Origin: a virus
Direction: 5' to 3' (one strand)
IMG/VR virus record: IMGVR_UViG_3300025832_000005
Span: 1 to 64,000 of that record
Length of the DNA stretch: 64,000 nt
In this document: positions 1 to 64,000 of the stretch, in pieces
How the letters are laid out: each line of letters opens with the position of its first letter
Position numbering within the stretch: position 1 is the first letter of the stretch
The notes under the pieces: model-generated
Databases searched by the model: none
What the model was told of the DNA's origin: nothing
What the model saw: the letters and a program-made list of their open reading frames with translations, nothing else
Position numbers and translations under genes: made by a program

Positions 1-337
1 GTCCTGGATTATCGCAATTATGTCTTGCTCTAAAACTCTTACGTGCTTTTGGATTGCTTTTGCGTATACGCATTGTTGGACGTTTAGCACTTGTGCCGCC
101 ATGACCAAAGTTAACTTTTTTTACTTTGTCGCCATCTTTTACATATACTTTAAACTTTTTAACATCGCCACGCATTGGCTTGTTTAATTTAACTTTACGT
201 CCTTGATACTCTGCTTCGAATAAATCATTTTCACATATACTATATGCCAAATATCCAAACTCTTCGTGGAAGTCTTGATTGTCTTCTAGAGTAATTTCAG
301 TCTGTTCGACTATTTGTGTAACTTCATTTATTTTCAT
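1..337 (-). CDS. Conserved phage protein of unknown function (3' end outside window)
   Basis: The reading frame starts at ATG 337 and runs off the window edge, so at least 112 residues are visible. The N-terminal half is acidic and the C-terminal half very basic, with several RK/KK pairs and the segment RKSFRARHNCDNPG near the cut end. I remember that Arg/Cys-rich stretch from proteins of marine T4-like phages without an assigned function. An ATAAATA late-promoter-like box lies at 369-375, about 35 bases upstream, which fits a late, possibly virion-associated, protein. No enzymatic motif is visible. Confidence 0.75.
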   Translation of the reverse strand, partial: MKINEVTQIVEQTEITLEDNQDFHEEFGYLAYSICENDLFEAEYQGRKVKLNKPMRGDVKKFKVYVKDGDKVKKVNFGHGGTSAKRPTMRIRKSNPKARKSFRARHNCDNPG

Positions 338-386
338 AAAAACGCCCTCAGTAATACTATTATAAAGTATTTATCTAAGGGCGTTA
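338..386 (-). terminator. Inverted repeat enclosing a late-promoter-like box
   Basis: On the minus strand AACGCCCT and AGGGCGTT form an 8-bp stem followed by TTTT, at the end of the gene at 397-861. The 30-base loop contains ATAAATA (369-375), a T4-like late -10 box for the next gene. The site could terminate one unit and start the next. Confidence 0.5.
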
Positions 387-396
387 GTTAGTTTAA

Positions 397-861
397 TTAT
401 GCGTCATCTGTGAAATCGTCGTCGTCTGAGCCAACTTCAATATCGTCATCACCAGCTTCTTCAACTTGTGCTGCGCCATCTGCTACAGATGTTGCAAAGT
501 TCCATGGAACACTTTTGCCATCATAAGCATTACTGCCTGTTGAGCTCGGTGCTGATAGCGTAACTTTACGTCCAGCAATTTTACTTACTGTGTATGTTTC
601 CGCATCATCCATTTTGAATGAAATAGCCATTTCACCTGCTACTAGTGCCGCTGGTAGTTTACCAGTTGCTAGTGTACATGTGTGTTCAGTATCATCTGTG
701 CCCAGTGCTGAGCATACGAATCTTTTAGATCCTTTTTGTCTCACAATAAAGCCTTCTTTTACTCCAGATCCATTGTGAAAACTTACTTTAATTTCTTCAC
801 CTGCCGCTGTTGGTCCTACATCAGCTTTAGCAAAGAATCTTTTGTTTAGTGGTCTTCCCAT
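397..861 (-). CDS. Probable structural protein, MGRPLNK family
   Basis: A 154-residue protein of unknown function. I start it at ATG 861 because AAGGAG lies 8 bases upstream; an in-frame ATG at 906 has no such support. It opens with MGRPLNKRFF, an N-terminus I recall from several structural or structure-linked proteins of marine T4-like phages. The middle is rich in Gly, Thr and Val and looks beta-rich, and the last 25 residues are a strongly acidic tail (DDDIEVGSDDDDFTDD). A late-promoter-like ATAAATACTACTAG (box at 929-935) lies within the upstream gene. Virion role is inferred from context. Confidence 0.65.
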   Translation of the reverse strand: MGRPLNKRFFAKADVGPTAAGEEIKVSFHNGSGVKEGFIVRQKGSKRFVCSALGTDDTEHTCTLATGKLPAALVAGEMAISFKMDDAETYTVSKIAGRKVTLSAPSSTGSNAYDGKSVPWNFATSVADGAAQVEEAGDDDIEVGSDDDDFTDDA

Positions 862-1415
862 TTGTTTTCTCCTTGACGTTCTAAGTCTACGGGGTTGAAT
901 CCCCATAAAGTCCTCCGTGGACTAGTAGTATTTATCGGATATCTACGTATTCCTATCGCCCGAGATGGATTGTACAAATCATAACGCACTTGGTTGGCTT
1001 GATTACCACCAAGTATAACCCACTTACCATTGGCTGTTTTTCCATAATAAAAGCCAACATGACCTTGCCAACCCTGATTACCCCTTGGAAACACAACAAC
1101 ATCTCCACGTTGTATATCTCCAGGTTCTACACGATCGCCCCAATATAAAAAACTTCTAGCCATGAGCGGAGGATACTTGGTTTGATCGTTTAGATTAGGT
1201 ATGCTGTCTATTTCTAGTACAGCATTAACAAATGCCGCACACCATTCTGTACGTACAGGATCTACATCTAATAGTTCTTTAAGTTCGTTACGATGTACTC
1301 GTTCCTGTAAGCCAATATAAGGCTGTGCTGACATTACACTGTTGTTATTTTCTGCGATACCAACACTGCAAGCACCAAGTACTAGTACAGTACAAATTGA
1401 ATATAATGATTTCAT
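846..1415 (-). CDS. CHAP/NlpC-P60-like peptidoglycan hydrolase lipoprotein
   Basis: A 189-residue predicted cysteine amidase/peptidase. Residues 1-16 form a lipoprotein signal with lipobox LGAC (Cys16), implying membrane anchoring after export. The catalytic Cys is expected in TEWCAAFVN (about residue 59) and the His in GHVGFYYG; the spacing and the GDVVVFPRG segment fit CHAP/TIGR02594-type peptidoglycan hydrolases. The 3' end overlaps the next gene's start by 16 bases. A lipidated hydrolase could act in lysis or in wall remodelling during infection; the substrate bond cannot be read from sequence. The family call is firm, the precise activity inferred. Confidence 0.75.
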   Translation of the reverse strand: MKSLYSICTVLVLGACSVGIAENNNSVMSAQPYIGLQERVHRNELKELLDVDPVRTEWCAAFVNAVLEIDSIPNLNDQTKYPPLMARSFLYWGDRVEPGDIQRGDVVVFPRGNQGWQGHVGFYYGKTANGKWVILGGNQANQVRYDLYNPSRAIGIRRYPINTTSPRRTLWGFNPVDLERQGENKWEDH

Positions 1416-1423
1416 GTGGATAT

Positions 1424-2206
1424 TTAGTTATCTATAAAGAAATTTTCAATCTTAATATAAGGCGTAGAGTCATCAATGTTACATAATATTTTACTAGTAA
1501 CAACATTAATTTCTATACCATTATTAATACGGGTTTCAAACATTTCTATAAATGGATTATGCTTTGTGTGTACCCATACTTTTACAGCACCATATTCACT
1601 AGCACAAATGTACCAACGAATTTGTTTATGAGTGTACGCATAAACACTACGTACAAGCAGTTTACGATTTTCATAATCCTTGGGGTCTTTAAGTTTTGCT
1701 TCAATGTTACTAGTAAAATAACTGACATAGTTATTAAATGGCACTGTACCTTGAATACGTCTTGACGCTTTTTCTAGTCGTTGTCTGTCCCAACTTTCAC
1801 TAAGTTGATCAATCGCAGTGTCTACATTGTATTGTAGCTCAAGCCAACGTGCTAGTCCAATGTAACGATTGATGTCTTCTGTTCTACGAGTACTAGAATA
1901 ACTATTACTGACGTTAGGTTGACTATCAAATGATGATATAGCGTCACTTTGGTATGGTTTATTCTCAATAAATTTTTGTAGTGTTTTACGAAAACTAGAT
2001 AACCCTTCGCCAGTTAGTTTAGCATTAATGAATAATGTACGATAATATTCCCAAATAGATTCAGCTTTGGTATCAGTAAGGTGTTGGTTAGTTAATCTAA
2101 AAACATTAAAGTTACTTGTTTCCTTGGGAATACACTTAAACTTAAACGTAGACGTATACGATTCGAACACCGTTACATCGTTATCAGTTAGTTCAGGGTC
2201 TCTCAT
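1424..2206 (-). CDS. Hypothetical phage protein, 260 aa
   Basis: I do not recognise this 260-residue protein. It is soluble-looking, rich in aromatic and charged residues, with a Ser/Asn-rich linker near residues 90-110 and a helix-rich middle (IGLARWLELQYNVD). No signal peptide, membrane segment or catalytic motif is evident. Its start overlaps the uvsE stop by four bases (ATGA), so the two are probably translationally coupled. It is followed by the hydrolase lipoprotein after a short gap. A virion or late role is possible but not shown. Confidence 0.7.
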   Translation of the reverse strand: MRDPELTDNDVTVFESYTSTFKFKCIPKETSNFNVFRLTNQHLTDTKAESIWEYYRTLFINAKLTGEGLSSFRKTLQKFIENKPYQSDAISSFDSQPNVSNSYSSTRRTEDINRYIGLARWLELQYNVDTAIDQLSESWDRQRLEKASRRIQGTVPFNNYVSYFTSNIEAKLKDPKDYENRKLLVRSVYAYTHKQIRWYICASEYGAVKVWVHTKHNPFIEMFETRINNGIEINVVTSKILCNIDDSTPYIKIENFFIDN

Positions 2207-3267
2207 GCCGCAATCTTTCCAGTAAACGCATCAGTATTCATAAAGTGACGTTGTAGTAGTTGGTTACTTGCTAAGTTTTTACATTTTGCTTCTACCATAA
2301 TATCAGCCCACTGCCAATGTGAGAGTGCCCAGTCATTTACAGCATCATTCCACAAATAGTCTGAATGCGCTCTTAGTTTTCCCTTCTTAAAGCCTTGCTC
2401 TTCAAGTTCTGGAAAGTCTGGCTTGTGTGTTCTAGAGTGTTCAAGCAATAAATCTTCACGACTAACACTGTAGTGCATCGCAGGACGAACACCACGCCAA
2501 CTATCAATAATACGTTTTACTCTGTCATCGTCGGGTCTAATATATTCACCGCCACTGTTCACCCAATGATGATGGATATCGAGTACAAGAGCAACATCTT
2601 TTTCTAGTTCTAGCGTTGCGTCGAGTCCCCAGGCGTTTTCTTCGTTTTCGATAGTGATACAGTTTCTTGCTTCTGTAGACAGTCTTGGAAGGATGGCTTT
2701 GATACCGGCTGGACCTTGTCTACCGGAGATGTGGACGTTACACTTGAAGTCTTGCCACTTCTGACCGTAACCCATCCACCTGATGATATCCGCATGGTAT
2801 TCAAACTCCTCTAAACTACGCTCAACAACATCTGGATTATCGGAAGCAAGAACGGTAAACTGACCAGGATGCATAGACAAGCGTACATCAAGCTCACGTG
2901 CAATTTCGCCAACACTCGAGTATGCTCGCTCGAGCCGTGCTTGGAGACTTGGCTCCCTATAGAAATAAGCCCAATCACCATGAGTATAAGCAGGCAACAA
3001 ATTTGACCCGATACGTACCATACGTAATTGTTCTGGTAAATTTCCAACATATCTAATTAACCTTTCTAAGTTAGTAACGTTATCAAAAGCAATCTCATAT
3101 AAGCGTTGCTCTGCTACCTCACGAGTTTGTCGGTTAAGCCATGTGATAGTTGTACTACGCTCTGTATACTTAGACTGTATTTCTTTAAGTATCTTTGGCT
3201 TTTGCGTTTGGTCCGGGTGCATGTATTTACACGCAAACCCGATACGATTTAGATTTTGATTAAACAT
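2203..3267 (-). CDS. uvsE: UV damage endonuclease UvdE/UvsE-like
   Basis: A 354-residue TIM-barrel endonuclease of the UVDE family, which nicks DNA 5' to UV photoproducts with divalent metals. Family signatures are in order: RIGFACKYM at the N-terminus, RMVRIGSNLLP, RLSMHPGQFTVL, CNVHISGRQG, ITIENEENAWG and LVLDIHHHWVNSGG; the His, Glu and Asp residues in these blocks are the metal ligands of the family. Length is normal. It overlaps the next gene upstream by 8 bases and the one downstream by 4. A light-dose repair gene fits a phage of sunlit water. Confidence 0.93.
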   Translation of the reverse strand: MFNQNLNRIGFACKYMHPDQTQKPKILKEIQSKYTERSTTITWLNRQTREVAEQRLYEIAFDNVTNLERLIRYVGNLPEQLRMVRIGSNLLPAYTHGDWAYFYREPSLQARLERAYSSVGEIARELDVRLSMHPGQFTVLASDNPDVVERSLEEFEYHADIIRWMGYGQKWQDFKCNVHISGRQGPAGIKAILPRLSTEARNCITIENEENAWGLDATLELEKDVALVLDIHHHWVNSGGEYIRPDDDRVKRIIDSWRGVRPAMHYSVSREDLLLEHSRTHKPDFPELEEQGFKKGKLRAHSDYLWNDAVNDWALSHWQWADIMVEAKCKNLASNQLLQRHFMNTDAFTGKIAA

Positions 3268-3538
3268 TTTGCGTTACTTTATTATAAAATTTGCGGTGAG
3301 CAGCAATAAACTGCGGAGAATTCATTTTAGGTAGCAAGTTGTGGATAAATTCTTTTGACTGTGTAAATTGCGCATACAATGTATTATACAATGATTCTGA
3401 GAAAGGCGCAACAACAAATGCTTGCTTACCCCAAATTTCTTGGGCAGACGCATATTCTTGTTTTGTTAACACTTTGCTGGTGTGCAATCCGGTTAAGCAA
3501 GGGTTAGTGACAATGTAGGCTGGCATATTGTTTGACAT
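3260..3538 (-). CDS. Hypothetical small protein, 92 aa
   Basis: A 92-residue protein with no recognised domain; start ATG 3538 is preceded by AGGAGA. Aromatic residues and a C-terminal helical segment (SPQFIAAHRKFYNKV) are notable. It overlaps uvsE by 8 bases and lies just downstream of the promoter at 3566-3594, so it is probably the first gene of an early uvsE operon. Confidence 0.7.
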   Translation of the reverse strand: MSNNMPAYIVTNPCLTGLHTSKVLTKQEYASAQEIWGKQAFVVAPFSESLYNTLYAQFTQSKEFIHNLLPKMNSPQFIAAHRKFYNKVTQNV

Positions 3539-3565
3539 AAGATTCTCCTGAATGTATATGTCCTT

Positions 3566-3594
3566 ACTATACAGTAAGCCGTCTTGGTTGTCAA
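3566..3594 (-). promoter_or_regulatory. Sigma70-type early promoter
   Basis: Minus-strand TTGACA (3594-3589), 17-base spacer ACCAAGACGGCTTACTG, and TATAGT (3571-3566). The spacer matches those at 15267, 19653 and, partly, 39271. The TGA stop of the gene at 3591-4151 lies inside the -35 box. Confidence 0.85.
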
Positions 3595-4151
3595 GTAAAT
3601 TGTGATTTATTTTTTGCGTAAAAGTCTACAAGCTCTTTATCTTTTACAGCCATCCGTTGTTGATAGCTTTCTGGTAGGTCATCCCAAGGACGCATTGCTG
3701 GGTGTGTTTTTTCTGTTAAGTCTAAATTAAGACCAAAGCGCCATCCATTTTGCTGACGCTCTTGTATCCAACTATTGTGGTGTTGGCGTGCCATTGAGTT
3801 ATATAATGTTAGTCTAGCATCTTCTTCGATATTAATATCGTATTCAAATGGGTGTCCAAAATCAGCATCCGCACGATATACGTTGCTGGTTTCTATTTCA
3901 AAGTCATGTTCAGTAACACGCATATATCCTTCAACAATACGTTCTGCTTCATTGCCAGTAAGATGTCTTACCAATGGTAGTATGTATACATATTGTTCAT
4001 CTTGCATACCTAGCATTAAGTTTGTTGTTGTGTCGTCATCACCAGCCATAATGCCTTCTGGACCAAGCATCTCAATAGTATAAAACCATTTTTTTGCTTG
4101 TTCACTGTTTAGTGCTGTAGGTGTACGTTGAAGGATATAAAAGTCTTGCAT
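3591..4151 (-). CDS. RyR-domain-containing protein
   Basis: A 186-residue protein whose last 60 residues match the RyR (ryanodine-receptor repeat) domain as found in bacterial and phage proteins: HNSWIQERQQNGWRFG, then KTHPAMRPWDDLPES, then KDKELVDFY. The N-terminal 120 residues are acidic and not recognised; they include a YILPLVRHLTGNEAERIVEGYM stretch that looks like a substrate or surface domain. In eukaryotes the repeat is a structural module of calcium channels; its role in phages is unknown. The stop codon lies within the -35 element of the next promoter. Confidence 0.75.
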   Translation of the reverse strand: MQDFYILQRTPTALNSEQAKKWFYTIEMLGPEGIMAGDDDTTTNLMLGMQDEQYVYILPLVRHLTGNEAERIVEGYMRVTEHDFEIETSNVYRADADFGHPFEYDINIEEDARLTLYNSMARQHHNSWIQERQQNGWRFGLNLDLTEKTHPAMRPWDDLPESYQQRMAVKDKELVDFYAKNKSQFT

Positions 4152-4154
4152 GTG

Positions 4155-4622
4155 TTATCTTTTCTTACTACTTGATTTACCAGCATATGCTTGTCCACCA
4201 AAGAACGCAGCAACGATAGCGGCAACTGATACAAAGTATGTAGCGGCCATATTACCTAACACTGTAGCAGCTTGATCTAAGTTTGCTAGTACTGCTAATA
4301 CAACAGCAAAAGGATATAGTAACATCCCCATTAAAGCAAACCAAGCCATTTTACGTTGCGCATCACGCATCGCATCTGCGTCTTCAAATTCTTTACGTTT
4401 GAACTCTAAGTGCATTGCTAGTTCTTCATCAGATACTTTACCGTCTCCGTTAGTGTCTGCTGGATGATAAACACCTGGTGCTTGTGCTACTGGTGCTTGT
4501 ACTGGTATTACCGGTGCTGTTGCTACTGGTGTTGGTGCTACTGGAGCAGGTGCTACCGGTGTTGGTGTTGGAGCAGGTGTTGCTCCAGCTGATTTGAGTT
4601 GCTCAGGTTTTTTTCTTGGCAT
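4155..4622 (-). CDS. Proline-rich EF-hand membrane protein
   Basis: A 155-residue protein with three parts. Residues 1-50 are Pro/Ala/Val repeats (TPAPTPTPVAPAPVAP), a probable extended spacer. Residues about 56-70 hold one EF-hand loop, DTNGDGKVSDEE, with all calcium-ligand positions filled. The C-terminal 65 residues contain two hydrophobic helices (MAWFALMGMLLYPFAVVLAVL and AATYFVSVAAIVAAFFGG) and a basic tail SSSKKR. The layout suggests a membrane-anchored calcium-binding protein. EF-hand proteins occur in marine myoviruses; the role is unknown. Confidence 0.75.
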   Translation of the reverse strand: MPRKKPEQLKSAGATPAPTPTPVAPAPVAPTPVATAPVIPVQAPVAQAPGVYHPADTNGDGKVSDEELAMHLEFKRKEFEDADAMRDAQRKMAWFALMGMLLYPFAVVLAVLANLDQAATVLGNMAATYFVSVAAIVAAFFGGQAYAGKSSSKKR

Positions 4623-4650
4623 TTAAATTTCCTCTGTCTCTCTCACTGAT

Positions 4651-4977
4651 TTAAAATGTAAAGTCTGCTACTGTAGCGCCTGAACAGTCGTAGTTGTTTA
4701 CACCTACTGTTGCGCCTAGTCCTTGTAGTTCAGTTTGTAAATTTCCTGCTGACCAAGCATTGTTTTCAATTGCTACACGAAACGCACCAGTTAATTCTGC
4801 TCCCATGGCTAAAATTGTACCTTTACGAGCAATAAGTTCTACAATAGCTTCTACTGCTTCGCCTGGATTAGTTTCTGTTGCTAATGAAGCACCTGTATCA
4901 ATAGTAAAGTATGATACTGGAGCACCCCATTCTTGTGTATTAAATTCGATTTTGTTTGTTGAATTTCTTGTTACCAT
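4651..4977 (-). CDS. Small structural-like protein, 108 aa
   Basis: Start chosen at ATG 4977 because AGGAG lies eight bases upstream; an in-frame GTG at 5004 lacks one. The 108-residue protein (MVTRNSTNKIEF...) is rich in Thr, Gly and Ala with alternating hydrophobics and no charged catalytic cluster, as in small virion proteins. It has its own perfect late promoter TATAAATA at 5006-5013, placed right after the terminator of the preceding gene. Virion function is inferred from the promoter and from the neighbouring fibre genes. Confidence 0.7.
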   Translation of the reverse strand: MVTRNSTNKIEFNTQEWGAPVSYFTIDTGASLATETNPGEAVEAIVELIARKGTILAMGAELTGAFRVAIENNAWSAGNLQTELQGLGATVGVNNYDCSGATVADFTF

Positions 4978-5005
4978 AATAATAACTCCTATGTTTGTAT
5001 ACACG

Positions 5006-5013
5006 TATTTATA
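5006..5013 (-). promoter_or_regulatory. T4-type late promoter box TATAAATA
   Basis: The minus strand reads TATAAATACG, matching the T4 late consensus, 29 bases upstream of ATG 4977. Confidence 0.75.
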
Positions 5014-5016
5014 TAA

Positions 5017-5049
5017 AAAAAGCCCCGCTAATGATAGCGAGGCTTTTAA
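5017..5049 (-). terminator. Intrinsic terminator
   Basis: On the minus strand AAAAGCCTCGCTA and TAGCGGGGCTTTT form a hairpin followed by a run of T, after the stop of the gene at 5073-5354. Confidence 0.85.
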
Positions 5050-5072
5050 TCTCTGTCAGTTAACTAAGTAAC

Positions 5073-5354
5073 TTATGCGTCTGCTTCAAAAGTAACTACT
5101 GCACTAAGTGCTTGTCCTTTTACTGTAGCTGAGTAAGCTGAAACGTCTGGTCCGCCTTGTACTGCGAAGTGCATAACACCGCCGCCGTTTGCTGTTCCTG
5201 CGATACCTGCTACTGTTCCGCCGTCTACTGTTAGTGCCGCTTCAATTGCTGCCGCTCCAGCTGCGTCTGCTACTGCTGCGTCTGTTACTAGTACTGTTGT
5301 TCTTGAACCTAAGCCGTTGCCTGCTTTTGTTGTTGCTGTTGTTGTTAAAGCCAT
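5073..5354 (-). CDS. Ala/Gly/Thr-rich small structural-like protein
   Basis: A 93-residue low-complexity protein, mostly Ala, Thr, Gly and Val (TTTATTKAGNGLG..., AAVADAAGAAAIEAALT), lacking Cys and Trp. Such composition is common in small capsid or tail proteins of marine phages. SD AGGAG precedes ATG 5354, and a GATAAATAAATG late-promoter-like box lies near 5397-5404. A strong terminator follows. I cannot assign a specific virion position. Confidence 0.7.
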   Translation of the reverse strand: MALTTTATTKAGNGLGSRTTVLVTDAAVADAAGAAAIEAALTVDGGTVAGIAGTANGGGVMHFAVQGGPDVSAYSATVKGQALSAVVTFEADA

Positions 5355-5411
5355 TGCTTTTCTCCTAAAAAATTAGTGCGGTTATATATCCGCCTACATT
5401 TATTTATCCGA

Positions 5412-7412
5412 TTAGAATGAAATACTTGTAGTTTTAACAAAGGCAACCCAACGAATATTCGTTGCCGCCTCGCCAGTTACTGTTATAGTTAGACTTTCAC
5501 CTGTTGGTGCTGCTGTGGCGACCCAACTTTCTTCATCTTCTGCTAAAATAGTTTCTGTTACTGTATTAACTAAAGTAGCAGTACCACCAGGATTATCAAT
5601 AACACCAGTGATCTTATAACTACAATGTGTTGTACCGCCAGTTTGTCTTCCAACAATAGTTGCTTCAAACTGCATTGTAGTATTAATTGCAATTGCTATT
5701 TTAGATACGCCCACACTTAGATTTAACTGAGTTGGTGTTGCGTCTGTAGTTGCTGCGTATAGTACATACATAGTATGATCTACATTAGCACTAAGTTGGT
5801 TACCAACACCAATTTTACCAGTTGTAAAAGCTACACCAGCACCAGTTACACTTAAATCTGTGCCATCCCAAGTAAGGTTAGTATCGTCTTCAATGATGCC
5901 ATTGGCACCAGAAATTAGTATTCTATTATCAGTTAGTGTACTGCTTTTGATACCAGCAAACCGTACATTAGCATCAAAAGTAATTAACGTTCCAGTTGAA
6001 GAGCCGTTAAATGTCCCAGTACCAACAGTAAATTCATTTGATGTTTCATCCCAACCAACAAACACGTTGTCTTCTGGTCCACGGTTAATAACAATACCAC
6101 TGTCAGCAGACATTGGCGGACCAGCATAACCTTGATTAAGTTCAATTAGCTGATCAGTTACAACAGTATTAGTTGTGTTTACAGTTGTAGTTTCACCTGA
6201 AATTACTAAGTTTCCAGTAATACCTACATTTCCACCTACTAGTAAATTAGTGTTAGCACCAAGAGTTAAATCTGTGCCATCGAATGTTAGATTAGCGTCG
6301 TCTTCAATGGCGCCATCTACTCCCGCAATAACAATGCGGTTGTCGGTTAAGTCACTTACTGTGGCACTTGTTAGTGTTGTTTCTCCAGCACCAAGTACAC
6401 CAAGTGTACTAATTCCAGTAACATCAAGTGTGCCGTTGAGTGCCGTGTTGCCGTCTACTGTTAAATCACTATCTGCTTCAATATCACCAGCCACTGTTAT
6501 AGTTTGTTCAAATATTGTAGTGTTGGCAAATGTCTTTTTGCCAGTGATTGTCTGAGTAGTGTCTATTGTAACTATATTAGTTGGGGCGATAACAATAGCA
6601 CCATCAAAATGTATTGCTTTTTTGTTATCTATTTTTAAGAAGACTGGTGATGGTTTTTGCCCAACTGGTATTGTTTGTGTTAATTTGCCAGGATTAGCTG
6701 TATCCCAGTAGTAATATAAGTTGCCACTTCCATCATCTGGCAAATCAATATCAATTGTATCACCAAATGGGTTAATTCTAAATGCGTTTGGAACAGGATT
6801 AGCAGTCTCAACCACAACACCACAAGCTGTATCAGTTGCAGTTAGTAGTTTCCAAAGATTAGTAGTATCGTCCCATGTAACAATGTCACCAACAGCCAGT
6901 CCTAGTGCTATGCTACCTGCTTGCTCAATGCTTATTAATTTGTCTTGACGTAAGTAGGAAAACTTACTAATAATCTCAGCAGCCGCTGTTTTAATAAATC
7001 CAACAATTGATTCACTGTATTGCGTGTATGGAAAAAGGATTGGACGTCCTTCACTAACTTCAAATACAATGCCTTCACTACTAGGAATGTATCCTTGTGA
7101 GTTACCACTTGTGTCTTGTTGTTGGTTTAATCTTAGTTCATCTTCTGCGATAATAGTCGCATTTTGACTTGTTTGTGCCGTAATGTCGACAACTTTGAGT
7201 ATCTTACCGCCGCCATTAGTACTTACATAGTCACCAACATTTAAGTCAGTTAAGTTGTAAAAACTACCTTGTGTACTATCACTGTGTGTTTGTGGATTAA
7301 TAAGTGATAGTGACGCATTATAGCGATACTCCCGCCCTGCAGCGTCGGGATCCGCAATGCTAATTAAATTGAAGCGGATTGGTAATAACTTGGGTGGCTT
7401 AATTAAGCTCAT
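5412..7412 (-). CDS. Tail fibre/structural protein with repeated modules, 666 aa
   Basis: A 666-residue fibre-like protein rich in Thr, Asn, Gly and Val. Two copies of a module LTDNRI-x-IxG-x(3)-IEDD-x-NLT-x-DGTDL occur (about residues 355-380 and 515-540), and a conserved marine-phage segment DQLIELNQGY ... DSGIVINRG ... DNVFVGWDE lies between them. The N-terminus (PPKLLPIRFNLISIADPDAAG) probably attaches to the virion and the C-terminal beta-rich part would face the host. It is followed by one base, then another fibre-like gene, so the two are probably a late operon. Host-binding function is inferred. Confidence 0.8.
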   Translation of the reverse strand: MSLIKPPKLLPIRFNLISIADPDAAGREYRYNASLSLINPQTHSDSTQGSFYNLTDLNVGDYVSTNGGGKILKVVDITAQTSQNATIIAEDELRLNQQQDTSGNSQGYIPSSEGIVFEVSEGRPILFPYTQYSESIVGFIKTAAAEIISKFSYLRQDKLISIEQAGSIALGLAVGDIVTWDDTTNLWKLLTATDTACGVVVETANPVPNAFRINPFGDTIDIDLPDDGSGNLYYYWDTANPGKLTQTIPVGQKPSPVFLKIDNKKAIHFDGAIVIAPTNIVTIDTTQTITGKKTFANTTIFEQTITVAGDIEADSDLTVDGNTALNGTLDVTGISTLGVLGAGETTLTSATVSDLTDNRIVIAGVDGAIEDDANLTFDGTDLTLGANTNLLVGGNVGITGNLVISGETTTVNTTNTVVTDQLIELNQGYAGPPMSADSGIVINRGPEDNVFVGWDETSNEFTVGTGTFNGSSTGTLITFDANVRFAGIKSSTLTDNRILISGANGIIEDDTNLTWDGTDLSVTGAGVAFTTGKIGVGNQLSANVDHTMYVLYAATTDATPTQLNLSVGVSKIAIAINTTMQFEATIVGRQTGGTTHCSYKITGVIDNPGGTATLVNTVTETILAEDEESWVATAAPTGESLTITVTGEAATNIRWVAFVKTTSISF

Positions 7413-7413
7413 A

Positions 7414-8343
7414 TTAGAAGATCACATTTATTTTTGCTGTACTACTCGTATCGGCTCCTGCCACACTAGCGTTAAGGTCAACAATAAACTTACTATTCTC
7501 TGAACCAACTGGCACAGTAGCTTGGAAACCAGCGTTTGGAAAACGTAGCTGCCATCCCAGTGTGGCATCTTTGCCCCAATAAGTTATGTTTTTAACCATC
7601 TTGTTTTCAGTGTGTGTTATAGTTGCTTTGTTACCAACAACTGCGCTTGTCCATCCTGCTGGCAAATCACTAATTGATTGTAAGTTACCATTACCGTCAA
7701 ATGCTGCTGTAATTTGGTAAGCAGATGAATCTTGTATCTGTGCTTGACTGTTAATAGTAACTTCATTAGCATCACTTGTGACTGTTATGTTATTACCAGC
7801 TATAATACTTTTAAACTCTAAATCAGCTCCGGTTTTCGCAGCAAATAATGTTGCGCCGCCGCCTCTGTTACTGGCAGTATTAATTTCAGCAGTGTTAACA
7901 AATCTTATTTCATTAGCAACAGTTGATACAGTAAAGTTAATATTACCTATACCTTCGTTTATCGTTCTAAACTGAAAGTCTCCAGCAACCTTGCTGCTGA
8001 ATACTTCTTGACCTGCGCCTAAATTACTGGCAGTATCAAGCACCCCCGTAGAGCTAATTTCTACATCGTTGGCATTAGCCACTAATGTGATACCAGCACC
8101 CGCTGTAATTGATTTAAATTCTAAATTTTGAAGAGTCTTTTGTTTGAATACCGTAGCACCTGTGCCAACATTACTTGCTGTAGTAATGACGGCGGCGCCA
8201 CCGCTGGATAGCGGTTTGTTTTCAAACTTTCCCGTAGTAGAGTTGTATTGCAGGAGGTCTTCATTTGCAATCGTTGTTTGATCGATGTCTACTAAAGGAA
8301 TCAATAATGATCGTAATGTTGAGCTTTGTGCATATATTGGCAT
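7414..8343 (-). CDS. Tail fibre-like protein with three tandem repeats, 309 aa
   Basis: A 309-residue protein containing three imperfect repeats of the form TASNxGxGxxxFxxK...LEFKSIxAGxxI...ANEVxI, starting near residues 53, 103 and 152, then a C-terminal beta-rich domain (ITYWGKDATLGWQLRFPNAGF). The repeat type occurs in fibres and baseplate-attached proteins of marine T4-like phages. A perfect TATAAATA at 8378-8385 drives it from 35 bases upstream. It precedes the 666-residue fibre gene by one base. Confidence 0.75.
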   Translation of the reverse strand: MPIYAQSSTLRSLLIPLVDIDQTTIANEDLLQYNSTTGKFENKPLSSGGAAVITTASNVGTGATVFKQKTLQNLEFKSITAGAGITLVANANDVEISSTGVLDTASNLGAGQEVFSSKVAGDFQFRTINEGIGNINFTVSTVANEIRFVNTAEINTASNRGGGATLFAAKTGADLEFKSIIAGNNITVTSDANEVTINSQAQIQDSSAYQITAAFDGNGNLQSISDLPAGWTSAVVGNKATITHTENKMVKNITYWGKDATLGWQLRFPNAGFQATVPVGSENSKFIVDLNASVAGADTSSTAKINVIF

Positions 8344-8377
8344 TGATCGTTCCTAAACTGTTAATTGTATTATATAC

Positions 8378-8385
8378 TATTTATA
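8378..8385 (-). promoter_or_regulatory. T4-type late promoter box TATAAATA
   Basis: The minus strand reads CCTATAAATAGTA, a full T4 late match, 35 bases before ATG 8343 of the fibre gene; the box covers the last codon and stop of the gene at 8381-8791. Confidence 0.75.
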
Positions 8386-8791
8386 GGTTTAGGAGAATCT
8401 TATCCACTGTACCATGTAGTGCAACGTCATAAGTTGGGGCTGGATCAATATAACTACGATCAACACGGGCTCTAATCCAAAGTAAATTTGAACGGAACGT
8501 CCATGCTTCTGTAGTTGTATCTCCTAGGTTGTTTACTCCACTTGGTGCAGCTAAAACTGGATACTGTCTGTAGCTTTGTCCACTAGTTAAGTAAATTGGA
8601 AACCAATCAGTATTGGTAGGGTCAGTTGCTAAACTGCCCTCCAAATAAATCCTGCCTACAAAGTTTGTTACTCTTGCCGAGATTGTGTGTAGCCCATCAG
8701 TTTGGCCATAATAACCATCTGCTTTGACTTTATCACCAGTGTAGCTTAAAACTGCCTGGCTTGGTAATATATTAATACTTGTTGTACTCAT
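8381..8791 (-). CDS. Beta-rich structural-like protein, 136 aa
   Basis: A 136-residue protein with the segment VGRIYLEGSLATDP and DWFPIYLTSG, resembling small structural proteins often encoded beside marine-phage fibre genes. Composition is beta-rich and neutral, without signal peptide or catalytic motif. Its start overlaps the stop of the 54-residue gene upstream (ATGA), so they are coupled. Virion location is inferred from context. Confidence 0.7.
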   Translation of the reverse strand: MSTTSINILPSQAVLSYTGDKVKADGYYGQTDGLHTISARVTNFVGRIYLEGSLATDPTNTDWFPIYLTSGQSYRQYPVLAAPSGVNNLGDTTTEAWTFRSNLLWIRARVDRSYIDPAPTYDVALHGTVDKILLNL

Positions 8792-8952
8792 TCTTTTATA
8801 ATTTCTACTACTTTACCTGCACCCGCTAATTCCTGGATGACTTGCTCAATACTATTTATTGTTTCCTCATCAAGAATTGTATGTGCTTCTTGGTTATCTC
8901 GTAGTAGTTCACTTACTTTTACAACAAAGTGTGTTTCATTTAAGTGTGCCAT
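8788..8952 (-). CDS. Hypothetical 54-aa protein
   Basis: A 54-residue acidic helical protein (MAHLNETHFVVKVSELL...) read directly from the sequence. GGAG lies seven bases upstream of ATG 8952, a late-promoter-like ATAAATACT at 8975-8981 lies further upstream, and the stop overlaps the next start as ATGA. The middle and C-terminal part (EETINSIEQVIQELAGAG) is amphipathic. Function unknown. Confidence 0.65.
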   Translation of the reverse strand: MAHLNETHFVVKVSELLRDNQEAHTILDEETINSIEQVIQELAGAGKVVEIIKE

Positions 8953-8974
8953 TTTAATACTCCTGTTATAGTAG

Positions 8975-8981
8975 TATTTAT
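8975..8981 (-). promoter_or_regulatory. Late-promoter-like box ATAAATA
   Basis: The minus strand reads TAATAAATACTACT, 23 bases upstream of ATG 8952, directly after the clpA stop codon. Confidence 0.55.
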
Positions 8982-8992
8982 TAGAAACGGGG

Positions 8993-11227
8993 TTAACTTG
9001 TTTGAATCACAATCTCATCATCAACAATCTCTAGGTGTACTTTAGTAATGTCGTTACCAAATAGTAATGTTTTAGCAAGTGGCTTTTTAATCTTTTCATT
9101 AATTAAACGTGCCATTGGTCTTGCTCCCATACTAGGAGTAAATCCATTATCAGTTAACCAATCAAGAACTTGTGTACTATGCGACATTGCCACACCACGT
9201 GGTGTTAACATATCACGCAACTCTTTAATAAACTTATTAGTAACTTGTTTCATTAATGTCTTATCTAGTTTATTAAACTGTACAACTGCGTCTAAGCGGT
9301 TACGAAACTCTGGACTAAAGAAACGTTTAACTGCTTCATTACTTGCTGTTGTATTATCGTTATCACCAAACCCAATTGTATTACGTTCAGCATCTCTAGC
9401 ACCTAAGTTACTGGTTAAGATAACAATCGCATTACGTGCGCTAACACTTTTGCCTTCACTATTTGTAATCATACCATTGTCCATAAGTTGTAGCAATACA
9501 TTACTTACATCTGGGTGTGCCTTTTCAATCTCATCTAGCAACAAGATACAGTTTGGATTTTCTTCTAGTTTGTTTACCAGCAACCCACTGCCTTGTCCAC
9601 CTTCGCCATAACCTACGTATCCTGGAGGCGCACCAATTAGTTTAGCAACTGTATGACGCTCTTGGTATTCACTCATATCAAAACGTACAAGTGGCATACT
9701 CATAGCATCACTAAGTTGTTTTGCTGTTTCTGTTTTACCTACACCTGTTGGTCCTGTAAACAAGTAACTGCCAACTGGTTTGTTTGGATCTTTAAGTCCT
9801 GCTTTAGCAATGTAGATACTATCTGCTAGTCTTGTAATAGCTTCGTCTTGTCCAAATACTTTTGATGTAACAATACGTTCAATATCAACTGGCTTTTCAG
9901 TTTTGTACTCACTGTCTTTTGTTAGCACTAATTGATCTACTGGAATGCGTGTTAGTTTAGCAACCTCATAACGGATGTCATCAAGCTCTAGTACACTCTT
10001 ACGATCTTCTATTGGTAGTAATGCTTGTCTTGCCGCCGCCGCATCCAGAGCATCAAATGCTTTATCTGGTAACTGACGGTTGTGCCAGTATTGGTGTGTT
10101 AAGTCAACAGCACCATCCAATGCCTTTTGGTCGTATGCTAGTTCATGATATAATTCATATGCTGGAATAGCAGCACGTACAATACGTTTAGCATCCCCCA
10201 CTGTGGGCTCTGGAATATCTACTTTATAAAAACGACGATTAAGTGCTTTGTCTTTTTCAAAGGTTTCACGATACTCGTCATATGTTGTACTACCAATACA
10301 ACGTAGTTTGCCTTTTTGTAATGCTGGCTTTAGTAAGTTAGCAACGTCCATTGCTCCTTGTCCAGCACTGCCTGCTCCCATAATCATATGAATCTCATCA
10401 ATAAACAAGATAGCATCGTCACGGCGCTCTAGTACATCCAAAACTTCTTTAAGACGTTCTTCAAAGTCACCTCTAAACTTAGTACCTGCTAGTAGTGAAC
10501 CAATATCCAAACTATAGATAGTATTGTCTTTAATAACATCCGGAACACGATCTTCATTAATTAGATGTGCTAGTCCTTCAGCAATAGCAGTTTTACCAAC
10601 ACCACTTTCGCCTACTAGGATAACGTTGTTCTTTTTACGTCTAGCAATAGTTTGTACAAGTTGCTCAAGCTCAGTTTCTCGACCAATCATAGGATCAATT
10701 TCACCATTATTAGCTAACATATTTAGATTGTCACAAAACTTTTCTAGTATACGTTCTTGCTTTAATGGTTTATCACGAGTATTAGCTTCTGCTTCTTCAG
10801 TTGCTTCATTAGTTAGATATGAGATTAAGTCTTCTCTAGTAATGTCAAGTTGATTTAGCAATACAACAGATGGCGATTGCTCTTCTGTTAAGATACTAAT
10901 AAGCAAGTCACGTGGGTCAAGTTTCTGTCTACCATTAAACATTGCTTGTGTAAACGCACGATTAAACACACGCTCTAGCATAACTGTCTTTTGTGGTTGA
11001 AACTCTTCCTTGTCAATACTATCAACTTCAGTTTCTAGATAAGTGATAACTAGATCTCTAGTTACCTTTGGATCTTTGTCAATATCATAGAAAATATCCT
11101 GTACTTCTTCTGTTTCCAGCAATATAGCTAGTAGATGTTCTAGTGTAACATATTCATGTTTGTACCCTCGAGTCAATTGAAATAGGCGTTCTACTAGTGC
11201 TTCTATTTTTGGGTCGTTTTGTGACAT
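8993..11227 (-). CDS. clpA: ClpA-type AAA+ unfoldase
   Basis: A 744-residue, near full-length ClpA. In order: Clp-N repeats (about 1-145), the first AAA module with Walker A GESGVGKT (near 206) and Walker B ILFIDEIH, sensor block GSTTYDEYRETFEKD, then the second AAA module with GPTGVGKT, LLLDEIEKAH and TSNLGA. The loop RNTIGFGDNDN carries an IGF tripeptide, the ClpP-docking signature, so it should feed ClpP rather than act only as a chaperone. ClpP (36646) and ClpS (61018) are also encoded here. A TTGACA-N17-TATATT promoter lies just outside the gene start. Confidence 0.95.
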   Translation of the reverse strand: MSQNDPKIEALVERLFQLTRGYKHEYVTLEHLLAILLETEEVQDIFYDIDKDPKVTRDLVITYLETEVDSIDKEEFQPQKTVMLERVFNRAFTQAMFNGRQKLDPRDLLISILTEEQSPSVVLLNQLDITREDLISYLTNEATEEAEANTRDKPLKQERILEKFCDNLNMLANNGEIDPMIGRETELEQLVQTIARRKKNNVILVGESGVGKTAIAEGLAHLINEDRVPDVIKDNTIYSLDIGSLLAGTKFRGDFEERLKEVLDVLERRDDAILFIDEIHMIMGAGSAGQGAMDVANLLKPALQKGKLRCIGSTTYDEYRETFEKDKALNRRFYKVDIPEPTVGDAKRIVRAAIPAYELYHELAYDQKALDGAVDLTHQYWHNRQLPDKAFDALDAAAARQALLPIEDRKSVLELDDIRYEVAKLTRIPVDQLVLTKDSEYKTEKPVDIERIVTSKVFGQDEAITRLADSIYIAKAGLKDPNKPVGSYLFTGPTGVGKTETAKQLSDAMSMPLVRFDMSEYQERHTVAKLIGAPPGYVGYGEGGQGSGLLVNKLEENPNCILLLDEIEKAHPDVSNVLLQLMDNGMITNSEGKSVSARNAIVILTSNLGARDAERNTIGFGDNDNTTASNEAVKRFFSPEFRNRLDAVVQFNKLDKTLMKQVTNKFIKELRDMLTPRGVAMSHSTQVLDWLTDNGFTPSMGARPMARLINEKIKKPLAKTLLFGNDITKVHLEIVDDEIVIQTS

Positions 11228-11255
11228 TTATAATCCTTTTATCTTTATTAATATT

Positions 11256-11284
11256 AATATAGTGTATCTTACGTCAGATGTCAA
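11256..11284 (-). promoter_or_regulatory. Sigma70-type promoter for clpA
   Basis: TTGACA (11284-11279), 17-base spacer, TATATT (11261-11256) on the minus strand, 29 bases before ATG 11227. Confidence 0.8.
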
Positions 11285-11287
11285 CAG

Positions 11288-12052
11288 CTAGATTACATCT
11301 TTAAGCAATTTATTTAAGTCTTGTTCAGTTAGTTTTGGAATATCTACCATTATTTCTACATACAAATTTCCATTGGAATTTCCACGACGTGGCAGTCCAC
11401 ACTCTGGTATTCGTAATCGTGTTTTAGATTGTGTACCTGGGTTAATCTTTAGTTTTATACTTCTGTTATCAAGTGTTGTAATAATCTTTTCTGTTCCTAA
11501 CATCGCTTCTCTTATACTAATATTTAACTGTTTTGTTAAATTAAACTCTTCTACGACAAATATTGGATGTCTTTTTAAACGATATCGTACAATTAGATTT
11601 CCTGGAATACCTGGTTGTGATATTTGTCCAAATCCAGTATACTTTACTTCAACACCATCATATATACCAGCAGGTATAGTTATAGTTAAGTTGCGAACTT
11701 CATTGTTGTGTTTTACTTCAATATCTTTTGGAGTATTGCTGATTAGTTCTTCTAGTGTTACATGGTATGTAATATGTATGTCTTGATTACGTGGTTGTCG
11801 CTGTGTAAAGTTAAAGTGTTGTTTAAATAGATCCTCAAATCCACGCATATCATTTTGGTTATGAAACCCTTGAGATCGATCTTGTTGTGGGGGATTTTTG
11901 ATATTATCGTAAGCCTCGTTAATAGTCTTAAACTTTTCTTCATCGCCGCCACGGTCAGGGTGATGTTGTTTAGCTAATTTACGATATGCTTGTTTGATTT
12001 CATCTTCGGACGCAGTTTGGCTGACACCCAAGACACTATAAGGATTAGTCAT
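11288..12052 (-). CDS. dnaJ: J-domain chaperone (CbpA/DnaJ type II)
   Basis: A 254-residue Hsp40. Residues 1-60 are a J domain with HPD at 31-33 and the KTINEAYD helix; a Gln/Asn-rich linker follows, then two C-terminal substrate-binding domains (VTLEELISNTPKDIEV, LTITIPAGIYDGVEVKY, NLYVEIMVDIP). The four-Cys zinc-finger region of DnaJ is missing, as in CbpA-type proteins, and the length is shorter than the usual 300. It would stimulate host DnaK ATPase. It lies directly upstream of clpA and overlaps the lipoprotein gene by 8 bases. Confidence 0.92.
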   Translation of the reverse strand: MTNPYSVLGVSQTASEDEIKQAYRKLAKQHHPDRGGDEEKFKTINEAYDNIKNPPQQDRSQGFHNQNDMRGFEDLFKQHFNFTQRQPRNQDIHITYHVTLEELISNTPKDIEVKHNNEVRNLTITIPAGIYDGVEVKYTGFGQISQPGIPGNLIVRYRLKRHPIFVVEEFNLTKQLNISIREAMLGTEKIITTLDNRSIKLKINPGTQSKTRLRIPECGLPRRGNSNGNLYVEIMVDIPKLTEQDLNKLLKDVI

Positions 12053-12449
12053 CTACTGTTTGATTATGTTCCGCTATTGCCGCATCTGATTCTTTGTAAT
12101 AGCCTTCGTATGCCGCAATGATTGCTTGCTGTTGTTGTACTAGCGCACGAATGTCACTAAAGTTTAATCCAAGATTAGCATAGCCATCACCAGTAAGTCC
12201 ATAGATAGCAAATGGCTTTCCGCTCTGTGCTAGTGTAGCTATTACTGAATCCAAATTATCTTCGTTAATAACAACCCAGTTGACTTCTTTTAAATTGAGT
12301 TCATCAACTGCTGGCAATGTTAGCTCAGGTCGTTGGATTGGTTTTGCGCTTATCTCAATCGTTTGTTGGGGCTGAGAACACGCTGTTAGGAGTATGACCA
12401 GGCCAAAGCCAAGGGCACTCTTTGTTAAAACTGATTTCATTTTCTGCAT
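12045..12449 (-). CDS. Probable outer-membrane spanin subunit (o-spanin lipoprotein)
   Basis: A 134-residue lipoprotein: signal residues 1-23 with lipobox LTAC, then a Pro-containing periplasmic region and a helical C-terminus (ALVQQQQAIIAAYEGYYKES). ATG 12449 is used; ATG 12440 is an alternative. Its first 95 bases overlap the 3' end of the gene at 12355-12837 in another frame. An overlapped inner-membrane coiled-coil protein and lipoprotein is the Rz/Rz1 arrangement of phage spanins, which fuse the two membranes at lysis. The assignment is by architecture only. Confidence 0.65.
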   Translation of the reverse strand: MQKMKSVLTKSALGFGLVILLTACSQPQQTIEISAKPIQRPELTLPAVDELNLKEVNWVVINEDNLDSVIATLAQSGKPFAIYGLTGDGYANLGLNFSDIRALVQQQQAIIAAYEGYYKESDAAIAEHNQTVDD

Positions 12450-12837
12450 TCTTTTCTTTTTCGGTTAGTGGGCTTCCACTCAAGATTTCAAAACATCTTC
12501 CTGCGTTTTCAGTCCCACGGTTAACAGCACGTTCAATACCTTCAGGATTAGCAAGTGCCGCAGCTGTTAGGTCTATCTTTTCTAACTTGTTTGCTAGCTC
12601 TTGATTCTGTCTACGTATTTGTGTATATGCTTCATTTATTTGAGACAACTCTGTATTGACTCTAGCATAATCTGCTTGTAAACTTTCCAGTGCTTGTTCG
12701 TTAGTTTGTACTGCTATTTCTAGTTTGGCGTTATTCTCTTGTAGTACGGCCATGCGAGCTTGAGTATCAGTATAATACCAATACCCTATACCGCCCATTA
12801 CAGCGATAACAATTAATAACAATCCTGCTAGTCTCAT
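12355..12837 (-). CDS. Probable inner-membrane spanin subunit (i-spanin)
   Basis: A 160-residue protein with one N-terminal membrane helix (LLLIVIAVMGGIGYWYY, about 5-21), then a long heptad-rich coiled coil (about 28-92: LQENNAKLEIAVQTNEQALE...) and a C-terminal part with two Cys. Type II topology with periplasmic coiled coil is the Rz i-spanin pattern. The lipoprotein partner overlaps its 3' end. No holin or lysin is adjacent, although the CHAP lipoprotein lies 11 kb away. Confidence 0.65.
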   Translation of the reverse strand: MRLAGLLLIVIAVMGGIGYWYYTDTQARMAVLQENNAKLEIAVQTNEQALESLQADYARVNTELSQINEAYTQIRRQNQELANKLEKIDLTAAALANPEGIERAVNRGTENAGRCFEILSGSPLTEKEKNAENEISFNKECPWLWPGHTPNSVFSAPTND

Positions 12838-12855
12838 TACTTATACCTATTCCAG

Positions 12856-13329
12856 TTACAGTCCGGCGAGGCTACGAACTCTTTCAAGTGACTCATCAAT
12901 TTCTGGTGCTGGAGGATACTTTAGTACATATTTTTCTGAATTATTAACCACTGTACTAGATAAGTTATCTTCTGTTAAATCAATTGCGCTATCACCTTTG
13001 TAGTAATTATATTTCCACTCTGTAATACCAGTTACTTGACTAGCAACTTTAACAATATTCATAATTTTTTCATATAGTCCTGAGTCACGATTAAATTCAA
13101 CAAACACCATTGTGTTTCCTTGACCGTTTGGACCTTCACTAACGTCTACATCTAGATGTTCAGTTACGTCAGTTTCAATTAAGTTACTTAGATCTCTTGC
13201 TGGTTGCTCAAATTTAACTTCAAACGCAACAACAACTGTTTCATTTGATTCGCCAATCTTGGGAGTATACTGGTCAATACTAATTGTTGGAGTTACTAAG
13301 TTCTCCATTTCACCATATTTTACTGTCAT
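12856..13329 (-). CDS. Hypothetical phage protein, 157 aa, structural-like
   Basis: A 157-residue acidic protein (TPTISIDQYTPKIGESNETVVVAFEV...). Beta strands followed by a short C-terminal helix are likely. I recall similar proteins next to phoH in T4-like marine phages but know no function. It overlaps the next gene upstream by 4 bases (ATGA), indicating a stable pair. Confidence 0.7.
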   Translation of the reverse strand: MTVKYGEMENLVTPTISIDQYTPKIGESNETVVVAFEVKFEQPARDLSNLIETDVTEHLDVDVSEGPNGQGNTMVFVEFNRDSGLYEKIMNIVKVASQVTGITEWKYNYYKGDSAIDLTEDNLSSTVVNNSEKYVLKYPPAPEIDESLERVRSLAGL

Positions 13330-13868
13330 TCTAAACCACCTGTTAAATCTTCTTTATTAGGAGCAATGTCATTATCGTAATCAGTGTCATAAGCACTATC
13401 AACATCGCTCATATCAATATCAACGCCATTAATTGTAACTTTACTACTATCAAACTCACTAACAAAGTCACGTGGCATTTCAATTGTCACTAACCAAATT
13501 GGTGTAGTTTTTTTCTTTGGCTTACGTTTACCTGTGTCAGTATCTATTTCGCCAAGATCATCTGGTGATGTAATTTTAACTGGTTCAATAAGTTCATCCT
13601 TTTTGTAATAAACTTTTGCTCCGTGTTTGATTAATCTTAATGCCGCATCAGGGTCAGGCATTAAGTTTTTTGGATACATTAGTGTTACTGTAATCCAATA
13701 TCTACTTACGTCTGGTCCTGCTATTACTTCACCATATTCCCAGTTCTTATAACTGTACATATGTAAATTATCCAAAACTTCCTCGAATTCAATCAACACA
13801 TTTAAGCTGTTAGTTGAATCTATAATACCATCTAGGGTATTCTTTAATTGTTCAATATCTGTACTCAT
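13326..13868 (-). CDS. Hypothetical phage protein, 180 aa, structural-like
   Basis: A 180-residue acidic protein with a helical N-terminus (IEQLKNTLDGIIDSTNSLNVLIEFEEVLDNL region) and a beta-rich middle (SRYWITVTLMYPKNLMPDPDAALRL). A basic insert, GKRKPKKKTT, sits near residue 120 and the C-terminus is Asp-rich. It is paired with the 157-residue gene. ATAAATAATACTAAG precedes the ATG so closely that a promoter there would give an almost leaderless mRNA. Function unknown. Confidence 0.7.
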   Translation of the reverse strand: MSTDIEQLKNTLDGIIDSTNSLNVLIEFEEVLDNLHMYSYKNWEYGEVIAGPDVSRYWITVTLMYPKNLMPDPDAALRLIKHGAKVYYKKDELIEPVKITSPDDLGEIDTDTGKRKPKKKTTPIWLVTIEMPRDFVSEFDSSKVTINGVDIDMSDVDSAYDTDYDNDIAPNKEDLTGGLE

Positions 13869-13892
13869 CTTAGTATTATTTATGCTCCTTTA

Positions 13893-13899
13893 ATAAATA
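13893..13899 (+). promoter_or_regulatory. Late-promoter-like box for phoH
   Basis: Plus-strand TTAATAAATACTC, 46 bases upstream of ATG 13945, faces the only plus-strand gene nearby. Confidence 0.55.
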
Positions 13900-13944
13900 C
13901 TCTTGTGGACACATTGGGCTCAGCTTTAACCAATGGAGCACTAC

Positions 13945-14658
13945 ATGTCAAGAAGAGCGAGAAAACAAAATAGCAAGGCAAATTTTAACAATATGGTTGT
14001 AGAACTACAGACATATCGCAAAAAGAAGATAACTATTTTACCACGTAATGTACATCAGGAAGATTACATTGCGATATTAGACGACACCCAAACACCAATA
14101 GCATTTGCAACTGGTCCTGCTGGAACAGGTAAAACCATGCTGGCTGTCCAAATGGGCATTCAGAAGTTTGAGTCGGGTGAGATTAGTAAAATAGTAATCA
14201 CACGTCCTGCTGTAAGCGTTGACGAACAACACGGGTTCCTACCCGGCAGTCTTAAAGATAAGATGGCACCCTGGACACGACCAATATTCGACGTATTAGA
14301 AGAACATTGGGATCCAAAGCAAGTGGAAAAGATGATCGAGAACAAAGAGATCGAGATCGCCCCACTAGCTTATATGCGTGGTAGAACATTCAAACAGTGC
14401 TGGATTGTAGCAGACGAAATGCAAAATGCTACACCAGAACAAATGAAAATGTTACTAACACGTATTGGTACTGGTTCTAAAATCGTTGTTACAGGAGACT
14501 TAGCACAACATGATAGAGGATATGATAATAATGGTCTAAAAGACTTTACAACCAAACTAACCGACAAACACAATACAATCAAATGCGTACATTTTACAAA
14601 ACAAGATGTTGAAAGACATCCTGCTGTTGTAGATGTACTAAACATTTATGGCGAATAA
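13945..14658 (+). CDS. phoH: PhoH-like P-loop ATPase
   Basis: A 237-residue PhoH family ATPase. Start ATG 13945 has GGAG seven bases upstream; ATG 13933 in frame does not. Walker A is GPAGTGKTMLA (about residue 58), followed by IVITRPAVSVDEQHGFLPG, DEMQNATPEQMKMLLTRIG (Walker B and Q-motif) and VVTGDLAQ. phoH is one of the commonest auxiliary genes of marine phages; its role is uncertain, with RNA-related ATPase or helicase activity proposed. It is alone on the plus strand and convergent with the HAD gene, whose stop abuts its own. Confidence 0.93.
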   Translation: MSRRARKQNSKANFNNMVVELQTYRKKKITILPRNVHQEDYIAILDDTQTPIAFATGPAGTGKTMLAVQMGIQKFESGEISKIVITRPAVSVDEQHGFLPGSLKDKMAPWTRPIFDVLEEHWDPKQVEKMIENKEIEIAPLAYMRGRTFKQCWIVADEMQNATPEQMKMLLTRIGTGSKIVVTGDLAQHDRGYDNNGLKDFTTKLTDKHNTIKCVHFTKQDVERHPAVVDVLNIYGE

Positions 14659-15234
14659 TTAAGATTTAACAATAGTATTATACACCTGAGCCCATGTGTC
14701 TACTTTCTTAACACCGTCATAATCGAACCAAGCATTGTGTTCGTGTCGTATCAACAAACTCTTTAAGCCAAGGTCTGCACCTAATTTGGCATTCTCAGGC
14801 TTGTCTTCAATCCAAAACAGTCCACTATCTTTATAAGGTAGTAGAGCTTCGTCTTTATCTGCTCCAGTATCTAGACATGTAACAAAGTCGAATACATCAC
14901 CAAACAAGTTAACCAAGTTCTGTGTACGAAGTTCCTTAGCATAAGGATCTAAGCTCAAACTAGTAATGGCTCCAAAACGATAACCTGCTTTAACAAGTTG
15001 CTCAACACCATATTGTACATCACGTAATGGCTTTAAGCAACACATCCAAGCACTATTGTTAAACTCTGAGATCAATGCTTTGATATGGTTACGCTTTTGC
15101 CCATATACAACATGCATGTCATACGTAGCAATACTATTACGTTGGAAGCCTTTGCTTTCCATCCAATCATGAAACGCAGCCTCCCAATCAAGCATTACAC
15201 CATCGATATCTGTTAGTACTATATTCTTATTCAT
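14659..15234 (-). CDS. HAD-family phosphatase (5'-nucleotidase-like)
   Basis: A 191-residue HAD hydrolase: motif I DIDGVMLDW (nucleophile Asp near residue 8), a motif II-like AITSL and a motif IV region FWIEDKPENAKLG. The cap insertion is short and helical (DWMESKGF...), resembling deoxyribonucleotidases and other phage HAD enzymes. The substrate is not identifiable; nucleotide dephosphorylation would fit the salvage genes elsewhere. An early promoter lies at 15267-15295 directly upstream. Confidence 0.8.
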   Translation of the reverse strand: MNKNIVLTDIDGVMLDWEAAFHDWMESKGFQRNSIATYDMHVVYGQKRNHIKALISEFNNSAWMCCLKPLRDVQYGVEQLVKAGYRFGAITSLSLDPYAKELRTQNLVNLFGDVFDFVTCLDTGADKDEALLPYKDSGLFWIEDKPENAKLGADLGLKSLLIRHEHNAWFDYDGVKKVDTWAQVYNTIVKS

Positions 15235-15266
15235 ATTATTAATCTTTCTTCTTAATTTACTCTTAT

Positions 15267-15295
15267 ACTATACAGTAAGACGCCTTGGTTGTCAA
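15267..15295 (-). promoter_or_regulatory. Sigma70-type early promoter
   Basis: TTGACA (15295-15290), spacer ACCAAGGCGTCTTACTG, TATAGT (15272-15267). The stop TGA of the bilin reductase gene (15292-15294) lies inside the -35 box. Confidence 0.85.
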
Positions 15296-15975
15296 GTGCT
15301 AATTTTAGGAAAAAGCATATTATTACAAAAAAGTTCTACATCTTCTTCTGGCAATCCAAGTGACTTCATTACATTAGCAGTGTGTGGATTTAGCTTCTGA
15401 TTATCACAATAATAGTTTTGTGCCTTAATTACCGCTGGGTCACGTTCGCCTGCTGTATATTCGCCAACCTCGCTTAAATATGCTGTTAAATTATCTGTAG
15501 CAATACGAATAATTTCATCTACTTCAGCTTCATCAGTAACGTTACCAGCGGCAAGCATTTTACTTGTAAAGATATTACGAGCCCACTCAGGCAGTTCACG
15601 TTGCTTTTTGGGTACAAAGTGATCAACACTGTCAAAATACCCTTGTATCATATTATGCTCTCGATTACTACTAGGAGAGAAATCATGGAACGCTCCAGTT
15701 ATCTTACGTTTACCAGCAATAACATCAAAGCCATAGATAGGAGCATCGTTGTTTAGGACTGGAAATATACATACGTGCATCATCCAAAGTCCTCGACTCT
15801 CTCTAGCATCTACAACGTCAATATGGGCTCTACGAATATTATCGTTAGCCCATACACGGTTTACCCAGCCGTCTCTATTAAAATAGTCTAGCCCTGGTTC
15901 ATTATCTTCATGGCAGTGTGCATCGAGGACGTCCACTATCTGTTTCTGGCACAGGGCCAGTTTGTCCCATATCAT
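15292..15975 (-). CDS. pcyX: Ferredoxin-dependent bilin reductase (PcyX/PebS-like)
   Basis: A 227-residue bilin reductase; FDBRs reduce biliverdin with ferredoxin electrons. Start ATG 15975 has AGGAG upstream; a longer open frame reaches beyond it inside another gene. The core signature is clear: IRRAHIDVVDARESRG, MMHVCIFP, PIYGFDVIAGKRK and TGAFHDFSP, where the family has its catalytic Asp. Length suits PcyA/PebS/PcyX. The subtype is an inference: PcyX enzymes were described from marine viral metagenomes thought to infect alphaproteobacteria. No heme oxygenase is in this window, but a 7Fe ferredoxin is (34948). Confidence 0.85.
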   Translation of the reverse strand: MIWDKLALCQKQIVDVLDAHCHEDNEPGLDYFNRDGWVNRVWANDNIRRAHIDVVDARESRGLWMMHVCIFPVLNNDAPIYGFDVIAGKRKITGAFHDFSPSSNREHNMIQGYFDSVDHFVPKKQRELPEWARNIFTSKMLAAGNVTDEAEVDEIIRIATDNLTAYLSEVGEYTAGERDPAVIKAQNYYCDNQKLNPHTANVMKSLGLPEEDVELFCNNMLFPKIST

Positions 15976-16192
15976 TCCATTTCTCCTGTTCATTTTCCAT
16001 TGTTTTCTTACATTGAATAATAAGTTGCTTTTCAATACGAGTAAAATCGTTCCAACGTTTAGCAAAGACAGTAGTACCAAATGTTTCTAGTTCATCTGAT
16101 ATACGGCTTAGCATATTTGCTAGCTCAAGATTTTCTGTTGTTCTATAAGACAAATCGCTCATGTAACGTCCAACTGCTGCTGCATCAATCAT
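15908..16192 (-). CDS. Hypothetical protein, 94 aa
   Basis: A 94-residue helical protein (RTTENLELANMLSRISDELE...) with a Trp-containing middle and a short, odd C-terminus that overlaps the bilin reductase start by 68 bases. A single RNA would carry both. It is not a heme oxygenase: the length is far too short and the conserved His segment is absent. Start overlaps the upstream gene stop by 4 bases. Confidence 0.65.
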   Translation of the reverse strand: MIDAAAVGRYMSDLSYRTTENLELANMLSRISDELETFGTTVFAKRWNDFTRIEKQLIIQCKKTMENEQEKWNDMGQTGPVPETDSGRPRCTLP

Positions 16193-16470
16193 ATTCTTAC
16201 TTCCACTTCTTTGTATGTTTTATTAAAACGGTTAACTGTACCACATAGTGCGTGGTGATTATCTTTATCAATGGCATAAACCATTGCGGCTCTAACTTTA
16301 TTTTCATCTGATACAATGTTTGTACCATATTCAATTGCTTCACTAATAGTATCAAAGCTCTTGCCAATACGACTGTTTGTTACTGGCTGAAACAATACTA
16401 CATTATAGTGATGTGGATTGTCTCGGATGCTCTTTTCAAAAACATCCATGTCATTAACACGTTTAGTCAT
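16189..16470 (-). CDS. Hypothetical protein, 93 aa
   Basis: A 93-residue protein with the sequence HHYNVVLFQPVTNSRIG and a C-terminal YKEVEVRI. Beta-alpha-beta layout is likely; no family recognised. It overlaps neighbours at both ends, so it belongs to the early operon starting at the 16748-16776 promoter. Confidence 0.65.
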   Translation of the reverse strand: MTKRVNDMDVFEKSIRDNPHHYNVVLFQPVTNSRIGKSFDTISEAIEYGTNIVSDENKVRAAMVYAIDKDNHHALCGTVNRFNKTYKEVEVRI

Positions 16471-16712
16471 TATGATGTTGCCATTTCAAAACGTGCTTCT
16501 GACTCAGCTTCTTCACGCATTTCAGCAATTATAACGTTTACAATTTCATCAAATGCGGCGTAAAAAGCCTTTGTGCCGTCAAACAATTTATTACACTCAT
16601 CAAACGCATCTGCGTCAACAAAACTCCAGTTAATGCTACCATCAGCGTTCCAGTTATCTGAATCGAAAGTTGCAGTGTTAATTGATTCTTGTAATGTTGC
16701 GTAATTTGACAT
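16470..16712 (-). CDS. Hypothetical acidic protein, 80 aa
   Basis: An 80-residue acidic protein (DSDNWNADGSINWSFVDADAFDECNKLF). It is the first gene after the early promoter at 16748-16776 and overlaps the next gene by one base. Small acidic early proteins of phages often act on host proteins, but nothing here shows that. Confidence 0.65.
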   Translation of the reverse strand: MSNYATLQESINTATFDSDNWNADGSINWSFVDADAFDECNKLFDGTKAFYAAFDEIVNVIIAEMREEAESEARFEMATS

Positions 16713-16747
16713 ATTGTAATCTTTCTGTTTAACTAACTTATATACAT

Positions 16748-16776
16748 GTTCTAGCAGTTCTAGACCAAGATGTCAA
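16748..16776 (-). promoter_or_regulatory. Probable early promoter, weak -10
   Basis: TTGACA (16776-16771), 17-base spacer TCTTGGTCTAGAACTGC, TAGAAC (16753-16748). The -10 is poor, but position and spacing match the other early promoters. Confidence 0.6.
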
Positions 16777-16782
16777 CAGAAA

Positions 16783-16816
16783 ACAGAACAAATGTTTTCA
16801 ATGAAAACAACAGGTT
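16783..16816 (-). terminator. Hairpin before early promoter
   Basis: The minus strand has GTTTTCATTGAAAAC, a 6-bp stem with 3-base loop, followed by a T-rich stretch, between the gene at 16842 and the TTGACA at 16771. It is a weak terminator candidate. Confidence 0.4.
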
Positions 16817-16841
16817 ATAAAATAATTCAAATTAATTTAAA

Positions 16842-17027
16842 TTAAAGTCCTAAAATACGCTCGGGTTTCTCTTGTAAACCTTTATGTGGATTACGAGTTA
16901 GGTACTCACTAACTTGTTCAAAGTAGAAAGCACAATCTTCTTCGCCATTTGCGTCTAGCTTTCGTGCGCTTTCCTTAAAAAAGTTAATTAATTCTCGGTA
17001 ACCGATACGTCCATCATTCTGTGTCAT
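16842..17027 (-). CDS. Hypothetical protein, 61 aa
   Basis: A 61-residue protein (GYRELINFFKESARKLDANGEED...). It overlaps the MazG-like gene upstream by 14 bases in another frame. Helical, without known motif. Confidence 0.6.
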   Translation of the reverse strand: MTQNDGRIGYRELINFFKESARKLDANGEEDCAFYFEQVSEYLTRNPHKGLQEKPERILGL

Positions 17028-17307
17028 TGATTAGGGTACTCCATGTTTTAAGTTTTTCACGTTTAATTTGACTGCGTTGGTAGATTTCAGCTTCTCCAAC
17101 TAGTCCATGATCAATTAACAAATCAATCATACAGTAAACATCGCCTACTTCTTCAAGTAGTTTTTGACGATATTTGTCATCAATCTGTTCAATATTCTCG
17201 TAACGCCTCAAATACTTCATGCATACTTGGGTCAATTCTCCGCACTCTTCGGCGGTTATTGCCATCAGTTGTTGTAGTGTGTTGATTGGTGTTTCCGTCT
17301 GTTTCAA
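17014..17307 (-). CDS. MazG-like nucleotide pyrophosphohydrolase
   Basis: A 97-residue all-alpha NTP pyrophosphatase. The metal-binding pattern is present: AEECGELTQVCMK and, about 35 residues later, LLEEVGDVYCMIDLL (EExxE ... ExxD). Such enzymes hydrolyse (d)NTPs and may lower ppGpp or remove abnormal nucleotides. TTG 17307 is used because GAGG lies eight bases upstream; ATG 17265 would also retain the domain. It shares 119 bases with the upstream gene in a different frame, which is unusual. A second MazG-type gene lies at 30917. Confidence 0.75.
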   Translation of the reverse strand: MKQTETPINTLQQLMAITAEECGELTQVCMKYLRRYENIEQIDDKYRQKLLEEVGDVYCMIDLLIDHGLVGEAEIYQRSQIKREKLKTWSTLINDTE

Positions 17308-17410
17308 AGTTCTCTTCCTCGATCATTTGAAATGCTCTCTCGAACATTGGGTGATTATAGTTTTGTAGAATCTCGCTAATTTTAACGCCGTCGATATCCT
17401 GGATTTTCAT
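17189..17410 (-). CDS. Hypothetical protein overlapping the MazG-like gene
   Basis: A 73-residue frame from ATG 17410 (MKIQDIDGVKISEILQ...). The first 36 residues look like ordinary protein, while the last 35 (HTTTTDGNNRRRVRRID...) are out of frame across the MazG gene and look like a shadow. Two readings are possible: a true overlap, or an upstream part whose frame joins mazG by a sequencing or natural frameshift near 17305. I keep it at low confidence. Confidence 0.4.
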   Translation of the reverse strand: MKIQDIDGVKISEILQNYNHPMFERAFQMIEEENFETDGNTNQHTTTTDGNNRRRVRRIDPSMHEVFEALREY

Positions 17411-17651
17411 TATTGATGCTGCTTTCAAGTTTGTTGATAATTTTATGTTCACGTCTATTTTTTATGAGGTTTTCTTCCTCTGTACTATATGTACTACAAC
17501 GTTCTAGTTTATCTTCTAGATACCATAATAGTTCATATAAATCTTTTTTACATCTCCACGTTACAAAACCATCCATACGTGGGTCTGATTCGGCCCATGC
17601 GATTTTATCTACATGAGCCTTTACTTCATCTATGGACCAATCAATGATCAT
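17382..17651 (-). CDS. Hypothetical protein, 89 aa
   Basis: An 89-residue charged protein (DWSIDEVKAHVDKIAW..., WRCKKDLYELLWYLEDKLERC). Two Trp/Cys-containing helices are evident. It overlaps the membrane-protein gene upstream by 4 bases and the next gene by 29. Function unknown; part of the same early operon. Confidence 0.65.
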   Translation of the reverse strand: MIIDWSIDEVKAHVDKIAWAESDPRMDGFVTWRCKKDLYELLWYLEDKLERCSTYSTEEENLIKNRREHKIINKLESSINNENPGYRRR

Positions 17652-17923
17652 ACATCAGATATTTTATTAATAATATCACGTTCACGACGAGCTTCAGCCT
17701 TTACTTTGGATTTAGCACTGCTGATTGCTATACTAATACCAATATAAGCAAACCAAATAATTAGTGTGCCGTAGATAATAAACTCAGGATTTGAACTATA
17801 TGTGTTCACAGCATCTACTGCTAGTGTAATTGTGCCAATAAACAGCATAAATCCTAGTACATAGCTGAACGCATATACATAAATGCGAGTATTATCTGAT
17901 AGATTACGAATTAAATTTAGCAT
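17648..17923 (-). CDS. Two-helix membrane protein, 91 aa
   Basis: A 91-residue membrane protein with two hydrophobic helices (YVYAFSYVLGFMLFIGTITLAV, about 15-36, and FIIYGTLIIWFAYIGISIAI, about 48-67) and a basic C-terminal tail SAKSKVKAEARRERD. Both termini are probably cytoplasmic. It could be holin-like or an early membrane modifier; the early operon context favours the latter. Confidence 0.65.
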   Translation of the reverse strand: MLNLIRNLSDNTRIYVYAFSYVLGFMLFIGTITLAVDAVNTYSSNPEFIIYGTLIIWFAYIGISIAISSAKSKVKAEARRERDIINKISDV

Positions 17924-17934
17924 GGGAGGTTCCT

Positions 17935-18117
17935 TTACATTTCCATTTCAATTTGATAACCAGGTGCGTTCCGTTCGAACTCATCTAGCTCTGCTTGCTT
18001 ACGTACAAGCATACTGCGAAGTGATTGGCGAGCCATTCTCTTCTCGTCTGATGCGCCTTCCTCCCAGGCGATAAGAACATTTTGGATTGTTTCAATATCA
18101 AAAACTACATCAGTCAT
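17935..18117 (-). CDS. Hypothetical helical protein, 60 aa
   Basis: A 60-residue charged helical protein (DIETIQNVLIAWEEG..., KRMARQSLRSMLVRKQAELDEFER). The preceding AAAGGAAAATAAA supplies a ribosome site. Function unknown. Confidence 0.65.
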   Translation of the reverse strand: MTDVVFDIETIQNVLIAWEEGASDEKRMARQSLRSMLVRKQAELDEFERNAPGYQIEMEM

Positions 18118-18132
18118 TTTATTTTCCTTTTA

Positions 18133-18291
18133 TTAATTATTAACAGTTACTGATACAACTTTGTATCCAGAATATTGATTCTCAAGAAGTGCTCGAGAAT
18201 TATAATCATTCTGTTCTATATAAATCTTAGTCTCTAATGGACCAGCTTGATTAAAGTCAGTTTTTACGAGCGTTGCTACATAGTTAGACAT
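18133..18291 (-). CDS. Hypothetical protein, 52 aa
   Basis: A 52-residue protein read from the sequence: MSNYVATLVKTDFNQAG... KVVSVTVNN. GGAAAATAAA precedes ATG 18291 as at the neighbouring gene, and an early promoter lies at 18324-18352. A compact beta-alpha-beta fold is plausible. Function unknown. Confidence 0.6.
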   Translation of the reverse strand: MSNYVATLVKTDFNQAGPLETKIYIEQNDYNSRALLENQYSGYKVVSVTVNN

Positions 18292-18323
18292 TTTATTTTC
18301 CTTTTAATTGAATTAATATCAAC

Positions 18324-18352
18324 AGCATAACAAATAAATGCTATGCTGTCAA
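18324..18352 (-). promoter_or_regulatory. Sigma70-type early promoter
   Basis: TTGACA (18352-18347), spacer GCATAGCATTTATTTGT, TATGCT (18329-18324). The -35 lies inside the 3' end of the HD-domain gene. Confidence 0.7.
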
Positions 18353-18862
18353 CTGTTTTTCTTCCAGTGCCCAACGAGCATCTAGGTATATTGGTGTGTC
18401 TTTAACACGAACCATTTCGTCCAACAACAGTGACATTTCACGACGGTAAACTCTCCAGAAACTAGGATCGTTATCAGCGATGTCATATGCGTTGTCTATA
18501 ATGTCAGCACACTTTATGAACTGCGAGTCAGCTGTCGCATTTGCGGTGTGTTGCCTGTCTATGGTTTTACGTGCTTCACGGTTACCATCGCCAGGCTTAC
18601 TGACGTCTGTGAGATCATCAACATATTTTGCAACAATACTGCCGAACAGGCTAGTGATAACATCCATAGTAACATCTGTGTCCTCCACAACATCGTGTAA
18701 GTATGCGGCGGCTATCATAGTATCAGTACCGCCGTATTGTTTGACAAGATTCGCAACACGAGTAGGGTGAACAATATAGTCAGCACCATCATACTTGCGC
18801 TTTTGTCCAACAGCAGCATGAGCCGCCGTTGCAAAAGTATATGCTTTCTCTACAATAGTCAT
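18341..18862 (-). CDS. SpoT/MESH1-like HD-domain (p)ppGpp hydrolase
   Basis: A 173-residue HD phosphohydrolase close to the hydrolase half of RelA/SpoT and to small alarmone hydrolases. Visible: AAHAAVGQKRKYDGADYIVHPTRVA, AAYLHDVVEDTDV (HD plus the ED pair) and FIKCADIIDNAYDI, which fit the metal and nucleotide pocket. No synthetase, TGS or ACT domain follows, so hydrolysis alone is expected. Breaking down ppGpp would keep a starved host growing during infection. Activity is inferred. The region before its start contains one copy of a 31-bp repeat. Confidence 0.85.
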   Translation of the reverse strand: MTIVEKAYTFATAAHAAVGQKRKYDGADYIVHPTRVANLVKQYGGTDTMIAAAYLHDVVEDTDVTMDVITSLFGSIVAKYVDDLTDVSKPGDGNREARKTIDRQHTANATADSQFIKCADIIDNAYDIADNDPSFWRVYRREMSLLLDEMVRVKDTPIYLDARWALEEKQLTA

Positions 18863-18866
18863 TTAA

Positions 18867-18897
18867 GACTCCTTAGTTCAAGTAATGTGGACCAGTC
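18867..18897. repeat. 31-bp direct repeat, copy 1
   Basis: Identical over 31 bases to 19264-19294. It carries a ribosome site (AAGGAGTC on the minus strand) preceded by codons for the ending GPHYLN-stop, which here are not joined to a gene. Confidence 0.9.
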
Positions 18898-18914
18898 TTC
18901 ATATCGTTGATACA

Positions 18915-19259
18915 TTACAAACACTCCATTGGATTGTGTTGATTTTCATCGTTCAGCAACCATTGCCAAAATTCAGCAACAGTTACCTGTGCAGTTGCAA
19001 TGTCGTTGCTTACTTGCTGTTCCAGCGTTGGCAAGTCAATAATATCCATAGTCATTTCTACTGTAGGTACCATACGCTTATTAAACTCTTCTTCTGTTAA
19101 GCGTTTACCATTTAACCACCAATACTTCTTACCACTACTATGCTCAATGGCTGGTCCATCTTCACGATGGAGTTCATCATTTAAGTAATAAAACTTAGAA
19201 CCATTAGCATCAACTTCGCATTTAATATAATCAGTCATTATGTAAAGTACTGGTGTCAT
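18915..19259 (-). CDS. MORN-like repeat small protein, 114 aa
   Basis: A 114-residue protein with the segment FYYLNDELHREDGPAIEHSS then KKYWWLNGKRLTEEEF, a repeat type found in many phage and bacterial proteins of unknown function. Start ATG 19259 has AAGGAG eight bases upstream; ATG 19238 is an alternative. The gene lies exactly between the two copies of the 31-bp repeat, as if inserted by recombination. Confidence 0.65.
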   Translation of the reverse strand: MTPVLYIMTDYIKCEVDANGSKFYYLNDELHREDGPAIEHSSGKKYWWLNGKRLTEEEFNKRMVPTVEMTMDIIDLPTLEQQVSNDIATAQVTVAEFWQWLLNDENQHNPMECL

Positions 19260-19263
19260 TTGC

Positions 19264-19294
19264 GACTCCTTAGTTCAAGTAATGTGGACCAGTC
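19264..19294. repeat. 31-bp direct repeat, copy 2
   Basis: Here the repeat is the natural 3' end of the gene at 19270-19614 (codons for GPHYLN and stop) plus the ribosome site of the next gene. Copy 1 is at 18867-18897. Confidence 0.9.
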
Positions 19295-19614
19295 CAAGCA
19301 ACACTGAATGAATCAGCAAAAATGTTACCACGTGCTTTGTTACGAGCAGGTGTATTGTAACCAGCCGCTTTCAAAATATCACCTTTTTGGAACAGTTTAT
19401 CATTATCAGTTTTAACAATAAAGCCCCAAACACCACCATCACGGACAAGTTTAATATATTTGCTGCCTTCTTTGATCTCAAAACTATTTTCAAAGTTAGC
19501 AAGTGTTTTACCAAAGTAACTATCTGGATCTGGCATACCACGTCCACCGGACATTACAAACTTAGTGTAATCTTCTTTAGCTTTTTGGATTAGTTTTTGA
19601 ATTTCATTTTGCAT
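19270..19614 (-). CDS. Hypothetical protein, 114 aa
   Basis: Start ATG 19614 chosen; GGAG lies 11 bases upstream. The 114-residue protein has a helical N-terminus (MQNEIQKLIQKAKEDYTKFV) and a beta-rich remainder (SKYIKLVRDGGVWGFIV, FSVAWTGPHYLN). Conserved-looking but not recognised. It has its own promoter at 19653-19681. Confidence 0.65.
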   Translation of the reverse strand: MQNEIQKLIQKAKEDYTKFVMSGGRGMPDPDSYFGKTLANFENSFEIKEGSKYIKLVRDGGVWGFIVKTDNDKLFQKGDILKAAGYNTPARNKARGNIFADSFSVAWTGPHYLN

Positions 19615-19652
19615 CTTGGTTCTCACTCCGTATTTGCTTAACTTATACATAT

Positions 19653-19681
19653 ACTATACAGTAAGACGTCTTGGTTGTCAA
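19653..19681 (-). promoter_or_regulatory. Sigma70-type early promoter
   Basis: TTGACA (19681-19676), spacer ACCAAGACGTCTTACTG containing the palindrome AAGACGTCTT, TATAGT (19658-19653). Confidence 0.87.
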
Positions 19682-19689
19682 GCCCTAAT

Positions 19690-20010
19690 TTACTTTTTTT
19701 TCGGTTTTTTTCTTAATTTTCCGTCTTTAGTAAAGTAAGTTTCTCTAAGACTATTAAGACCACCTTCTACACGACTTGGATACTTGCCCAAGAAAGTGCC
19801 TGCTTCTAAGTCGCCCTTACTAATATGTTCTTTGTGGAAGTGTTCAATGTCGTCCCAAACAGCCAACATTGTCTTGCCCATTTCGTCAAAGAAGCCATCC
19901 GACAAAATAGCATCATCCTCTTTGTAGTAAGCATATGATGCCATGAGATACCAAGGCACCATCATGTTTATGTTTTCAGCAAACTTTTCTGCGGCATGAT
20001 CATCTAGCAT
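19690..20010 (-). CDS. Hypothetical protein, 106 aa, basic C-terminus
   Basis: A 106-residue protein: helical N-terminal part (DDHAAEKFAENINMMVPWYLMASYAYY), a middle with IEHFHKEHISKGDLEAG and a lysine-rich end (GKLRKKPKKK). I recall a similar gene in T4-like marine phages without assigned function. The basic tail suggests nucleic-acid contact, which is speculation. Confidence 0.65.
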   Translation of the reverse strand: MLDDHAAEKFAENINMMVPWYLMASYAYYKEDDAILSDGFFDEMGKTMLAVWDDIEHFHKEHISKGDLEAGTFLGKYPSRVEGGLNSLRETYFTKDGKLRKKPKKK

Positions 20011-20015
20011 GTTTC

Positions 20016-20132
20016 CTATAGAACCTTTATATAGTGAGCATCTAAATCGTCACGATACTCTATTGCGTCACAAATGTCATTAAAGACTTTGCGAACTATT
20101 CTATCAGGAAAGAAGCCAGTAATTATGTACAT
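20016..20132 (-). CDS. Possible 38-aa protein
   Basis: A short frame from ATG 20132 (MYIITGFFPDRIVRKVF...DAHYIKVL) overlapping the stop of the upstream gene by 10 bases and filling the gap to the next gene. No strong ribosome site. It reads like protein, but the support is weak. Confidence 0.4.
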   Translation of the reverse strand: MYIITGFFPDRIVRKVFNDICDAIEYRDDLDAHYIKVL

Positions 20133-20359
20133 TTTATTCCAATATCTGATAACATTTTACGAGCATCGCTAACGTTTTCTTCAGCAGGCATTGTTAGCAT
20201 TTCGTCAAGTATCATTTCCTGAAGTGTGACTGCCATAAAAAAATCTTCTTTGCTGAGTGTGTTCATCCATTCCAACACATCATCAGTGGTATCACAAGTC
20301 CAAAGTTTATCTAGCATCTGGACTTGCTTATCATTTAATCCGTCGATTTGGATTTTCAT
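20123..20359 (-). CDS. Hypothetical acidic protein, 78 aa
   Basis: Start ATG 20359 overlaps the upstream stop as ATGA. The 78-residue acidic protein (MKIQIDGLNDKQVQMLDKLW...) contains a helical TTDDVLEWMNTLSKEDFFMAV stretch. Cyanophages and relatives carry similar small genes; function unknown. Confidence 0.65.
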   Translation of the reverse strand: MKIQIDGLNDKQVQMLDKLWTCDTTDDVLEWMNTLSKEDFFMAVTLQEMILDEMLTMPAEENVSDARKMLSDIGIKCT

Positions 20360-20787
20360 GATCCCATCCAAAGTTCATATGATCCATCTTCACGAACTTC
20401 ACAATCTTCAATGAAGACATGCCAATCACCAAGTTGTTTTGCTTGTTGGTAACAAGACTCAGCAGCACGCCATATATCACGAACACTACCACTTGGAGCA
20501 AATGCGCTCACTTCAATTTCTTTAGCAGTGTTGTTTTGTAGTTCTTCAACAGTTGATGCTTGATCATAAAATCTATAGCAAATACGCTTAACACCCTCGT
20601 TGAAAATGTTTTGGTCAATATCTGAAAACTCCCACATGGACCATACAGTCTCATATCCTAGTTCAGTTTGCATGTCGTTCCAATACTCCATTGATAGTGT
20701 ATCAGCATCTACGTCTGTAAATACAACATCTTCCATTGCGATTGTTTCTGCGCTTACATCTTCAAATTTTACAGTTTGATCAAACAT
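20356..20787 (-). CDS. Hypothetical acidic protein, 143 aa
   Basis: Start ATG 20787 is used since GAGG lies nine bases upstream and the only longer start falls inside the promoter. The 143-residue protein is acidic (FEDVSAETIAMEDVVFTDVDAD), with a C-terminal section (GDWHVFIEDCEVREDGSYELWMG). It heads an early operon from the promoter at 20814-20842. Confidence 0.65.
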   Translation of the reverse strand: MFDQTVKFEDVSAETIAMEDVVFTDVDADTLSMEYWNDMQTELGYETVWSMWEFSDIDQNIFNEGVKRICYRFYDQASTVEELQNNTAKEIEVSAFAPSGSVRDIWRAAESCYQQAKQLGDWHVFIEDCEVREDGSYELWMGS

Positions 20788-20813
20788 ATTAATTTCCTCT
20801 TTGTTACCATTAT

Positions 20814-20842
20814 AATATAGCACCAAAACGTCTTGGTGTCAA
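20814..20842 (-). promoter_or_regulatory. Sigma70-type early promoter
   Basis: TTGACA (20842-20837), spacer CCAAGACGTTTTGGTGC, TATATT (20819-20814). Spacer and -10 are identical to those at 50639-50667. Confidence 0.87.
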
Positions 20843-20846
20843 CAGG

Positions 20847-20873
20847 AAAAGGCAAAAAAGTTTTCTGCCTTTT
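20847..20873 (-). terminator. Intrinsic terminator
   Basis: AAAAGGCA and TGCCTTTT pair across an 11-base loop downstream of the HNH gene and directly upstream of the next promoter. Confidence 0.75.
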
Positions 20874-20888
20874 CAATAGTTTATAATT

Positions 20889-21329
20889 TTATACTGCTAT
20901 ACGTGGTGTCAGTGTATCGCCATTAATAACTGTCTTAATACTGTGGCAACGACTGCACAGTGTTTGTAAGTTTTCAGGCGCATTGTTCAAATGATTGCCA
21001 TCAATATGATCTACATGCAATACATAACGAATAATCTGATTGCGCATTTTAAGATCTTCTACTGCTTGAATCTGTTCATCGTTATATGGTGTGTAACCAC
21101 AACTTTCACAATGTGTCTCACGACTGTGGCTGTATACTTTTTTAGTAGTTGCCATACCGCCGTAATCAGATAAGTTTTTCTGATGTTCACGACACAGTGT
21201 ATCACTACCTGGTCCTTGGTATGCTGTTAAAAAGTTGTTACAGCCATCAATCGTGCAACGAGTCTTTCTTGCCTTCCGGAGAGATAACCCCTCCTTTAGC
21301 ATATCCATTTTGGGATCACGTAAACTCAT
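20889..21329 (-). CDS. HNH endonuclease
   Basis: A 146-residue HNH nuclease; start ATG 21329 has GGGGGTG upstream and adjoins the previous stop. N-terminal zinc-type pair CTIDGCNNF then CREHQKN; the nuclease core has CESCGYTP, VLHVDHIDGNHLNNAPENLQTLC and SRCHSIKT, with the HHxxN-type His residues and four Cys for structural zinc. Free-standing HNH enzymes in phages are usually homing endonucleases; small DNA-binding ones also act in packaging. The adjacent position suggests mobility, without proof. Confidence 0.85.
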   Translation of the reverse strand: MSLRDPKMDMLKEGLSLRKARKTRCTIDGCNNFLTAYQGPGSDTLCREHQKNLSDYGGMATTKKVYSHSRETHCESCGYTPYNDEQIQAVEDLKMRNQIIRYVLHVDHIDGNHLNNAPENLQTLCSRCHSIKTVINGDTLTPRIAV

Positions 21330-21330
21330 A

Positions 21331-22548
21331 TTACACCCCCAATTCTTTTGCATTAAACTCGTATGCATACTTGCCAATAAACACTGGCAATTCGAATGGG
21401 AAGCCTGCAGCCTCTATTGCTTGACACAACCAAGTTGGCGCAACTTCTGTTTGGTTACAACGTGTATTGTAGTTCTCACGAATACGATAATGCTGACGCT
21501 TTAACCAACCCTGGTAAGCATCCATAATCATTTTGTGTTTCCGGTTGCGAGTTTGGTTATAGCCTTTTGCCCAAGTATTGTTTGTTACAACACCTAAGTA
21601 TTTTACAACAGCCTTAACATAATCATCATCAACTACAATGCCCTGTTGATCACAAGCACGGAAGATGTGTGCCATGTTGTCAATTTCTAGGGGTTCAACT
21701 GGCGCATCTGGATTGCTTAGTGTATGATACTGGAATACTCGACGTAGTACACTGCTTTTCCATTTGTTAACATCACGTCCTGTAGGGAAGATTTCTGAAG
21801 GACGGCTAATAGCACCTGGCTGTCCAGTGTCACCAAACTTGTTGTGTGTAAAGAAGCAATTAAACTCTTCCATTGCAGTTTGAATCTCTTCAAAACGCAT
21901 TGACCAAGGATCAGTATCTCCGTTGTTACGTACTGCCCATACATACTGCATGTACAAGTCAATCTTGTCAAGAGGTTTAGTCATTGTGTTGTCGTGTACA
22001 CCAATAAAACGTTGGCGTAGTTTAGCAACTCGCTTGCCTGGATAGATAGCAACTGGTACTTCAAGTTCCATTGCTTCTTCCCATGACATGCCAAATGCAT
22101 ACATAGCTAAACAAATTAGTGTATATGTTGTGTGTGCACCATCCCAAATAAGATACTTGTCATTTTGTTCACTAGGGTAGATACGGATGATGTTTACAAA
22201 GAACGGGTCAAATTTGCCGAGAATATCTACAATCCAGTCAATGTCTGTTTCTCGCTGGATAGTAGCATTAATTAGTAGTTGCCCAAGTGTAATACGGTCC
22301 TTTTTGTTAGGAGCCATCTGTACCATATCTGGGTACATGTCTGTAAACTTTTCATATTGGGGGTAACGATCCCGGAATTCTTGTAACATTCCTGTTAGCC
22401 ATTCAGCTAAATCTGGATCTTTTGCCATTAGTGATTCTGTGAATCGTTTTTCTAATGTTAGGATGTCATCTTTGTCTGTATTAAACTTGTCGTTGACACC
22501 TGCGGCGTATGTCGCATTTTCTGTGCGTGTTGATTGCATAAATTGCAT
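21331..22548 (-). CDS. ParB/sulfiredoxin-like domain protein, 405 aa
   Basis: A 405-residue protein. Around residues 125-150 it contains RIYPSEQNDKYLIWDGAHTTYTL, which resembles the ParB N-terminal (DGxHR-type) nuclease/CTPase fold. The rest is mostly helical, with a C-terminal part (AKGYNQTRNRKHKMIMDAYQGWLKRQHYRI) that could bind DNA. T4-like phages carry ParB-like proteins of unclear role. The start is driven by the promoter at 22625-22653. Confidence 0.6.
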   Translation of the reverse strand: MQFMQSTRTENATYAAGVNDKFNTDKDDILTLEKRFTESLMAKDPDLAEWLTGMLQEFRDRYPQYEKFTDMYPDMVQMAPNKKDRITLGQLLINATIQRETDIDWIVDILGKFDPFFVNIIRIYPSEQNDKYLIWDGAHTTYTLICLAMYAFGMSWEEAMELEVPVAIYPGKRVAKLRQRFIGVHDNTMTKPLDKIDLYMQYVWAVRNNGDTDPWSMRFEEIQTAMEEFNCFFTHNKFGDTGQPGAISRPSEIFPTGRDVNKWKSSVLRRVFQYHTLSNPDAPVEPLEIDNMAHIFRACDQQGIVVDDDYVKAVVKYLGVVTNNTWAKGYNQTRNRKHKMIMDAYQGWLKRQHYRIRENYNTRCNQTEVAPTWLCQAIEAAGFPFELPVFIGKYAYEFNAKELGV

Positions 22549-22624
22549 AGTTAGTATATCCTTTTACGGTTTATGTTATATTGCTCTGGAATGAGCATCT
22601 GTAACTATCATTAGCTACAATTAC

Positions 22625-22653
22625 AATATACGATATAAAGGATTAGTTGTCAA
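22625..22653 (-). promoter_or_regulatory. Sigma70-type early promoter
   Basis: TTGACA (22653-22648), 17-base spacer ACTAATCCTTTATATCG, TATATT (22630-22625), giving a leader of about 70 bases before ATG 22548. Confidence 0.85.
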
Positions 22654-22667
22654 CCGGTTTTTTAAGA

Positions 22668-23210
22668 TTAATCGAAGATTTTTCTAAATTTTTTGGCACC
22701 TTTAGATACATTTTGCTTCCAGGCTTTACCTGGATCTAAGTCATTATTTGTATCGCTGATATATTTAAAACAATAAAACTCTGGAATACCAAAGTGTTCA
22801 CACACTCTGCCAATGGCATATGCTTCCATGTCTACAATATGATATGGTAAATTTGGTCTAGCAAAGCTATCACCAGTACCACATATAATACTTGTTTGAC
22901 GATTACTAGTGTAAAAATGTTGTTCTTGATCTTTTTCAGTTACATATAACGGAAGTCCAAGCGCCGTGATATCCATATCTCGTTCTATTAAACTACATAC
23001 TCCTAGTAGCTCGCCTGCTACACTATCATCACTAGCACCTGCTGTTCCATAATTATAAACAGCCGTAACATGTGGATTAGCAGTCAAGTATTGTGTTACT
23101 GCTAGCGTAGCGTTAACTTTACCGATACCAGTATACACAACGTTAAAACCTTTGGGAGCCATTTTGCGAGGAAATTCTTCAGCTAGGGCAACAAAGATTA
23201 CTTTATTCAT
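22668..23210 (-). CDS. MTA/SAH nucleosidase-like (PNP/UDP family)
   Basis: A 180-residue nucleoside phosphorylase/nucleosidase. Family features: VVYTGIGKVNATLA (phosphate/ribose loop), VYNYGTAGA, VDMEAYAIGRVCE (the ribose-binding ME pair) and FKYISDTNN with catalytic Asp. It is shorter than the usual 230 residues, as in other phage copies. It could cleave methylthioadenosine or S-adenosylhomocysteine to free adenine, which the encoded Apt (53113) could use. The exact substrate is not decided by sequence. Overlaps the clamp-loader gene by 4 bases. Confidence 0.82.
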   Translation of the reverse strand: MNKVIFVALAEEFPRKMAPKGFNVVYTGIGKVNATLAVTQYLTANPHVTAVYNYGTAGASDDSVAGELLGVCSLIERDMDITALGLPLYVTEKDQEQHFYTSNRQTSIICGTGDSFARPNLPYHIVDMEAYAIGRVCEHFGIPEFYCFKYISDTNNDLDPGKAWKQNVSKGAKKFRKIFD

Positions 23211-24121
23211 ATCATTTGCAGTTCAATTAATGTAGCACTCAGATTAATTTCAACATCTGCTACACTCATATGTTTAACTAGTCCATTACGAATAACAATA
23301 ACAGCTTCATCTTGTTTATCTGGAGTGTCACCAAACCAGTCTATATTCTCATATAGCTTTCTAAAGATGCCTTCGTAGTCAGTTGGTCTAGCATTAGCAA
23401 TAATTAATTTACGGGCACTGCGTATATCGCCACTCTTAAACAAGTCTACCATTTTAATTAACCAAGCACTGTCGTCACCACCTTCTTCAGGCTGTGTTAG
23501 TACACCATCCATAACATTTGATTGTAGGTTATTGATAGTTTTACGCATGTCTGGCTGTGTAGCTACAACAAACGATCCCAACATATAAGGATCATATGTA
23601 ACACCTTCAGCATCAAGTATGGTTACCATGCGATTAAAAAACTCTGTCTCGTCTTGTTTCTGGATCTGAAATACTTGACAACGACTTTTAAGTGCTGGAA
23701 TAATTTTATTATCATAATTACATGTAAGTATAAAACGTACACTCTGATGGTTTTGTTCCATTACACCACGTAACGCCGCTTGTGCTTCTGGAGACAAGTA
23801 ATCAGCCTCGTCTAGTAGTACAACCTTAAAGTCTCCCCAAGGCATTGTATCACCAAAGTTAGTAATCTTGTTGCGTACATATTCAATACCGTTATCACGA
23901 CTAGCGTTGATATACAATACATCTGCTGGTTGTACACCTAGTTCATTAATAAGGACTTTTGCTAGTGTAGTTTTACCTGTACCAGCACTTCCAGCAAACA
24001 TTAAATGTGGAATACTTTTGTCAGTTACCCAACCATTAATAAGATTCTTTTGACCATCATTCTTGAATACATATTCAGACAAAGTCTTGGGACGATACTT
24101 TTCTACCCATAATTCTTTCAT
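23207..24121 (-). CDS. 44: Sliding-clamp loader ATPase subunit (T4 gp44-like)
   Basis: A 304-residue AAA+ clamp-loader subunit of the RFC/gp44 type. Order: KYRPKTLSEYVFKN, Walker A GSAGTGKTTLAK (about 47), VLLDEADYLSPEAQAALRG (Walker B), LTCNYDNKIIPALKSRCQVF (sensor 1 and the SRC arginine finger), then the lid helices and a C-terminal collar domain. It loads the sliding clamp for DNA replication and, in T4, late transcription. Length equals the T4 protein. Neighbouring gene 62-like partner is not obvious in this window. Confidence 0.93.
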   Translation of the reverse strand: MKELWVEKYRPKTLSEYVFKNDGQKNLINGWVTDKSIPHLMFAGSAGTGKTTLAKVLINELGVQPADVLYINASRDNGIEYVRNKITNFGDTMPWGDFKVVLLDEADYLSPEAQAALRGVMEQNHQSVRFILTCNYDNKIIPALKSRCQVFQIQKQDETEFFNRMVTILDAEGVTYDPYMLGSFVVATQPDMRKTINNLQSNVMDGVLTQPEEGGDDSAWLIKMVDLFKSGDIRSARKLIIANARPTDYEGIFRKLYENIDWFGDTPDKQDEAVIVIRNGLVKHMSVADVEINLSATLIELQMI

Positions 24122-24352
24122 TTACTTTTCCACTTTTTCTTTTACTATAACATTATTTTTAGGTTTGTCGAGCGTAAAATACGACCCGTCTATATTATGT
24201 GTGCCACTGTTACTAAATGCCCATTGAAAACATTTCCACCTGGTGTAGTATCTAGGATATCCATACAATCTCAGACCTTCAGCACGTAAATGTACATACC
24301 AAAGTTTAAAATTATTATATCTCTTCTTCAAGTTTAATACTTCCTTTAGCAC
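24122..24352 (-). CDS. Hypothetical basic protein, 76 aa
   Basis: A 76-residue Tyr/Trp/Lys-rich protein (LKLWYVHLRAEGLRLYGYPRYY-like core near residues 15-40) starting at GTG 24352 within the zinc-ribbon gene. The start is uncertain; TTG or internal starts are possible. It abuts the clamp-loader gene without a gap, where T4 has gene 62, but I see no similarity to that small subunit. Confidence 0.5.
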   Translation of the reverse strand: MLKEVLNLKKRYNNFKLWYVHLRAEGLRLYGYPRYYTRWKCFQWAFSNSGTHNIDGSYFTLDKPKNNVIVKEKVEK

Positions 24353-24485
24353 CGCACTTTGGACAATACCAATGTCCTCTGTCGATTTTAAACTTCTTTT
24401 GCATCACTGCGTAACTAAAGTAACACTTGCAATGATTACAAGTAATATGAAAGATGTATTCTAAATGTGCGCTAAAACTACTCAT
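24315..24485 (-). CDS. Small zinc-ribbon protein, 56 aa
   Basis: A 56-residue protein with two CxxC pairs: TCNHCKCYF (about 16-20) and WYCPKCGAK (about 41-44), a typical zinc ribbon. Read directly from the sequence. Its start overlaps the stop of the gene at 24478 and its end overlaps the next frame. Zinc ribbons of this size occur in transcription or DNA-metabolism accessory proteins of phages. Confidence 0.65.
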   Translation of the reverse strand: MSSFSAHLEYIFHITCNHCKCYFSYAVMQKKFKIDRGHWYCPKCGAKGSIKLEEEI

Positions 24486-24711
24486 TTTGTTTTATTGCCT
24501 TTATAATTATTGCCGCTGGAAATACTTTTAGTAATATATCAATTGCTCTATTATCATTTAACGCATCAACAATCGCTGTACCGTATTGTCCATCTATTTC
24601 AATTTGACAGTTATCAGATTTAGTTTTATTCATATGTAGTATTTTATCTTCAGGTAGTTCAAACAGTACTTTAAATTCAAACCCTGTTGGAAAATCTATA
24701 ATATTACTCAT
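24478..24711 (-). CDS. Hypothetical protein, 77 aa
   Basis: A 77-residue mixed alpha/beta protein (MSNIIDFPTGFEFKVLF..., VFPAAIIIKAIKQNE). It is packed between the GroES-like gene and the zinc-ribbon gene with short overlaps. Function unknown. Confidence 0.65.
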   Translation of the reverse strand: MSNIIDFPTGFEFKVLFELPEDKILHMNKTKSDNCQIEIDGQYGTAIVDALNDNRAIDILLKVFPAAIIIKAIKQNE

Positions 24712-24713
24712 AT

Positions 24714-25037
24714 CTATTCAATGTTACTAACATCTCCATGATACACACCCATGATATCTTTGGCGTCTAGTGCGTATAGTTTTCTATTATCAGTATCGTC
24801 GACATTAAATCCACGACTCCAACGTCCGTGTGCTACACAGACAATATCACCTTTTTTAACATCGTTAGCAACTTCTGTTCTACTACCAACATCATGTACT
24901 TCAAAGTATCTTGATTTAATACCACGAGTTTCACCATCATCATTCAAGATAATTAGTCCACTATTAAGTGTATGTTGTCCTGGAGGGTTTACAAAAAATC
25001 CTAATACACTTGTTGCTGTTGCTCTTACTTGTCTCAT
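24714..25037 (-). CDS. GroES-like co-chaperonin
   Basis: A 107-residue protein resembling the GroES/gp31 fold. The mobile-loop-like region HTLNSGLIILNDDGETRG occupies the GGIILP position, VHDVGSRTEVANDVKKGDIVCV matches the xVxAVGxG...VKxGDxV pattern, and ALDAKDIMGVY matches the C-terminal strand before the end. T4 gp31 uses the same plan to replace GroES for capsid folding, and marine T4-like phages often carry a GroES homologue. Sequence similarity is weak, so a structure comparison would decide. Confidence 0.6.
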   Translation of the reverse strand: MRQVRATATSVLGFFVNPPGQHTLNSGLIILNDDGETRGIKSRYFEVHDVGSRTEVANDVKKGDIVCVAHGRWSRGFNVDDTDNRKLYALDAKDIMGVYHGDVSNIE

Positions 25038-25436
25038 TTATTCCTCATCTAATTCTAATGTTTCAATTGAACCGTCATCGTATTCAATCTCTGCGTATTT
25101 TGAACCATCATCTCTTGTTCTAGTAATTTTACTTACTGCTTCTGGTTCAGGTTCTACTACTGGTTCTAGTACTGTTTCTTCTACTGGCGCTGGCTCTGGC
25201 GCTGGAGTAGACATAATTGGTTTTGGATCACTAATTGGTGTTGTTGTAGCTGGTGTCCGTTGGGCCGCATCTGCTTGAGCAATCTCCTGAGCAGTATACT
25301 TTACAGTACCGTCACTATTTAATCTATCACCTCTGGCATTCATTAATACGTTGCCAACTGATCTAGCAGTCTCATTTTTTGCGGCAAGAGCAGCCATGTC
25401 AATCATTCTACCTCTTGCAGTTTTTACACTTCTCAT
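25038..25436 (-). CDS. Conserved phage protein with acidic Pro-rich region
   Basis: A 132-residue protein. The N-terminal part (GRMIDMAALAAKNETARSVG, NARGDRL) matches a conserved gene that I recall from T4-like marine phages; a Pro/Glu-rich linker (about residues 75-100, TPAPEPAPVEETVLEPV) and an acidic beta end (GSKYAEIEYDDGSIETLELDEE pattern) follow. Function unknown, possibly virion assembly. It abuts its neighbours without spacing. Confidence 0.7.
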   Translation of the reverse strand: MRSVKTARGRMIDMAALAAKNETARSVGNVLMNARGDRLNSDGTVKYTAQEIAQADAAQRTPATTTPISDPKPIMSTPAPEPAPVEETVLEPVVEPEPEAVSKITRTRDDGSKYAEIEYDDGSIETLELDEE

Positions 25437-25945
25437 CTAAAGAATTCCCTATAATCTAAGTTGTATTTAATACTATCTATCTTGTGTACACCAAGAAGAT
25501 ATAACACATAACTAGCAACACTTGATCCACGTCCTACACCCATTACAACATCGTTTTCACGCATTAACTCAACAAAATACATCATATACTGTAATAGTGA
25601 CAGCAACCCACGTTCTTCAAACTCTGTAAGTTCTGTAACAACACGTTGATACTCAGCTTCATTTTTTGTTTTACTTAGTAAGTGATCAATTATGTTAATT
25701 TTTTTGTATTCGTCAGGCATAAACCAATTATCAACTAGCTCTTTATTATACTTATCTAATCCATTATTTGGCAATTCTACGTTTATGTTTTCATCAATTA
25801 GAAACAAACTACAAAACTGATTGTATCTATCAACACTTACTGTATTTTCCATTGTCACCGTGTGTACTTGTTTACCCTGTAGAAATAATTCTACAAGTTT
25901 ATCTTCATTAATAATGATTTCGTTATCGCTATTCAACATCGCCAA
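25433..25945 (-). CDS. Short DNA polymerase III alpha-like protein
   Basis: A 170-residue protein that matches only part of bacterial DnaE/PolC, near the palm entrance: MGVGRGSSVASYVLYLLGVHKIDSIKYNLDYREFFR at its C-terminus corresponds to the GRGSSAAGSLVAYLLGITxIDPLxYNLLFERFL block. The catalytic aspartates further on are absent since the protein ends right there. The N-terminal part has a thumb-like helical region. So it is not an active polymerase alone; a regulatory, clamp or primer-binding use, or a decayed gene, are possible. Confidence 0.75.
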   Translation of the reverse strand: MAMLNSDNEIIINEDKLVELFLQGKQVHTVTMENTVSVDRYNQFCSLFLIDENINVELPNNGLDKYNKELVDNWFMPDEYKKINIIDHLLSKTKNEAEYQRVVTELTEFEERGLLSLLQYMMYFVELMRENDVVMGVGRGSSVASYVLYLLGVHKIDSIKYNLDYREFFR

Positions 25946-26189
25946 TATTCATTACATTGTCAGCATCGGGATCTCTGCCATCTTCAACAGCACGTTCACG
26001 TTTCAACTTTTCAGCATCACTTGCTATTCGAGATTGATACTCAACCATTAATACATCCAACATATTTTGCATTTGTCCAATTATACCTGGACTCATGCCA
26101 CTTTGATGTGCTTGCGCTACTTTACGCTTTAGCTCAATTTGTTTTTCCAGCATCTGATCAACAGTCATGCCGTCATAATTTACAAACAT
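25929..26189 (-). CDS. Coiled-coil protein, 86 aa
   Basis: An 86-residue helical protein (DQMLEKQIELKRKVAQAHQSG..., YQSRIASDAEKLKRERAVEDG) with charged heptad character and an acidic end. It overlaps the Pol III-like gene by 17 bases. T4-like marine phages have a similar small gene in this neighbourhood; function unknown. Confidence 0.65.
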   Translation of the reverse strand: MFVNYDGMTVDQMLEKQIELKRKVAQAHQSGMSPGIIGQMQNMLDVLMVEYQSRIASDAEKLKRERAVEDGRDPDADNVMNIGDVE

Positions 26190-26944
26190 TAGTCTCTCCT
26201 TATACTTTTATTATACTCTACAGCATTACGGATCAAAGTCAAGTCTGTATTATACTTTTCACCTGTTTTAATAATGGCGCTTGTGTCTTTAGGAAAACAA
26301 TGACCACCAAAACCACGCTGTTCTGTTACTTCTGTGTGACTACTACCTATGCGAGTATCTTCACCTACAAGATGTAGTACCATGTTTGCGTTTACACCAG
26401 TTGCCTCGCATAGATCGTGTATCTGATTAAAGAAGGATACCTTAGTTGCTAAGTACGCATTACGGAAACATTTTGTTAATATGAGTTCTTCCACATCAAC
26501 ATGTATCGTAGTAAATTTATCATCTTTAAATGCTATAGAGAACAATGTGTGCCAGAATGATTTTCTATCACCGCCCATGTAAATCTCTCTAGTATTATAG
26601 AAGTCTTCGTCAGCAGTTGCGGCACGTAAGAACTCTGGACTAAACGCAATTAAATGATTAGGATACATAAACTTAATTTTACGCCAACCTTCTAAACTTA
26701 GTGTACTTTTAATTAAGATTGGTGTCATTTCAGATAACAGACTAATCACATCACAAACATTACTTACATCACAACTGCCATCATCAGCAGGAGGTGTACT
26801 TACACTAATGATACACGCATCCACTGGATTATCTGTCCATGGATAATTTTTATGTGGATCATATATTCTAACTGAGTGTGTTTCACTCAATAGTTTTTTA
26901 TGAGCATGTCCTACAAATCCGTAGCCTGCGATTAAAATGTTCAT
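26189..26944 (-). CDS. UDP-glucose/GDP-mannose dehydrogenase-like, short form
   Basis: A 251-residue member of the nucleotide-sugar dehydrogenase family. Rossmann motif GYGFVGHAHK (residues 7-16), SPEFLRA, LTKCFRNAYLATKVSFFNQI (active-site Lys and Asn) and RGFGGHCFPKD with the catalytic Cys are all present. The C-terminal nucleotide-sugar domain of the roughly 400-residue enzymes is missing, as in several marine-phage copies. It could oxidise a UDP-sugar to a uronate used in surface or virion glycans, or act in another NAD-linked way. Confidence 0.82.
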   Translation of the reverse strand: MNILIAGYGFVGHAHKKLLSETHSVRIYDPHKNYPWTDNPVDACIISVSTPPADDGSCDVSNVCDVISLLSEMTPILIKSTLSLEGWRKIKFMYPNHLIAFSPEFLRAATADEDFYNTREIYMGGDRKSFWHTLFSIAFKDDKFTTIHVDVEELILTKCFRNAYLATKVSFFNQIHDLCEATGVNANMVLHLVGEDTRIGSSHTEVTEQRGFGGHCFPKDTSAIIKTGEKYNTDLTLIRNAVEYNKSIRRD

Positions 26945-26968
26945 AGATTCTCCTAATATTTAACTAAC

Positions 26969-26997
26969 AGTATATACACTTTTTTGGCATTTGTCAA
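26969..26997 (-). promoter_or_regulatory. Sigma70-type early promoter for the dehydrogenase
   Basis: TTGACA (26997-26992), spacer AATGCCAAAAAAGTGTA, TATACT (26974-26969). It overlaps a divergent late-promoter-like box on the other strand. Confidence 0.8.
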
Positions 26998-27003
26998 TAA
27001 ATA
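26997..27003 (+). promoter_or_regulatory. Late-promoter-like box for the lipase gene
   Basis: Plus-strand CAATAAATATTTG, 24 bases before ATG 27027; it shares its first base with the -35 hexamer of the opposing early promoter. Confidence 0.5.
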
Positions 27004-27026
27004 TTTGTAGTGAGAGGGAAACTATT

Positions 27027-27785
27027 ATGATTACAGACATGAATTTTGAACAACGTAGTCTACTATTTGCTAAACTAGCAAGTATAGCATACAGTGATGA
27101 TACAAAACAAGTTAAAAAAGATGCAAAAGCATTAGGTTTTACTACTATAGAATTTTACAACAATGGCGGTGCTCAAGCATATCGCTTTATGAACAAAGCA
27201 GACATTGTTATCGCTTGTCGTGGAACACAACCAAATGAGTTTAACGATATTAAAGCAGACTTAAAAGCAGCTCCAGTAATGGCAGAAACTGTTGGCCGTG
27301 TACACGTTGGCTTTAAAACAGAAGTAGACGAACTATGGCCAATGGTTATGGAAGATTTACGTGAGTGTGGTAAGAAACGTACAGCATGGTTTTGTGGACA
27401 CAGTTTAGGTGCCGCAATGACAACTATTATGGCTAGCCGTTGTGAAGACGATCCACTTATGCCAAACATTGCTGAAGTGTATACATACGGATCACCACGT
27501 ACAGGTTGGAGAAAGTTTATCAAGAGTTTAAACTGTAAACACCAACGTTGGGTTAATAACAATGATATTGTTACCCGTGTACCACTTGCTATTATGGGTT
27601 ACAAACATGATGGTTGTGAACACTACATAGATTCAAATGGCGACTATAAGCCAAATCTTAAAGGAACCCGCCGTGTTAAAGATCGCTGGCGTGGAATGTG
27701 GATGGGCCTAAAGCAAGGCGGTATCGATAACTTTAGTGACCACAGTATGACAAATTATATTGCTAACTTAGAAAAGTTACAGTAA
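27027..27785 (+). CDS. Class 3 lipase-like alpha/beta hydrolase
   Basis: A 252-residue lipase_3 family protein. Start ATG 27027 is chosen because GAGAGGG lies upstream; ATG 26991 in frame has none. The nucleophile elbow CGHSLGAAMT is clear, the Asp is probably in VNNNDIVTRVP and the His in HEYID-like or DHSMTNY segments near the C-terminus (FSDHSMTNYI). No signal peptide, so it acts inside the cell or in the virion. Lipase action on host membranes at lysis is a reasonable but untested idea. Its terminator is shared with the convergent fibre gene. Confidence 0.82.
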   Translation: MITDMNFEQRSLLFAKLASIAYSDDTKQVKKDAKALGFTTIEFYNNGGAQAYRFMNKADIVIACRGTQPNEFNDIKADLKAAPVMAETVGRVHVGFKTEVDELWPMVMEDLRECGKKRTAWFCGHSLGAAMTTIMASRCEDDPLMPNIAEVYTYGSPRTGWRKFIKSLNCKHQRWVNNNDIVTRVPLAIMGYKHDGCEHYIDSNGDYKPNLKGTRRVKDRWRGMWMGLKQGGIDNFSDHSMTNYIANLEKLQ

Positions 27786-27794
27786 GTCAAAAAA

Positions 27795-27820
27795 ATAGGG
27801 CGGGATTAAATCCGCCCTAT
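27795..27820. terminator. Bidirectional terminator
   Basis: ATAGGGCGG and CCGCCCTAT pair across an 8-base loop between convergent genes; A-runs precede it and T-rich sequence follows. Confidence 0.8.
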
Positions 27821-27846
27821 CTTAATTTAGTTTATGTTGTTAATTA

Positions 27847-28857
27847 TTATCCTGCAGAACCATAATAGACAAATTCGCCTGTTGTTGGATTGTAAGCAAC
27901 TTGCTTAAATCCTGATGGCAATGCGGCTGCATTACTATAGTTTCTAACTGGTTTAACCATAAACTGACCTGTTTGGGCTGTTTCTAACTCTGAGCCTGAG
28001 GCTGCAATTACAATTGAGTTGTTGTGCTGGTTGTTCACGCCTGCGAGATTACCTATTGCTATCGCACTTGATCCTTGGTTTACTTTACCTGCATTTTTAC
28101 CAATTGCTACTGAACTTTCTCCTTGTGTAGTTTGGCCTGCTAGTGCGCCAATTGCCACTCCATGCTGTGATTGTGTTGTTTCACCTGCACTATCACCAAT
28201 TGCTACTGTACTGTTTCCTTGTGTGGTTTCACCAGCTCGATATCCAATTCCTACTGCTTTTGTGCCTTGAGTTATTTCACCTGCTTCGAAACCAATTGCT
28301 ACTGAGTCTTCGCCTTGATTTGTAACACCTGCGGCAAAGCCAACTGCTACTGCTTTTGTACTTTGATTTGTAAAACCTGCTCCACCCCCAATTGCTATTG
28401 CTTGTTGGCCTTGAGTTGTTGTACCTGCATTCGCACCAATTGCCACCGATAAGGTGCCTTGAGTATTCGAAGCTGCTACATCGCCAATTGCTACAGAACT
28501 TGCGCCTTGGTCGGTTGCGCCTGCGTTGTTACCCAATGCATACGAGTTGTTACCTTGATTGGTTTTACCTGCATCGTCACCAATTGCTACAGTTTCGGTA
28601 CCTTGGTTTACACTGCCGGCGTTTCGTCCAATGGCAACTTTTCCTGGTCCGTTAGCATTATTAATGTCAGTAATAGCTGCCCAAGTTGTAGCACCGCCAC
28701 CACCGCCACCACCTGCTAAATCAACACCGCCTGGTGTTGTTCCGTCACTTATCTTCATCTTGTTTGTGACTGTGTCTACCCACAGTTCACCATCTTTACC
28801 AATGTACTGTGTACTATCAGCCGAAATATTCTTTGAAATTATTTGTTTTGTGCCCAT
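27847..28857 (-). CDS. Fibre protein with YadA-head-like repeats, 336 aa
   Basis: The N-terminus (IGKDGELWVDTVTNKMKISDG) is a common phage-fibre attachment segment, followed by a Gly7 linker. Residues about 75-285 hold thirteen copies of a 16-residue repeat, VAIGxxAGxTxQGxxS, the left-handed parallel beta-roll of YadA/Hep-Hag trimeric adhesin heads. A short C-terminal domain (ALPSGFKQVAYNPTTGEFVYYG) closes the protein. A trimeric fibre with a beta-roll shaft is expected. The repeat also produces a periodic DNA pattern of about 48 bases. Confidence 0.85.
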   Translation of the reverse strand: MGTKQIISKNISADSTQYIGKDGELWVDTVTNKMKISDGTTPGGVDLAGGGGGGGATTWAAITDINNANGPGKVAIGRNAGSVNQGTETVAIGDDAGKTNQGNNSYALGNNAGATDQGASSVAIGDVAASNTQGTLSVAIGANAGTTTQGQQAIAIGGGAGFTNQSTKAVAVGFAAGVTNQGEDSVAIGFEAGEITQGTKAVGIGYRAGETTQGNSTVAIGDSAGETTQSQHGVAIGALAGQTTQGESSVAIGKNAGKVNQGSSAIAIGNLAGVNNQHNNSIVIAASGSELETAQTGQFMVKPVRNYSNAAALPSGFKQVAYNPTTGEFVYYGSAG

Positions 28858-28914
28858 TATATAAATGCCCCTATCTGCTACTATTTAGCGATAGGGACAT
28901 TATCTTGTTTTATT

Positions 28915-29874
28915 TTATAGTCCGTTTGGTACTAACACATAATGTATTGTTAGAACAATAGCCACTGAGGCACCTAGACCAATCATCATCTTCTGAAAGT
29001 CTCTTGCTACTAGCGGAAATACACTCTTGAACTTACGCTTACCTGTGAAGCTGGCAATAGCAAGTTCACGTCCTGCTAACATACCAACAAACACCCAAGT
29101 AGTTGACATTGGTATATCGTTCAGCTCTTTGAAGAAGTACAAGCACAACCAATAGAATAGATCAATCAGCGTTGCTGACCTTACGTATCTGGTGTTGTGT
29201 TTTTCTAATACAATCTCTTGTATCTTACCGCCACGTTCTCTAAACATAAAGAACAAGCCGCCAACAAATACAAAGCTGATTAATACCATAAGGTCTACTG
29301 GTACTTCACGTGGAAGGAATACAGCAATGTTGGCCATGTCATGTGACAACCAAGTCCACCATAATCCGCCTGTTGCTACCCACTGTGCTATGCGCCAGTA
29401 ATTTTTATTCTTTTCAGCAACTGGTGCTGTTTCGTCCATCCATCTGCTAATAAAGTACCAAGCAAAGTATGCGAACATTGCCGCAATACCATAACCCATT
29501 ATACTTTTCATAAGCATCTTCTCTAATACAAATGTACTTGCGAAAGCACTTAGTACTAGGAAGCTAGTTGATACAGGTACACCTTTGCGTGTTAGTAATA
29601 CAAGTATGCCCGGTGCCGCAGCATGATACCATTGTACTTCTTGCCATGGGATCTTGTTTAGTCTGCCGTAACTGATGTCTCCACCATTTACATGCCAGCC
29701 ATACCAGAGTGTAGCAAGTAATACTGCGCTTGCGGCTCCCCATAATACTTTATAACTAAATCTCTCATTGTTTGATGCCATCCATGTACCGAGAGTCTGT
29801 ACTGAATCGTTTGCTATCACAGCATAAGCTGCGAATAAGAAGCCAACAAGGCTCCATAAAGTGAGTGCGTCCAT
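28915..29874 (-). CDS. PiT/Pho4-like phosphate transporter
   Basis: A 319-residue polytopic membrane protein, about eight to nine helices. Both PiT half-signatures are recognisable: the first with IANDSVQTLGTW and GVPVSTSFLVLSAFAS, the second with IPMSTTWVFVGMLAGRELA (PiT: GANDxxNxxGT and PVSTTH). A central cytoplasmic loop is basic. Length is below the usual 400-500. The call is a family-level inference; it would supply phosphate or another anion to a phage replicating in phosphate-poor water. Confidence 0.75.
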   Translation of the reverse strand: MDALTLWSLVGFLFAAYAVIANDSVQTLGTWMASNNERFSYKVLWGAASAVLLATLWYGWHVNGGDISYGRLNKIPWQEVQWYHAAAPGILVLLTRKGVPVSTSFLVLSAFASTFVLEKMLMKSIMGYGIAAMFAYFAWYFISRWMDETAPVAEKNKNYWRIAQWVATGGLWWTWLSHDMANIAVFLPREVPVDLMVLISFVFVGGLFFMFRERGGKIQEIVLEKHNTRYVRSATLIDLFYWLCLYFFKELNDIPMSTTWVFVGMLAGRELAIASFTGKRKFKSVFPLVARDFQKMMIGLGASVAIVLTIHYVLVPNGL

Positions 29875-29961
29875 AATAATCTCCTTTGCTTGACGGCTTT
29901 ACCCCGTCGCTCACAAATATAATACTGTTGTATTACAAAAATTATTTATTACTCAACAAAC
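29875..29961. other. PiT leader region
   Basis: The 87-base upstream stretch contains, on the minus strand, TAATAAATAATTTT (a late-promoter-like box near 29943-29951) and a hairpin GACGG...CCGTC just before the ribosome site AGGAG. No RNA or gene is seen. Confidence 0.5.
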
Positions 29962-30123
29962 CTATACAATACCTAATAGAGATGCAATAACAGAACCCGC
30001 AATAACACCAACTAATCCCCAAGCTAATACACCTAGTTCACCTTCAGTTTTAGTTGTATCAACTACTTTAGTTCCAATAAGGCCACCTATAAATGCGCCT
30101 GTAGCTACTGATGCAAAAAACAT
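29962..30123 (-). CDS. Small two-helix membrane protein, 53 aa
   Basis: A 53-residue protein (MFFASVATGAFIGGLIGTKVV..., WGLVGVIAGSVIASLLGIV) with two Gly-rich hydrophobic helices separated by a polar turn (DTTKTEGE). GGAAATATA precedes ATG 30123. It resembles small phage membrane proteins near transporters; function unknown. Confidence 0.6.
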   Translation of the reverse strand: MFFASVATGAFIGGLIGTKVVDTTKTEGELGVLAWGLVGVIAGSVIASLLGIV

Positions 30124-30136
30124 TATATTTCCTTTT

Positions 30137-30217
30137 TTATTTGATAAACTGTGCTAGTTGTGGTGCTTGCCAACCTTCTGGCTTTAGCACTTCTAACCTG
30201 TTCTTTTTTATCTTTTG
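30137..30217 (-). pseudogene. Remnant of a mazG 3' end
   Basis: A stop-terminated frame encoding IKKNRLEVLKPEGWQAPQLAQFIK is a diverged copy of the end of the intact mazG at 30917 ([18 protein letters not shown]). It lacks a start and the rest of the enzyme. It marks the left junction of a GIY-YIG element inserted at the mazG 3' end. Confidence 0.75.
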
Positions 30218-30225
30218 TATAAATA
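30218..30225 (+). promoter_or_regulatory. T4-type late promoter box TATAAATA
   Basis: Plus-strand TTGTATAAATATAAG, 60 bases upstream of the GIY-YIG gene, on the strand opposite to most genes. Confidence 0.65.
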
Positions 30226-30285
30226 TAAGTGTAGTTCGCGAGCGGCAACTCCAACTACTCTAATACTAACAAGGAGTATCAGCAA

Positions 30286-30924
30286 ATGTATTTAACTAAA
30301 TTTTATGTCTATGCGTATATTCGTGATGACGGCACACCGTATTATATAGGCAAAGGCTGCGGCAAAAGGGCGTGGGCTAAAACAGATAGAACTGTCTTTC
30401 CAAAAAAAGACTTTTCTAACATTATCATTTTAGAATCTAATCTAACAGATGTAGGTGCGTTAGCGTTAGAAAGACGTCTAATAAAATGGCACGGACGCAT
30501 AGATAACGGCACTGGCATATTGCGCAATAAAACAGATGGCGGCGATGGCAATGCAGGATGGATAATGCCAGAGGAAGCGAAGAATAAAATTTCTATCGCC
30601 AACAAAGGCAGACTAAAAGGATACAAATTTAGTCAAGAGCAACTAGAAAACAGAGTAGGCGAGAATCACTGGAATTACGGTAATACTACTTCTAAAGAAG
30701 TTTCTAAAAAAATATCAGAAGGTGTAAAGCGTAGAAACAAAGAAAGACAGTTAGATGTTAAAGAATATACGCTATTAGATACGCATACTAATAGCACTAT
30801 TAAATTTAATATATACAACTTTGAAGAAAAAATAAGCCCCTTGGGAATAAATCGCAAAGGGCTATTTTGGGCTGTTAGATATAATACTAACAAATTATAT
30901 AAAAATAGATATACTATTATTTGA
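30286..30924 (+). CDS. GIY-YIG homing endonuclease
   Basis: A 212-residue homing enzyme of the Seg type; AAGGAG lies nine bases upstream of ATG 30286. The GIY-YIG core reads [17 protein letters not shown] with the Arg and Glu positions (KRAWAK and ALERRLI) present, followed by NUMOD-type helical repeats ([29 protein letters not shown]) for DNA recognition. It is opposite in strand to its neighbours, AT-richer, and its end overlaps mazG by 8 bases. Flanking mazG end duplication supports mobility. Confidence 0.9.
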
Positions 30925-31273
30925 TAAATTGTGCTAAGTTAGGCGGAGACCAATTTGACGGTTTTAACACCTTCCCATCAGCACGTTTGATCACTTTGTT
31001 TGTAGTTGGATCAATCTTAGCAAAGTTTGTATCCATTACTTCTTTCCAGGCTGCTTCTCCGTCCCAACCTGCGGCACGTACTGCGCCCATAGTAACAACT
31101 AAGATGTCAATAAGTGCGTCAAGTTGTTCGACTTTGTCGTTGTCTTGGATAGCTTCTTCTAGCTCGTCTGTTTCCTCACGGATTAGATCGAGATACATTT
31201 TGTAGTTTGCTTCACTTGGTGGTTGGTCACATGCTGTACCAAATGTTTCGATGTCTTTGAATGGATTTGTCAT
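30917..31273 (-). CDS. mazG: MazG-type nucleotide pyrophosphohydrolase
   Basis: A 118-residue all-alpha NTP-PPase. Motifs: [13 protein letters not shown] (ExxE) and [15 protein letters not shown] (the downstream metal-binding Asp), then a phage-specific C-terminus ([22 protein letters not shown]). Similar single-domain MazG proteins are widespread in marine T4-like phages and may hydrolyse dGTP/dCTP or modulate alarmones. The 3' end is the point where a GIY-YIG gene is lodged. It overlaps the aldolase gene by 4 bases. Confidence 0.87.
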
Positions 31274-32076
31274 TTATTTGCCTCTGTTATCATTTTAATG
31301 TTCTGCTTAATCTTAGCATTAAACTCAGCGTCTGTCAAGTGATAGTTTAAACCTTCACTCAATGCTCTCGAAAAACTAGCAGTAACGTCTGCGTTAGCGC
31401 CTAACCTACGACATGCTTCTTGTGTAGCATATCCGCCACTTAGGAACACAACACGTTCTACATTAGGAAATACTGTAAGGTTGTGATACAAGTTGGGTAC
31501 TTCTGGTGGTGTTAGTTTAAGAATACATTTACCTGGAAACTCATCCAGAAACTCTTGTAAGTGATACATAAGAGCTGATTCAACTTTAGCTTTAACAGGA
31601 TTGTCGATAGGTACTTCGGGCTCAATGATTGGTACAAGCCCATGCTCCCAAATAGTACGAGCAAGTGTAAACTGTTGTTTGAGTACAGGATGTACCATAC
31701 TTCCCCCTTTAACAATGCTACGCATCTTTGTACCATAAATCTTAGGACCAATACCGTTTGTAGCCCACTCTAACATTTGTTTTACTGGAAACTGTTTAAG
31801 CATACCACTTTCTTCACAGCCACTGTCAATCTTTAGGAACGTGTCAATACCTTTTTCATCCAGGACATTTACCATGCCACGAGTAACTGTGTCTTGGTAT
31901 AGTATTGCCGCCCAAATGTTTTTATCGTTGAAGTCAGGTGAGTTAACCATACGCATACGCATTTCGTGTACACGTTCCATTTTGTTATCTTCTGTGTACT
32001 CACGTCCATAACGTTCTAGTACACCACCTGTTGAACCACCACTGTGATCCATTGCCGCTATAAATCTATGATCCAT
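31270..32076 (-). CDS. fba: Class I fructose-bisphosphate aldolase
   Basis: A 268-residue class I aldolase, close to the Staphylococcus-type FBA. Features: FIAAMDHSGGSTGGVLE at the N-terminus, GTKMRSIV, IIEPEVPI (substrate Glu) and CILKLTPPEVPN with the Schiff-base Lys, then FLSGGYATQEACRRLGAN (phosphate loop). It would interconvert fructose-1,6-bisphosphate and triose phosphates, pushing carbon towards the pentose phosphate route that feeds PRPP synthase, also encoded here. Host SAR11 glycolysis is variable; a compensating role is speculation. Confidence 0.9.
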   Translation of the reverse strand: MDHRFIAAMDHSGGSTGGVLERYGREYTEDNKMERVHEMRMRMVNSPDFNDKNIWAAILYQDTVTRGMVNVLDEKGIDTFLKIDSGCEESGMLKQFPVKQMLEWATNGIGPKIYGTKMRSIVKGGSMVHPVLKQQFTLARTIWEHGLVPIIEPEVPIDNPVKAKVESALMYHLQEFLDEFPGKCILKLTPPEVPNLYHNLTVFPNVERVVFLSGGYATQEACRRLGANADVTASFSRALSEGLNYHLTDAEFNAKIKQNIKMITEANK

Positions 32077-32080
32077 AATT

Positions 32081-32584
32081 CTATCCTTGTGTTAAGTCGT
32101 ACTTGAAGTTTTGTGTAGTAGTGTTGATAGCAATTTGTTTTGCTCCATTACGTATATGAAAATGTGTAGCCATAGGTGTTAGTGGACTTAGTGTTACTAA
32201 ATTTTGTACATTAGTTGATTGCTTCATCATGTCGCCAACTTTGCCTATGATCTCTTTACCAGCGCCACGTTTGCGACTCCATACTGTATAAGCAATTGCT
32301 GTGTCAGCATCTTTTTTAAAGTGTGCGTTTTGACTCATTAAGTCTAGCTCTTTAACACTTGAAGGAACATCATTAGTATACGCAATACATATAATACCTT
32401 CAATCTCGTCTTGGTATTTTAATCCGTATATTTTACGTCCATAACTTGTGCGCCATTCTACATCAAGCTCTGGACGTACTGGATCTTCGCTAACGTCAAT
32501 CTCGTCAAGTTCCACTAGCTCAGTAACTTTTACCCAGCCAAAGAAGTTATCAATTTTACTACGAAACTTCTGTACTTTACTCAT
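32081..32584 (-). CDS. GNAT-like acetyltransferase or related phage protein
   Basis: Start ATG 32584 overlaps the upstream stop. The 167-residue protein has a beta-alpha layout with RKRGAGKEIIGKVGDMMK at the position of a GNAT acetyl-CoA loop and a later IRNGAKQIAI strand-helix. Similar proteins occur in T4-like marine phages annotated as acetyltransferases. The acetyl-CoA motif is not textbook, so the family is tentative. It belongs to a chain of small overlapping genes. Confidence 0.5.
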   Translation of the reverse strand: MSKVQKFRSKIDNFFGWVKVTELVELDEIDVSEDPVRPELDVEWRTSYGRKIYGLKYQDEIEGIICIAYTNDVPSSVKELDLMSQNAHFKKDADTAIAYTVWSRKRGAGKEIIGKVGDMMKQSTNVQNLVTLSPLTPMATHFHIRNGAKQIAINTTTQNFKYDLTQG

Positions 32585-32765
32585 CGTCTGCCTCCCAATA
32601 CCTACAATAGAAATGTTTGCCACAAGCATCAATCTCTGCCTGTGGGTAACCTTCGCTCAACAACCACGGAAAGATACTTTCGTCTTCTCCCAAGGTGCTT
32701 GGCATTGGTTTGGGAAATCCATACTTCCAACCGCTGGGCGGATCACACATTAATACTTTACTCAT
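32577..32765 (-). CDS. Hypothetical phage protein, 62 aa
   Basis: A 62-residue protein (VLMCDPPSGWKYGFPKPMP..., DACGKHFYCRYWEADDE). Rich in aromatic residues, Pro and Cys. T4-like marine phages carry a similar small conserved gene, role unknown. Overlaps its neighbours by 4 and 8 bases. Confidence 0.65.
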   Translation of the reverse strand: MSKVLMCDPPSGWKYGFPKPMPSTLGEDESIFPWLLSEGYPQAEIDACGKHFYCRYWEADDE

Positions 32766-33010
32766 TTCATATCCTCTTCCATTGTGCTTTTTAATGTAGC
32801 CAAGACGTTTTCAAGTTTGATCAACATATCAGTACGTACACAAACTATTTGAACTGGTCGGTGTACTCTACCTTCGTCAGTTTCCTCAGTAGCGTCAAGA
32901 AGACTAAACAACTCTCTAACACTATCTTTCAAGCCAGTCAACTTCTTCTCACCAGATAAGGCTCTTTCAGCCCATTCTTCTTTAGAGGCGGCTTCGATCT
33001 TATAGCTCAT
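32762..33010 (-). CDS. Hypothetical protein, 82 aa
   Basis: An 82-residue helical protein (EWAERALSGEKKLTGLKDSVRELFSL..., LIKLENVLATLKSTMEEDMK). Charged amphipathic helices suggest a small coiled-coil or adaptor. Function unknown. It overlaps both neighbours by 4 bases. Confidence 0.65.
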   Translation of the reverse strand: MSYKIEAASKEEWAERALSGEKKLTGLKDSVRELFSLLDATEETDEGRVHRPVQIVCVRTDMLIKLENVLATLKSTMEEDMK

Positions 33011-33342
33011 TTAATAATCCAATCCATATTCATCCAGTCTGTATCTTCTGGCATCATCTCAACTTTGTCGCCGTGAATTTGCTGAAGCTGATCCCAAATA
33101 CCAGCATTGTTCATTCTCAGTGTGTACGCCGCTGATGTAAAGTTACAACAACGATATCGAGACCCACTAGAACCAGAGAAGTAATAGAATGCTTCGTCCT
33201 CTTCTACCTTTGTAATGCCACTGTTCATACGCCAACTGTCGCCATCTAAGTAACCACCGGATGTTCCAACAAGAAGACGATAGTGAGGATCATCGCCTTT
33301 CATCTTAATAACTACCCAGTTGTCGCATGTGTAATCACTCAT
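33007..33342 (-). CDS. Hypothetical protein, 111 aa
   Basis: Start ATG 33342 overlaps the HAD gene stop (ATGAGTGA), favouring it over upstream starts. The 111-residue protein is beta-rich (NWVVIKMKG, HYRLLVGTSGGYLDGDSWRMN) and contains the pattern SRYRCCNFTSAAYTLR. It is a conserved-looking small gene of marine phages without known role. Confidence 0.65.
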   Translation of the reverse strand: MSDYTCDNWVVIKMKGDDPHYRLLVGTSGGYLDGDSWRMNSGITKVEEDEAFYYFSGSSGSRYRCCNFTSAAYTLRMNNAGIWDQLQQIHGDKVEMMPEDTDWMNMDWIIK

Positions 33343-33673
33343 AAGATTCGCCTGTACTACGAAAGAAGTTTTCACTCCAAAACGCTTTGTCGTCAATCCA
33401 AATATCATAGTTTTCTTTTTCGCCAACACTTAGTTCATGGTGCTTTGCACCCCAGTTTATTAATTGATCTTTAGTTAAATCATAATAATCAATTTTGCTC
33501 ACACAACCTCGTGCTGTCATATATTTAATAGTATGTCCTGCATCATACAATGCGTTTACTTTTGCAATACGATCCAGCATAGGAATATGTTTAGCGTAGT
33601 CTTTCTTTCCACCAGTGCCAGGTATAATCACTTCTTTACAGATGGTGCCGTCGATATCAATTACATATTTCAT
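33335..33673 (-). CDS. Small HAD-family phosphatase
   Basis: A 112-residue HAD hydrolase with motif I DIDGTICK (nucleophile Asp6), helical segment [15 protein letters not shown] (motif II, Thr/Ser) and [11 protein letters not shown] (motif IV acidic pair). The cap is minimal, typical of nucleotide or polynucleotide phosphatases in phages. It overlaps prs by 4 bases, suggesting a role in nucleotide metabolism. Confidence 0.78.
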
Positions 33674-34614
33674 TGGAATAAACTACTCACACTTTCTTCA
33701 TTTGTAATACGGCGCATTGCTTCGCCAAATAATGGTGCTAAACTTACTTGTCTAACTTTTGTACTTTTGCCATCATAAGGAATACTATCACTGATAACTA
33801 ATTCTTCTAGTTTACTAGCTTCAATCTTTTTACTAGCACCATTGCTTAGTACACCATGTGTAATGTATGCTCTAACACTTAGTGCGCCAGCATCCAAGAT
33901 AGCTTCTGCGGCTTTACATAGTGTGCCTCCACTATCAACAATATCATCTACTAGGATAGCATGTTTACCTTTAACATCACCAATCAGTGCCATTACTTCA
34001 CTAACACCTGCTCGAGGTCTACGTTTGTCTACAATAGCAATATCGCCATGGAACATATCAGCAAACTTACGAGCTCTTACAGCACCGCCTGCGTCTGGTG
34101 AAACAAATACTGTCTCTACAGTATTGATGTCACTGCCGTCTTTGTAAAATTGTTTTTTAATGTCTTTAGCAAACACTACACGGCTTGTTAAATCGTCCAC
34201 TGGAATATCAAAAAAGCCTTGAATCTGTCCTGCGTGTAAATCCATTGTGAGTACACGATCTGCACCTGCTGTAGTTAGTAAGTCAGCAACTAGTTTGGCA
34301 GTAATGGGTGTTCTTGAAGCACTTTTACGATCTTGGCGTGCGTACCCAAAGTAAGGGATAACTGCCGTAATACGACTAGCACTACTACGCTTGGCAGTAT
34401 CAATCATTATCAGCATTTCCATTAAACTATCGTTAACTGGTGTACAAGTGCTATTCACTAAAAAAACATCCGCACCACGAATGTTCTCATGTACTTCTAC
34501 ACATATTTCTCCATCACTAAACCGATTTAGTTCTGCTGGAACTAACTCAGTGAAGCAATGATCAGCAACCGCTTTAGCAAAAGCAGTATTGCTACTTCCT
34601 GTAATTATTTTCAT
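33670..34614 (-). CDS. prs: Ribose-phosphate pyrophosphokinase (PRPP synthase)
   Basis: A 314-residue class I PRPP synthase. Start ATG 34614 follows GAGG by six bases. Motifs in order: [26 protein letters not shown]-like [23 protein letters not shown] (ATP binding), [16 protein letters not shown] (flexible loop/catalytic), [14 protein letters not shown] and the PRPP loop [12 protein letters not shown]. It makes PRPP from ribose-5-phosphate and ATP for nucleotide synthesis and for the encoded phosphoribosyltransferases. Length is normal. prs is known in some phages. Confidence 0.94.
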
Positions 34615-34628
34615 ATTTTCCTCGTTTA

Positions 34629-34934
34629 TTAAACTGCGAACGATTCGCCACAGCCGCAACTAGCAGTTGCGTTAGGGTTAACAACAGTAAGGTAACTGCC
34701 GCCTAATTCTTGTACATAGTCAACTGTACATCCAAATAAAAACATCTCAGCCATTACATCAATAACTAAAATATCGTCAATTAAATTGCCCGATACTTCA
34801 TCACTGAAGTTCCATTCATATCGAAAGCCACTACAACCGCCGCCTTTAACATCTAGTGTAACATAGCGTTTGTTTTCGTTTTCAATCATCTTATTAAGAT
34901 ATTGTTTTGCTGAGTCTGATATAGTTAATTTCAT
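34629..34934 (-). CDS. A-type Fe-S carrier (IscA/SufA/ErpA family)
   Basis: A 101-residue A-type carrier; start ATG 34934 chosen over a longer frame. The conserved cysteines are in [11 protein letters not shown] (about 35) and, near the C-terminus, ASCGCGESF (two Cys), exactly the family pattern. It transfers Fe-S clusters to apoproteins. Directly next to a 7Fe ferredoxin and 1 kb from a MIP18-like protein, it forms an Fe-S supply module. A-type carriers occur in several marine phages. Confidence 0.92.
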
Positions 34935-34947
34935 AATGTTATTTATT

Positions 34948-35283
34948 TTAAGAACCTTCTCCAGGATTTTCACTAAAGTGTTCCCATTTACCTTCAACGC
35001 CATCCCATTTTTCAGCATCAGGTAATGGATCTTTTTGCTCAAAAATTACTGGCCAGATGTCAGCATACTTTTGATTAGTCTCAACCCAAGCGGCGGCGCC
35101 ATGTGCTGTATCAGGTTGAATCGCATCTGCTGGGCATTCTGGCTCACAAACGCCGCAATCAATACATTCTTCTGGATTAATTACAAGCATGTTTTCACCT
35201 TCATAAAAACAGTCTACTGGACAAACTTCTACACAGTCTGTATACTTACACATAATACATGCGTCATTGACAATATACGTCAT
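34948..35283 (-). CDS. fdxA: 7Fe (3Fe-4S/4Fe-4S) ferredoxin, FdxA type
   Basis: A 111-residue ferredoxin. [21 protein letters not shown] provides ligands of the first cluster and [16 protein letters not shown] the second, followed by the C-terminal extension typical of FdxA ([15 protein letters not shown]...). It is an electron carrier and could serve the bilin reductase at 15292 and perhaps other enzymes. The upstream operon partner is the A-type carrier. Phage FdxA has been noted rarely; most phage ferredoxins are plant-type [2Fe-2S]. Confidence 0.93.
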
Positions 35284-35286
35284 ATA

Positions 35287-35598
35287 CTATTTTGCTTTCT
35301 TTTGTGTGGCTATAAATTCAACGATCATTTTATCTTTAGTTAAACGGCGATCTAATTCTACACCAAACTTTTCTTTAGCTAGGTCGTCAATATCTTTCTT
35401 TGTCATTTTTCCTAATGATGCTTTTGTTTCGCCTTTAGGTTTTTGTGTTGTTGGCTTCTTAGGTTTTACTGTAACAGTTGTAATTTTTTCAGCATTTTTA
35501 ATTTTTTGTTTTGCTTCAGATGCATCAGTTATTACTGGTTCTGGTCCACCTGATAATGGATATGCTATACCCATTAGTTTTTTTAATTTATCAAACAT
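35287..35598 (-). CDS. Hypothetical Lys/Thr-rich protein, 103 aa
   Basis: A 103-residue basic protein: hydrophobic N-terminus (MFDKLKKLMGIAYPLSGG), Pro/Lys linker (VKPKKPTTQKPKGETKASLG) and a helical C-terminus (KKDIDDLAKEKFGVELDRRLTKD) that looks like a small helix-extension-helix domain. The last part resembles LEM/HeH-like helices used in DNA or protein contacts. Function unknown. Confidence 0.65.
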   Translation of the reverse strand: MFDKLKKLMGIAYPLSGGPEPVITDASEAKQKIKNAEKITTVTVKPKKPTTQKPKGETKASLGKMTKKDIDDLAKEKFGVELDRRLTKDKMIVEFIATQKKAK

Positions 35599-35607
35599 TT
35601 TTACTCC

Positions 35608-35955
35608 TTAAAATATTCCTAGTATTAGTTTACAATCTTCACTCATCATTTCAGGACCCCATTGTGGATCAAATGTAATGTTTACATCAACATCGTCAAC
35701 ACCGTCTACTGAATTTGAGGCGCTTTGTACATCTGCAATAATATCGTCTGCCGCAGGGCAAAACGCACTTGTTAAGCTCATTGTAATTTTACATAGCTGA
35801 TTATTTATATCAATATTATATATTAATCCTAGATCGTAGATATTAACAGGAATCTCCGGATCATAAACTTCTTTTAAGTTTGCTACTATTTTATCGTGTA
35901 TTAGGGTTTTGTCAACATCTTGAATGTCAACATGTCCTGTTTCTTCTTGAACCAA
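35608..35955 (-). CDS. MIP18/DUF59 family Fe-S assembly protein (SufT/PaaD-like)
   Basis: A 115-residue DUF59 protein. Family marks: DPEIPVNIYDLGLIYNI and LTSAFCPAADDIIADVQ with the conserved Cys, then VDDVDVNITFDPQWGPEMMSED. SufT and MIP18 proteins help mature Fe-S proteins. With the A-type carrier and ferredoxin nearby, the phage seems to secure cluster supply. It overlaps the next gene upstream by 55 bases. Confidence 0.92.
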   Translation of the reverse strand: MVQEETGHVDIQDVDKTLIHDKIVANLKEVYDPEIPVNIYDLGLIYNIDINNQLCKITMSLTSAFCPAADDIIADVQSASNSVDGVDDVDVNITFDPQWGPEMMSEDCKLILGIF

Positions 35956-36161
35956 ATTTCTACTCCATTTGTACTATCATTATATCTAAAACCTCCATAG
36001 TTAGTACCAAAGAGTTCATCAAGTAAAAGATGAACTCCTCTTGGTTTACTATATCGGCTGTTGTCTCTAAGTATTACAGTACAATAATATCCATGTTCTG
36101 TTTTCCAATTAGCACACCATTCTAACTCAGCCAGGTCGATAGATAGCACTGTTTGCTCCAT
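35901..36161 (-). CDS. Hypothetical protein, 86 aa
   Basis: An 86-residue protein from ATG 36161 (MEQTVLSIDLAELEWC...), ending FKMLTKP. It overlaps QueD by 35 bases and the DUF59 gene by 55, both in other frames, which is more than usual in this genome. The sequence WKTEHGYYCTVILRDNSRYSK looks like protein. Function unknown. Confidence 0.6.
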   Translation of the reverse strand: MEQTVLSIDLAELEWCANWKTEHGYYCTVILRDNSRYSKPRGVHLLLDELFGTNYGGFRYNDSTNGVEIWFKKKQDMLTFKMLTKP

Positions 36162-36576
36162 GCTCACTACACTCTGCTTCTACACAATAGCAACGATTAT
36201 CTGTTGCTTCTCTAATAAGTTTGTTTGCGAAGTTAAATGCGTGTTCAGCAAACTTCTCTGCTCCAACCCCATCTAGTACTGTAATTTCTGCTAGTCCCAT
36301 GTTCTCAAGTTCTGCGAACTTATACAAGAATGGATCTTCACGATCAATTACTGTCTTGTGATCAAATGTATCTTCTAACCATTTCTTTAGTGGCTTTAGT
36401 CCACCAAAGTCTACAGCCCAATTACGATGATCTAGTTCATCACAACCAAATGTAAACTTAAATCCCAAACTGTATCCATGTAAGAATCTACAGTGTGAAT
36501 GATCTGCGTGTGGCTGACGGAACACCGCTGATAGTCCGATGTTGTGTCCGTATGTTTTTGTGCTTAAATGCGGCAT
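36127..36576 (-). CDS. queD: QueD/6-pyruvoyltetrahydropterin synthase-like
   Basis: A 149-residue member of the PTPS/QueD family (preQ0/7-deazaguanine pathway or pterin synthesis). HSHCRFLHGYSLGF includes zinc-binding His residues and the catalytic Cys; VDFGGLKPLKKWLEDTFDHKTV and EAECSEHGANSAIY supply later conserved positions. Phages use QueD-type enzymes to make 7-deazaguanine DNA bases; other genes of that pathway are not in the window, so the product's use is open. A late-like CTAAATACT box lies upstream near 36605. Confidence 0.85.
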   Translation of the reverse strand: MPHLSTKTYGHNIGLSAVFRQPHADHSHCRFLHGYSLGFKFTFGCDELDHRNWAVDFGGLKPLKKWLEDTFDHKTVIDREDPFLYKFAELENMGLAEITVLDGVGAEKFAEHAFNFANKLIREATDNRCYCVEAECSEHGANSAIYRPG

Positions 36577-36645
36577 ATTCTTCTCCTATATTACAAGGAC
36601 GGAGTATTTAGAGTGGGGCGATCCTGTGAAGTCCACTATACTTAC

Positions 36646-37233
36646 TTATCTTTGTTCAATTACACGATCAGCTAGACCGTAGTCAACTGCTTCTTGTGCT
36701 GTTAAAAATGTATCACGATCCATGTCACGTTCAAAATCTTCATATGTCTTACCACTAGTATTATGCTTAACATACAGATTTGTCAACTGTTTTTTCATGT
36801 GTGTAATCTCTTTGTACTGGATCTCAATATCACTTTGCATGCCTCTGGCACCACCGCTTGGTTGATGGATCATTGTACGACTATTTGGTAATACCATACG
36901 CTTACCAGTTGCTCCAGCCTGTGCTAGGAAACTTCCCATACTACATGCTTGACCGTTTACAACTGTTACTACGTCTGGTTTAATGTACTGCATTGTATCA
37001 TAAATGCTCATGCCACTAGTAATAACACCACCAGGGCTGTTAATATACAATGTAATGTCAGCATCTGGATTTTCACTTTCCAGAAACAATAACTGACTTA
37101 CAATTAAATTAGCCATATAGTCTTCTACTTGACCATTAAGCATTACTACACGGTCTTTTAACAAGCGACTGTAGATATCATAACTACGTTCACCTGCACT
37201 TGTTTTATCAATTACGATGGGCACTAATGCCAT
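36646..37233 (-). CDS. clpP: ClpP protease
   Basis: A 195-residue ClpP serine protease, full length. Catalytic triad: Ser in [12 protein letters not shown] (family GQAASMGA), His in TMIHQPSGG, Asp in [31 protein letters not shown] is the oxyanion strand region. The N-terminal axial loop is short. It would assemble as a tetradecamer and partner the encoded ClpA (IGF loop) and host ClpX. Cyanophages and other phages carry clpP, mostly as prohead-type proteases, but this one has the housekeeping sequence. Confidence 0.95.
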
Positions 37234-37394
37234 GTGTTGTTCTCCATTTGTTTTCTATATTCACAATAATAATCTCTCCAGCCTACCCATAATCCATATG
37301 CTAGTACTGCGTCAATAACAGGTATGTTAAAAAATTTAAATAAGATGGAATATGCCAAGCATATGCTAGCTACATAATCATACCATCTTATCAT
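37224..37394 (-). CDS. Small membrane protein, 56 aa
   Basis: A 56-residue protein read from the sequence ([22 protein letters not shown]...). Hydrophobic segment about 9-37, then a charged end ([16 protein letters not shown]). GGAG precedes ATG 37394, its start overlaps the exonuclease stop (ATGA), and its stop overlaps clpP by 10 bases. Translational coupling with clpP is likely. Function unknown. Confidence 0.65.
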
Positions 37395-37936
37395 CTAAAT
37401 ACTCCTAGATCTTTTAGTGCAATCTGAATTGCTTTTGATTGATAATAAGCATCATCATCTGCTTTATGTAAGTTTGTTTGAAATTGCTTACGTGGATCTT
37501 CACGTAACATTTGTATTAATGTACGTGAGTCCAATACTTGCCAGAAGTACCAAGGCACATTACGTCCACTAGCACGATACATATTCTCAAGTATGGTATA
37601 ATCAAAGCCATAGCCTTGACCCCAAAATGTATCTACACCAACAATCCATTTATTAAGTGCGGCTAAGAACTCTGTAACTGTGACAGCACCAGTTTGATCA
37701 AATGCTTCATTCATTGCGACAGGGTCTTGTTTGCCCCACCATTCAACTGTATCGTCACTAGCAGTACGACCTAATTTGTCTTGATCATCAACTAAGATTT
37801 TCATGTAAAATCTATCATATGGATCATCACTACTGTCTGGACGAAACTTAACACCGCCTACACTTAGTACTGTAGCACTAGGTAGGGTGTCAAGTGTTTC
37901 TAAATCAATAGTAGCATGTATACCTGGTCTAATCAT
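37391..37936 (-). CDS. DEDDh 3'-5' exonuclease
   Basis: A 181-residue DnaQ-fold exonuclease. Acidic residues: TIDLETLD (Exo I), WGQGYGFDYTILENMYR (Exo II) and LHKADDDAYYQSKA with His-x4-Asp (Exo III, DEDDh). It resembles T4 DexA/Rv2179c-type exoribonucleases more than polymerase proofreading units. Roles may include nucleotide recycling or RNA processing. It is followed by the membrane protein and clpP. Confidence 0.87.
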   Translation of the reverse strand: MIRPGIHATIDLETLDTLPSATVLSVGGVKFRPDSSDDPYDRFYMKILVDDQDKLGRTASDDTVEWWGKQDPVAMNEAFDQTGAVTVTEFLAALNKWIVGVDTFWGQGYGFDYTILENMYRASGRNVPWYFWQVLDSRTLIQMLREDPRKQFQTNLHKADDDAYYQSKAIQIALKDLGVFR

Positions 37937-38287
37937 TTATCGTCTCATACTCGCTATATCTTTGGCGTCTTCTTTCCTATCGGCGAAGATAGGAACCATA
38001 TTACTTTTGTGCATTGTAGCAATACCAACTAACTGACGCTCTCCACTGTAGGTCATACTTTCTCGAGCAGGCCCATGTCCAGCAACCTTATTGCTGAGTT
38101 CAACTGTATCCTTGGTTGAATAGTCTGGAATAGTATTTGTATTACGAGCTTTTGTTTTACCAACACCTATTGACTTGAGCCATTTCTCATGTTCAGCGTG
38201 TGCTTTTGTTAGTTTAGCATTAGGCTTTTTCTGTTTACGATTATACTTTGTTGTGGTCATATGTGGACCAACTAAATGCATTGTCAT
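37937..38287 (-). CDS. Conserved basic phage protein, 116 aa
   Basis: A 116-residue basic protein; GGAGG lies eight bases before ATG 38287. Segments HAEHEKWLKSIGVGKT and VPIFADRKEDAKDIASMRR match a small protein conserved in T4-like marine phages. Lys/Arg-rich start (KYNRKQKKPNAKLTK) suggests nucleic-acid contact. Function unknown. Confidence 0.68.
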   Translation of the reverse strand: MTMHLVGPHMTTTKYNRKQKKPNAKLTKAHAEHEKWLKSIGVGKTKARNTNTIPDYSTKDTVELSNKVAGHGPARESMTYSGERQLVGIATMHKSNMVPIFADRKEDAKDIASMRR

Positions 38288-38291
38288 ACTA

Positions 38292-38522
38292 TTACCTCCG
38301 ATTAAACTTTACAGACTCTTTTGGGCCATCTGTTGTAAATTCCATACCACTAACATTACCTACATATACTTTGCCATTCCAACGCATTGGTATTTTGTTA
38401 GTGGCAATAAAGGCATCCAAGTATTGTTCAAATTTAAAGTTATCAATCTCAGCTACAACTTCTGTACCAGTACGTGTACTAGTGATAGTAGCTTCATTCG
38501 CATATACAACTTTGTTATTCAT
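38292..38522 (-). CDS. Hypothetical protein, 76 aa
   Basis: A 76-residue mixed protein (MNNKVVYANEATITSTRTG..., RWNGKVYVGNVSGMEF). Small beta barrel likely. It is the first gene of the operon from the 38555-38583 promoter and precedes the basic protein. Function unknown. Confidence 0.65.
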   Translation of the reverse strand: MNNKVVYANEATITSTRTGTEVVAEIDNFKFEQYLDAFIATNKIPMRWNGKVYVGNVSGMEFTTDGPKESVKFNRR

Positions 38523-38554
38523 ATTACTCTCCAGCGTAAATTATTGTTTCTTAC

Positions 38555-38583
38555 GTTATAGCGTATATTGACACAGATGTCAA
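38555..38583 (-). promoter_or_regulatory. Sigma70-type early promoter
   Basis: TTGACA (38583-38578), spacer TCTGTGTCAATATACGC, TATAAC (38560-38555). The TGA stop of the upstream gene (38580-38582) lies inside the -35 box. Confidence 0.8.
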
Positions 38584-39095
38584 TTTAAAAGTTGATAATT
38601 TACACGGAAATCTTTACGTTGTCCAACATAAGCATTTTGCCCAACAGCACGATTAACTCGTACAGTGATTCGTTGGCCATCTACACGATATACAATGTCG
38701 TACTCGTTAATAATTGACTTAGAAGAATTACGATAAGTTGTAGTACACTGATACTCTGTACGATATCCAGTAATTCGACGTTGTCCTTGTGAATTATTAG
38801 CGCCTACAACACCACCAAGGATAGCACCAGCTGCAGCACCTCCGTCGTTACCGCCCAGTACTTTACCTAGTACACCGCCGATAATCATACCACCCAAGGC
38901 ACCTTCACCAGCATTGCCGCCAGTGCGTCCATAAATTGGTACTTCAATATCACGACATTTTTCTACTGGTGTCTGTTGATTTACTTTTGTATATACTGGT
39001 ACAATTTCAATAATTTTTCCTTGTACTCTGTAGCTGTTAGCATTTGCGGTTGTCGCAAATAGGGCAATAATTCCTGCAATAATTAGTTTATTCAT
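38580..39095 (-). CDS. Glycine-zipper outer-membrane-like protein
   Basis: A 171-residue exported protein: Sec signal peptide 1-19 (IIAGIIALFATTANA), a glycine-zipper block GGNAGEGALGGMIIGGVLGKVLGG...GAAAGAILGGVVGA (about 60-100) as in the 17-kDa surface antigens of Rickettsia and SlyB/RcpM-like proteins, and a Tyr-rich C-terminal beta part (YRTEYQCTTTYRNSSKS). Such proteins sit in the outer membrane or periplasm. A role in altering the cell surface after infection is inferred. Early operon with the 50-aa gene upstream. Confidence 0.83.
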   Translation of the reverse strand: MNKLIIAGIIALFATTANANSYRVQGKIIEIVPVYTKVNQQTPVEKCRDIEVPIYGRTGGNAGEGALGGMIIGGVLGKVLGGNDGGAAAGAILGGVVGANNSQGQRRITGYRTEYQCTTTYRNSSKSIINEYDIVYRVDGQRITVRVNRAVGQNAYVGQRKDFRVNYQLLN

Positions 39096-39244
39096 TTTCT
39101 TGATTCCTCATGTTCTGTCATTTTAATCCAAATTTCCCAGTATTGTTCTTTAGTTAATATAGGGTCTTTATAAAGTTCACGCTCTTTACAATTTTCATAA
39201 TACGTTTCTATAAAGTTTGCGGGTAGCTTCTTTGGTAATGACAT
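39092..39244 (-). CDS. Hypothetical protein, 50 aa
   Basis: A 50-residue protein (MSLPKKLPANFIETYYENCK...) with ribosome site AAGGAG eight bases before ATG 39244 and a stop overlapping the next start. Charged helical. Promoter at 39271-39299 directly upstream. Function unknown. Confidence 0.65.
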   Translation of the reverse strand: MSLPKKLPANFIETYYENCKERELYKDPILTKEQYWEIWIKMTEHEESRK

Positions 39245-39270
39245 ATGAATTTCTCCTTGTTTACTACCAT

Positions 39271-39299
39271 AGTATATAGTAAGACGTATTACTTGTCAA
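39271..39299 (-). promoter_or_regulatory. Sigma70-type early promoter
   Basis: TTGACA (39299-39294), spacer AGTAATACGTCTTACTA, TATACT (39276-39271). The CGTCTTACT part matches the CCAAGACGTCTT spacer family. Confidence 0.83.
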
Positions 39300-39399
39300 G
39301 TGTTTTCTTACACCATTTAGAAAGATCTGTGCCAGTAACATCATCACACGGGTCATCAGACGGTGTGGGCGTAGGCGTATTTGGAGTTTTCTCGCTCAT
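39289..39399 (-). CDS. Possible 36-aa protein
   Basis: A frame from ATG 39399 (MSEKTPNTPTPTPSDDPCDD..., LSKWCKKTLDK). No clear ribosome site, and it runs into the promoter at 39294. The Pro/Thr-rich start and two-Cys end are protein-like, but evidence is weak. Confidence 0.35.
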   Translation of the reverse strand: MSEKTPNTPTPTPSDDPCDDVTGTDLSKWCKKTLDK

Positions 39400-39421
39400 A
39401 CTTTATTTAATACTTTCTTTC

Positions 39422-39428
39422 ATAAATA
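39422..39428 (+). promoter_or_regulatory. Late-promoter-like box ATAAATA
   Basis: Plus-strand TTCATAAATAACAG, 33 bases before ATG 39461, at the head of the plus-strand island. Confidence 0.5.
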
Positions 39429-39460
39429 ACAGTAGCATTTAACTGTGAGGGTGAAATGGA

Positions 39461-39739
39461 ATGGAAATATTCGGACTAATTGCAGAGGTAGGGTTTCCAA
39501 TCGTTGGCGCACTAGCTGCTGGTTACTTTGTGTTTTTAACATTGAAGTTTATACTAGCAGGTGTTACTGGAAGTGTCAATGGTTTAAAGGGTATCATTAT
39601 GGGCCTAGACAATCGTGTACAAACAATGAATCATGATGTCATACGTATTGATACACTAATGAGTAATGCTCTAGGGTTGCGACCAGACGTGGATAGGATT
39701 GCACGGGCTGATGGCAAAAATGACGCAAGGAAAGACTAA
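39461..39739 (+). CDS. Small membrane-anchored protein, paralogue of 40699
   Basis: A 92-residue protein: N-terminal membrane helix (EVGFPIVGALAAGYFVFLTLKFI, about 9-31) then a charged helix with VNGLKGIIMGLDNRVQTMNHDVIRIDTLMSNALGL. It is homologous to the protein at 40699-41064 (same GFPIV...GYF, GLxxRxxxxxxDxIRxxxxxN layout). A protein of this type with one helix and a coiled coil resembles holin-associated or phage membrane proteins. GAGGG lies upstream. First gene of the plus-strand island. Confidence 0.68.
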   Translation: MEIFGLIAEVGFPIVGALAAGYFVFLTLKFILAGVTGSVNGLKGIIMGLDNRVQTMNHDVIRIDTLMSNALGLRPDVDRIARADGKNDARKD

Positions 39740-39906
39740 TGATGTGGAAAGACCTATTACTAATGAAATTTCAAAACGGATTTCGTATTCTTAAAGACAA
39801 AGACCCTGATGACAAATTTTTTGTTATTGATGACGTAGAACTAAAAATTGGAGATACATATCGTGTAGGACCCAATGGTTACTTTGAACTAATCGGTGAA
39901 CAATAA
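39739..39906 (+). CDS. Hypothetical protein, 55 aa
   Basis: A 55-residue protein (MMWKDLLLMKFQNGFRIL...) whose start overlaps the previous stop (TAATG). The ending DTYRVGPNGYFELIGEQ is paralleled by the next gene's DIFRVNENGWLTKIGED, so these two are tandem paralogues. Function unknown. Confidence 0.6.
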   Translation: MMWKDLLLMKFQNGFRILKDKDPDDKFFVIDDVELKIGDTYRVGPNGYFELIGEQ

Positions 39907-40076
39907 TGATGTGGGTAGATTACACAATTAACCAAGCAGGCGATAGTTTTACTGTTGTTGGCGATACTCCCACAGAAGTAATGGATAAAGGCTTGTATAA
40001 ACCAGGCGACATTTTTCGTGTTAACGAAAATGGATGGCTTACCAAAATTGGTGAAGATAGAGACGATATAGCATAA
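39906..40076 (+). CDS. Hypothetical protein, 56 aa, paralogue of the preceding gene
   Basis: A 56-residue protein (MMWVDYTINQAGDSFTVV...) starting in a TAATG overlap. It shares MMW at the start and the GD-x-(F/Y)RV-x(2)-NG-x(5)-IGE end with the gene before it; a small beta domain is likely. Confidence 0.6.
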   Translation: MMWVDYTINQAGDSFTVVGDTPTEVMDKGLYKPGDIFRVNENGWLTKIGEDRDDIA

Positions 40077-40120
40077 CATCCAACACCACTGCCAGACAAA
40101 GTAAAAAGATAAATAAGTGT

Positions 40121-40699
40121 ATGAAACATAAACATCATATTATTCCAAAACATGCTGGCGGGTCTGATGATCCAGCTAACTTAATAGAACTAACTGTAGA
40201 AGAACACGCACAAGCACATCGAGAACTATACGAAACATATGGTAGAACTCAAGATAAACTTGCGTGGAAGGGGTTAGCTGGATTAATAGGACATGATGAA
40301 ATTATGTATGAACTAATGTCAATGCCAAAAAGTGAAGAGCATAAGCGCAAAATTAGCGAAGCACATAAAGGCATGAGCAAACCTTGGGTAGTAGGATCTA
40401 ATGTAGGTGCCAAAAAAGGTGTGTCTAAAACAGACGAGCATAGACAAAACATTTCTAAAAGTAAGTTAGGTAAACCAAATCCAAAACTAATAGGTAATTC
40501 CAATGCTTGTGGGGTTCGTCCAAAGACTGAAGCACACCAAGCTGCGGTGACAGAGGCGTTGAATCGTCCTGAAGTTAAAGCTAAGTTGGCGGCGGCTCGT
40601 GCTGCCAAACCTATTGTAACTTGCCCACATTGTGGTAAACAAGGTAAACAAGGACACAATATGAAACGTTATCACTTTGGTAATTGTAGGGAGATGTAA
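40121..40699 (+). CDS. HNH homing endonuclease with NUMOD3 repeats
   Basis: A 192-residue HNH enzyme. HHIIPKHAGGSDDPANLIELTVEEHAQAHRELY at the N-terminus is the nuclease core (HH...N...H). NUMOD3-like DNA-binding repeats follow (EHKRKISEAHKGMSKP, EHRQNISKSKLGKPNP), then a C-terminal zinc-finger-like CPHCGKQ...H...C. It interrupts the plus-strand cluster of small genes, and adjoins the next gene by one base (TAATG), so it could be a mobile insertion. Target unknown. Confidence 0.88.
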   Translation: MKHKHHIIPKHAGGSDDPANLIELTVEEHAQAHRELYETYGRTQDKLAWKGLAGLIGHDEIMYELMSMPKSEEHKRKISEAHKGMSKPWVVGSNVGAKKGVSKTDEHRQNISKSKLGKPNPKLIGNSNACGVRPKTEAHQAAVTEALNRPEVKAKLAAARAAKPIVTCPHCGKQGKQGHNMKRYHFGNCREM

Positions 40700-41064
40700 T
40701 GGGAAATATTGCTGAATTAATTAGTCAATATGGGTTTCCTATTGTTGCCGCTATGGGCCTTGGATATTTCATATTCTTTATCTGGAAATGGGTAACAGAA
40801 ACTATCGACCCAGTTATTGGACAAGCACAAGGTGTTCTTATTGGGCTAATTGATCGTATACGTATGTTAGATAACGATCTAATCCGTCTTAACCAAAAAC
40901 TAAATGTAGTTTTAACATTAAAAGAACAACAAGAGATAAACCAAAACAAGATTGCTGAACTTCGTGAAATAATTAAAGAAGCTGGACTTAGTGAAACTGA
41001 TAATGAAAAATTACACTCACTAGAAGATCTTAAAAAAATATATAAAGAAGAACAAAATAAATGA
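40699..41064 (+). CDS. Membrane-anchored coiled-coil protein, paralogue of 39461
   Basis: A 121-residue protein: membrane helix YGFPIVAAMGLGYFIFFIWKWV (about 11-32), then a coiled coil (LIDRIRMLDNDLIRLNQKLNVVLTLKEQQEINQNKI). Homologous to the shorter gene at 39461. It overlaps the DUF3307 gene by 4 bases. Possibly a membrane-associated structural or lysis accessory; not established. Confidence 0.65.
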   Translation: MGNIAELISQYGFPIVAAMGLGYFIFFIWKWVTETIDPVIGQAQGVLIGLIDRIRMLDNDLIRLNQKLNVVLTLKEQQEINQNKIAELREIIKEAGLSETDNEKLHSLEDLKKIYKEEQNK

Positions 41065-41426
41065 CAGCACTAACATTCTTTTTCCTACTAACAGTAAAAC
41101 ATGCCATAGCAGATTTATTCCTTCAGGCTGAACTTACTGATGATAAACACGGAACAAAGACACAATTAACTAAACCTAGACTATGGATACATTGTTCGCA
41201 CCATGCAGTGCTAACATTTTTTGTAGCACTACTGCTAGTAGGTGTTGGCAAGGCACTATGGCTTGCCTTACTAGATTTTGTGTTACATTTTATTATCGAC
41301 TATACTAAACATTGGATAGCAGAACGTAATAAAGTTACACATAGAAATAAAAAGTATTGGAAGTATGCTACTATAGATCAAATAGCACACTATACCACTT
41401 ACTTTATCCTGGTATTAGCCATGTAG
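41061..41426 (+). CDS. DUF3307-family membrane protein
   Basis: A 121-residue protein with several hydrophobic helices and the DUF3307 marks KHAIADLFLQ, HHAVLTFFVALLLVG, DFVLHFIIDYTKHWI and DQIAHYTTYFILV. The His-rich membrane pattern (H...D...H...D...H) hints at a metal or lipid enzyme, but no function is known for the family. Last gene of the plus-strand island; its end overlaps a small minus-strand gene. Confidence 0.8.
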   Translation: MTALTFFFLLTVKHAIADLFLQAELTDDKHGTKTQLTKPRLWIHCSHHAVLTFFVALLLVGVGKALWLALLDFVLHFIIDYTKHWIAERNKVTHRNKKYWKYATIDQIAHYTTYFILVLAM

Positions 41427-41508
41427 CACCAAAGTATAAAAGGGCTAACCAAATTAGCCCCTTTATAAAGAAAAATGCAAACGCTAGTATACCTAGTTTT
41501 TTAATCAC
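41404..41508 (-). CDS. Small hydrophobic protein, 34 aa
   Basis: A 34-residue membrane peptide (MIKKLGILAFAFFFIKGLIW...) from GTG 41508, overlapping the thermonuclease stop (GTGA), so translationally coupled. The FFxIKGLxWL pattern recurs in small peptides of marine phages as I remember. It overlaps the plus-strand gene end by 23 bases and contains a hairpin at 41441-41460. Support is moderate. Confidence 0.5.
   Translation of the reverse strand: MIKKLGILAFAFFFIKGLIWLALLYFGATWLIPG
41438..41466 (+). terminator. Terminator of the plus-strand island
   Basis: GGGCTAA (41442-41448) and TTAGCCC (41454-41460) form a hairpin followed by CTTTAT on the plus strand, 12 bases after the last plus-strand stop. 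Confidence 0.6.
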
Positions 41509-41990
41509 TTATTTTTCATCTTCTCAACTGCGGCATCGTATGCTTCTTGAGTTACAATACCTTCGTTTAGCAAACGTACACGGTTTACTTGGTGTGCGGC
41601 TTGTGTTTCTTCTTTACTTCCACCAAAGTAAGGAACGCAATGTCCTTCTGCTTCCATGATCTCAGTAACTTTTTTCATCTCACCATTGTAGTCTACTTTA
41701 AAGTCTCCAAGGATACGCCCAAACTTACCCTTCATGTCTTCGCCATGCTTATCTTCTGTAGTAATAAGTTTGCCGCCGTGTTTCATAAGTTCTTTAAGTC
41801 TTGCTTTAGCTGCTTCGCCAAACAAATCTTCTACTCTATCACTGGTGCGTGACTCGGGCGTATCAATGCCCATAATTCTCACACGCTCGTCTTTTAAACA
41901 AACACCAAACCCTAGATCAATATCTACGTCTACTGTATCGCCATCCACTACTTTAATTACGACTACGTCATATTCATTATTCTGCATCAT
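41505..41990 (-). CDS. Thermonuclease (SNase-like)
   Basis: A 161-residue staphylococcal-nuclease fold enzyme; GAGAGG precedes ATG 41990, with ATG 41987 possible. Motifs: VVDGDTVDVDID and RVRIMGIDTPES (Asp, Arg and Asp ligands), GKFGRILGDF (second Arg). No signal peptide, so it acts in the cytoplasm or after lysis. Phage SNases could degrade host DNA or mRNA for reuse. It is the last gene before the terminator region. Confidence 0.87.
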   Translation of the reverse strand: MMQNNEYDVVVIKVVDGDTVDVDIDLGFGVCLKDERVRIMGIDTPESRTSDRVEDLFGEAAKARLKELMKHGGKLITTEDKHGEDMKGKFGRILGDFKVDYNGEMKKVTEIMEAEGHCVPYFGGSKEETQAAHQVNRVRLLNEGIVTQEAYDAAVEKMKNK

Positions 41991-42044
41991 GTATCCTCTC
42001 ACAAATAACTATAGTTTTATTTATTTAGAAGTTGCTACAAAAAG

Positions 42045-44087
42045 TTACTTGGTTTGGGCAAAAAACACGCCATTCCAATCTTTAGGTAAGTCTTGTGTCT
42101 TTTGGAATTCACAACGCTCAATCCACATATCATAGTAGCCAGCCATTTGTCCGTCAAAGTGATCATGTAACATCTTACACTTGTCTATTGCGTCATCAAA
42201 TCTTTGCGCCAGATAGTCTTCATACATATCTTGGTGTTTCTTTTGTGCTTTACGCCAAGCTGGACGCTTCTGATCTAATACTGTCCATATACCAACACCA
42301 ACACTCTTGCCTTTAACTGCTAAGTCATCTATCTTTAAGTAAAAGAAGTCTGACTTAGTTGTTTGGTATGTAGCATCGCCTACTAGTAGTAAACATCCGT
42401 ACTCTTTACATTTTGATTCAATACGTGCGGCAGTACTTACTGCGTCTCCCAAAACATCATAACTGTGTCTAGCTGTTGATCCCATCTCACCAATATAACC
42501 AAGTCCTGTATTGATACCTGCGCCCATGCCTACTGCTGGTCTACCTTGTGGAATAATAACTTCTTCATTAAATTTATCCACTGCCGCTAACATATCTAAT
42601 CCACATTGTACTGCGGTTCTTGGATGGTGACGATCATCTATAGGCGCATTGTGTATGTGCATACTAGCATCGCCTATATACTTAATAATCATTCCATCAC
42701 TGTCTAATACAGGCTGTGTAATACTATCCATGTAGCCATTCATTATTTTAGTTAGGCCTTTTACATCGTCACCAAAACTCTCACCTAGTGGAGTAAAGCC
42801 ACGCAAGTCACTAAACACGATACTAACTTCTTTCTTTACACCATCTTTAATGAGTGCTGGATTTTCTTGTAGTAGTTTAACAACTGTAGGTGATGCGTAT
42901 CCGCCAAACTGTTTCTTAATTTCTTGTTTTTGTAGGAATTCATCTACAAATTTAACTATATACCTAGTCATGCCCACTAGTATTAAAAAGGCACTAGATG
43001 TAGCGCCATCAATCAAATAGTTATAGTTATTAAAACTATATATGCTATAAAATATTGAACCACCTACTGCGACTACAAATACTATAATGCCAGCATAAGT
43101 CCAACGTGCTAGTACAATAACAAAAAGTCCTACTAATAAGAAGCCTAACATTTCAGCATCAAAAGCCCAAGCAGGTCGTTCAATATTACTTTTGTTAAAC
43201 ACTGTGCCAAGTATAGTGGCATGTATTTCGTGTGGGTATATACTGCCCGCCGCTGTTGCTACTGGCTGTGAAACACCTGCCGCTGTTGGGCCAACAAATA
43301 CTATGCCGCCATCAAAGTCGTCTGGTAAGTTTGTTGTGCTATAACTTTTATTCTTTTGACTCCAGTCAATCCAAACACGCCCAAGTCCATCTGTTTGTAT
43401 AATACCAAACTGTGGTATGCGTAGTTTGTCAACACCAAATTCATTTAACTTAATCTGAAAACTAGGATCTCCAGCAATAACTCGTAATACTTCCATTGTA
43501 ACACTTGGATAAAGTGTGCCTTGGCTTTCTATAACCATTGGCATACGTCTTGTTACACCATCAGCTTCTGGGAATGTATCTACGATGCCACTGCCAACTG
43601 ATGAAAATTCTATGTCTGGTACGTTTGCTATAACACCTTCACGGCTGGGTATAAGGTACATAAAGTCACTATTAACAATAGTAGCACCAGGATTAATTGC
43701 TTCGTTTTTATTCTCATCTGCGCCCAGCATGTTTAGGATAACTGGTAACTGTTGCATTGTTAATGCTAAATCTTGATCCTCTCCTGCTCGATCAGTTTCA
43801 GCCATTAGTACATTAAACACAACTAAGCCAGCACCACGGTCATATAAGTCTATAATTAACTCACTATAGTCTCCACGTGGCCAGGGCCATTGTCCTTTTT
43901 CTTCTAAACTTGCTTCGTCTATGTTAACAGTGTATATGTTATTTTCAATTGGCTCTTGATTTACTATTAGTTGGTCAAAGTATCTCAACCTTAAACTATC
44001 TAGAAATACTGGGTTACTACTATACACCCAAGTAAGAAGTAGTAGTACAAGCACACTCCATATTGGAGAGAATAATATCTTACGCAT
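42045..44087 (-). CDS. CHASE2-domain class III adenylate/guanylate cyclase
   Basis: A 680-residue membrane cyclase, long for a phage. Residues about 6-24 are a first membrane helix; about 30-315 is a CHASE2 sensor (INNYTVNIDEASLEEKGQWPWPR type: NIYTVNIDEASLEEKGQWPW); three more helices span about 318-380; the cyclase domain is about 420-610, with FSDLRGFTPLGES (metal Asp 1), KYIGDASMHIHNAP (metal Asp 2 and purine Lys) and GAGINTGLGYIGEMGS then DVLGDAVSTAARIE. It would make cAMP (or cGMP) in response to a periplasmic cue. Phage cyclases of this kind are rare. Confidence 0.88.
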   Translation of the reverse strand: MRKILFSPIWSVLVLLLLTWVYSSNPVFLDSLRLRYFDQLIVNQEPIENNIYTVNIDEASLEEKGQWPWPRGDYSELIIDLYDRGAGLVVFNVLMAETDRAGEDQDLALTMQQLPVILNMLGADENKNEAINPGATIVNSDFMYLIPSREGVIANVPDIEFSSVGSGIVDTFPEADGVTRRMPMVIESQGTLYPSVTMEVLRVIAGDPSFQIKLNEFGVDKLRIPQFGIIQTDGLGRVWIDWSQKNKSYSTTNLPDDFDGGIVFVGPTAAGVSQPVATAAGSIYPHEIHATILGTVFNKSNIERPAWAFDAEMLGFLLVGLFVIVLARWTYAGIIVFVVAVGGSIFYSIYSFNNYNYLIDGATSSAFLILVGMTRYIVKFVDEFLQKQEIKKQFGGYASPTVVKLLQENPALIKDGVKKEVSIVFSDLRGFTPLGESFGDDVKGLTKIMNGYMDSITQPVLDSDGMIIKYIGDASMHIHNAPIDDRHHPRTAVQCGLDMLAAVDKFNEEVIIPQGRPAVGMGAGINTGLGYIGEMGSTARHSYDVLGDAVSTAARIESKCKEYGCLLLVGDATYQTTKSDFFYLKIDDLAVKGKSVGVGIWTVLDQKRPAWRKAQKKHQDMYEDYLAQRFDDAIDKCKMLHDHFDGQMAGYYDMWIERCEFQKTQDLPKDWNGVFFAQTK

Positions 44088-44096
44088 AATTAATCC

Positions 44097-44501
44097 TTAA
44101 TGCTGGTGGTCTGATAACTGTGTTTTTATTTCGTCATCTACTAATTCAAGCTCGTCTATCCAAACCTCATGTGTTGTGAATGTAGTTTGTAATTCACCAA
44201 TTAGGTCTGCCAATCTACGGTCAATATATTCACCTAGTCTATTGTCTTCACTAATACGCATGTTATCAATCTCTAAAATACCGTCAAGTGTTTTTGCTTT
44301 AAGGTCATCTAAATCCTTACGTAACTGCTTTACATCGTTAATTAATGTAACTTCTTTTTCAACTTCTGTTCTTGCTGTAAGTTCTGCCATCTCTGATTCG
44401 AGTTGACTAATTGTCTGTGCTTGTTGTGCTGTCCACCATACAAACGCACTAACTTGTAGTACTATTGTAATTACAACACCTATACTAAATTTAGTATTCA
44501 T
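44097..44501 (-). CDS. Membrane-anchored coiled-coil protein, 134 aa
   Basis: A 134-residue protein with one N-terminal helix (FSIGVVITIVLQVSAFVWW, about 4-22) and a periplasmic-length coiled coil (QTISQLESEMAELTARTEVEKEV..., LRKDLDDLKAK) ending acidic. It is encoded next to the cyclase and could partner with it. An i-spanin-like reading is possible but an overlapping lipoprotein is absent. Function unknown. Confidence 0.62.
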   Translation of the reverse strand: MNTKFSIGVVITIVLQVSAFVWWTAQQAQTISQLESEMAELTARTEVEKEVTLINDVKQLRKDLDDLKAKTLDGILEIDNMRISEDNRLGEYIDRRLADLIGELQTTFTTHEVWIDELELVDDEIKTQLSDHQH

Positions 44502-44561
44502 GTTTTTTCCTCATTAGTTTTGCTTTAATGTGTTCCATTTCAGCATTTCTTGTATTCTTTT

Positions 44562-44759
44562 CTATGACGGCTTTATTGGCTTTTGATAATAGTCTGGGTT
44601 CTTAACCCCTGGTATAAATTCCACTACTGGACAATACTTTGGACGATTTATCTTCTTGCCTGGCCGGTGACGATGAATGTAAACTTTTTCTAACTTTAGC
44701 AATTCTTCGTCTGCGGTCAATTTTCTGCTGTTGGGTGTATCGTTCAATCGTGTTGTCAT
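44562..44759 (-). CDS. Hypothetical protein, 65 aa
   Basis: A 65-residue basic protein (MTTRLNDTPNSRKLTADEELL..., KKINRPKYCPVVEFIPG). Start overlaps the baseplate-like gene stop (ATGA). Function unknown. Bases 44502-44561 beyond its end hold nothing I can support. Confidence 0.6.
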   Translation of the reverse strand: MTTRLNDTPNSRKLTADEELLKLEKVYIHRHRPGKKINRPKYCPVVEFIPGVKNPDYYQKPIKPS

Positions 44760-45010
44760 GCTGACTTTGATTTAATTTGAGTGAATATATATTTTAAATC
44801 AGACTTTGAAAGTTGAGACACTTCAATATCAGAAGTAACACAAGCATCAATAGTATTAACAATTGCGTTAAACATCTGTAATGGGTTTTGAGACTCTATT
44901 GAAATAGTTAATGTTTCTAATAATACCTTTTGCTCTTCTGCAAGAAAGGGCCTGTAAGATATCTTTTGTTCTGTAGATGGTATTGTTAGTTCGTAGTTTG
45001 GCAGTGCCAT
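44756..45010 (-). CDS. Short gp26-like baseplate hub protein N-terminal domain
   Basis: An 84-residue protein matching the N-terminal domain of T4-like baseplate hub gp26 proteins: LPNYELTIPSTEQKISYRPF then EEQKVLLETLT and LKYIFTQIKSKSA. Usual proteins run to about 200 residues; here the frame stops right after the QIRGKSVGE-type motif. It could be a natural short form, a decayed paralogue, or a partner protein. Its end overlaps the next gene as ATGA. Confidence 0.6.
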   Translation of the reverse strand: MALPNYELTIPSTEQKISYRPFLAEEQKVLLETLTISIESQNPLQMFNAIVNTIDACVTSDIEVSQLSKSDLKYIFTQIKSKSA

Positions 45011-45040
45011 AATTTATCATCCTTATATTTTCTCCCAGTA

Positions 45041-45047
45041 TTTATTA
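45041..45047 (-). promoter_or_regulatory. Late-promoter-like box ATAAATA
   Basis: Minus-strand TAATAAATACTGGGAG, 31 bases before ATG 45010 of the gp26-like gene. Confidence 0.55.
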
Positions 45048-45143
45048 TATAAACACCCATATACAAAACGTACATATGGCTGCGAGCATTATACACAGCC
45101 ATAGCCAGTCTGTTGGGTCCATGGGATTTTGGTTATGCGACAT
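45045..45143 (-). CDS. Small membrane peptide, 32 aa
   Basis: A 32-residue peptide read from the sequence (MSHNQNPMDPTDWLWLCIML...CIWVFI), with a single hydrophobic helix rich in Cys and Trp. GAGAGGGG precedes ATG 45143 well. It ends on the next late promoter. Function unknown. Confidence 0.5.
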   Translation of the reverse strand: MSHNQNPMDPTDWLWLCIMLAAICTFCIWVFI

Positions 45144-45173
45144 TTTGCCCCTCTCACTGGATCTGTAGTAAGT

Positions 45174-45518
45174 TTATTTACTTAAAAATTCAATTCCAAT
45201 AACTATACCGATATTGTTTTCTCCAAATGATTCCAAAGCTGGTGCGACGAATACACTATTGTCTTGATAAATTTCTTTGCCTACTCTAATGTATGGACTA
45301 ATATTACTGTTATTGTATCCAGTAACTAGTGCGCCCTCTACCCAAAAATTGTCATAATCAAACTTCACACCACCATATACACTGATATCATTCATACTGT
45401 TAACATATATACCTGTAATAAATTGATTGTCTTGTAGTCTAACGTGTGGGTGTGATAAGTTGTAATCACCAGCTAACCCCAAGTGTGCTGATAATGCTAT
45501 TCCATATAATATTTCCAT
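45174..45518 (-). CDS. Small beta-barrel-like protein flanking curli locus, paralogue A
   Basis: A 114-residue protein: hydrophobic start EILYGIALSAHLGLAGDYNLSHPHVR, then alternating beta strands (FITGIYVNSMNDISVYGGVKFDYDNFWVEGALVTGY, SPYIRVGKEIY) as in small outer-membrane barrels. It is a paralogue of the gene at 49720-50064 on the other side of the curli genes. No clear signal peptidase site. Similar small proteins occur in marine phages. Location in the envelope is inferred. Confidence 0.65.
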   Translation of the reverse strand: MEILYGIALSAHLGLAGDYNLSHPHVRLQDNQFITGIYVNSMNDISVYGGVKFDYDNFWVEGALVTGYNNSNISPYIRVGKEIYQDNSVFVAPALESFGENNIGIVIGIEFLSK

Positions 45519-46373
45519 TTAATTTTGTGTTACGCTAATAGCGCATCCTATTGTGTTTGTACAGATCCCTGTTAAACTGTATGATTGATTAGTTGTGCTG
45601 TCTTGTGTTGTATTTACAGTATACGCCCCACCACCATTGGTGAGGTCTAAAGTCATACTATGAGATCCAGTACCTTCCTGTGAACTCGTCACATCATGGT
45701 CGTTACCCGTTAGTACCAGTCTACCAAAGTTATATTGTCCACCTTGATATCCATCTATTGTATTATCATTTCCAACAACCTTCGCCTGAGCTTGATTGTA
45801 TTGTGATCCATCTTGTACAAGTGTAATGTTATTTCTATCACCAGTTATTGGTGTGTTGCCATACCCATGTACTATATGATTGTTACCATCTTGGTCTACA
45901 GTAATAGTATTATCATCACCGTTTGCTTCTACTTTTGCAAAGTTGTAATTACCATCTTGATCAACAATAATAGTTTGATTATAATCACCACCATTGCCTA
46001 GTTCGGCATATGCATAGTTATAGTTGCCATTTTGTTCAATATCAATAACACAATTATTACCATGGCAATCTAAACTTGCTGAGTTGTTATCGCCTATTTG
46101 CGACACATTGTTTATTCCATTACCAGAACTCATCCACGCCCACACTTGATTATTGTCACCTGTTTGCGCATATGTAGTGCTTGTGTTGTTACCACTTACT
46201 TGAGCTTTACCGCCCGAACCAGTTATCTTATTGTTAGCGCCATCTTGAGTGATAGTCATATCTATATTATCACCAACTTGTCTAATCCATATTTCATTTG
46301 CCCAACTAGTAGTTGTTTTGATTGATAACAATACTGTTAGAGGAACCAACACCCACTTTAAAACCGTATTCAT
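45519..46373 (-). CDS. Curlin-repeat protein (CsgA/CsgB-like), 284 aa
   Basis: Start ATG 46373 follows GGAGG by 7-8 bases. Signal peptide about 1-24 (LLSIKTTTSWA), then an array of Gln/Asn repeats of curlin type (Q-x-G-x-x-N): QDGANN, QTGDNN, QIGDNN, QNGNYN, QDGNYN, QDGNNH, QDGSQY, QGGQYN. Two Cys pairs are scattered. Curlins are secreted through CsgG and form amyloid fibres. Adjacent CsgG, CsgF and a second curlin-like protein support this. Whether the phage protein forms fibres, and when, is unknown. Confidence 0.85.
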   Translation of the reverse strand: MNTVLKWVLVPLTVLLSIKTTTSWANEIWIRQVGDNIDMTITQDGANNKITGSGGKAQVSGNNTSTTYAQTGDNNQVWAWMSSGNGINNVSQIGDNNSASLDCHGNNCVIDIEQNGNYNYAYAELGNGGDYNQTIIVDQDGNYNFAKVEANGDDNTITVDQDGNNHIVHGYGNTPITGDRNNITLVQDGSQYNQAQAKVVGNDNTIDGYQGGQYNFGRLVLTGNDHDVTSSQEGTGSHSMTLDLTNGGGAYTVNTTQDSTTNQSYSLTGICTNTIGCAISVTQN

Positions 46374-47436
46374 AAAACCCTCCTTGAACAAAGTCTACAT
46401 TGTAGCTGTGACTTTGGCTTAAATTTAATTGAAAGAAATGTTGATCTCCTTCTTTGCGACTTACTACAAAATAAGGATATTCCTCATCATAAAATATATT
46501 TGTATCTGGATCTAATCCAAAAAACTTATCCTGAAAAAACTCTACATTTTGTGTTCCTAGACTATCAAACCATTTTGATAGTATTTCAGCAAGTTGTTTT
46601 TCCAATTGATCTATAAACTCTGAATTTAGGTAAGTTGTGTTATCTAAATCAGTTACCCAAATATTTTTAATACCATCAACTAATGGATCACTGTCTAGTT
46701 CGTCAAACTCTAAAAAGTCAATGTCTAATATATCAGTAGGTGGTTTTTGTTTTATTATCTCTTCTGTGTAAGGTGATACTTTACGTACAATTAACATTGC
46801 TGTAAGCATATTTTCTGGTAAGTCTAGTACAACTCCTGGCTTTGGAACAGCACCACTGTGTGAAACTATAGTAGTTTGGAATGCTTGATTCATAATAACC
46901 ATTCCCACATCGCTCTCAACACTAATCTCACCAGTTACACATAATCCACTTTCATCACAACTGGGCAATAGTGTTATCATACTGCCGCCTATCTCATCTA
47001 CAATCATCATAAAGTCTGTACCACGCACTGTAACTTTAGCACTTGGCGTTCTTATGTTTACTCGTTGTCTTGAATTCTTTGCTATTTGTCCACTAGCATA
47101 ACGTACTGCGCCTAGTGTTGCTTTCATACTAAGAGCACCTGTTCCACTAGCTGGATCGTATATAAACTCATCAATAGTCATACGACTATTTTCAGTAACA
47201 TCTACTCTAGTATCGTCTACAAAGTCTAAACGCAATTTACCTTTACCAGTAGCAATATTATCGTTCATTTGTAAGCCAAGACCTACTTCGCCAGTGTATG
47301 CTTCTTTATCACGTTTAATTGTACTTGTGCCAGAAGATTCAGCAACCGCTCCAATAGGAGTTGCCCTAGCTATACTTACGTATGCTAGAGCAACAAATAT
47401 TATACATATAAGTTTAATCGGATTGTGTAATATCAA
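46306..47436 (-). CDS. Exported FecR-domain protein, 376 aa
   Basis: A 376-residue exported protein: signal peptide 1-25, then a FecR domain (about 28-170: IGAVAESSGTSTIKRDKEAYT, GKLRLDFVDDTRVDVTENSRM, SAKVTVRGTDF) as in periplasmic FecR-like proteins, and an unrecognised C-terminal half. The start is TTG 47436; its last 68 bases overlap the curlin gene start, so expression is coupled. FecR-like domains occur with adhesins in bacteria. I recall such a protein in pelagimyophage curli clusters. Confidence 0.78.
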   Translation of the reverse strand: MILHNPIKLICIIFVALAYVSIARATPIGAVAESSGTSTIKRDKEAYTGEVGLGLQMNDNIATGKGKLRLDFVDDTRVDVTENSRMTIDEFIYDPASGTGALSMKATLGAVRYASGQIAKNSRQRVNIRTPSAKVTVRGTDFMMIVDEIGGSMITLLPSCDESGLCVTGEISVESDVGMVIMNQAFQTTIVSHSGAVPKPGVVLDLPENMLTAMLIVRKVSPYTEEIIKQKPPTDILDIDFLEFDELDSDPLVDGIKNIWVTDLDNTTYLNSEFIDQLEKQLAEILSKWFDSLGTQNVEFFQDKFFGLDPDTNIFYDEEYPYFVVSRKEGDQHFFQLNLSQSHSYNVDFVQGGFYEYGFKVGVGSSNSIVINQNNY

Positions 47437-48181
47437 CTGTGTTACCGTCCCCAGTTGAAGTTATATCTACTAGGTTATCGTAGATACCACTTTGTGTAAT
47501 AGTATATACACTACCACCACCTGTTATATCTAATGTTACAGTGTGTCCTAAAGTATCACCATTACCATCAATATTTAAATCAATAATGTTACCTGGAGAA
47601 TTAGTACTTAGGTTAGTATCAGTTGCGCTTGTAATTGTTGATCCACTTGCTGTTGATGCGCTGTTGTCAATTTCTACAGTAACATTAGCATCAGTTCCAT
47701 CCAAGTCCATTTGTATCAGGTTGTCATCACCATCAATTGTAAAGTTAACAGTGGCATCACCGCCATCAGTAGTTTCACCAATCTTAAAGTCATAGTTGTT
47801 GTCATCACCTGTTGTAGTAATATTTAATGTTACATTATCACAATTGCCACCACCAATTGTTGCTGTGCTGTCACATAATAGGTCAACATTGTTACTATTT
47901 CCAGTAAACACCCAGGTACCTGTATAACTGTCACCAGCAATAATTGCGTCAATAGTGTTTGTATCACCAGTTTGTGTTATACTAAACACCATATTATCGC
48001 CATAGAGCCCAGCGTCTGTAGTGCTGTCTCCAAATTCGTTGTTTTGTCCGTCTTGAGTGATATCTAAATCTAGACTATCCCCAATTTGTGTTATATATAT
48101 TTCATTAGCCATTACTGATAACGATGCTAATGTTGTAAACACTATTGCCATTATGGCACTACTTAATAATTTTTTCTGCAT
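47414..48181 (-). CDS. Second curlin-like repeat protein, 255 aa
   Basis: A 255-residue secreted protein: signal peptide 1-25 ending SVMANEIYI, then a Gln/Asn/Asp/Thr-rich repeat array (QIGDSLD, QDGQNNE, QTGDTNT, GDDNNYD, GDDNLIQ, GDGNTVD). The start of the mature part (ANEIYITQIGD) matches the other curlin's ANEIWIRQVGD. Only some repeats keep the Q-G-N signature, so it may be nucleator-like (CsgB role). It overlaps the FecR gene by 23 bases. GAGAGTGAGATC lies upstream. Confidence 0.78.
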   Translation of the reverse strand: MQKKLLSSAIMAIVFTTLASLSVMANEIYITQIGDSLDLDITQDGQNNEFGDSTTDAGLYGDNMVFSITQTGDTNTIDAIIAGDSYTGTWVFTGNSNNVDLLCDSTATIGGGNCDNVTLNITTTGDDNNYDFKIGETTDGGDATVNFTIDGDDNLIQMDLDGTDANVTVEIDNSASTASGSTITSATDTNLSTNSPGNIIDLNIDGNGDTLGHTVTLDITGGGSVYTITQSGIYDNLVDITSTGDGNTVDITQSD

Positions 48182-48200
48182 ATAGATCTCACTCTCACAC

Positions 48201-48210
48201 TTATATTTAG
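48201..48210 (-). promoter_or_regulatory. Late-promoter variant CTAAATATAA
   Basis: Minus-strand CACTAAATATAAGTGTGA, 20 bases before ATG 48181. Nearly the same string, TTAAATATAAGTGTGA, lies at 59774-59789. Confidence 0.45.
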
Positions 48211-48249
48211 TGAAATGTGGGTGAAATTGGGCAGATATACTAAAGTATA

Positions 48250-48390
48250 TTAGTTATTATGGGTATCTGGATTTAACGCCTTATCTGTATTGGGGCCAAC
48301 TTGTTGCCAAAATATTTGACTACGTGATTGTAATGTATGATATACTATACCACCTATTATAACTGCTAATGATATTAAAATCCATTTCAT
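48250..48390 (-). CDS. Small membrane protein, 46 aa
   Basis: A 46-residue protein (MKWILISLAVIIGGIVYHTL...) with one N-terminal helix and a polar tail. It lies between csgG and the curlin genes, adjacent to csgG's stop, so it may be part of the secretion set. Not recognised. Confidence 0.6.
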   Translation of the reverse strand: MKWILISLAVIIGGIVYHTLQSRSQIFWQQVGPNTDKALNPDTHNN

Positions 48391-48396
48391 TTTAAG

Positions 48397-49215
48397 TTAA
48401 TGCTCACCTTCTAGATGAGATTCGCTTTCTTCCCATTGCCATAAGCCCAATTCAACACCTTGACATATAATTTCTATCACTACTGCTTCAATAGCTTCCC
48501 TTACAGCATAGTTTACTGGCTCGTTTACGCTGTAACCACTTTCAACTTCCAATGCTTTAGTGCCAAGGTCTAAAAACTTAAATACATCTCCAGCTGTGCG
48601 ATAACTAGCAATAGATTTTTCTGCGGCTACACTCACCAATACACGGCCGCTGCTTACGCTAACTAATCGCATACTAACTGTTACTGTATCAATACGATAC
48701 TCTGCGGCTGATCCAAGACCAAAGTATCTAGCACCTGCTCCGCCTGTGGTAATATTTGAATCGTAGCCTACAATGCCACCCTCAACTAATATACCAGCAA
48801 ACTTCATTGGCGGAAGTGGGGTAGCGTCTTCTGCTTCATAATTTTGCCTTGTGTTACGTATTAACTGACGTTCTTTAATAACGTTATCCATGCCTACACG
48901 TTCCACAACCTCAAACCAAGTGCCTTCGCCTGCTTGTAGCAACGCATCTATTACCCAAACTTCAGCACCCTGTGTTACTGCGCTAGATAAGTTAGCAATA
49001 TTGTCTGCTGGCTTACGTTGTCCAGTTTTATCTGTAAAGCTATATACTCCAACAGTCATAACAGGACCATTTAATGGCTTTAACTGATTCAGTTCTGTTA
49101 CTAGTGGGTTTTCCTGTAAGTTTGCTGGACGTTGTAATGGTTTAGGTAATTTTGGATTGTAATTACTACACCCAGCCAGAAATACAGTAAGTATTATTGT
49201 TGTTATTAGCTTCAA
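48397..49215 (-). CDS. csgG: CsgG-like curli secretion channel
   Basis: A 272-residue lipoprotein of the CsgG family, which forms a nonameric outer-membrane pore for curlins. Lipobox LAGC (Cys16); then TVGVYSFTDKTGQRKPAD, WFEVVERVGMDNVIKERQLIRN, LVEGGIVGYDSNITTGGAGARYFG and YRIDTVTVSMRLVSVSSGRVLVSV, all close to CsgG blocks, with the transmembrane-hairpin region present. Length is near the E. coli 277. Overlaps csgF by 4 bases. Confidence 0.94.
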   Translation of the reverse strand: MKLITTIILTVFLAGCSNYNPKLPKPLQRPANLQENPLVTELNQLKPLNGPVMTVGVYSFTDKTGQRKPADNIANLSSAVTQGAEVWVIDALLQAGEGTWFEVVERVGMDNVIKERQLIRNTRQNYEAEDATPLPPMKFAGILVEGGIVGYDSNITTGGAGARYFGLGSAAEYRIDTVTVSMRLVSVSSGRVLVSVAAEKSIASYRTAGDVFKFLDLGTKALEVESGYSVNEPVNYAVREAIEAVVIEIICQGVELGLWQWEESESHLEGEH

Positions 49216-49697
49216 AAGTTAAACTCCCCAGATCCTGGAATAGTTATTTCTGTATAACCATCGGCGCCGTCAATAATTAGTGTAATACTGCCAGATGCCT
49301 CATCCTTGGTCCAAGAAATAGTAGCACCTTCAACTTCAGTCGTTCCACTATTAGCACAATCCGGTTGTCCTTCTTCACCACAAGCAGCAAACATATTGTC
49401 CACCATTTGTTTACTCAGTGTAGCATAGATTCTTGATTCTAAGTTTTTAATAAATTTATTGAGAGTAGTGTTTTCAAGTTCACGCTCAATACGATCAGCT
49501 TCACGTTGAGCTTCATCATCAATATCTTTTTGTCTATTGAATCCCAATTGCTCAATACTAAGTACGTGGGCACTATACCCAATGCCACTAAAACTAGGGT
49601 TTTTAAAACTGTGTGTTAAGTCGGCAGCCGCCGTACTTGGTACTAACATACTTAACCAAGTAAGGGATAACATGCCAATTACGTGTTGTATTTTCAT
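49212..49697 (-). CDS. csgF: CsgF-like curli assembly factor
   Basis: Start ATG 49697 chosen. A 161-residue exported protein: signal peptide 1-24, then the CsgF mark ADLTHSFKNPSFSGIGYSAHVLSIEQ (E. coli CsgF: GTMTFQFRNPNFGG), a charged helical middle (EAQREADRIERELENTTLNK) and a C-terminal part with two Cys. CsgF caps the CsgG pore and helps anchor fibres. Overlaps csgG by 4 bases. CsgE is not seen in the window. Confidence 0.88.
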   Translation of the reverse strand: MKIQHVIGMLSLTWLSMLVPSTAAADLTHSFKNPSFSGIGYSAHVLSIEQLGFNRQKDIDDEAQREADRIERELENTTLNKFIKNLESRIYATLSKQMVDNMFAACGEEGQPDCANSGTTEVEGATISWTKDEASGSITLIIDGADGYTEITIPGSGEFNF

Positions 49698-49719
49698 GTA
49701 ATGTTGTCTCCAACTATAT

Positions 49720-50064
49720 TTAGTATAATAGCTCGATACCAACAACTGCTCCTGGTTTAATTTTGCCTTGTATTTTTTCAACAGCATTTCCGACAAACAA
49801 TCTTACATTATTATGTACATCGTATGTGCCACGTACTTGGGGAACTATTAAACTAAGATATCCAGTTGTGGCTGTCAATTCAAATCCAAAGTTATCGTGT
49901 TCAAATCGTCTACCTGCATATAATGATATATTGTCTATACTATTTACAAATGCTCCAGCAATTACATTATCATTTTCATAACGTACATGTGGGTGTATTT
50001 CATTATACTCACCAGCAAGACCTAAATGAGCAGTCATTGCTAATCCAAATATTATATTTTCCAT
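49720..50064 (-). CDS. Small beta-barrel-like protein flanking curli locus, paralogue B
   Basis: A 114-residue paralogue of the protein at 45174-45518: IIFGLAMTAHLGLAGEYNEIHPHVRYE, AFVNSIDNISLYAGRRFEHDNFGFE, GAVVGIELLY. Beta-rich, envelope location inferred. It begins the curli operon from a late-like promoter at 50094-50100. Confidence 0.65.
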   Translation of the reverse strand: MENIIFGLAMTAHLGLAGEYNEIHPHVRYENDNVIAGAFVNSIDNISLYAGRRFEHDNFGFELTATTGYLSLIVPQVRGTYDVHNNVRLFVGNAVEKIQGKIKPGAVVGIELLY

Positions 50065-50093
50065 TAATTGTGTGTCCTTTTCTCACTCACCAA

Positions 50094-50100
50094 TATTTAT
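50094..50100 (-). promoter_or_regulatory. Late-promoter-like box in a palindrome
   Basis: Minus-strand CCAATAAATATTGG, a 14-base palindrome holding ATAAATA, 30 bases before ATG 50064. It is the likely start of curli transcription. Confidence 0.55.
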
Positions 50101-50111
50101 TGGTCGCAAGA

Positions 50112-50143
50112 AAAATGCTCTAGTGTTTCCACTAGAGCATTTT
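50112..50143 (-). terminator. Strong intrinsic terminator
   Basis: AAAATGCTCTAGTG and CACTAGAGCATTTT form a 14-bp stem with a 4-base loop, after the gene at 50196 and right before the curli promoter. Confidence 0.88.
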
Positions 50144-50195
50144 AATAATAAATTTTGTGTTTTACTTCTTATCTATCAATTCTTGTCATTAGGTA

Positions 50196-50387
50196 TTACA
50201 TTTTGAACTTATTAATTTTAGGACCTGCTACTACTTGGTCATTTTCATCAACAGCAAGAACACCCATTTTAAATAATGCTTCTACAGCGTTTTGCAAACC
50301 AGTTTGATTGCCCTTCCAGTAACCCATTCCGAAGAGTACAATTCCGATACCCACTGCAAATAGTCCTTGTGTTGTTTCCATGTCCAT
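50196..50387 (-). CDS. Small membrane protein, 63 aa
   Basis: A 63-residue protein with one N-terminal hydrophobic helix (GLFAVGIGIVLFGMGYWKG, about 8-26) and a soluble tail (ALFKMGVLAVDENDQVVAGP). AGGAC lies upstream of ATG 50387. Function unknown. Driven by the promoter at 50419-50447. Confidence 0.6.
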   Translation of the reverse strand: MDMETTQGLFAVGIGIVLFGMGYWKGNQTGLQNAVEALFKMGVLAVDENDQVVAGPKINKFKM

Positions 50388-50418
50388 AACATTAGTCCTT
50401 TTAATTGGTTACACTTAT

Positions 50419-50447
50419 AATATAGTACTTATCACGTTAATTGTCAA
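50419..50447 (-). promoter_or_regulatory. Sigma70-type early promoter
   Basis: TTGACA (50447-50442), spacer ATTAACGTGATAAGTAC, TATATT (50424-50419). The stop TGA of the upstream 53-aa gene (50444-50446) lies inside the -35 box. Confidence 0.83.
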
Positions 50448-50605
50448 GTATATCTACGTTGATTACGTTTATAAACTTTATATGCTTGTGTAACTGTCAT
50501 GTTTTCATCCATGCCTTGATCCATTGCTTCAATTAACCAATCAAATGTTTTACCATAAAACTGAACTCTGCGATTTAAAACAGTCATTGCGCCTTTGAGT
50601 TGCAT
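50444..50605 (-). CDS. Hypothetical protein, 53 aa
   Basis: A 53-residue protein read from the sequence (MQLKGAMTVLNRRVQFYGKT...VYKRNQRRYT); GGAG precedes ATG 50605. Basic and helical. Its stop is embedded in the next promoter. Function unknown. Confidence 0.65.
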   Translation of the reverse strand: MQLKGAMTVLNRRVQFYGKTFDWLIEAMDQGMDENMTVTQAYKVYKRNQRRYT

Positions 50606-50638
50606 TATGCTTCTCCGTTTTGTTTAACTTATACACTT

Positions 50639-50667
50639 AATATAGCACCAAAACGTCTTGGAGTCAA
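50639..50667 (-). promoter_or_regulatory. Sigma70-type early promoter
   Basis: TTGACT (50667-50662), spacer CCAAGACGTTTTGGTGC, TATATT (50644-50639). Spacer and -10 equal those at 20814-20842. Confidence 0.83.
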
Positions 50668-50671
50668 GCAA

Positions 50672-50698
50672 AAAGCGAAGGAAAAAATCCTTCGCTTT
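50672..50698 (-). terminator. Intrinsic terminator
   Basis: AAAGCGAAGGA and TCCTTCGCTTT pair across five bases, then TTT on the minus strand, right after the porin gene and before the next promoter. Confidence 0.83.
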
Positions 50699-50725
50699 CA
50701 ATAGGTTGTAATTTTTTTTTAGTTT

Positions 50726-51523
50726 TTAGAAACTAAATGATGCTGATACACTTGGTTTGAACTCTTCACTGTTCATGTTATATGATACTCCAGCACCAAG
50801 CTCAAGTCCGCTTGCGATAGTCATATCATATCCACCACCGATGTTTTGTAGTGCGTCTACGTTGTCACCGTTAATGTATGCTGTTAGTCCGCCAGTTGCT
50901 ACTACACCTTCGTATCCCCATGCTTCTGAGTCTAGTCCGTATGTAAATGCGCCACTTGCCGTTGCAACACCCAAGTCAATACCGCCTAGGCTTGCACCAA
51001 GGATAGTTGTTTCACTGTCTAGGTTATAGTCAACTGCGCCTGTTAGTGATAGGTCATCTGCTACGCCCATTGTGTATGTTGCTTGTACGTTTGACAAGTC
51101 TGTTACATCTGCTGTTGCATCTGTCATACCTAGTGCTACTGTTGCATCACCAACTGATACTTTTAAACTATCGCCCATTGCTGGATCTGCGATAGTTTGT
51201 TCGCCTTCAGCACCAATCCAGTTGTTGCCTTGGTCGCCGTATGATACAGTTGCTAAACCTAAGTTAGCACCAATATGCCATTCGTCTAATGCTAGTTTGT
51301 CATCTGCTCCAGTAGCAAAATCTAGACCACCAAATGCGATGCCAGTTACACCAACATCTAAACCAAATGTTGTTGTTGCGCCGTATTTGTCAGCCGCTGT
51401 TTCTGCGATTGTAGTTTTGATTTCACCAGTTAAAGTAACTGGATTAGCTACTGCAACTTCTTCAGCCATTGCGTAGCCTGCTGTACTAAATACAGCTACA
51501 ATTGATAAGATTGTATTTTTCAT
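50726..51523 (-). CDS. Porin-like outer membrane protein
   Basis: A 265-residue exported beta-barrel protein: signal peptide 1-20 (LSIVAVFSTAGYAMA), then alternating short strands rich in Gly, Thr, Ala and Asp (LTGEIKTTIAETAADKYGA, TFGLDVGVTGIAFGG, LELGAGVSYNMNSEEF) ending in SVSASFSF, the aromatic-terminated last strand recognised by BamA. Composition resembles alphaproteobacterial porins. Own promoter and hairpin leader upstream, terminator downstream: a single-gene unit. Roles could be nutrient uptake or receptor masking. Confidence 0.82.
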   Translation of the reverse strand: MKNTILSIVAVFSTAGYAMAEEVAVANPVTLTGEIKTTIAETAADKYGATTTFGLDVGVTGIAFGGLDFATGADDKLALDEWHIGANLGLATVSYGDQGNNWIGAEGEQTIADPAMGDSLKVSVGDATVALGMTDATADVTDLSNVQATYTMGVADDLSLTGAVDYNLDSETTILGASLGGIDLGVATASGAFTYGLDSEAWGYEGVVATGGLTAYINGDNVDALQNIGGGYDMTIASGLELGAGVSYNMNSEEFKPSVSASFSF

Positions 51524-51547
51524 AATTATAATTCTCTTTCGTAACTT

Positions 51548-51568
51548 AGGGCACCTTAGTGGTGCCCT
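51548..51568. promoter_or_regulatory. Stem-loop in porin 5' leader
   Basis: AGGGCACC and GGTGCCCT form an 8-bp hairpin about 25 bases before the porin start. The T-run lies on the plus-strand side, so for porin mRNA it is a leader hairpin (stability or control) rather than a terminator; it could terminate antisense transcripts. Confidence 0.55.
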
Positions 51569-51608
51569 TTTTTTATTGTAAATTTTTGTGTGTGTATTTA
51601 CTTATCTT

Positions 51609-51636
51609 AATATAACACAGGATACTATATTGTCAA
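51609..51636 (-). promoter_or_regulatory. Sigma70-type promoter for porin
   Basis: TTGACA (51636-51631), 16-base spacer, TATATT (51614-51609), giving a leader of about 80 bases. Confidence 0.8.
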
Positions 51637-51684
51637 CGATATTAAGCAAAATAGTGTCGTACTTGTTACATTTATGTAACACTG

Positions 51685-51975
51685 TTATCCGCCACCATTT
51701 GCTCGACCATTATAAGCACCAAATACATTTGGCTTACGCTTGGCTGTTTCAAACGTTGCTACTGTAATTGCGATTGCAGCGAGTAGTAATACGTGTAGAA
51801 GCATACTAATAACGCCAGCCCACATGCTACCTACGATGATGGCAAATACGATACACCACATCCATGCTAATACTTGCATAATCATATGGCGTGTACTAAA
51901 GTCCGGAATATTACTTAGTGGATTACTTTCGTGATCCATTACTACATTCCAGCAATTAAATACCCATTCTCTCAT
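51685..51975 (-). CDS. Conserved phage membrane protein, 96 aa
   Basis: A 96-residue protein: MREWVFNCWNVVMDHESNPLSNIPD then two membrane helices (MIMQVLAWMWCIVFAIIVGSMW, GVISMLLHVLLLAAIAITVATF) and a polar end. The motif MDHESNPLSNIPDxSTRH recurs in marine T4-like phages as I remember. Holin-like topology, but no proof. It is followed by a GTTACATAAATGTAAC palindrome near its end. Confidence 0.7.
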   Translation of the reverse strand: MREWVFNCWNVVMDHESNPLSNIPDFSTRHMIMQVLAWMWCIVFAIIVGSMWAGVISMLLHVLLLAAIAITVATFETAKRKPNVFGAYNGRANGGG

Positions 51976-52016
51976 TTTGTTGACCTTTCTGTGTCAGTAT
52001 ATAATATATATATATA

Positions 52017-52075
52017 GCACGCCAAGGCACATAAATTAATAGCGATGGCGTGCGTTAAAGTGTAGCAGCTGCTAC
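52017..52075 (-). terminator. Hairpin region between operons
   Basis: Two inverted repeats: GCACGCCA/TGGCGTGC (52017-52024 with 52046-52053) and the perfect palindrome GTAGCAGCTGCTAC (52062-52075). On the minus strand they follow the gene at 52085 and are followed by an AT-alternating stretch TATATATATA. Probably terminators. Confidence 0.55.
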
Positions 52076-52084
52076 TCTAAGTTA

Positions 52085-52441
52085 TTATCGTTTACCGTTT
52101 ACAAAGTTGTAAAACTTGTCTGCTGCTTCCAGTACAGCATCAGCACCTGGTACTTCTGGCATTGTAACAGTTGTCACAACTTCGCCAGTATCCTTATCAC
52201 GTTTTACTGTTTGTTCAAACGCTCCCCATTTGGCATGGTAGTCTTGCCATACATTGTTTTGTGCCATCTCCAGTACTTTGGTACGGATCTCATAGCCATT
52301 TTTGTTTGACTTGATTGTTGGCATAGTTGGGGGTGTCATTTTACTGAATGCTTCAGTAAATTTTGCTGGATCTAGTCCAGTGTTTTTATAGATCTCGCTG
52401 AATTTTTCAGCCATGTCTGTCATTTGTTTTGTATCGAACAT
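52085..52441 (-). CDS. Phasin-like helical protein, 118 aa
   Basis: A 118-residue protein with an N-terminal helix (FDTKQMTDMAEKFSEIYKNTG), a Pro-rich turn (MTPPTMPTIKS) and KNGYEIRTKVLEMAQNNVWQDYH followed by a charged beta/helix end. It recalls small conserved genes of T4-like marine phages and weakly resembles phasins. Function unknown. Driven by a full-consensus promoter. Confidence 0.6.
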   Translation of the reverse strand: MFDTKQMTDMAEKFSEIYKNTGLDPAKFTEAFSKMTPPTMPTIKSNKNGYEIRTKVLEMAQNNVWQDYHAKWGAFEQTVKRDKDTGEVVTTVTMPEVPGADAVLEAADKFYNFVNGKR

Positions 52442-52476
52442 AATGTTCTCCTTTTCTGTGTGTGTGTGTATGCTAT

Positions 52477-52505
52477 ATTATAGCGTGGTATTTAGTATGT
52501 GTCAA
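52477..52505 (-). promoter_or_regulatory. Perfect consensus sigma70 promoter
   Basis: TTGACA (52505-52500), 17-base spacer CATACTAAATACCACGC, TATAAT (52482-52477): both hexamers fit exactly. The spacer holds a CTAAATAC late-like string, and the stop TGA of the upstream gene (52502-52504) lies within the -35. Confidence 0.9.
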
Positions 52506-53113
52506 GTACTTTGTGGCATAGTAAACAATGCTCTTACGTCATGTGACTCATTGCCTTCAATAGGCTTACGAGCAAATGCGCACCACTTGTATGCAAACAT
52601 TGTTTGATTGTCTGTACAGAATTCTCTAAAACTTGTACCTGTAGTATATACATCATCCACAACCATCCAAGGATGATCGCCTGGTGTTACATATTTTTCC
52701 ATAGCGTGTGCTAATGCCATTCCGCCACGTGGAATACCAACTACCTTACTAAAAGGTTCTGTTTGATAATCCATAATCATACGTGCTAATCCGTCCCACC
52801 ACTCTGGGCGTATAGCATCGCACTCAATCTTCCATGCTAGTTTATTTCCTGCGTGACTTGTAAAGTCACCTACTTCAAATAAGTCTGCGCCTGTTCTAAA
52901 TACCATTAGTTGCTTCTCCAATTCCATAATATATTCTGCAGCTTTCCAAGCATAGTGATCTGTACATTTTGTTTTCCATTCTTCACCTGCTTGGTTTTTT
53001 AATTTTACTACCCATTCAGTTTGTTCTACTCTTGCTTTAATTTCTGGATAGTCTTTATCAACAACATCATGTTCGTTTTCTTCTATCTCAAATCCATGTG
53101 TATTGTGTTGCAT
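52502..53113 (-). CDS. Phosphoribosyltransferase-fold protein
   Basis: A 203-residue protein. Residues about 105-165 are type I PRTase: FSKVVGIPRGGMALAHAM then WMVVDDVYTTGTSF (PRPP loop with both Asp). The N-terminal half has charged helices and SHAGNKLAWKIECDAI and is unlike standard PRTases, though EWWDGLARMIMDY near the joint is the orotate-type layout. Substrate unknown; pyrimidine or base salvage is possible. It overlaps apt by one base. Confidence 0.75.
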   Translation of the reverse strand: MQHNTHGFEIEENEHDVVDKDYPEIKARVEQTEWVVKLKNQAGEEWKTKCTDHYAWKAAEYIMELEKQLMVFRTGADLFEVGDFTSHAGNKLAWKIECDAIRPEWWDGLARMIMDYQTEPFSKVVGIPRGGMALAHAMEKYVTPGDHPWMVVDDVYTTGTSFREFCTDNQTMFAYKWCAFARKPIEGNESHDVRALFTMPQST

Positions 53114-53628
53114 TAGTATTCAACACCTGTGTAAAATGGTATACCACGAGCTTTTACTAAGTCGCTTCCACCTAATTTAGGTAGGTCAATAACAGTTGCT
53201 ACTGCCACAGTAAAAGCATTTAATTCTTGTACTAAATCCAATACTGCGCACATTGTGCCACCAGTTGCCATTAAGTCATCAATAATAAGGCAACGGTCTC
53301 CTGCTTCAATACTATCTGCTTGTATTTGTAATTTATTTGTTCCGTATTCTAAATCGTATTCTTTTTCAGCTATCTTACCAGGAAGTTTACCAGGTTTCCG
53401 TGCTAGTACTAGTGGGCCTCTTGTACGATGAGCAAACACACTAGCAAATATAAATCCACGAGCATCAATACCAATAATTTTATCTACAGGACAATATTTT
53501 AGTAAGTTACTGTATATAAAGTTATTTGCTTCTGCGTAACCATCTTGTGATGCGCATAAACTTGCTACATCCTTATAATCAATTCCATCAATTGGAAAGT
53601 TTTGGTAACTTGTTATGTATTGTTTCAT
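53113..53628 (-). CDS. apt: Adenine phosphoribosyltransferase
   Basis: A 171-residue Apt. Motifs: FPIDGIDYKDVASL, IIGIDARGFIFASVFAHRTRGPLVLARK (adenine loop RGF) and CLIIDDLMATGGTM (PRPP loop). It converts adenine plus PRPP to AMP. With prs, the MTA/SAH nucleosidase and GMP reductase in the same window it builds a purine salvage set. Overlaps the neighbouring PRTase by one base. Confidence 0.93.
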   Translation of the reverse strand: MKQYITSYQNFPIDGIDYKDVASLCASQDGYAEANNFIYSNLLKYCPVDKIIGIDARGFIFASVFAHRTRGPLVLARKPGKLPGKIAEKEYDLEYGTNKLQIQADSIEAGDRCLIIDDLMATGGTMCAVLDLVQELNAFTVAVATVIDLPKLGGSDLVKARGIPFYTGVEY

Positions 53629-53629
53629 T

Positions 53630-54490
53630 TTAATAACTCTGTGCTAGACGCCACATCAAATATTCTTTTGACTCAATGGGCTCATATTTTGATTGTTCGT
53701 CACGTAAGTTTTGTACTATTGTGCCGGGTGTTGGGTCTACAAAGTGTGGCATCGAATATCTTTGTTGATGTATATGACTGTTAACTACACGATGTTTAGT
53801 ACTTTTAAAATAATCGTTAGTCCAACGCTGTAGTAAGTCACCAATGTTAACAACTACTCCATCATCCGCATACGGGACCGGGTGCCACTCTTCTTTGAGA
53901 TCTTGGACTTGAAGCCCAGGAACATCATTAATCTGCCATAGTAATGTAATAGTGCCGTAGTCACTGTGTTCTCCTATACGCATTTGTTTATCTTGTACTG
54001 GTCCAGTATATGCTGGATAGTGAATAACTCTTGTTGTGTTAAATGGTTGTAAATGTGAATCTACTAGTGTAGTTCCACTATCTAAAATAGTATCAAACTT
54101 AGATAATATTTTCATAGTAAGTTTATCTGCAATGTCAATACTTTGTAAGGCTGTTGCTTTAAACTCTGGTAATTCTGTAGGCCAAAGGTCTTCTGGCATA
54201 CGTGTATTGTTGTAGTTAAAACTTTCTTTGATATCTTTTGGTGCTGTAGGATCAACGTTTTCGTCGCCTACCATGCTATAACCCAAGTTAGTATCTGCGT
54301 TATAAGGATAACTTTGTTTTTTATCCATTGGCAGTTCAAAGAATGCTTTCATTTGTTCTTGCCAAGACTTGATGTCTTGTTGATGTGTTTCAGTTAACGC
54401 ATTTGTAAACACTGCGAAGCCTACTGTTGTGTAGGCTTCGTCAATGCGATCTAAAGCGTCTGATGCTTGTAAATCAATTACTGGAATCAT
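53630..54490 (-). CDS. Isopenicillin-N-synthase-like 2OG-Fe(II) dioxygenase
   Basis: A 286-residue enzyme of the IPNS/2OG-oxygenase family. N-terminal DIOX_N-type helix; Fe(II) ligands in GEHSDYGTITLLWQ (HxD) and later KSTKHRVVNS (His); 2-oxoglutarate site near RYSMPHFVDPTPG (RxS). Such enzymes hydroxylate or desaturate small molecules. In phages 2OG enzymes may modify bases or metabolites. Between Apt and the BMP protein, a purine-related substrate is an attractive guess, not shown. Confidence 0.85.
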   Translation of the reverse strand: MIPVIDLQASDALDRIDEAYTTVGFAVFTNALTETHQQDIKSWQEQMKAFFELPMDKKQSYPYNADTNLGYSMVGDENVDPTAPKDIKESFNYNNTRMPEDLWPTELPEFKATALQSIDIADKLTMKILSKFDTILDSGTTLVDSHLQPFNTTRVIHYPAYTGPVQDKQMRIGEHSDYGTITLLWQINDVPGLQVQDLKEEWHPVPYADDGVVVNIGDLLQRWTNDYFKSTKHRVVNSHIHQQRYSMPHFVDPTPGTIVQNLRDEQSKYEPIESKEYLMWRLAQSY

Positions 54491-55569
54491 TAACCAGGTA
54501 CCTTTGATGTAATGCCTTCGACATAGAACATCATAGTGTCTAGTTGCTGTCTAGTTGCTACTTCGCCTTCTTTCAGGAACACTGTTCCGTCTTGCTTGTT
54601 AATTGGACCTGTAAATCCAAATAACTCACCTGCGCTAATAGCATCTTTTACACGCTGTGCTTCTGCTTGTACGTCAGCTGGCATGTTAGCAAACGGTGCC
54701 ATTTGTACAGCGTCTTCGTTCATGTGTCCAAAGTAATCGCCTGTTTCCCATGTACCGTCTAGTACTTGTCCTACTTTCTTAATATAGTAAGGACCCCAAT
54801 TGTCAATAGTTGCTGTCAATTGTGCGTTAGGAGCAAACTTCATTTGATCACTTGCTTGTCCAAATCCAAGTACGCCTGCTTGTTCTGCTGATTGTAGTGG
54901 AGCAGGTGAGTCAGTATGCTGTGCTACAATGTCACAACCTTGGTCAATCAATGCTGTTGCCGCATCTTTTTCTTTACCTGGATCATACCATGTGTAAACC
55001 CACGCAATTGATAGTTCTACATCTGGATTGTACTTACGTGCACCCAAGAAGAACGTGTTAATCTCACGCATAACTTCTGGAATTGGGAATGAAGCAATAT
55101 AACAAATTTTGTTTGTTTTTGTCATCATACCTGCTACAACACCTTGTACGTGTCTTGCTTGGTATAGTTTCAAACCATAGTTAGCAACGTTGTCAGATGA
55201 TTTATAACCTGTAGCATGTTCAAACTTTACGTTTGGAAACTTCTTTGCTACGTTCATTATTGGATCCATATATCCAAATGATGTCGCAAAAATAATGTCT
55301 GCGCCCTGTAGTGCCATTTGTGTCATTACACGTTCAGCGTCAGCACCTTCTGCTACACTTTCAACAAATCGTGTTGTTACTCTGTCGCCGTATGCTTCTT
55401 CTACTTGCTGACGACCAATATCGTGACGGTATGTCCATCCGTGGTCACCAGTTGGTCCGACGTAAATAAATCCGACCGTGATGTTATCCTTAGGTGCATC
55501 TGCTTGTGCTGACACAGCTAAAGACCCCAACATTAATAATGTTGCGGAAAATAGTTTTAATAATTTCAT
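54490..55569 (-). CDS. BMP/PnrA-family periplasmic binding protein
   Basis: A 359-residue solute-binding protein: Sec signal 1-23 (LSATLL..SLAVSAQA) and no lipobox Cys. The BMP family mark VGFIYVGPTGDHGWTYRHD comes first, then ERVMTQMALQGADIIFATSFGYMD, a central AAT-type domain and DQGCDIVAQHTD, as in PnrA/BmpA/TmpC receptors that bind purine nucleosides for ABC import. No permease is encoded nearby, so it would feed a host transporter. It fits the purine salvage theme. Read-through from the tmRNA promoter is possible. Confidence 0.88.
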   Translation of the reverse strand: MKLLKLFSATLLMLGSLAVSAQADAPKDNITVGFIYVGPTGDHGWTYRHDIGRQQVEEAYGDRVTTRFVESVAEGADAERVMTQMALQGADIIFATSFGYMDPIMNVAKKFPNVKFEHATGYKSSDNVANYGLKLYQARHVQGVVAGMMTKTNKICYIASFPIPEVMREINTFFLGARKYNPDVELSIAWVYTWYDPGKEKDAATALIDQGCDIVAQHTDSPAPLQSAEQAGVLGFGQASDQMKFAPNAQLTATIDNWGPYYIKKVGQVLDGTWETGDYFGHMNEDAVQMAPFANMPADVQAEAQRVKDAISAGELFGFTGPINKQDGTVFLKEGEVATRQQLDTMMFYVEGITSKVPG

Positions 55570-55584
55570 TAATTAGGTTTCCTT

Positions 55585-55966
55585 TTGTGTTGGCTGTACT
55601 TTAACCTATGTTTCAGCCGTCATAGTGTAACGCTTCTGTTGCTAGGTGCGTTACAAACCCCCACTTACCTAATTAGGCAGCTAAAGCCATTTCTGGCGCT
55701 CTATTTGCGTTTGCATTTAGAAAGTTTATTCGCGGTAACGGCGCTTATATCCCGGTAACTCCACTCATCTATCCTACCTGTCGATCCTATTTCGACCCCA
55801 TCAAAAACACACTAGCACTCTTATTCTTTACCCTATTTCTAGGTCCTCTATATCGAGTTATCATCTCGGGAAAGAGAGGTTATATTTCAAACCTAATGTG
55901 TTTATGGTGGAGTCGCCGGGTACCGCCCCCGGGTCCAGTATAGTCGTCAAATCACTTCAACGTTAC
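55585..55966 (-). ncRNA. ssrA: tmRNA, circularly permuted two-piece type
   Basis: On the minus strand the acceptor piece comes first, ending CGACTCCACCA (CCA at 55907-55905) after a T-arm GGACCCGGGGGCGGTACCCGG. After a 105-base loop the coding piece starts at 55799 with GGGGTCG, which pairs with CGACTCC as a 7-bp acceptor stem. The tag frame starts at GCA 55714 and reads ANANRAPEMALAA, stop 55675-55673. A GTAACGC/GCGTTAC stem and an H-type pseudoknot (CTATG/CATAG with GGCTG/CAGCC) follow near 55592-55654. This permuted order is the alphaproteobacterial form. tmRNA rescues stalled ribosomes and tags products for Clp proteolysis; clpA, clpS and clpP are all in this window. Confidence 0.93.
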
Positions 55967-55972
55967 AGTCTA

Positions 55973-56001
55973 TTTATATACTAAACACAAGAGGATGTCA
56001 A
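55973..56001 (-). promoter_or_regulatory. Sigma70-type promoter for tmRNA
   Basis: TTGACA (56001-55996), 17-base spacer, TATAAA (55978-55973) on the minus strand. The start would fall near 55966, at the acceptor piece. Confidence 0.87.
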
Positions 56002-56045
56002 GCCTTATTATAGAAAAGACTAAATAGACTGGATAGAAAAAACAC

Positions 56046-56077
56046 ACTCAAATTTTTTTGAGCTAATTTTTTTTAGG
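56046..56077 (+). promoter_or_regulatory. Attenuator-like hairpin before the synthetase-like gene
   Basis: Plus-strand CTCAAATTTTTTTGAG folds into a short stem and is followed by CTAATTTTTTTT, a terminator-like layout 26 bases before ATG 56103. The stem is AT-rich and weak, so its activity is uncertain. Confidence 0.4.
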
Positions 56078-56102
56078 CTGAATTTCAGAAAAGGAAAAAA
56101 AG

Positions 56103-56945
56103 ATGACGCAACTCATAAACCCACAAAAATTTACAGACACAGTTGGCCTTTTAAGGTCATTTTTTTTGGACAAAGGCTTCTTAGAAGTACATACCCAAAA
56201 TAGACTAAGCATACTTGCCGCATGTGAAGATCCGTTCAATGTAGCAACATACAATTACGCAGACCAGGTTTGGCCATTACCGCAAACAGGCCAGATGTGG
56301 TTAGAACATGAATTATTAAGCAAGCCCGATAGTAAGGGCTTTTTTTGTGTGTCAACGTCCTATAGACAGGAACCAAACGCTATACCAGGCAGACACGACA
56401 TTATCTTCCCAATGTTTGAGTTTGAGATGCCGGGCGATGTAGATGATCTTAAAAAGATGGAAATTGAACTATGTGATTACTTGGGCTTTGACCCACTAAC
56501 AGAAAAAACATACAGCGACTGGCAAAAACACTTTGGTGTAAGTCAATCAACTGAAATGGACGCACAACACGAATTAGCAATGGATATGAACTTTGGTAGT
56601 TGTTTAATTACAGACTTCCCAGAACTAACATCACCTTTCTGGAACATGGCACGTAACGATGATGGCAATACTGCTAAGAAGATGGATGTTATCTTAGGTG
56701 GTATGGAAACTATTGGATCAGCAGAACGTAGTTGTGATGTTGATATGATGCGTGATACATTCCACAGTATTGTAGACGGAGACTATGCTGAGCTGCTGTT
56801 TAAATTGTTTGGTAAAGAACGTGTAGAAGCAGAACTAGAAGAGTTCCTCAAGTTTGACTTCTTCCAAAGAGTAGGTGGTGGCATTGGCATGACACGTATG
56901 ATTGCCGCACTGGATAAACTACAAAGTTTAGACAAAGCCGCCTAA
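56103..56945 (+). CDS. Class II aminoacyl-tRNA-synthetase-like protein
   Basis: A 280-residue protein with a class IIb synthetase core (Asp/Asn/Lys or AsnA type). Motif 1: FFLDKGFLEVHTQNRLS; motif 2: STSYRQEPNAIPGRHDIIFPMFEFEM with the fRxE Arg; the DVILGGMETIGSAER block like DLVLNGxEIGGGSxR; motif 3: GGGIGMTRMIA. No anticodon-binding OB domain is present, so it resembles truncated or AsnA/AspRS-like paralogues. It lies 8 bases before a long-variable-arm tRNA on the same strand, so both are probably one transcript. Which amino acid or molecule it activates cannot be read here. Confidence 0.82.
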   Translation: MTQLINPQKFTDTVGLLRSFFLDKGFLEVHTQNRLSILAACEDPFNVATYNYADQVWPLPQTGQMWLEHELLSKPDSKGFFCVSTSYRQEPNAIPGRHDIIFPMFEFEMPGDVDDLKKMEIELCDYLGFDPLTEKTYSDWQKHFGVSQSTEMDAQHELAMDMNFGSCLITDFPELTSPFWNMARNDDGNTAKKMDVILGGMETIGSAERSCDVDMMRDTFHSIVDGDYAELLFKLFGKERVEAELEEFLKFDFFQRVGGGIGMTRMIAALDKLQSLDKAA

Positions 56946-56952
56946 AAATTGA

Positions 56953-57052
56953 TCTGGGGTGGTGAAAGTGGTAGACACGCACGACTGTTTATCGTGTGGT
57001 AGATGTTCGCAAAATATTTATCGTGTAGGTTCGAATCCTACCCCCAGAGCCA
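56953..57052 (+). tRNA. tRNA with long variable arm, anticodon read as GUU
   Basis: A 100-base tRNA. Acceptor TCTGGGG/CCCCAGA with discriminator G and encoded CCA (57050-57052); D-arm 3-bp stem with GG in the loop; anticodon stem CACGA/TCGTG (56980-56996) with loop CTGTTTA, giving anticodon GTT (56987-56989), which is an asparagine anticodon; T-arm GTAGG TTCGAAT CCTAC. A 28-base variable arm (56997-57024) folds as a 7-bp stem. Class II arms belong to Leu, Ser or bacterial Tyr tRNAs, and the D-arm also looks Leu-like; base 37 is U where A is expected. The GUU plus long arm mix is unusual. Confidence 0.85.
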
Positions 57053-57053
57053 A

Positions 57054-57272
57054 TTACCACTTAGTGGCTAATGTCTTTTTAAGTTGTTTTTGACTTCTAA
57101 CTGCGCTTAGACAACTTAGTATTCTATTTTGTTTTCCATGTGGGAGTTGGTAATGGTTTTTTGATTTCCAAGTTTTTGCTTTTTCAGCTTCTTTACTAAA
57201 CTCAGTTAGTAATAAATCTTCCATAAATGTTAGTTCATCTTCAGTTAGCTCTGTTATTCTATTGGCTACCAT
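57054..57272 (-). CDS. Hypothetical protein, 72 aa
   Basis: Start ATG 57272 has GGGAG seven bases upstream and overlaps the preceding stop region. The 72-residue basic protein (MVANRITELTEDELTFMEDLL...) is helical with a Lys-rich end. It finishes two bases from the convergent tRNA gene. Function unknown. Confidence 0.6.
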   Translation of the reverse strand: MVANRITELTEDELTFMEDLLLTEFSKEAEKAKTWKSKNHYQLPHGKQNRILSCLSAVRSQKQLKKTLATKW

Positions 57273-57459
57273 ATTGCTGCTCCCACGCTTGGGTAAAGCC
57301 TTCTTCATGAAGGTAGTTCTCGTTGTTATTCCAAAGTCTTTGAAAATATGAATGATAAATTCTTTCAACTGTGGAGTCTGATTCGGACGAGTCAATAAGT
57401 TGACCTTTAATCATCCAGTTTAGTCTATTAGCTTCTTTACGCAATTCTGGTGAACACAT
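57259..57459 (-). CDS. Hypothetical protein, 66 aa
   Basis: A 66-residue protein (MCSPELRKEANRLNWMIKGQ..., FQRLWNNNENYLHEEGF) with AAGGAG six bases before ATG 57459. Helical and charged. It overlaps the next gene by 14 bases. Function unknown. Confidence 0.65.
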   Translation of the reverse strand: MCSPELRKEANRLNWMIKGQLIDSSESDSTVERIYHSYFQRLWNNNENYLHEEGFTQAWEQQYGSQ

Positions 57460-57517
57460 ATGTATCTCCTTGCCACATCGTATTTACACATTTGTGTTGA
57501 CGCTGGCGCTAACATAA

Positions 57518-58072
57518 TTACATATTTGGTATTTTTAAAATATTATTAGTCAATTGTGTGGCACTTAGTTCAATACTGCGTTCCCACTGATTACTTGGCA
57601 TTGTTTGCCACATTAACTGATCAGTATAGTCTATTGACATCCAAGTACCAATGCCATTTGTACGGCTGCCAAGTATTTCGCTTTCTAGTTGTCCTGCTCC
57701 CCATGAACTTCTACCAACAATTACTCTCCAGTATTCAGGAAATTGTCCAATGTTCATTACGTTGACAATACTCTTGTCTTTTGTGATGCTTAGTGTATCA
57801 TTAAGTTTTCTTGTACTAGGTAATTTTAAATCATTACTGTGTATAACAACAGCATTGTTTACGTCTACTGGACCACCAAAGTATAATGGTATGTCACGAG
57901 TAAGATTCATACCTTTGCGTAAACGTTGTGTTATTTTATCATCTAATTGTTTATTAACTATCCAACCAGACGCTCCATCGCCAGTGTGCTTATTCATAAG
58001 AACAACACTGCGATTAAATGTTCCAGTATTTACAGCTGGAATGCTGATTAAAAAATCACCTGATAAGTTCAT
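57518..58072 (-). CDS. UPF0301/AlgH-like protein
   Basis: A 184-residue protein of the UPF0301 (AlgH/YqgE) family: GDFLISIPAVNTGTFNRSVVLMNKHTGDGASGWIVNK, IPLYFGGPVD, and YWRVIVGRSSWGAGQLESEI match family blocks. Function is unclear; AlgH was linked to transcriptional control of alginate genes and may bind RNA or ATP-related ligands. Homologues appear in T4-like marine phages. Overlaps the 72-aa gene by 4 bases. Confidence 0.83.
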   Translation of the reverse strand: MNLSGDFLISIPAVNTGTFNRSVVLMNKHTGDGASGWIVNKQLDDKITQRLRKGMNLTRDIPLYFGGPVDVNNAVVIHSNDLKLPSTRKLNDTLSITKDKSIVNVMNIGQFPEYWRVIVGRSSWGAGQLESEILGSRTNGIGTWMSIDYTDQLMWQTMPSNQWERSIELSATQLTNNILKIPNM

Positions 58073-58287
58073 TTATATTCCATCTCAGTAATAATATCAG
58101 TACCTTCTTTATCATTCGCAATGCCCAATGCCATTGCTTGTATATCATCTATAATATTTTGACAAGCTGCTTTGTCATAATCTTTATATGATATTTCACT
58201 AAACTCATTACGAACTCGATGTAACAGAATAGCTTTGTCTTTCATTACTTCAAGTCTTCTTAGAAGATCCTCAATAGAATGTTGCAT
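58069..58287 (-). CDS. Hypothetical helical protein, 72 aa
   Basis: A 72-residue charged helical protein (MQHSIEDLLRRLEVMKDKAIL...). It follows the dual promoter at 58309-58338 and is coupled to the AlgH-like gene by ATGA. Function unknown. Confidence 0.63.
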   Translation of the reverse strand: MQHSIEDLLRRLEVMKDKAILLHRVRNEFSEISYKDYDKAACQNIIDDIQAMALGIANDKEGTDIITEMEYK

Positions 58288-58308
58288 ATAGCCTCCGTGT
58301 GTTAACTA

Positions 58309-58338
58309 TATTTATAGCACTGATAGTTAATTAGTCAA
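58309..58338 (-). promoter_or_regulatory. Overlapping early and late promoter
   Basis: TTGACT (58338-58333), 16-base spacer, TATAAA (58316-58311), where the -10 is also the start of the T4 late box TATAAATA (58316-58309). One site could serve both phases. Confidence 0.75.
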
Positions 58339-58342
58339 GAAA

Positions 58343-58362
58343 AAAGCACCTTGTGGTGCTTT
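58343..58362 (-). terminator. Intrinsic terminator
   Basis: AAAGCACC and GGTGCTTT pair around a four-base loop, then TTTTTC on the minus strand, directly before the promoter at 58338. Confidence 0.85.
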
Positions 58363-58380
58363 ACTCTGTTGTACTGCGGC

Positions 58381-58443
58381 TTACTTACCGCCTTTTTTCT
58401 TCTCGCCTTTTGGCTTTGTGTATGTGTGATCTGGATCTAACAT
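58381..58443 (-). CDS. Possible 20-aa basic peptide
   Basis: A frame MLDPDHTYTKPKGEKKKGGK following the 44-aa gene in a TAATG overlap. Strongly basic. No ribosome site of its own; support is limited to position and composition. Confidence 0.35.
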   Translation of the reverse strand: MLDPDHTYTKPKGEKKKGGK

Positions 58444-58577
58444 TAACTTGTTTTATACATGTTATGTTTAAACTCTGAGATTTCATTGGCTTTATCATTC
58501 ATACCCATGTCTCGTAGTTGCTTGATACTCATACAGTAACTTCTGTATTCCATTAGTTTCATAAATCTTGTAAACAT
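58443..58577 (-). CDS. Small DUF1127-like protein, 44 aa
   Basis: A 44-residue protein (MFTRFMKLMEYRSYCMSIKQ...) whose SIKQLRDMGMNDKANEI stretch recalls the DUF1127 signature (LxxLxDxxLxDIGI). GAGG precedes ATG 58577. A longer DUF1127 protein lies at 59233. Function unknown. Confidence 0.55.
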   Translation of the reverse strand: MFTRFMKLMEYRSYCMSIKQLRDMGMNDKANEISEFKHNMYKTS

Positions 58578-58593
58578 ATTATATTCCTCTTTG

Positions 58594-58815
58594 TTACATC
58601 TTTTTGCAGTCGAAGTAAGACTTTTCTAATTGTACTGGCACACCGCCTTTTGCGATACATACTTCTTTCCAGTTTGGTTCGTTAAATTTTTGAATAACAG
58701 CATAGAAACCAAAAGCTATACATATTACCATAAGTGAAGTCATAATTACAAACATATAGAAACCTAACTTCTGCACTACCTGTGCTGATATTTCAATGTG
58801 CTGATCACCTACCAT
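58594..58815 (-). CDS. Small membrane protein, 73 aa
   Basis: A 73-residue protein with one hydrophobic helix (LGFYMFVIMTSLMVICIAFGFYAVI, about 17-41) and a C-terminal tail with two Cys (KEVCIAKGGVPVQLEKSYFDC). It overlaps the AtpE-like gene by one base (TAATG-like), so the two are probably made together. Could be an assembly partner; unknown. Confidence 0.62.
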   Translation of the reverse strand: MVGDQHIEISAQVVQKLGFYMFVIMTSLMVICIAFGFYAVIQKFNEPNWKEVCIAKGGVPVQLEKSYFDCKKM

Positions 58816-59036
58816 TAGACAGCAAACATTAATAGCAGTGCTACTAAGAATGCAAATATTCCTAATGCTTCCGCAAATGCTACACCAACAAACATTGTGC
58901 CTGTGTCACTTTTCTTAGGCATTACTTTAAGTACACTACCTACAATCATTCCAACACCAATGGCTGCTCCGCCCATTCCAATTGTTGCTAACCCTGCGCC
59001 AATCATTGCGCCAAACGTTGCTATATCACCAGTCAT
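58815..59036 (-). CDS. atpE: ATP synthase subunit c-like proteolipid
   Basis: A 73-residue double-helix proteolipid matching F-type subunit c: helix 1 [29 protein letters not shown] with the GxGxGxG-type packing motif, polar loop VMPKKSDTG, helix 2 [26 protein letters not shown] with the proton-carrying Glu in FAEALGIF. It reads like alphaproteobacterial AtpE. The loop lacks the usual Arg-Gln-Pro and has MPKK instead. Such a subunit could enter the host rotor ring or form a pore. Phage-encoded AtpE is not a standard auxiliary gene. Confidence 0.9.
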
Positions 59037-59233
59037 TAATTATTCTCCGTCATTAATCTTCTTGCTTCTTCTACATACCCTTGACGGTATAATTCACTTG
59101 CTGCTCTTGCTCTTCCAGCTGACTCACCAAATGCCCATAAAAACATTCCAGTTGCTACAATTGCTTTTGAAAGAATGGCACATGTTTTACATGTAATTCC
59201 CCATGTGTTTGATTTCATTGTTGCTACAGTCAT
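59036..59233 (-). CDS. Small alphaproteobacterial-type protein, 65 aa
   Basis: A 65-residue protein: hydrophobic middle ([22 protein letters not shown]) and a C-terminal [22 protein letters not shown] helix that recalls small conserved alphaproteobacterial proteins often encoded with DUF1127. Adjacent to both AtpE-like and DUF1127 genes. Function unknown. Confidence 0.62.
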
Positions 59234-59490
59234 TATATAGATCCTCTCAAGTTTTCGTTAACTTCGATACCACGTTTGATTGTTCTATCACCACGTGCAA
59301 TGTTTCTAATGTCGCCACGGCAAATGCCGATGTCGTTTAGTTCATAGTCGTTTAACTTGCTAAGTTCTTTATAAGTTTGTTTGTATGATGCTTTACGTTC
59401 TGCACGTAGTTTCATTGCTCTACGTAAGTCATTGAATCCTTCGATTGCATCTTGAATCCAACTTGACGCTTCTATTACATAATGTGCCAT
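59233..59490 (-). CDS. DUF1127 family protein, 85 aa
   Basis: An 85-residue protein whose residues 40-70 (YKQTYKELSKLNDYELNDIGICRGDIRNIA) are the DUF1127/YjiS signature. In alphaproteobacteria such small Arg-rich proteins affect RNA turnover and phosphate or carbon metabolism. The start overlaps the 59-aa gene stop by one base. Phage copies could mimic host regulators; inference only. Confidence 0.83.
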   Translation of the reverse strand: MAHYVIEASSWIQDAIEGFNDLRRAMKLRAERKASYKQTYKELSKLNDYELNDIGICRGDIRNIARGDRTIKRGIEVNENLRGSI

Positions 59491-59669
59491 TAGAGATGTA
59501 CTCCCATGTTAGGTGCTGAACCTGAATGATCTAGCATATATTGATAAGCAAACTGCCAATCTTTTCCGTATTCTGTTTTTGCGTATGTAAGCATCTCTTT
59601 TTCGAACTTCCGTGTTGGAAGTGGATTTCCAAGTAAACTTACAAGACCGTTGAATGTGTCGTTAAACAT
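59490..59669 (-). CDS. Hypothetical protein, 59 aa
   Basis: A 59-residue protein read from the sequence (MFNDTFNGLVSLLGNPLPTR..., KTEYGKDWQFAYQYMLDHSG). GGAAAAACAAA precedes ATG 59669. It ends one base into the DUF1127 start. Function unknown. Confidence 0.63.
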   Translation of the reverse strand: MFNDTFNGLVSLLGNPLPTRKFEKEMLTYAKTEYGKDWQFAYQYMLDHSGSAPNMGVHL

Positions 59670-59743
59670 TTTGTTTTTCCTTGATTAAGTTTTAAAATGC
59701 TTGAGGAAAGCAATACCCCCCGTCTTTTCAGGGTGTCATTTCA

Positions 59744-59779
59744 TAAAAAAAGTGTAAACACTATTTTGTGTTCACACTT
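59744..59779 (-). terminator. Strong intrinsic terminator after GMP reductase
   Basis: AAGTGTGAACAC and GTGTTTACACTT form a 12-bp stem with one G-T pair, then seven T on the minus strand. The string TTAAATATAAG at its upstream side is a late-promoter variant. The rest of the gap 59670-59867 shows only short inverted repeats (TGCGTTTAACGCA near 59834). Confidence 0.88.
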
Positions 59780-59867
59780 ATATTTAACATGGATTTCAGT
59801 GATTTACTACTGCATTTTGCGTAGACTCGATATGCGTTTAACGCAACTGTGCGTTATTGCGCAGCTA

Positions 59868-61016
59868 CTATAACTTGGTGGTAGTAGACTCATACGTTTT
59901 ATTAAACTGGTTGTTTACACGAATAAATGTTGTACATTTACTCAGTTGCTTTAGTGTATTGGCACCAACGTATGTACATGTACTGCGAACGCCGCCCAGA
60001 ATGTTTTGCACAGTTCTAGCAATTTCACCACGATAAGGCACAAGCACTTCACGTCCTTCACTTGAACGATACTCTTTAAGTCCGCCAAAGTGTTTAGTGT
60101 TTGCCGCATCACTGCTCATTCCGTAGAACTTTATGAATTGTTTTTCTTCTACTTTATGTACACAATTGGCCAAATGCTCGCCAACTTGATATTCTAGTTC
60201 ACTAGTTTCATAGTATCGGGTAATTACGTCACCACCACCTTCATCGTGTCCAGCAAGCATACCGCCTAGCATTACAAAGTCGGCCCCGCCCGCAAAAGCC
60301 TTAGCAATATCGCCAGGACAGGTACACCCACCGTCAGCAATAATATGACCACCAAGGCCATGAGCGGCATCAGCGCACTCAATAACGGCACTGAGCTGTG
60401 GATATCCCACACCAGTTTGAATACGAGTGGTACATACACTACCTGGTCCAATACCAACTTTAACTATGTCTGCTCCATTTAGTATTAACTCTTGCGTTTG
60501 ATCTGCCGTAACCACATTACCAGCAATAATTACTACTTTAGGAAAGCGGAATTTAAATTCTCCCACAAACTCCACAAAACGTTGACTGTATCCGTTTGCC
60601 ACATCAATACAAACGTATTTTAAATTTTCTTTACATACTGTATAAACTTTTTCAAATTTGTTTAAGTCACGATCCTGAATACCAATACTCATAGCAACAT
60701 AGTCACTACGCTCAGGTAAATCAGATGTAAAGTATTTGATTAAATCTTGTTCACTATATGTTTTAACTAGACATGTAAAGATGTTGCCTTCAGCAAGTTT
60801 GTCTGCCATTTCAAATGTACCAACACCATCCATGTTGCTTGCCATAATTGGAACACCTTTCCAATCATATTCTCCAGACATAATGTCTTGTTTGTTATAA
60901 TTACGGAATGTAAATTCACGTTCTAAGTTTACTTCTTTGCGTGAGCCTAATGTGCTACGCTTTGGACGAATCAAGACATCGCTGTAGTCCAACAGTACTT
61001 CATTTTCAATTCTCAT
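59868..61016 (-). CDS. guaC: GMP reductase (IMPDH/GMPR family)
   Basis: A 382-residue enzyme of the IMPDH/GMPR family without CBS domains, as in GMP reductases. Motifs: [44 protein letters not shown], the catalytic loop [21 protein letters not shown] with active Cys, [16 protein letters not shown], and [13 protein letters not shown] near the C-terminus. GMPR turns GMP into IMP with NADPH, rebalancing purines. Slightly longer than E. coli GuaC at the C-terminus. Fits the purine salvage set. Confidence 0.92.
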
Positions 61017-61017
61017 A

Positions 61018-61317
61018 TTATTCTTCCTCTACTTTAAGAGTTAATGGAAACCCAGCACTACGACTAATAGTTGTAGCTTCATGTGATTTCTGTTCAGCAA
61101 CTTCATAATTAAAAATACCCGCAATACCTGAACCTGTATTGTGTACTGCTAGTGTAATTTGATGAGCTTCAGATTCTGATTTATTAAAAATACCAATAAG
61201 AATTTCTATAACAAAATCCATTGGAGTTAGATCATCATTTAGTAAAATAACTTTGTATTTTTTTGGATGTGCGAAAATCCATGATGTGTCGATCTTAGAT
61301 GCTAGTTCTGTACTCAT
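61018..61317 (-). CDS. clpS: ClpS adaptor
   Basis: A 99-residue Clp[21 protein letters not shown] (N-degron pocket Asn-Asp-Asp), [19 protein letters not shown] and [11 protein letters not shown] follow the family pattern, with a short flexible N-terminus. ClpS brings N-end-rule substrates to ClpA and blocks others, including SsrA-tagged ones in E. coli. With ClpA (8993) and ClpP (36646) the phage codes the full ClpAPS machine. One base separates it from guaC. Confidence 0.95.
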
Positions 61318-61338
61318 TGCTTTACCTAATTGTTATGT

Positions 61339-61358
61339 GGGGCGGCGTTAACCGCCCC
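61339..61358 (-). terminator. Hairpin between hsp20 and clpS
   Basis: GGGGCGG and CCGCCCC pair around a short loop; no T-run follows on the minus strand, so it may be a weak terminator or RNA processing site. Confidence 0.5.
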
Positions 61359-61371
61359 TAGTGTTATAGTT

Positions 61372-61806
61372 TTATACTGCTGAAATTTCTATTTTTCTGG
61401 GTTTCTTTTCTTCTGGAATGATACGTTCAAGCTCTACATATAGCATGCCGTTCTCCATCCTCGCACCCTGTACCACTACATCATCAGCGAGTGTAAAACT
61501 GCGCTTAAATTTACGTTGCGCAATTCCACGATGTACCCAGCGTACTGATTCATTTGGTTCAACTTCAACCGGGTCATGTGTAATAGTTAATTCACCATCT
61601 GCGACTTCAATATCTATATCATCCATACGTACACCAGCTAATGCCATCTCAATTTGGAAACGGTTTTTCTCTTGTACAATATTGTATGGTGGGTACCCAG
61701 CATTTTGTGGATGTTCAGTGTACTTAAACATGTCGTTAAACATTCGTTCTAAGCCAACACTGTGAGGGGTAAGTTTATTCAAGTCAATCGTTGTTAATCT
61801 ATTCAT
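61372..61806 (-). CDS. hsp20: Small heat-shock protein (Hsp20/IbpA family)
   Basis: A 144-residue Hsp20. The alpha-crystallin domain (about 35-130) contains RFQIEMALAGVRMDDIDIEVADGELTI, VRWVHRGIAQRKFKRSFTLADDV and RMENGMLYVELERIIPEEKKPRKI, with the I-x-I-type tail EISAV. It holds unfolded proteins for DnaK or ClpB. Marine T4-like phages often carry Hsp20. Its leader is long (see 61807-62028). Confidence 0.94.
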   Translation of the reverse strand: MNRLTTIDLNKLTPHSVGLERMFNDMFKYTEHPQNAGYPPYNIVQEKNRFQIEMALAGVRMDDIDIEVADGELTITHDPVEVEPNESVRWVHRGIAQRKFKRSFTLADDVVVQGARMENGMLYVELERIIPEEKKPRKIEISAV

Positions 61807-62028
61807 CTTATATCTCCTTTATTAAGCAAGATGTATTTTGTGGACCCATAATTGGCATCCACAGTTATTTATGTGTCGGTAGGCTAACTATCGCCCACCA
61901 CGTGCTTATTTCGTAGCAACCCGTAGTTCTGTATATGTATTTCTTATCTTGCTCACTTGACGACTAGCGCATTGAGTGGCATTTCTTATCGTAATACTAA
62001 TATAGTACATACGGTACTGATTGTCAAG
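61807..62028 (-). promoter_or_regulatory. Long hsp20 leader with promoters and stem-loops
   Basis: The 222-base interval holds an early promoter (TTGACA 62027-62022, TATATT 62004-61999), a late-like ATAAATA (61866-61872) and inverted repeats: GGTAGGC/GCCCACC near 61880-61900, TGTGGA/TCCACA near 61842-61864, and AGCAAGAT/ATCTTGCT at both ends. The pairings could expose or hide the ribosome site AGGAG before ATG 61806. No gene fits. Confidence 0.5.
61999..62027 (-). promoter_or_regulatory. Sigma70-type early promoter
   Basis: TTGACA (62027-62022), spacer ATCAGTACCGTATGTAC, TATATT (62004-61999), located immediately downstream of the bS21 gene. Confidence 0.83.
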
Positions 62029-62277
62029 CTATCTATTGGAGTTTTTTTGTTGTTCTTTTAGCCAGCGTTTACGTGCCGCTGCTTTAGCCTTTTTACGCTT
62101 TAGACTTGGCTTCTCAAAATATTCACGGTCACGAAGCTCTTTAAGCAAGCCTTCATTGTTTACCATTTTCTTTAGTTTACGTAGCGCACGAGCTATGTCG
62201 TTATTGTGTACGTCTACTTGTAGTCCTCTATTTTCTTTTTGTTCTCGTCTTCTTGGTTTTCTATTATCTCTATCCAT
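62029..62277 (-). CDS. rpsU: Ribosomal protein bS21-like
   Basis: An 82-residue bS21 homologue: VDVHNNDIARALRKLKKMV, EGLLKELRDREYFEKPSLKRKKAKAAARKRW match the family, with an extended basic start (MDRDNRKPRRREQKE). bS21 sits at the 30S platform near the anti-Shine-Dalgarno region; viral copies are thought to enter host ribosomes. It overlaps the IF-3 gene by 8 bases, so the two are made together. I recall bS21 in a cultivated pelagiphage. Confidence 0.95.
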   Translation of the reverse strand: MDRDNRKPRRREQKENRGLQVDVHNNDIARALRKLKKMVNNEGLLKELRDREYFEKPSLKRKKAKAAARKRWLKEQQKNSNR

Positions 62278-62803
62278 TTTTTCCTCGTTTTAATATTCCT
62301 ATTAGCCGATTACCATTTAAACTAGGCTTTGAATCCCATTCAACTTCCTCAAGTGTATCTACTACACGAGCAAGTATCTCAAATCCTACCTGTTTATTTG
62401 CGTTTTCTCGGCCTCTAAAACGCACCATTAGTTTTACTTTATTTCCTTTACTAAGGAATTTTTCAATATTTTTTAGTTTAGTGTCAAAATCATGATCACC
62501 AATATTAGGTTTAAACTGTATCTCTTTTACTTCAATACGGCTTTCACGTTGCCGTTTGGCTAGATCTTTTTCACGCCGCTTTTGTTCGTAGAGATATTTA
62601 TTAGCATCTAAAATCTTAGCGATAGGAGGTTTGGCAGATTCAGTTATTACTACTAAATCTAATCCTCTACTCTCAGCAATTTTTAGTGCTTTTGACTTAT
62701 GCATAACTCCAAGTTGACCTTGATCGTCAACTACTCTTAACTCACTGTAACGTATTTGTCCGTTAATAGGTGTTTTAGGTTCTGGTTTGCTAAATTTTTT
62801 CAT
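62270..62803 (-). CDS. infC: Translation initiation factor IF-3
   Basis: A 177-residue IF-3, normal length. N-domain: NGQIRYSELRVVDDQGQLGV and MHKSKALKIAESRGLDLVVI, PPIAKILDANKYLYEQKRREKD linker; C-domain: VKEIQFKPNIGDHDFDTKLKNIEKFLSKGNKVKLMVRFRGREN and the ILARVVDTLEEV end. IF-3 controls start-codon choice and subunit joining; with bS21 from the same mRNA a phage could bias initiation toward its messages. Phage IF-3 is very rare. Confidence 0.95.
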   Translation of the reverse strand: MKKFSKPEPKTPINGQIRYSELRVVDDQGQLGVMHKSKALKIAESRGLDLVVITESAKPPIAKILDANKYLYEQKRREKDLAKRQRESRIEVKEIQFKPNIGDHDFDTKLKNIEKFLSKGNKVKLMVRFRGRENANKQVGFEILARVVDTLEEVEWDSKPSLNGNRLIGILKRGKNG

Positions 62804-62841
62804 TTGGGCCTATATATTGTTTGGTAATCATACTTTCTCCT

Positions 62842-63258
62842 TTATATGTATTCATTTGTAATCATCATCATATATTCATCAGTATCACTATATACTGTAT
62901 ATTCTTTCCGTATATTAAATAGTTTTAATATATCAGACTGACGATCTTCTTTACTAAAGTAAATTGTGTTAGATTCGTTTAGTATACTTGCTACTAATTC
63001 AGTTTGTGTAACAGTGTCCAAATCTACAAAAACATTGTCACTAAGTCTCATTGTACTAATTAGCCAGGCTATGTTGTTATCATTAATTGGTCCATTAGCA
63101 TTATAAATTACAACAGGTACACTTTTGTACATTGCTTCATGTACTCGTTCAATGTCATCTAAAAATTTACTATTATTAGATAAAACTGTGACAACTGGAC
63201 CAGCATCTAATAACTTCATGTCTGGCGGTGATATGTGGTATATACTGTTTTCCCTCAT
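62842..63258 (-). CDS. Hypothetical phage protein, 138 aa
   Basis: A 138-residue protein with alternating strands and helices (PVVTVLSNNSKFLDDIERVHEAMY, VPVVIYNANGPINDNNIAWL, NVFVDLDTVTQTELVASIL). A Rossmann-like fold is likely; no motif fixes a function. T4-like marine phages may carry it near IF-3; I cannot confirm. Precedes the IF-3 gene by 38 bases. Confidence 0.65.
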   Translation of the reverse strand: MRENSIYHISPPDMKLLDAGPVVTVLSNNSKFLDDIERVHEAMYKSVPVVIYNANGPINDNNIAWLISTMRLSDNVFVDLDTVTQTELVASILNESNTIYFSKEDRQSDILKLFNIRKEYTVYSDTDEYMMMITNEYI

Positions 63259-63264
63259 TGGGGT

Positions 63265-64000
63265 TTACTCATCCTCTTTATATGGTTTAGGTGGAGCCAA
63301 CTTTCCATCATAATCATCAGGCCATATGACAGTTCTTGCGTTACGTTCACTAGGGCTTAATTTACTTGTTGGTCTTGTATCAGTATACGGGTCATATAGC
63401 GGTTTGTCAACCTTTTTATTATCTGGCTTAGGTTTAACAACTTTTGCCATAGGAGTCTTTACTGTGTTGTTAGTAACTTCTTGTAATTCTGGTAGTATGC
63501 TTTCCTGCTTTTCTTCCACTATTGGTTCAACTACAGGCTTAGGCTTTTTTACTGGTGGCGGATCTCTTGGCGGCAATCCTCGATCTGCTCTACGCCATTC
63601 AAATATATACTGTGCTGCAATTAGTAGTGCAACTGCTAATGGATCAAACACAAATATAATAATGAGTATTACCCAACGTACTGCATCTTCTAGTGTAGTG
63701 CGATCAGCATCCTCGTATATAAACTCTGCCAAATACTTAACAGGTCCTACTTCTGCTTCTAGCTTTCTAGCTTCTGCTTGTAGCGCAAACTTTTCATTTG
63801 TAATACGGTCAATATTATCGTTTGCTGTTTTAATTCTAGCTAACTGTGCGTCAGTTAATGTATCTAAATCTACATCATCGCCTATCTGAATTTCAGCACG
63901 TAATCTTTCAATAACACTTTGTGACTGTAAAATCTCTGCTTCTGCTAGTTCACGTAGTCTAGCCATTTCTGCTTGCGCATTTTCAATTTTACGATCTGGT
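63265..64000 (-). CDS. Coiled-coil membrane protein, 5' end outside window
   Basis: At least 245 residues; the frame is open to the window edge beyond ATG 63966, so the true start is probably outside. N-terminal coiled coil (ARLRELAEAEILQSQSVIERL..., LEAEVGPVKYLAEFI), then one long hydrophobic segment (VRWVILIIIFVFDPLAVALLIAAQYI) and a Pro/Lys-rich C-terminal tail (PPRDPPPVKKPKPVVEP). The FDPLAVxLLIAA pattern recurs in DUF4407-like proteins of marine phages. A structural or membrane scaffold role is possible. Confidence 0.65.
   Translation of the reverse strand, partial: PDRKIENAQAEMARLRELAEAEILQSQSVIERLRAEIQIGDDVDLDTLTDAQLARIKTANDNIDRITNEKFALQAEARKLEAEVGPVKYLAEFIYEDADRTTLEDAVRWVILIIIFVFDPLAVALLIAAQYIFEWRRADRGLPPRDPPPVKKPKPVVEPIVEEKQESILPELQEVTNNTVKTPMAKVVKPKPDNKKVDKPLYDPYTDTRPTSKLSPSERNARTVIWPDDYDGKLAPPKPYKEDE

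Follow-up and report, generated by a model that had tools for sequence, protein, structure and literature searches.

A circularly permuted alpha-type tmRNA gene with a PEM-type tag in a virus record that also encodes ClpA-like and ClpP proteins

The minus strand at 56001-55582 of the window, the 64,000-nucleotide stretch of IMG/VR virus record IMGVR_UViG_3300025832_000005 analyzed here, contains a complete circularly permuted alpha-type tmRNA (two-piece ssrA) gene. We probably see in it a functional phage ssrA of an old virus-only lineage that would use host SmpB, rescue stalled ribosomes, and tag their products for host and phage Clp proteins. Membership was defined as a score above the curated threshold of the Rfam covariance models RF01849 (alpha_tmRNA) and RF04321 (tmRNA_permuted), and the gene passed both. 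The alpha_tmRNA model was covered end to end at 56026-55624 (minus strand) with 127 bits (E 2.9e-34, gathering score 50), and the newer tmRNA_permuted model matched 55966-55673 (minus strand) with 110.2 bits against a threshold of 47. ARAGORN independently called a permuted tmRNA at 55582-55997 (minus strand) with the tag ANANRAPEMALAA. The gene is real and well above chance. A sequence-only reading had proposed a permuted tmRNA that is encoded by the phage and driven by its own promoter at 55585-56001, with a failed alpha_tmRNA search as evidence against it. The two models, ARAGORN, and a TTGACA-17-TATAAA promoter bear the proposal out, and they supply the strand that it had not assigned. From 5′ to 3′ the gene consists of a promoter, an acceptor piece with encoded CCA, an intervening segment, a tag-bearing coding piece, and an H-type pseudoknot:

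55971-56001, minus strand: promoter, with TTGACA at 56001-55996, a 17-nt spacer, and TATAAATA at 55978-55971 (TATAAA 55978-55973)
55905-55966, minus strand: tmRNA acceptor piece, with the T arm at 55932-55916, the acceptor 3′ strand CGACTCC at 55915-55909, A73 at 55908, and CCA at 55907-55905 (RF04321 and RF01849 alignments, covariation)
55800-55904, minus strand: intervening segment of 105 nt that separates the acceptor and coding pieces and is expected to be removed in processing
55624-55799, minus strand: tmRNA coding piece, with the acceptor 5′ strand GGGGTCG at 55799-55793 (G3 at 55797), the tag frame, and the 3′ pseudoknot
55673-55714, minus strand: tag reading frame ANANRAPEMALAA plus stop (ARAGORN)
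55627-55654, minus strand: H-type pseudoknot, with the stem GTAACGC/GCGTTAC (55654-55648/55633-55627) and the loop ACCTAGCAACAGAA
54490-55569, minus strand: PnrA/BMP-like substrate-binding protein gene directly downstream of the tmRNA (Pfam PF02608, 162.5 bits)

The placement of the acceptor piece before the coding piece and the encoded CCA, both described in the sequence-only reading, agreed with the Rfam models, ARAGORN, and the sequence. The acceptor resembles that of tRNA-Ala, with a 7-bp stem containing G3-U70, A73, and CCA. The stem had been said to close perfectly; its seven pairs stand, but pair 3 is G3-U70 rather than a Watson-Crick pair. This alanine identity element was invariant in 30/30 aligned sequences. 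Pairing in the acceptor and T stems reached 99.2% across these 30 sequences, with a covariation score of 0.429 versus 0.113 when shuffled and ≤0.049 with one strand slid. The intervening segment was variable in length and aligned poorly among relatives. An ALAA tag end followed by a pseudoknot had also been anticipated correctly: ANANRAPEMALAA is a short frame with an -AA end and then a stop, and the pseudoknot stem has 7/7 pairs. That stem also covaried among 38 distinct viral pairs, where a mean of 5.16 of 7 positions were paired versus 3.46 with partners shuffled (maximum 4.08 in 1000).

The predicted transcription start (~55966) is where the tmRNA_permuted match begins, and TTGACA-17-TATAAATA was kept upstream of the tmRNA in most of 30 aligned relatives. 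Eight TTGACA-N16-18-TATAWW promoters occurred in the window versus 0.49 expected from Markov simulations, all of them intergenic and on the minus strand. Since TATAAATA was not enriched in the window (6 versus 8.6 expected), we interpreted it as a -10 box of the sigma-70 type and rejected a T4-type late promoter. Riboswitch control of the tmRNA was rejected as well, as an Rfam search of 54400-57600 (E up to 5) found no riboswitch.

Several other genes in the window stood out. A purine-related set at 53113-55569, 59868-61016, and 33670-34659 (all minus strand) comprised the PnrA/BMP-like binding protein, adenine phosphoribosyltransferase, GMP reductase, and PRPP synthetase. A stand-alone class-II synthetase core of 280 aa, AsnRS/AspRS-like, lies at 56103-56945 (plus strand), followed at 56953-57052 (plus strand) by a tRNA of class-II shape whose variable arm is long. 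ARAGORN read this tRNA as Asp(atc), but alignment of the anticodon loop (C[TC]GTT[TA]A) gave GTT (Asn) in 11/12 aligned loci (L262 did not align). The same synthetase/tRNA pair is annotated as tRNA ligase and tRNA-Asn in Prochlorococcus phage P-SSM7, and the two genes here are possibly a private aaRS-tRNA pair. The minus strand also contained genes for a CHASE2 plus adenylate/guanylate cyclase protein (42045-44087), a FecR-domain protein (46306-47436), and a curlin-repeat protein (45519-46391). Further host-like genes on that strand (2203-3267, 57518-58072, 61372-61806, and 31270-32076) encode a UvsE-type UV endonuclease, an AlgH-like protein, HSP20, and a class I aldolase-like protein.

We compared the gene with bacterial ssrA by DNA search and phylogeny. 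Among the matches listed from 385 alphaproteobacterial genomes, only a T-arm/acceptor core of 31-56 nt was similar, except in one phage-gene-carrying contig. None of these sampled genomes held a near-identical ssrA; an identical host copy was the other outcome that the sequence-only reading had set against its proposal. Alphaproteobacterial ssrA (Caulobacter type, RF01849) shares with the phage gene the architecture, the T-arm/acceptor core, an ANDN-like tag start, and the -AA end, but the best host genes listed scored 249-313 bits versus 70-132 for phage genes, and the host genes occupied a separate tree branch. Trees were built from 213 columns of 102 host (alphaproteobacterial) and 95 viral tmRNAs with tag codons removed, the hosts coming from one class with a bias to higher scores and the search being quick rather than careful; 12/39 extra host loci were not called by ARAGORN. 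The best host/viral split from FastTree left two viral-collection sequences (L018 and L058) on the host side with a support of 0.787, and a quick IQ-TREE search left three there with an SH-aLRT of 99. In the IQ-TREE tree, the tmRNAs of isolate phages of Rhodobacter, Ruegeria, and OM43 were nearest to other viral sequences. The separation of nearly all viral from host tmRNAs makes descent from an old virus-only lineage most likely, as part of the best explanation of the gene. The tmRNAs of the IMG/VR contigs L018 (5083-5414) and L058 (947-1280), which grouped with bacterial ones, have host-like tags and may be bacterial or prophage-flank sequence. An alphaproteobacterial host, which the sequence-only reading had drawn from the permuted form, is not established, because the gene falls in a viral lineage apart from the sampled host tmRNAs and because phage Melnitz, whose host OM43 lies outside the alphaproteobacteria, has an alpha-like tmRNA (PMC9004378).

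The tag belongs to a family, AN.N..PEM..AA plus stop, with at least 120 matching stretches among viral contigs and none in sampled bacteria. Searched against a genome set of 84,980 species, the pattern, which fixes the tag length and the GCA resume codon so that close bacterial variants would be missed, matched two contigs only. Both were phage contigs, and a bacterial origin of the PEM tag was therefore rejected: L282 (PBPT01000016.1; 335,231 bases) has a T4-type portal gene, and L283 (PALK01000009.1; 29,883 bases) has phage ribonucleotide reductase, endolysin, and endonuclease families. Binning had assigned these two contigs to MAGs, one of Neomarinimicrobiota and one of Rickettsiales. PEM occurred in 14/57 called viral tmRNA genes in a sample fetched regardless of tag. 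The comparison with host tags that the sequence-only reading had suggested found PEM-type tags in 51 of the 95 viral sequences of the tree set, many of which were gathered by tag pattern, versus 0/105 host tags. Host tags such as ANDNEMALAA have the same EMALAA end as the phage tag. PEM needs 20 changes on the tree, which rejects a single gain and makes it a recurrent variant rather than a clade marker.

The whole record, of which the window is the first 64,000 nucleotides, spans 133 kb, and in it the tmRNA occurs together with a full-length ClpA-like unfoldase and ClpP:

8993-11227, minus strand: ClpA-like double AAA+ unfoldase with an N domain, two P-loops, and an IGF loop; one of the eight TTGACA/TATAWW promoters lies upstream at 11284, 57 nt ahead of the gene
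36646-37233, minus strand: ClpP, full length, with Ser-His-Asp motifs present

The ClpA-like protein aligned over its full length to E. coli ClpA (1ksf, 684 bits), with IGF where E. coli has IGL. It has the structural features of ClpA, namely the N domain, two AAA+ modules, and the ClpP-docking IGL/IGF loop, and falls under the NCBIfam ClpA equivalog cut-off (TIGR02639, 855.7 bits versus 993.15). ClpP scored 301.7 bits to NF001368 (cut-off 249) and 265.6 bits to its PDB match, and was below the stricter TIGR00493 (287.9 versus 308.6). ClpX was absent from the record, which may be a fragment. Counting ClpP above 200 bits, ClpA above 740, and ClpX above 450 as full length, 16/19 tmRNA-positive virus records, this one included, had clpA, clpX, or clpP (ClpP 11, ClpA 11, ClpX 8), which is not an unbiased rate because records were picked for tmRNA, BMP, or AsnRS matches and for length, and the three tmRNA-negative records are too small a number to serve as control. 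No Clp gene accompanies the tmRNA in phages Melnitz, RcXuper, DSS3P8, DSS3_MAL1, and Cp1R7A-A1, and Atu_ph07, PA5oct, and RaK2 are Clp-positive but lack an alpha tmRNA. The Clp link may thus be a matter of lineage and not of function. A standard one-piece tmRNA in Clp-bearing jumbo phages was rejected, with no match above the cut-off. We likewise rejected a phage-encoded SmpB, since none was found in any of 32 records, this one included; host SmpB must thus be borrowed.

Two-piece tmRNAs of phages are already published. Unique tmRNA structures number 133, from 402 of 18,146 phage genomes; 53 are two-piece, of which 50 come from aquatic phages, and a role in maintaining hijacked machinery or recycling host protein has been suggested (PMC9004378). 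A close described case, in Methylophilales phage Melnitz, is likewise an alpha-type permuted ssrA of a marine myophage with a promoter ahead (PMC9004378); it scored 106.7 bits to the same Rfam model and has the TATAAATA box in common with the present gene. Melnitz differs in its tag, ANDNYVPVDYALAA, in the lack of Clp genes in its record, and in a described glutamine riboswitch (PMC9004378) that has no counterpart at the present locus. Roseophages DSS3P8 and DSS3_MAL1 and Rhodobacter phage RcXuper also have alpha-type permuted tmRNAs with related tags such as ANTNAAPMEMAIAA, but these adjoin tRNA genes and the phages have no Clp genes. The Sinorhizobium jumbo phage Phosso (PV764938) was found to have an alpha tmRNA, ClpA, ClpP, and ClpX, and its ClpA and ClpP were the best isolate matches to those described here, although ARAGORN did not call its tag. 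Another Sinorhizobium jumbo phage, AP-J-162, has one tmRNA and six Clp ORFs in a 471.5-kb genome, which the excerpted description does not link to each other (PMC11242549); both differ from the present marine phage in having soil rhizobium hosts. Atu_ph07 encodes seven Clp proteins and no tmRNA (PMC6102473, PMC11242549). A phage two-piece tmRNA as such is known; the virus-only lineage, the PEM tag family, and ClpA and ClpP in the same record go beyond it, and in the open-licence literature we found no paper linking phage tmRNA to phage Clp proteins or describing the PEM tag.

From the tmRNA structure, promoter, and partner genes present in the sequence, we infer each functional step, including processing, tagging, and protease use. 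The sigma-70-type promoter would make one precursor, from which host tRNA-processing enzymes would excise the 105-nt segment, as in the family, leaving acceptor RNA and coding RNA joined by the acceptor stem. Host AlaRS would charge the phage tmRNA via G3-U70, and host SmpB and EF-Tu would bring it to ribosomes that have stalled on cleaved or non-stop mRNAs, expected to be common in an infected cell. The ribosome would then move to the phage frame, append ANANRAPEMALAA, and be released, and the -ALAA end would direct the fragment to ClpXP/ClpAP. Co-occurrence and intact motifs suggest that phage ClpA and ClpP may take part. The phage would likely benefit by gaining free ribosomes, as well as recycled amino acids, for the synthesis of its own proteins, and the phage control of ribosome rescue envisaged in the sequence-only reading is plausible.

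Other explanations of the gene are less probable. The phage RNA could compete with host tmRNA for SmpB or ribosomes as a decoy that blocks host rescue, much as expression of the CDS-less tmRNA of mycobacteriophage DS6A in E. coli inhibits the endogenous tmRNA (PMC11915505). The tag frame, its stop, and the terminal -AA, for which a decoy would have no use, are intact across the sampled viral sequences, and we hold this reading unlikely. It is equally improbable that the tmRNA is mainly a processed leader coupling RNA processing to the expression of a downstream purine-salvage operon (PnrA/BMP, 2OG oxygenase, and APT). The BMP gene follows within about 80 nt of the tmRNA in 26 loci, and a terminator scan called no intrinsic terminator between the two here, so they are possibly co-transcribed; yet elsewhere in the set the tmRNA mostly has different neighbors, and conservation sits in the tmRNA core, not the spacer.

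The most remote of these is that a host ssrA was captured recently or by accident and has no phage function. Host ssrA is a known prophage integration site, and ssrA fragments occur in prophages (PMC9004378). Against capture stand the lack of a near-identical gene in the sampled alphaproteobacteria, the separate viral lineage on both trees, the conserved promoter and covarying stems, and the spread of the tmRNA through viral contigs. We reject this reading as largely refuted. A functional phage ssrA of the viral lineage remains our preferred explanation, and within it we offer more tentatively a private tag-and-destroy line, in which the virus-only degron AN.N..PEM..AA might be recognized by phage ClpA, ClpX, or ClpP either without host adaptors and proteases or better than by them. 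Were this so, proteolysis of stalled products would be redirected to the phage.

Phage tmRNAs are usually viewed as incidental tRNA-like cargo. A lineage confined to viruses, with a tag motif of its own and often with phage Clp genes beside it, offers a testable case in which phages may take over ribosome rescue and protein turnover jointly. A PEMALAA-ended peptide detected in a metaproteome from the environment would be a sign of phage-directed tagging in nature.

Follow-up and report, generated by a model that had tools for sequence, protein, structure and literature searches.

The window analysed here comprises 64,000 nucleotides of a virus record of 133,132 bases (IMG/VR record IMGVR_UViG_3300025832_000005) and carries, on its plus strand, a synthetase-like gene followed directly by a tRNA gene. 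The open reading frame at 56103–56945 encodes a predicted class IIb synthetase core of 280 residues, which PHROGs assigns to phrog_29758 (E = 1e-131), a family with no function attached. Seven bases (56946–56952, plus strand) separate this gene from the tRNA, since the last base of the stop codon is 56945 and the first of the tRNA 56953; the spacing of 8 bases given in the original prediction was thus in error. Among relatives, the spacer is mostly 4–12 bases long. The tRNA itself, at 56953–57052, has 97 nucleotides (to 57049) plus an encoded CCA and combines a long variable arm of class II with a GUU anticodon, G73, and a U1-A72 first pair. Just upstream of the synthetase gene lies a divergently oriented, permuted tmRNA of alphaproteobacterial type (55582–56026, minus strand; tag ANANRAPEMALAA), an arrangement that recurs in several relatives.

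Fold and identity marks of the tRNA

The Rfam tRNA model scores 47.1 bits at 56953–57049, and the minimum-energy structure of the tRNA folded alone is a cloverleaf (−33.3 kcal/mol, z = −2.96) whose anticodon loop reads CTGTTTA, that is, GUU with U at position 37. In this structure, the 5′ acceptor strand TCTGGGG (56953–56959) pairs with 57042–57048, while the anticodon arm CACGA-CTGTTTA-TCGTG spans 56980–56996, with the anticodon GTT at 56987–56989 and U37 at 56990. The variable arm forms a hairpin of 10 bp (56998–57022), the T arm GTAGG-TTCGAAT-CCTAC (57025–57041) is indicated by covariation as well as by the minimum-energy fold, and G73 and the CCA follow at 57049–57052, all on the plus strand. 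Among 35 diverse aligned sequences, 99.8% of the cells in the cloverleaf and variable-arm stem are paired, versus 42–60% in slid controls, and double changes occur in 19 of the 23 stem pairs (187 such cells). The variable arm differs widely in length but stays a hairpin in almost all aligned relatives (98.1% of cells paired). In these 35 tRNAs, covariation extends to all five pairs of the anticodon stem; it pins down the loop and leaves no room for an alternative Leu or Ser anticodon, so that the class II reading with GUU and U37 stands as originally proposed. ARAGORN instead reports an ATC anticodon ('Asp'), a misplaced call that covariation in the relatives rules out. The covariation marks the tRNA as a genuine RNA under selection.

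The suspicion that the variable arm holds a partial duplication of the anticodon arm did not survive comparison. The TTTATCGTGT repeat is real, occurring at 56988 and 57017 and once more at 35890, but close relatives carry TTTACCGT in the variable arm and TTTATCGTG in the anticodon arm, marking the repeat as a coincidence of a conserved arm. Some relatives depart from the regular structure: in loci L004, L008–L010, and L014, the T stem has one extra base (GCATGG/CCTGC) and the rest is intact, and in L086 (5855–5885) the tRNA is reduced to two acceptor strands and the CCA (TCCGGGG-T-CCCCCGGAGCCA), reflecting either an internal deletion or an assembly fault.

G73 is present in 132 of 132 distinct tRNAs, as is GUU, the invariance of the latter being due in part to the choice of these tRNAs by a GTT-centred loop. 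In the unfiltered list, other loops occur only at cellular and huge-phage loci without a real tRNA, at a spurious locus (L029), and at a mis-registered one (L133). The remainder of the loop is less constant: position 37 is occupied by U in 115 of the 132, by A in 16, and by C in 1, position 33 is C in 11 of the 132, and positions 32 and 38 drift as well. The first pair is U1-A72 in 35 of 35 aligned tRNAs. In bacteria, asparagine identity is set by the anticodon together with G73, and amidation relies on U1-A72 as the mark of tRNA-Asn (PMC9976931). The phage tRNA therefore resembles tRNA-Asn in keeping GUU, G73, and U1-A72 in all aligned members but differs from it in having a class II rather than a class I body, a long rather than a short variable region, a D arm like that of tRNA-Leu, and, in most members, U37 instead of a purine. 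Nor is it a tRNA-Leu, as it has neither a Leu anticodon nor A73 and is Leu-like only in its D arm and class II body; this Leu-like body, noted in the original prediction, is confirmed by the tRNA-family model, which picks mostly ordinary tRNA-Leu as its best matches in the sampled cellular genomes. The 3′-terminal 29 bases match class I tRNA-Asn genes in other phages at ~90%. The phage tRNA is thus a mosaic, a class II body bearing the identity marks of asparagine. Both its D loop and its T loop are of the standard kind, and tertiary structure and factor binding therefore look intact.

Architecture and active site of the enzyme

The sole Pfam match of the 280-residue protein is tRNA-synt_2 (PF00152; class II D, K, N), which fills residues 14–278 (E = 7.6e-17) and leaves no room for an N-terminal OB fold. 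The AlphaFold2 model (mean pLDDT 92.1) likewise begins directly with the catalytic core, opening with a core helix. Both results bear out the earlier description of a class IIb core without an anticodon-binding domain: the N-terminal OB domain that is a feature of AsnRS is absent. A class II catalytic core that includes motifs 2 and 3 is present, as shown by the Pfam match, the model, Foldseek, and invariant residues (R88, E90, R97, and H98 of motif 2 and R265 of motif 3) in 62 sequences with 42–86% identity to the window protein. In the structural comparison that had been proposed for this protein, Foldseek ranks AsnRS structures first (best matches TM 0.71–0.78, 16–21% identity), followed by those of AspRS and LysRS. 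The AsnRS model TIGR00457 scores 29.1 bits, far below its cut-off of 342.6, and the AspRS and asparagine-synthetase models also match weakly, far under their cut-offs.

In AsnRS, the amide of asparagine is held by Glu and Arg, whereas AspRS holds aspartate with Lys and Arg (PMC7387524). Profile alignment places the sequence QTGQMWLE of the enzyme family against QSSQLYLE of AsnRS, the corresponding AspRS sequence being QSPQLYKQ. The family thus has the Leu-Glu pair (L67, E68) together with an Arg (R209), and the lysine of AspRS is absent. These three residues are invariant in a set that takes in a chlamydial homologue and both huge phages in which the family was found (uncultured records of 735 kb and 484 kb). 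The enzyme looks intact, and its pocket is of the asparaginyl-synthetase type. It resembles AsnRS in its catalytic fold, its motif 2 and 3 arginines, and this pocket but differs in lacking the OB domain, in its low identity to solved AsnRS, and in falling far under the curated cut-off.

The pocket also bears on an indirect route, in which the enzyme would charge aspartate and the host GatCAB would then amidate it to asparagine on the tRNA. The U1-A72 pair speaks for such a route as a known determinant for amidation of Asp-tRNA-Asn (PMC9976931), but the same pair is also simply typical of tRNA-Asn, and a pocket having the Leu-Glu pair of AsnRS and no AspRS lysine points away from aspartate. We consider the indirect route improbable.

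Linkage in viruses and homologues in cells

A protein scan recovered at least 598 relatives of the enzyme on viral contigs. Among the best 80 of these, the parser places a tRNA directly downstream in 76, one of these calls being spurious (L029); of the rest, one locus is at a contig end and three are without a tRNA. A second set of 80 loci, centred on phage P-SSM2, yielded 76 tRNA calls and four loci cut by contig ends. One of these 76 (L133) was parsed in the wrong register, the tRNA sequence nevertheless being there. Taking both sets together, the tRNA is found in 151 of 155 loci with enough downstream sequence, and the enzyme stands without a nearby tRNA in a few phages (L027, L062, L063, and probably L029). 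The converse search, which used a pattern of the D arm and anticodon loop alone and was blind to the protein, returned at least 120 matches, and a synthetase gene lies just upstream on the same strand in 117 of the 120 loci listed; in the remaining three, the contig ends 26–58 bases upstream of the tRNA. The two genes, which might never have been neighbours outside the window, are thus nearly always adjacent in viral contigs, and in phages they are obligately linked. The pair is borne by hundreds of marine viruses of bacteria, with the tRNA the apparent private partner of the enzyme.

Linkage in both directions, together with covariation, refutes the idea that a broken synthetase gene lies by chance beside an ordinary, misread tRNA, an idea to which the tRNA-Asp label of ARAGORN might lend some colour and to which we give virtually no credence. 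A self-contained pair, one of the options raised in the original prediction, is instead strongly supported by the phage linkage, the Asn-type pocket, U1-A72, G73, and GUU.

The pair is also present in three isolates, the Prochlorococcus phages P-SSM2, P-SSM5, and P-SSM7, where it is annotated merely as 'tRNA ligase' and 'tRNA-Asn'. Their T4-GC 194 'tRNA ligase' belongs to the same family (65–68% identity), and the identical class II GUU tRNA type lies 7–9 bases downstream, so that these loci differ in annotation only. With the P-SSM7 tRNA as query, full-length matches of at least ~85% identity were found only in these three phages. In the P-SSM2 record (NC_006883.2; L113), the annotated tRNA-Asn is ~2 kb away from the sequence match (164094 versus 162084), apparently through a coordinate error. 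The parts are therefore already annotated in three cyanophages, and synthetase-tRNA pairs as such are known; what is new is the obligate phage-borne pair of an enzyme without an anticodon domain and a class II tRNA-Asn, which we did not find described in a search of the open literature, subscription papers and preprints lying mostly outside its range. The synthetases of huge phages are host-related and have been proposed to charge phage tRNAs (PMC7162821). Such phages are comparable in carrying translation enzymes, and the 735-kb and 484-kb records include members of the present family; no tRNA was found just downstream of the gene in either record, and the homologue from the 484-kb phage, used as the query of a protein scan, yielded no relatives among viruses.

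Cellular homologues (42–63% identity) occur in Bacteroidota, Patescibacteria, Chlamydiota, and other groups, with no adjacent tRNA. No class II GUU tRNA was detected in five of their genomes examined closely, and the flavobacterial, chlamydial, and patescibacterial genomes examined yielded ordinary tRNAs only, indicating that the enzyme family can exist without the phage-type tRNA. Of 25 genomes that hold a cellular homologue, 16 encode a full AsnRS scoring above the cut-off, which led us to reject the mini-enzyme as a substitute for a missing cellular AsnRS. The lack of an adjacent tRNA, mostly beside a full AsnRS, implies at least one further use of the family, or a different partner; gene neighbourhoods of the cellular homologues (PEPCK, GldB, and others) offered no clue to function. 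In a quick tree with several open forks, the tRNA-linked rows almost all group in a single part, where a few MAG rows are interleaved, and most unlinked cellular rows fall outside it.

Catalytic-core-only synthetase paralogues with asparagine-synthetase or tRNA-modifying roles exist, and the phage enzyme could be one of these (AS-AR, AsnA, or an analogue of GluQRS), leaving the 3′ end of the tRNA uncharged and the adjacency to some other cause. The tRNA-free cellular homologues, mostly alongside a full AsnRS, would fit such a paralogue, as would a weak match to PRK06462 (NCBIfam; E = 2e-5, 23.9 bits versus 389). Arguing the other way are the obligate neighbourhood of the two genes in hundreds of phages, the Asn identity marks of a tRNA that covaries, and intact class IIb motifs; we hold this explanation to be very improbable.

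Three Bacteroidota genomes with a cellular homologue (Chitinophagales, Aureispira) also contain an unlinked class II tRNA with a GUC anticodon, U1-A72, G73, and a variable arm of great length. The Bacteroidota GUC tRNAs (L403–L420, L335, L336, L338, and L339) have U1-A72, G73, a phage-like D arm, and variable arms of 39–99 nt. Several adjoin a gene for an Lrp/AsnC-family regulator, and at L320 ARAGORN gave no call for the GUC tRNA. Within one sample of 295 Bacteroidia genomes, the GUC tRNA occurs in 15 and the enzyme in only one, so a link between this tRNA and the cellular homologues is not established. The Bacteroidota GUC tRNAs are a separate tRNA group and do not count as evidence for a pair.

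Proposed function of the pair

Taken together, the sequence data lead us to favour, as the probable reading, a phage aminoacylation module in which a minimal, anticodon-blind AsnRS-like enzyme and a private class II tRNA-Asn (GUU) are adjacent and co-inherited. In this module, the mini-enzyme would activate asparagine and charge the neighbouring tRNA. Because the enzyme lacks an anticodon-reading domain, recognition would be expected to depend on the acceptor end (U1-A72, G73) and on the class II body, including the variable arm. The Asn-tRNA would then read AAU and AAC codons during infection. Host asparagine, leucine, and serine synthetases would handle the chimeric tRNA poorly, and the anticodon loop would be free to drift, as in U37, C33, and the changed positions 32 and 38. 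Such drift may represent release from host synthetase and modification checks aimed at the host tRNA-Asn. It could also spare the tRNA from host nucleases that cut the anticodon loop, a benefit put forward for other phage tRNAs with altered anticodon loops (PMC10264068); the present tRNA is like these in that the loop is changed and the anticodon kept, but differs in being rebuilt as class II with its own synthetase alongside. We see an even chance that the self-contained pair is vertically co-inherited as an insulated phage asparagine line, with a tRNA that host synthetases neither recognise nor mischarge.

With an anticodon-blind enzyme, an invariant GUU amid drifting positions 32, 33, 37, and 38 suggests that codon reading is the constraint. 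We rejected a reassignment of AAY codons: three asparagine positions in the phage GuaC and ClpP genes, which we take to be conserved, are encoded by AAC or AAT, so that these codons do not look reassigned. Counting against the proposed module are U37 and C33, which are unusual for elongator tRNAs, and the cellular homologues and few phages that hold the enzyme without a nearby tRNA.

Since U37 and C33 are poor features for decoding, a use of the charged tRNA outside the ribosome has to be taken seriously as a rival. The tRNA could donate its aminoacyl group in the modification of peptides, lipids, or protein ends, or act as a regulatory RNA, and GUU would then be retained because something else reads it, for example a modification enzyme. 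Other roles are also suggested by the related-looking Bacteroidota GUC tRNAs, with their U1-A72, G73, giant variable arms, and, in several cases, neighbouring Lrp/AsnC genes. Nevertheless, GUU is strictly kept while the remaining loop drifts, the standard T and D loops suggest that tertiary structure and factor binding are preserved, and no candidate transferase is constantly found beside the pair; a non-ribosomal use therefore appears unlikely, if not negligibly so.

Pyrrolysyl-tRNA synthetase, a class II enzyme of small size, has an odd tRNA of its own, tRNA-Pyl, whose anticodon is unused for recognition. The phage pair is similar in joining a small class II enzyme to its own odd tRNA and, presumably, in its independence of the anticodon, but differs in subclass, amino acid, anticodon, and tRNA shape, and it reassigns no stop codon. 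Few private synthetase-tRNA pairs occur in nature, and they make valuable tools. If the aminoacylation module is confirmed, an anticodon-blind enzyme of ~270–280 residues that hundreds of marine phages carry together with its matching tRNA would constitute a ready-made orthogonal pair, and the 132 distinct natural tRNAs would provide a mutational record of the enzyme's requirements. The module would also make testable the long-standing question of why phages carry tRNAs and whether these are insulated from host control or nucleases, and with P-SSM2 and P-SSM7 in culture, such a test is within reach.

Elsewhere in the window, the minus strand encodes a phage ATP synthase subunit c of 73 residues (58815–59036; PF00137, E = 2e-11), a phage protein combining CHASE2 with an adenylate/guanylate cyclase (42045–44087), and, judged by eye, a row of curli-like repeat proteins with a CsgG-like lipoprotein (45519–49215).
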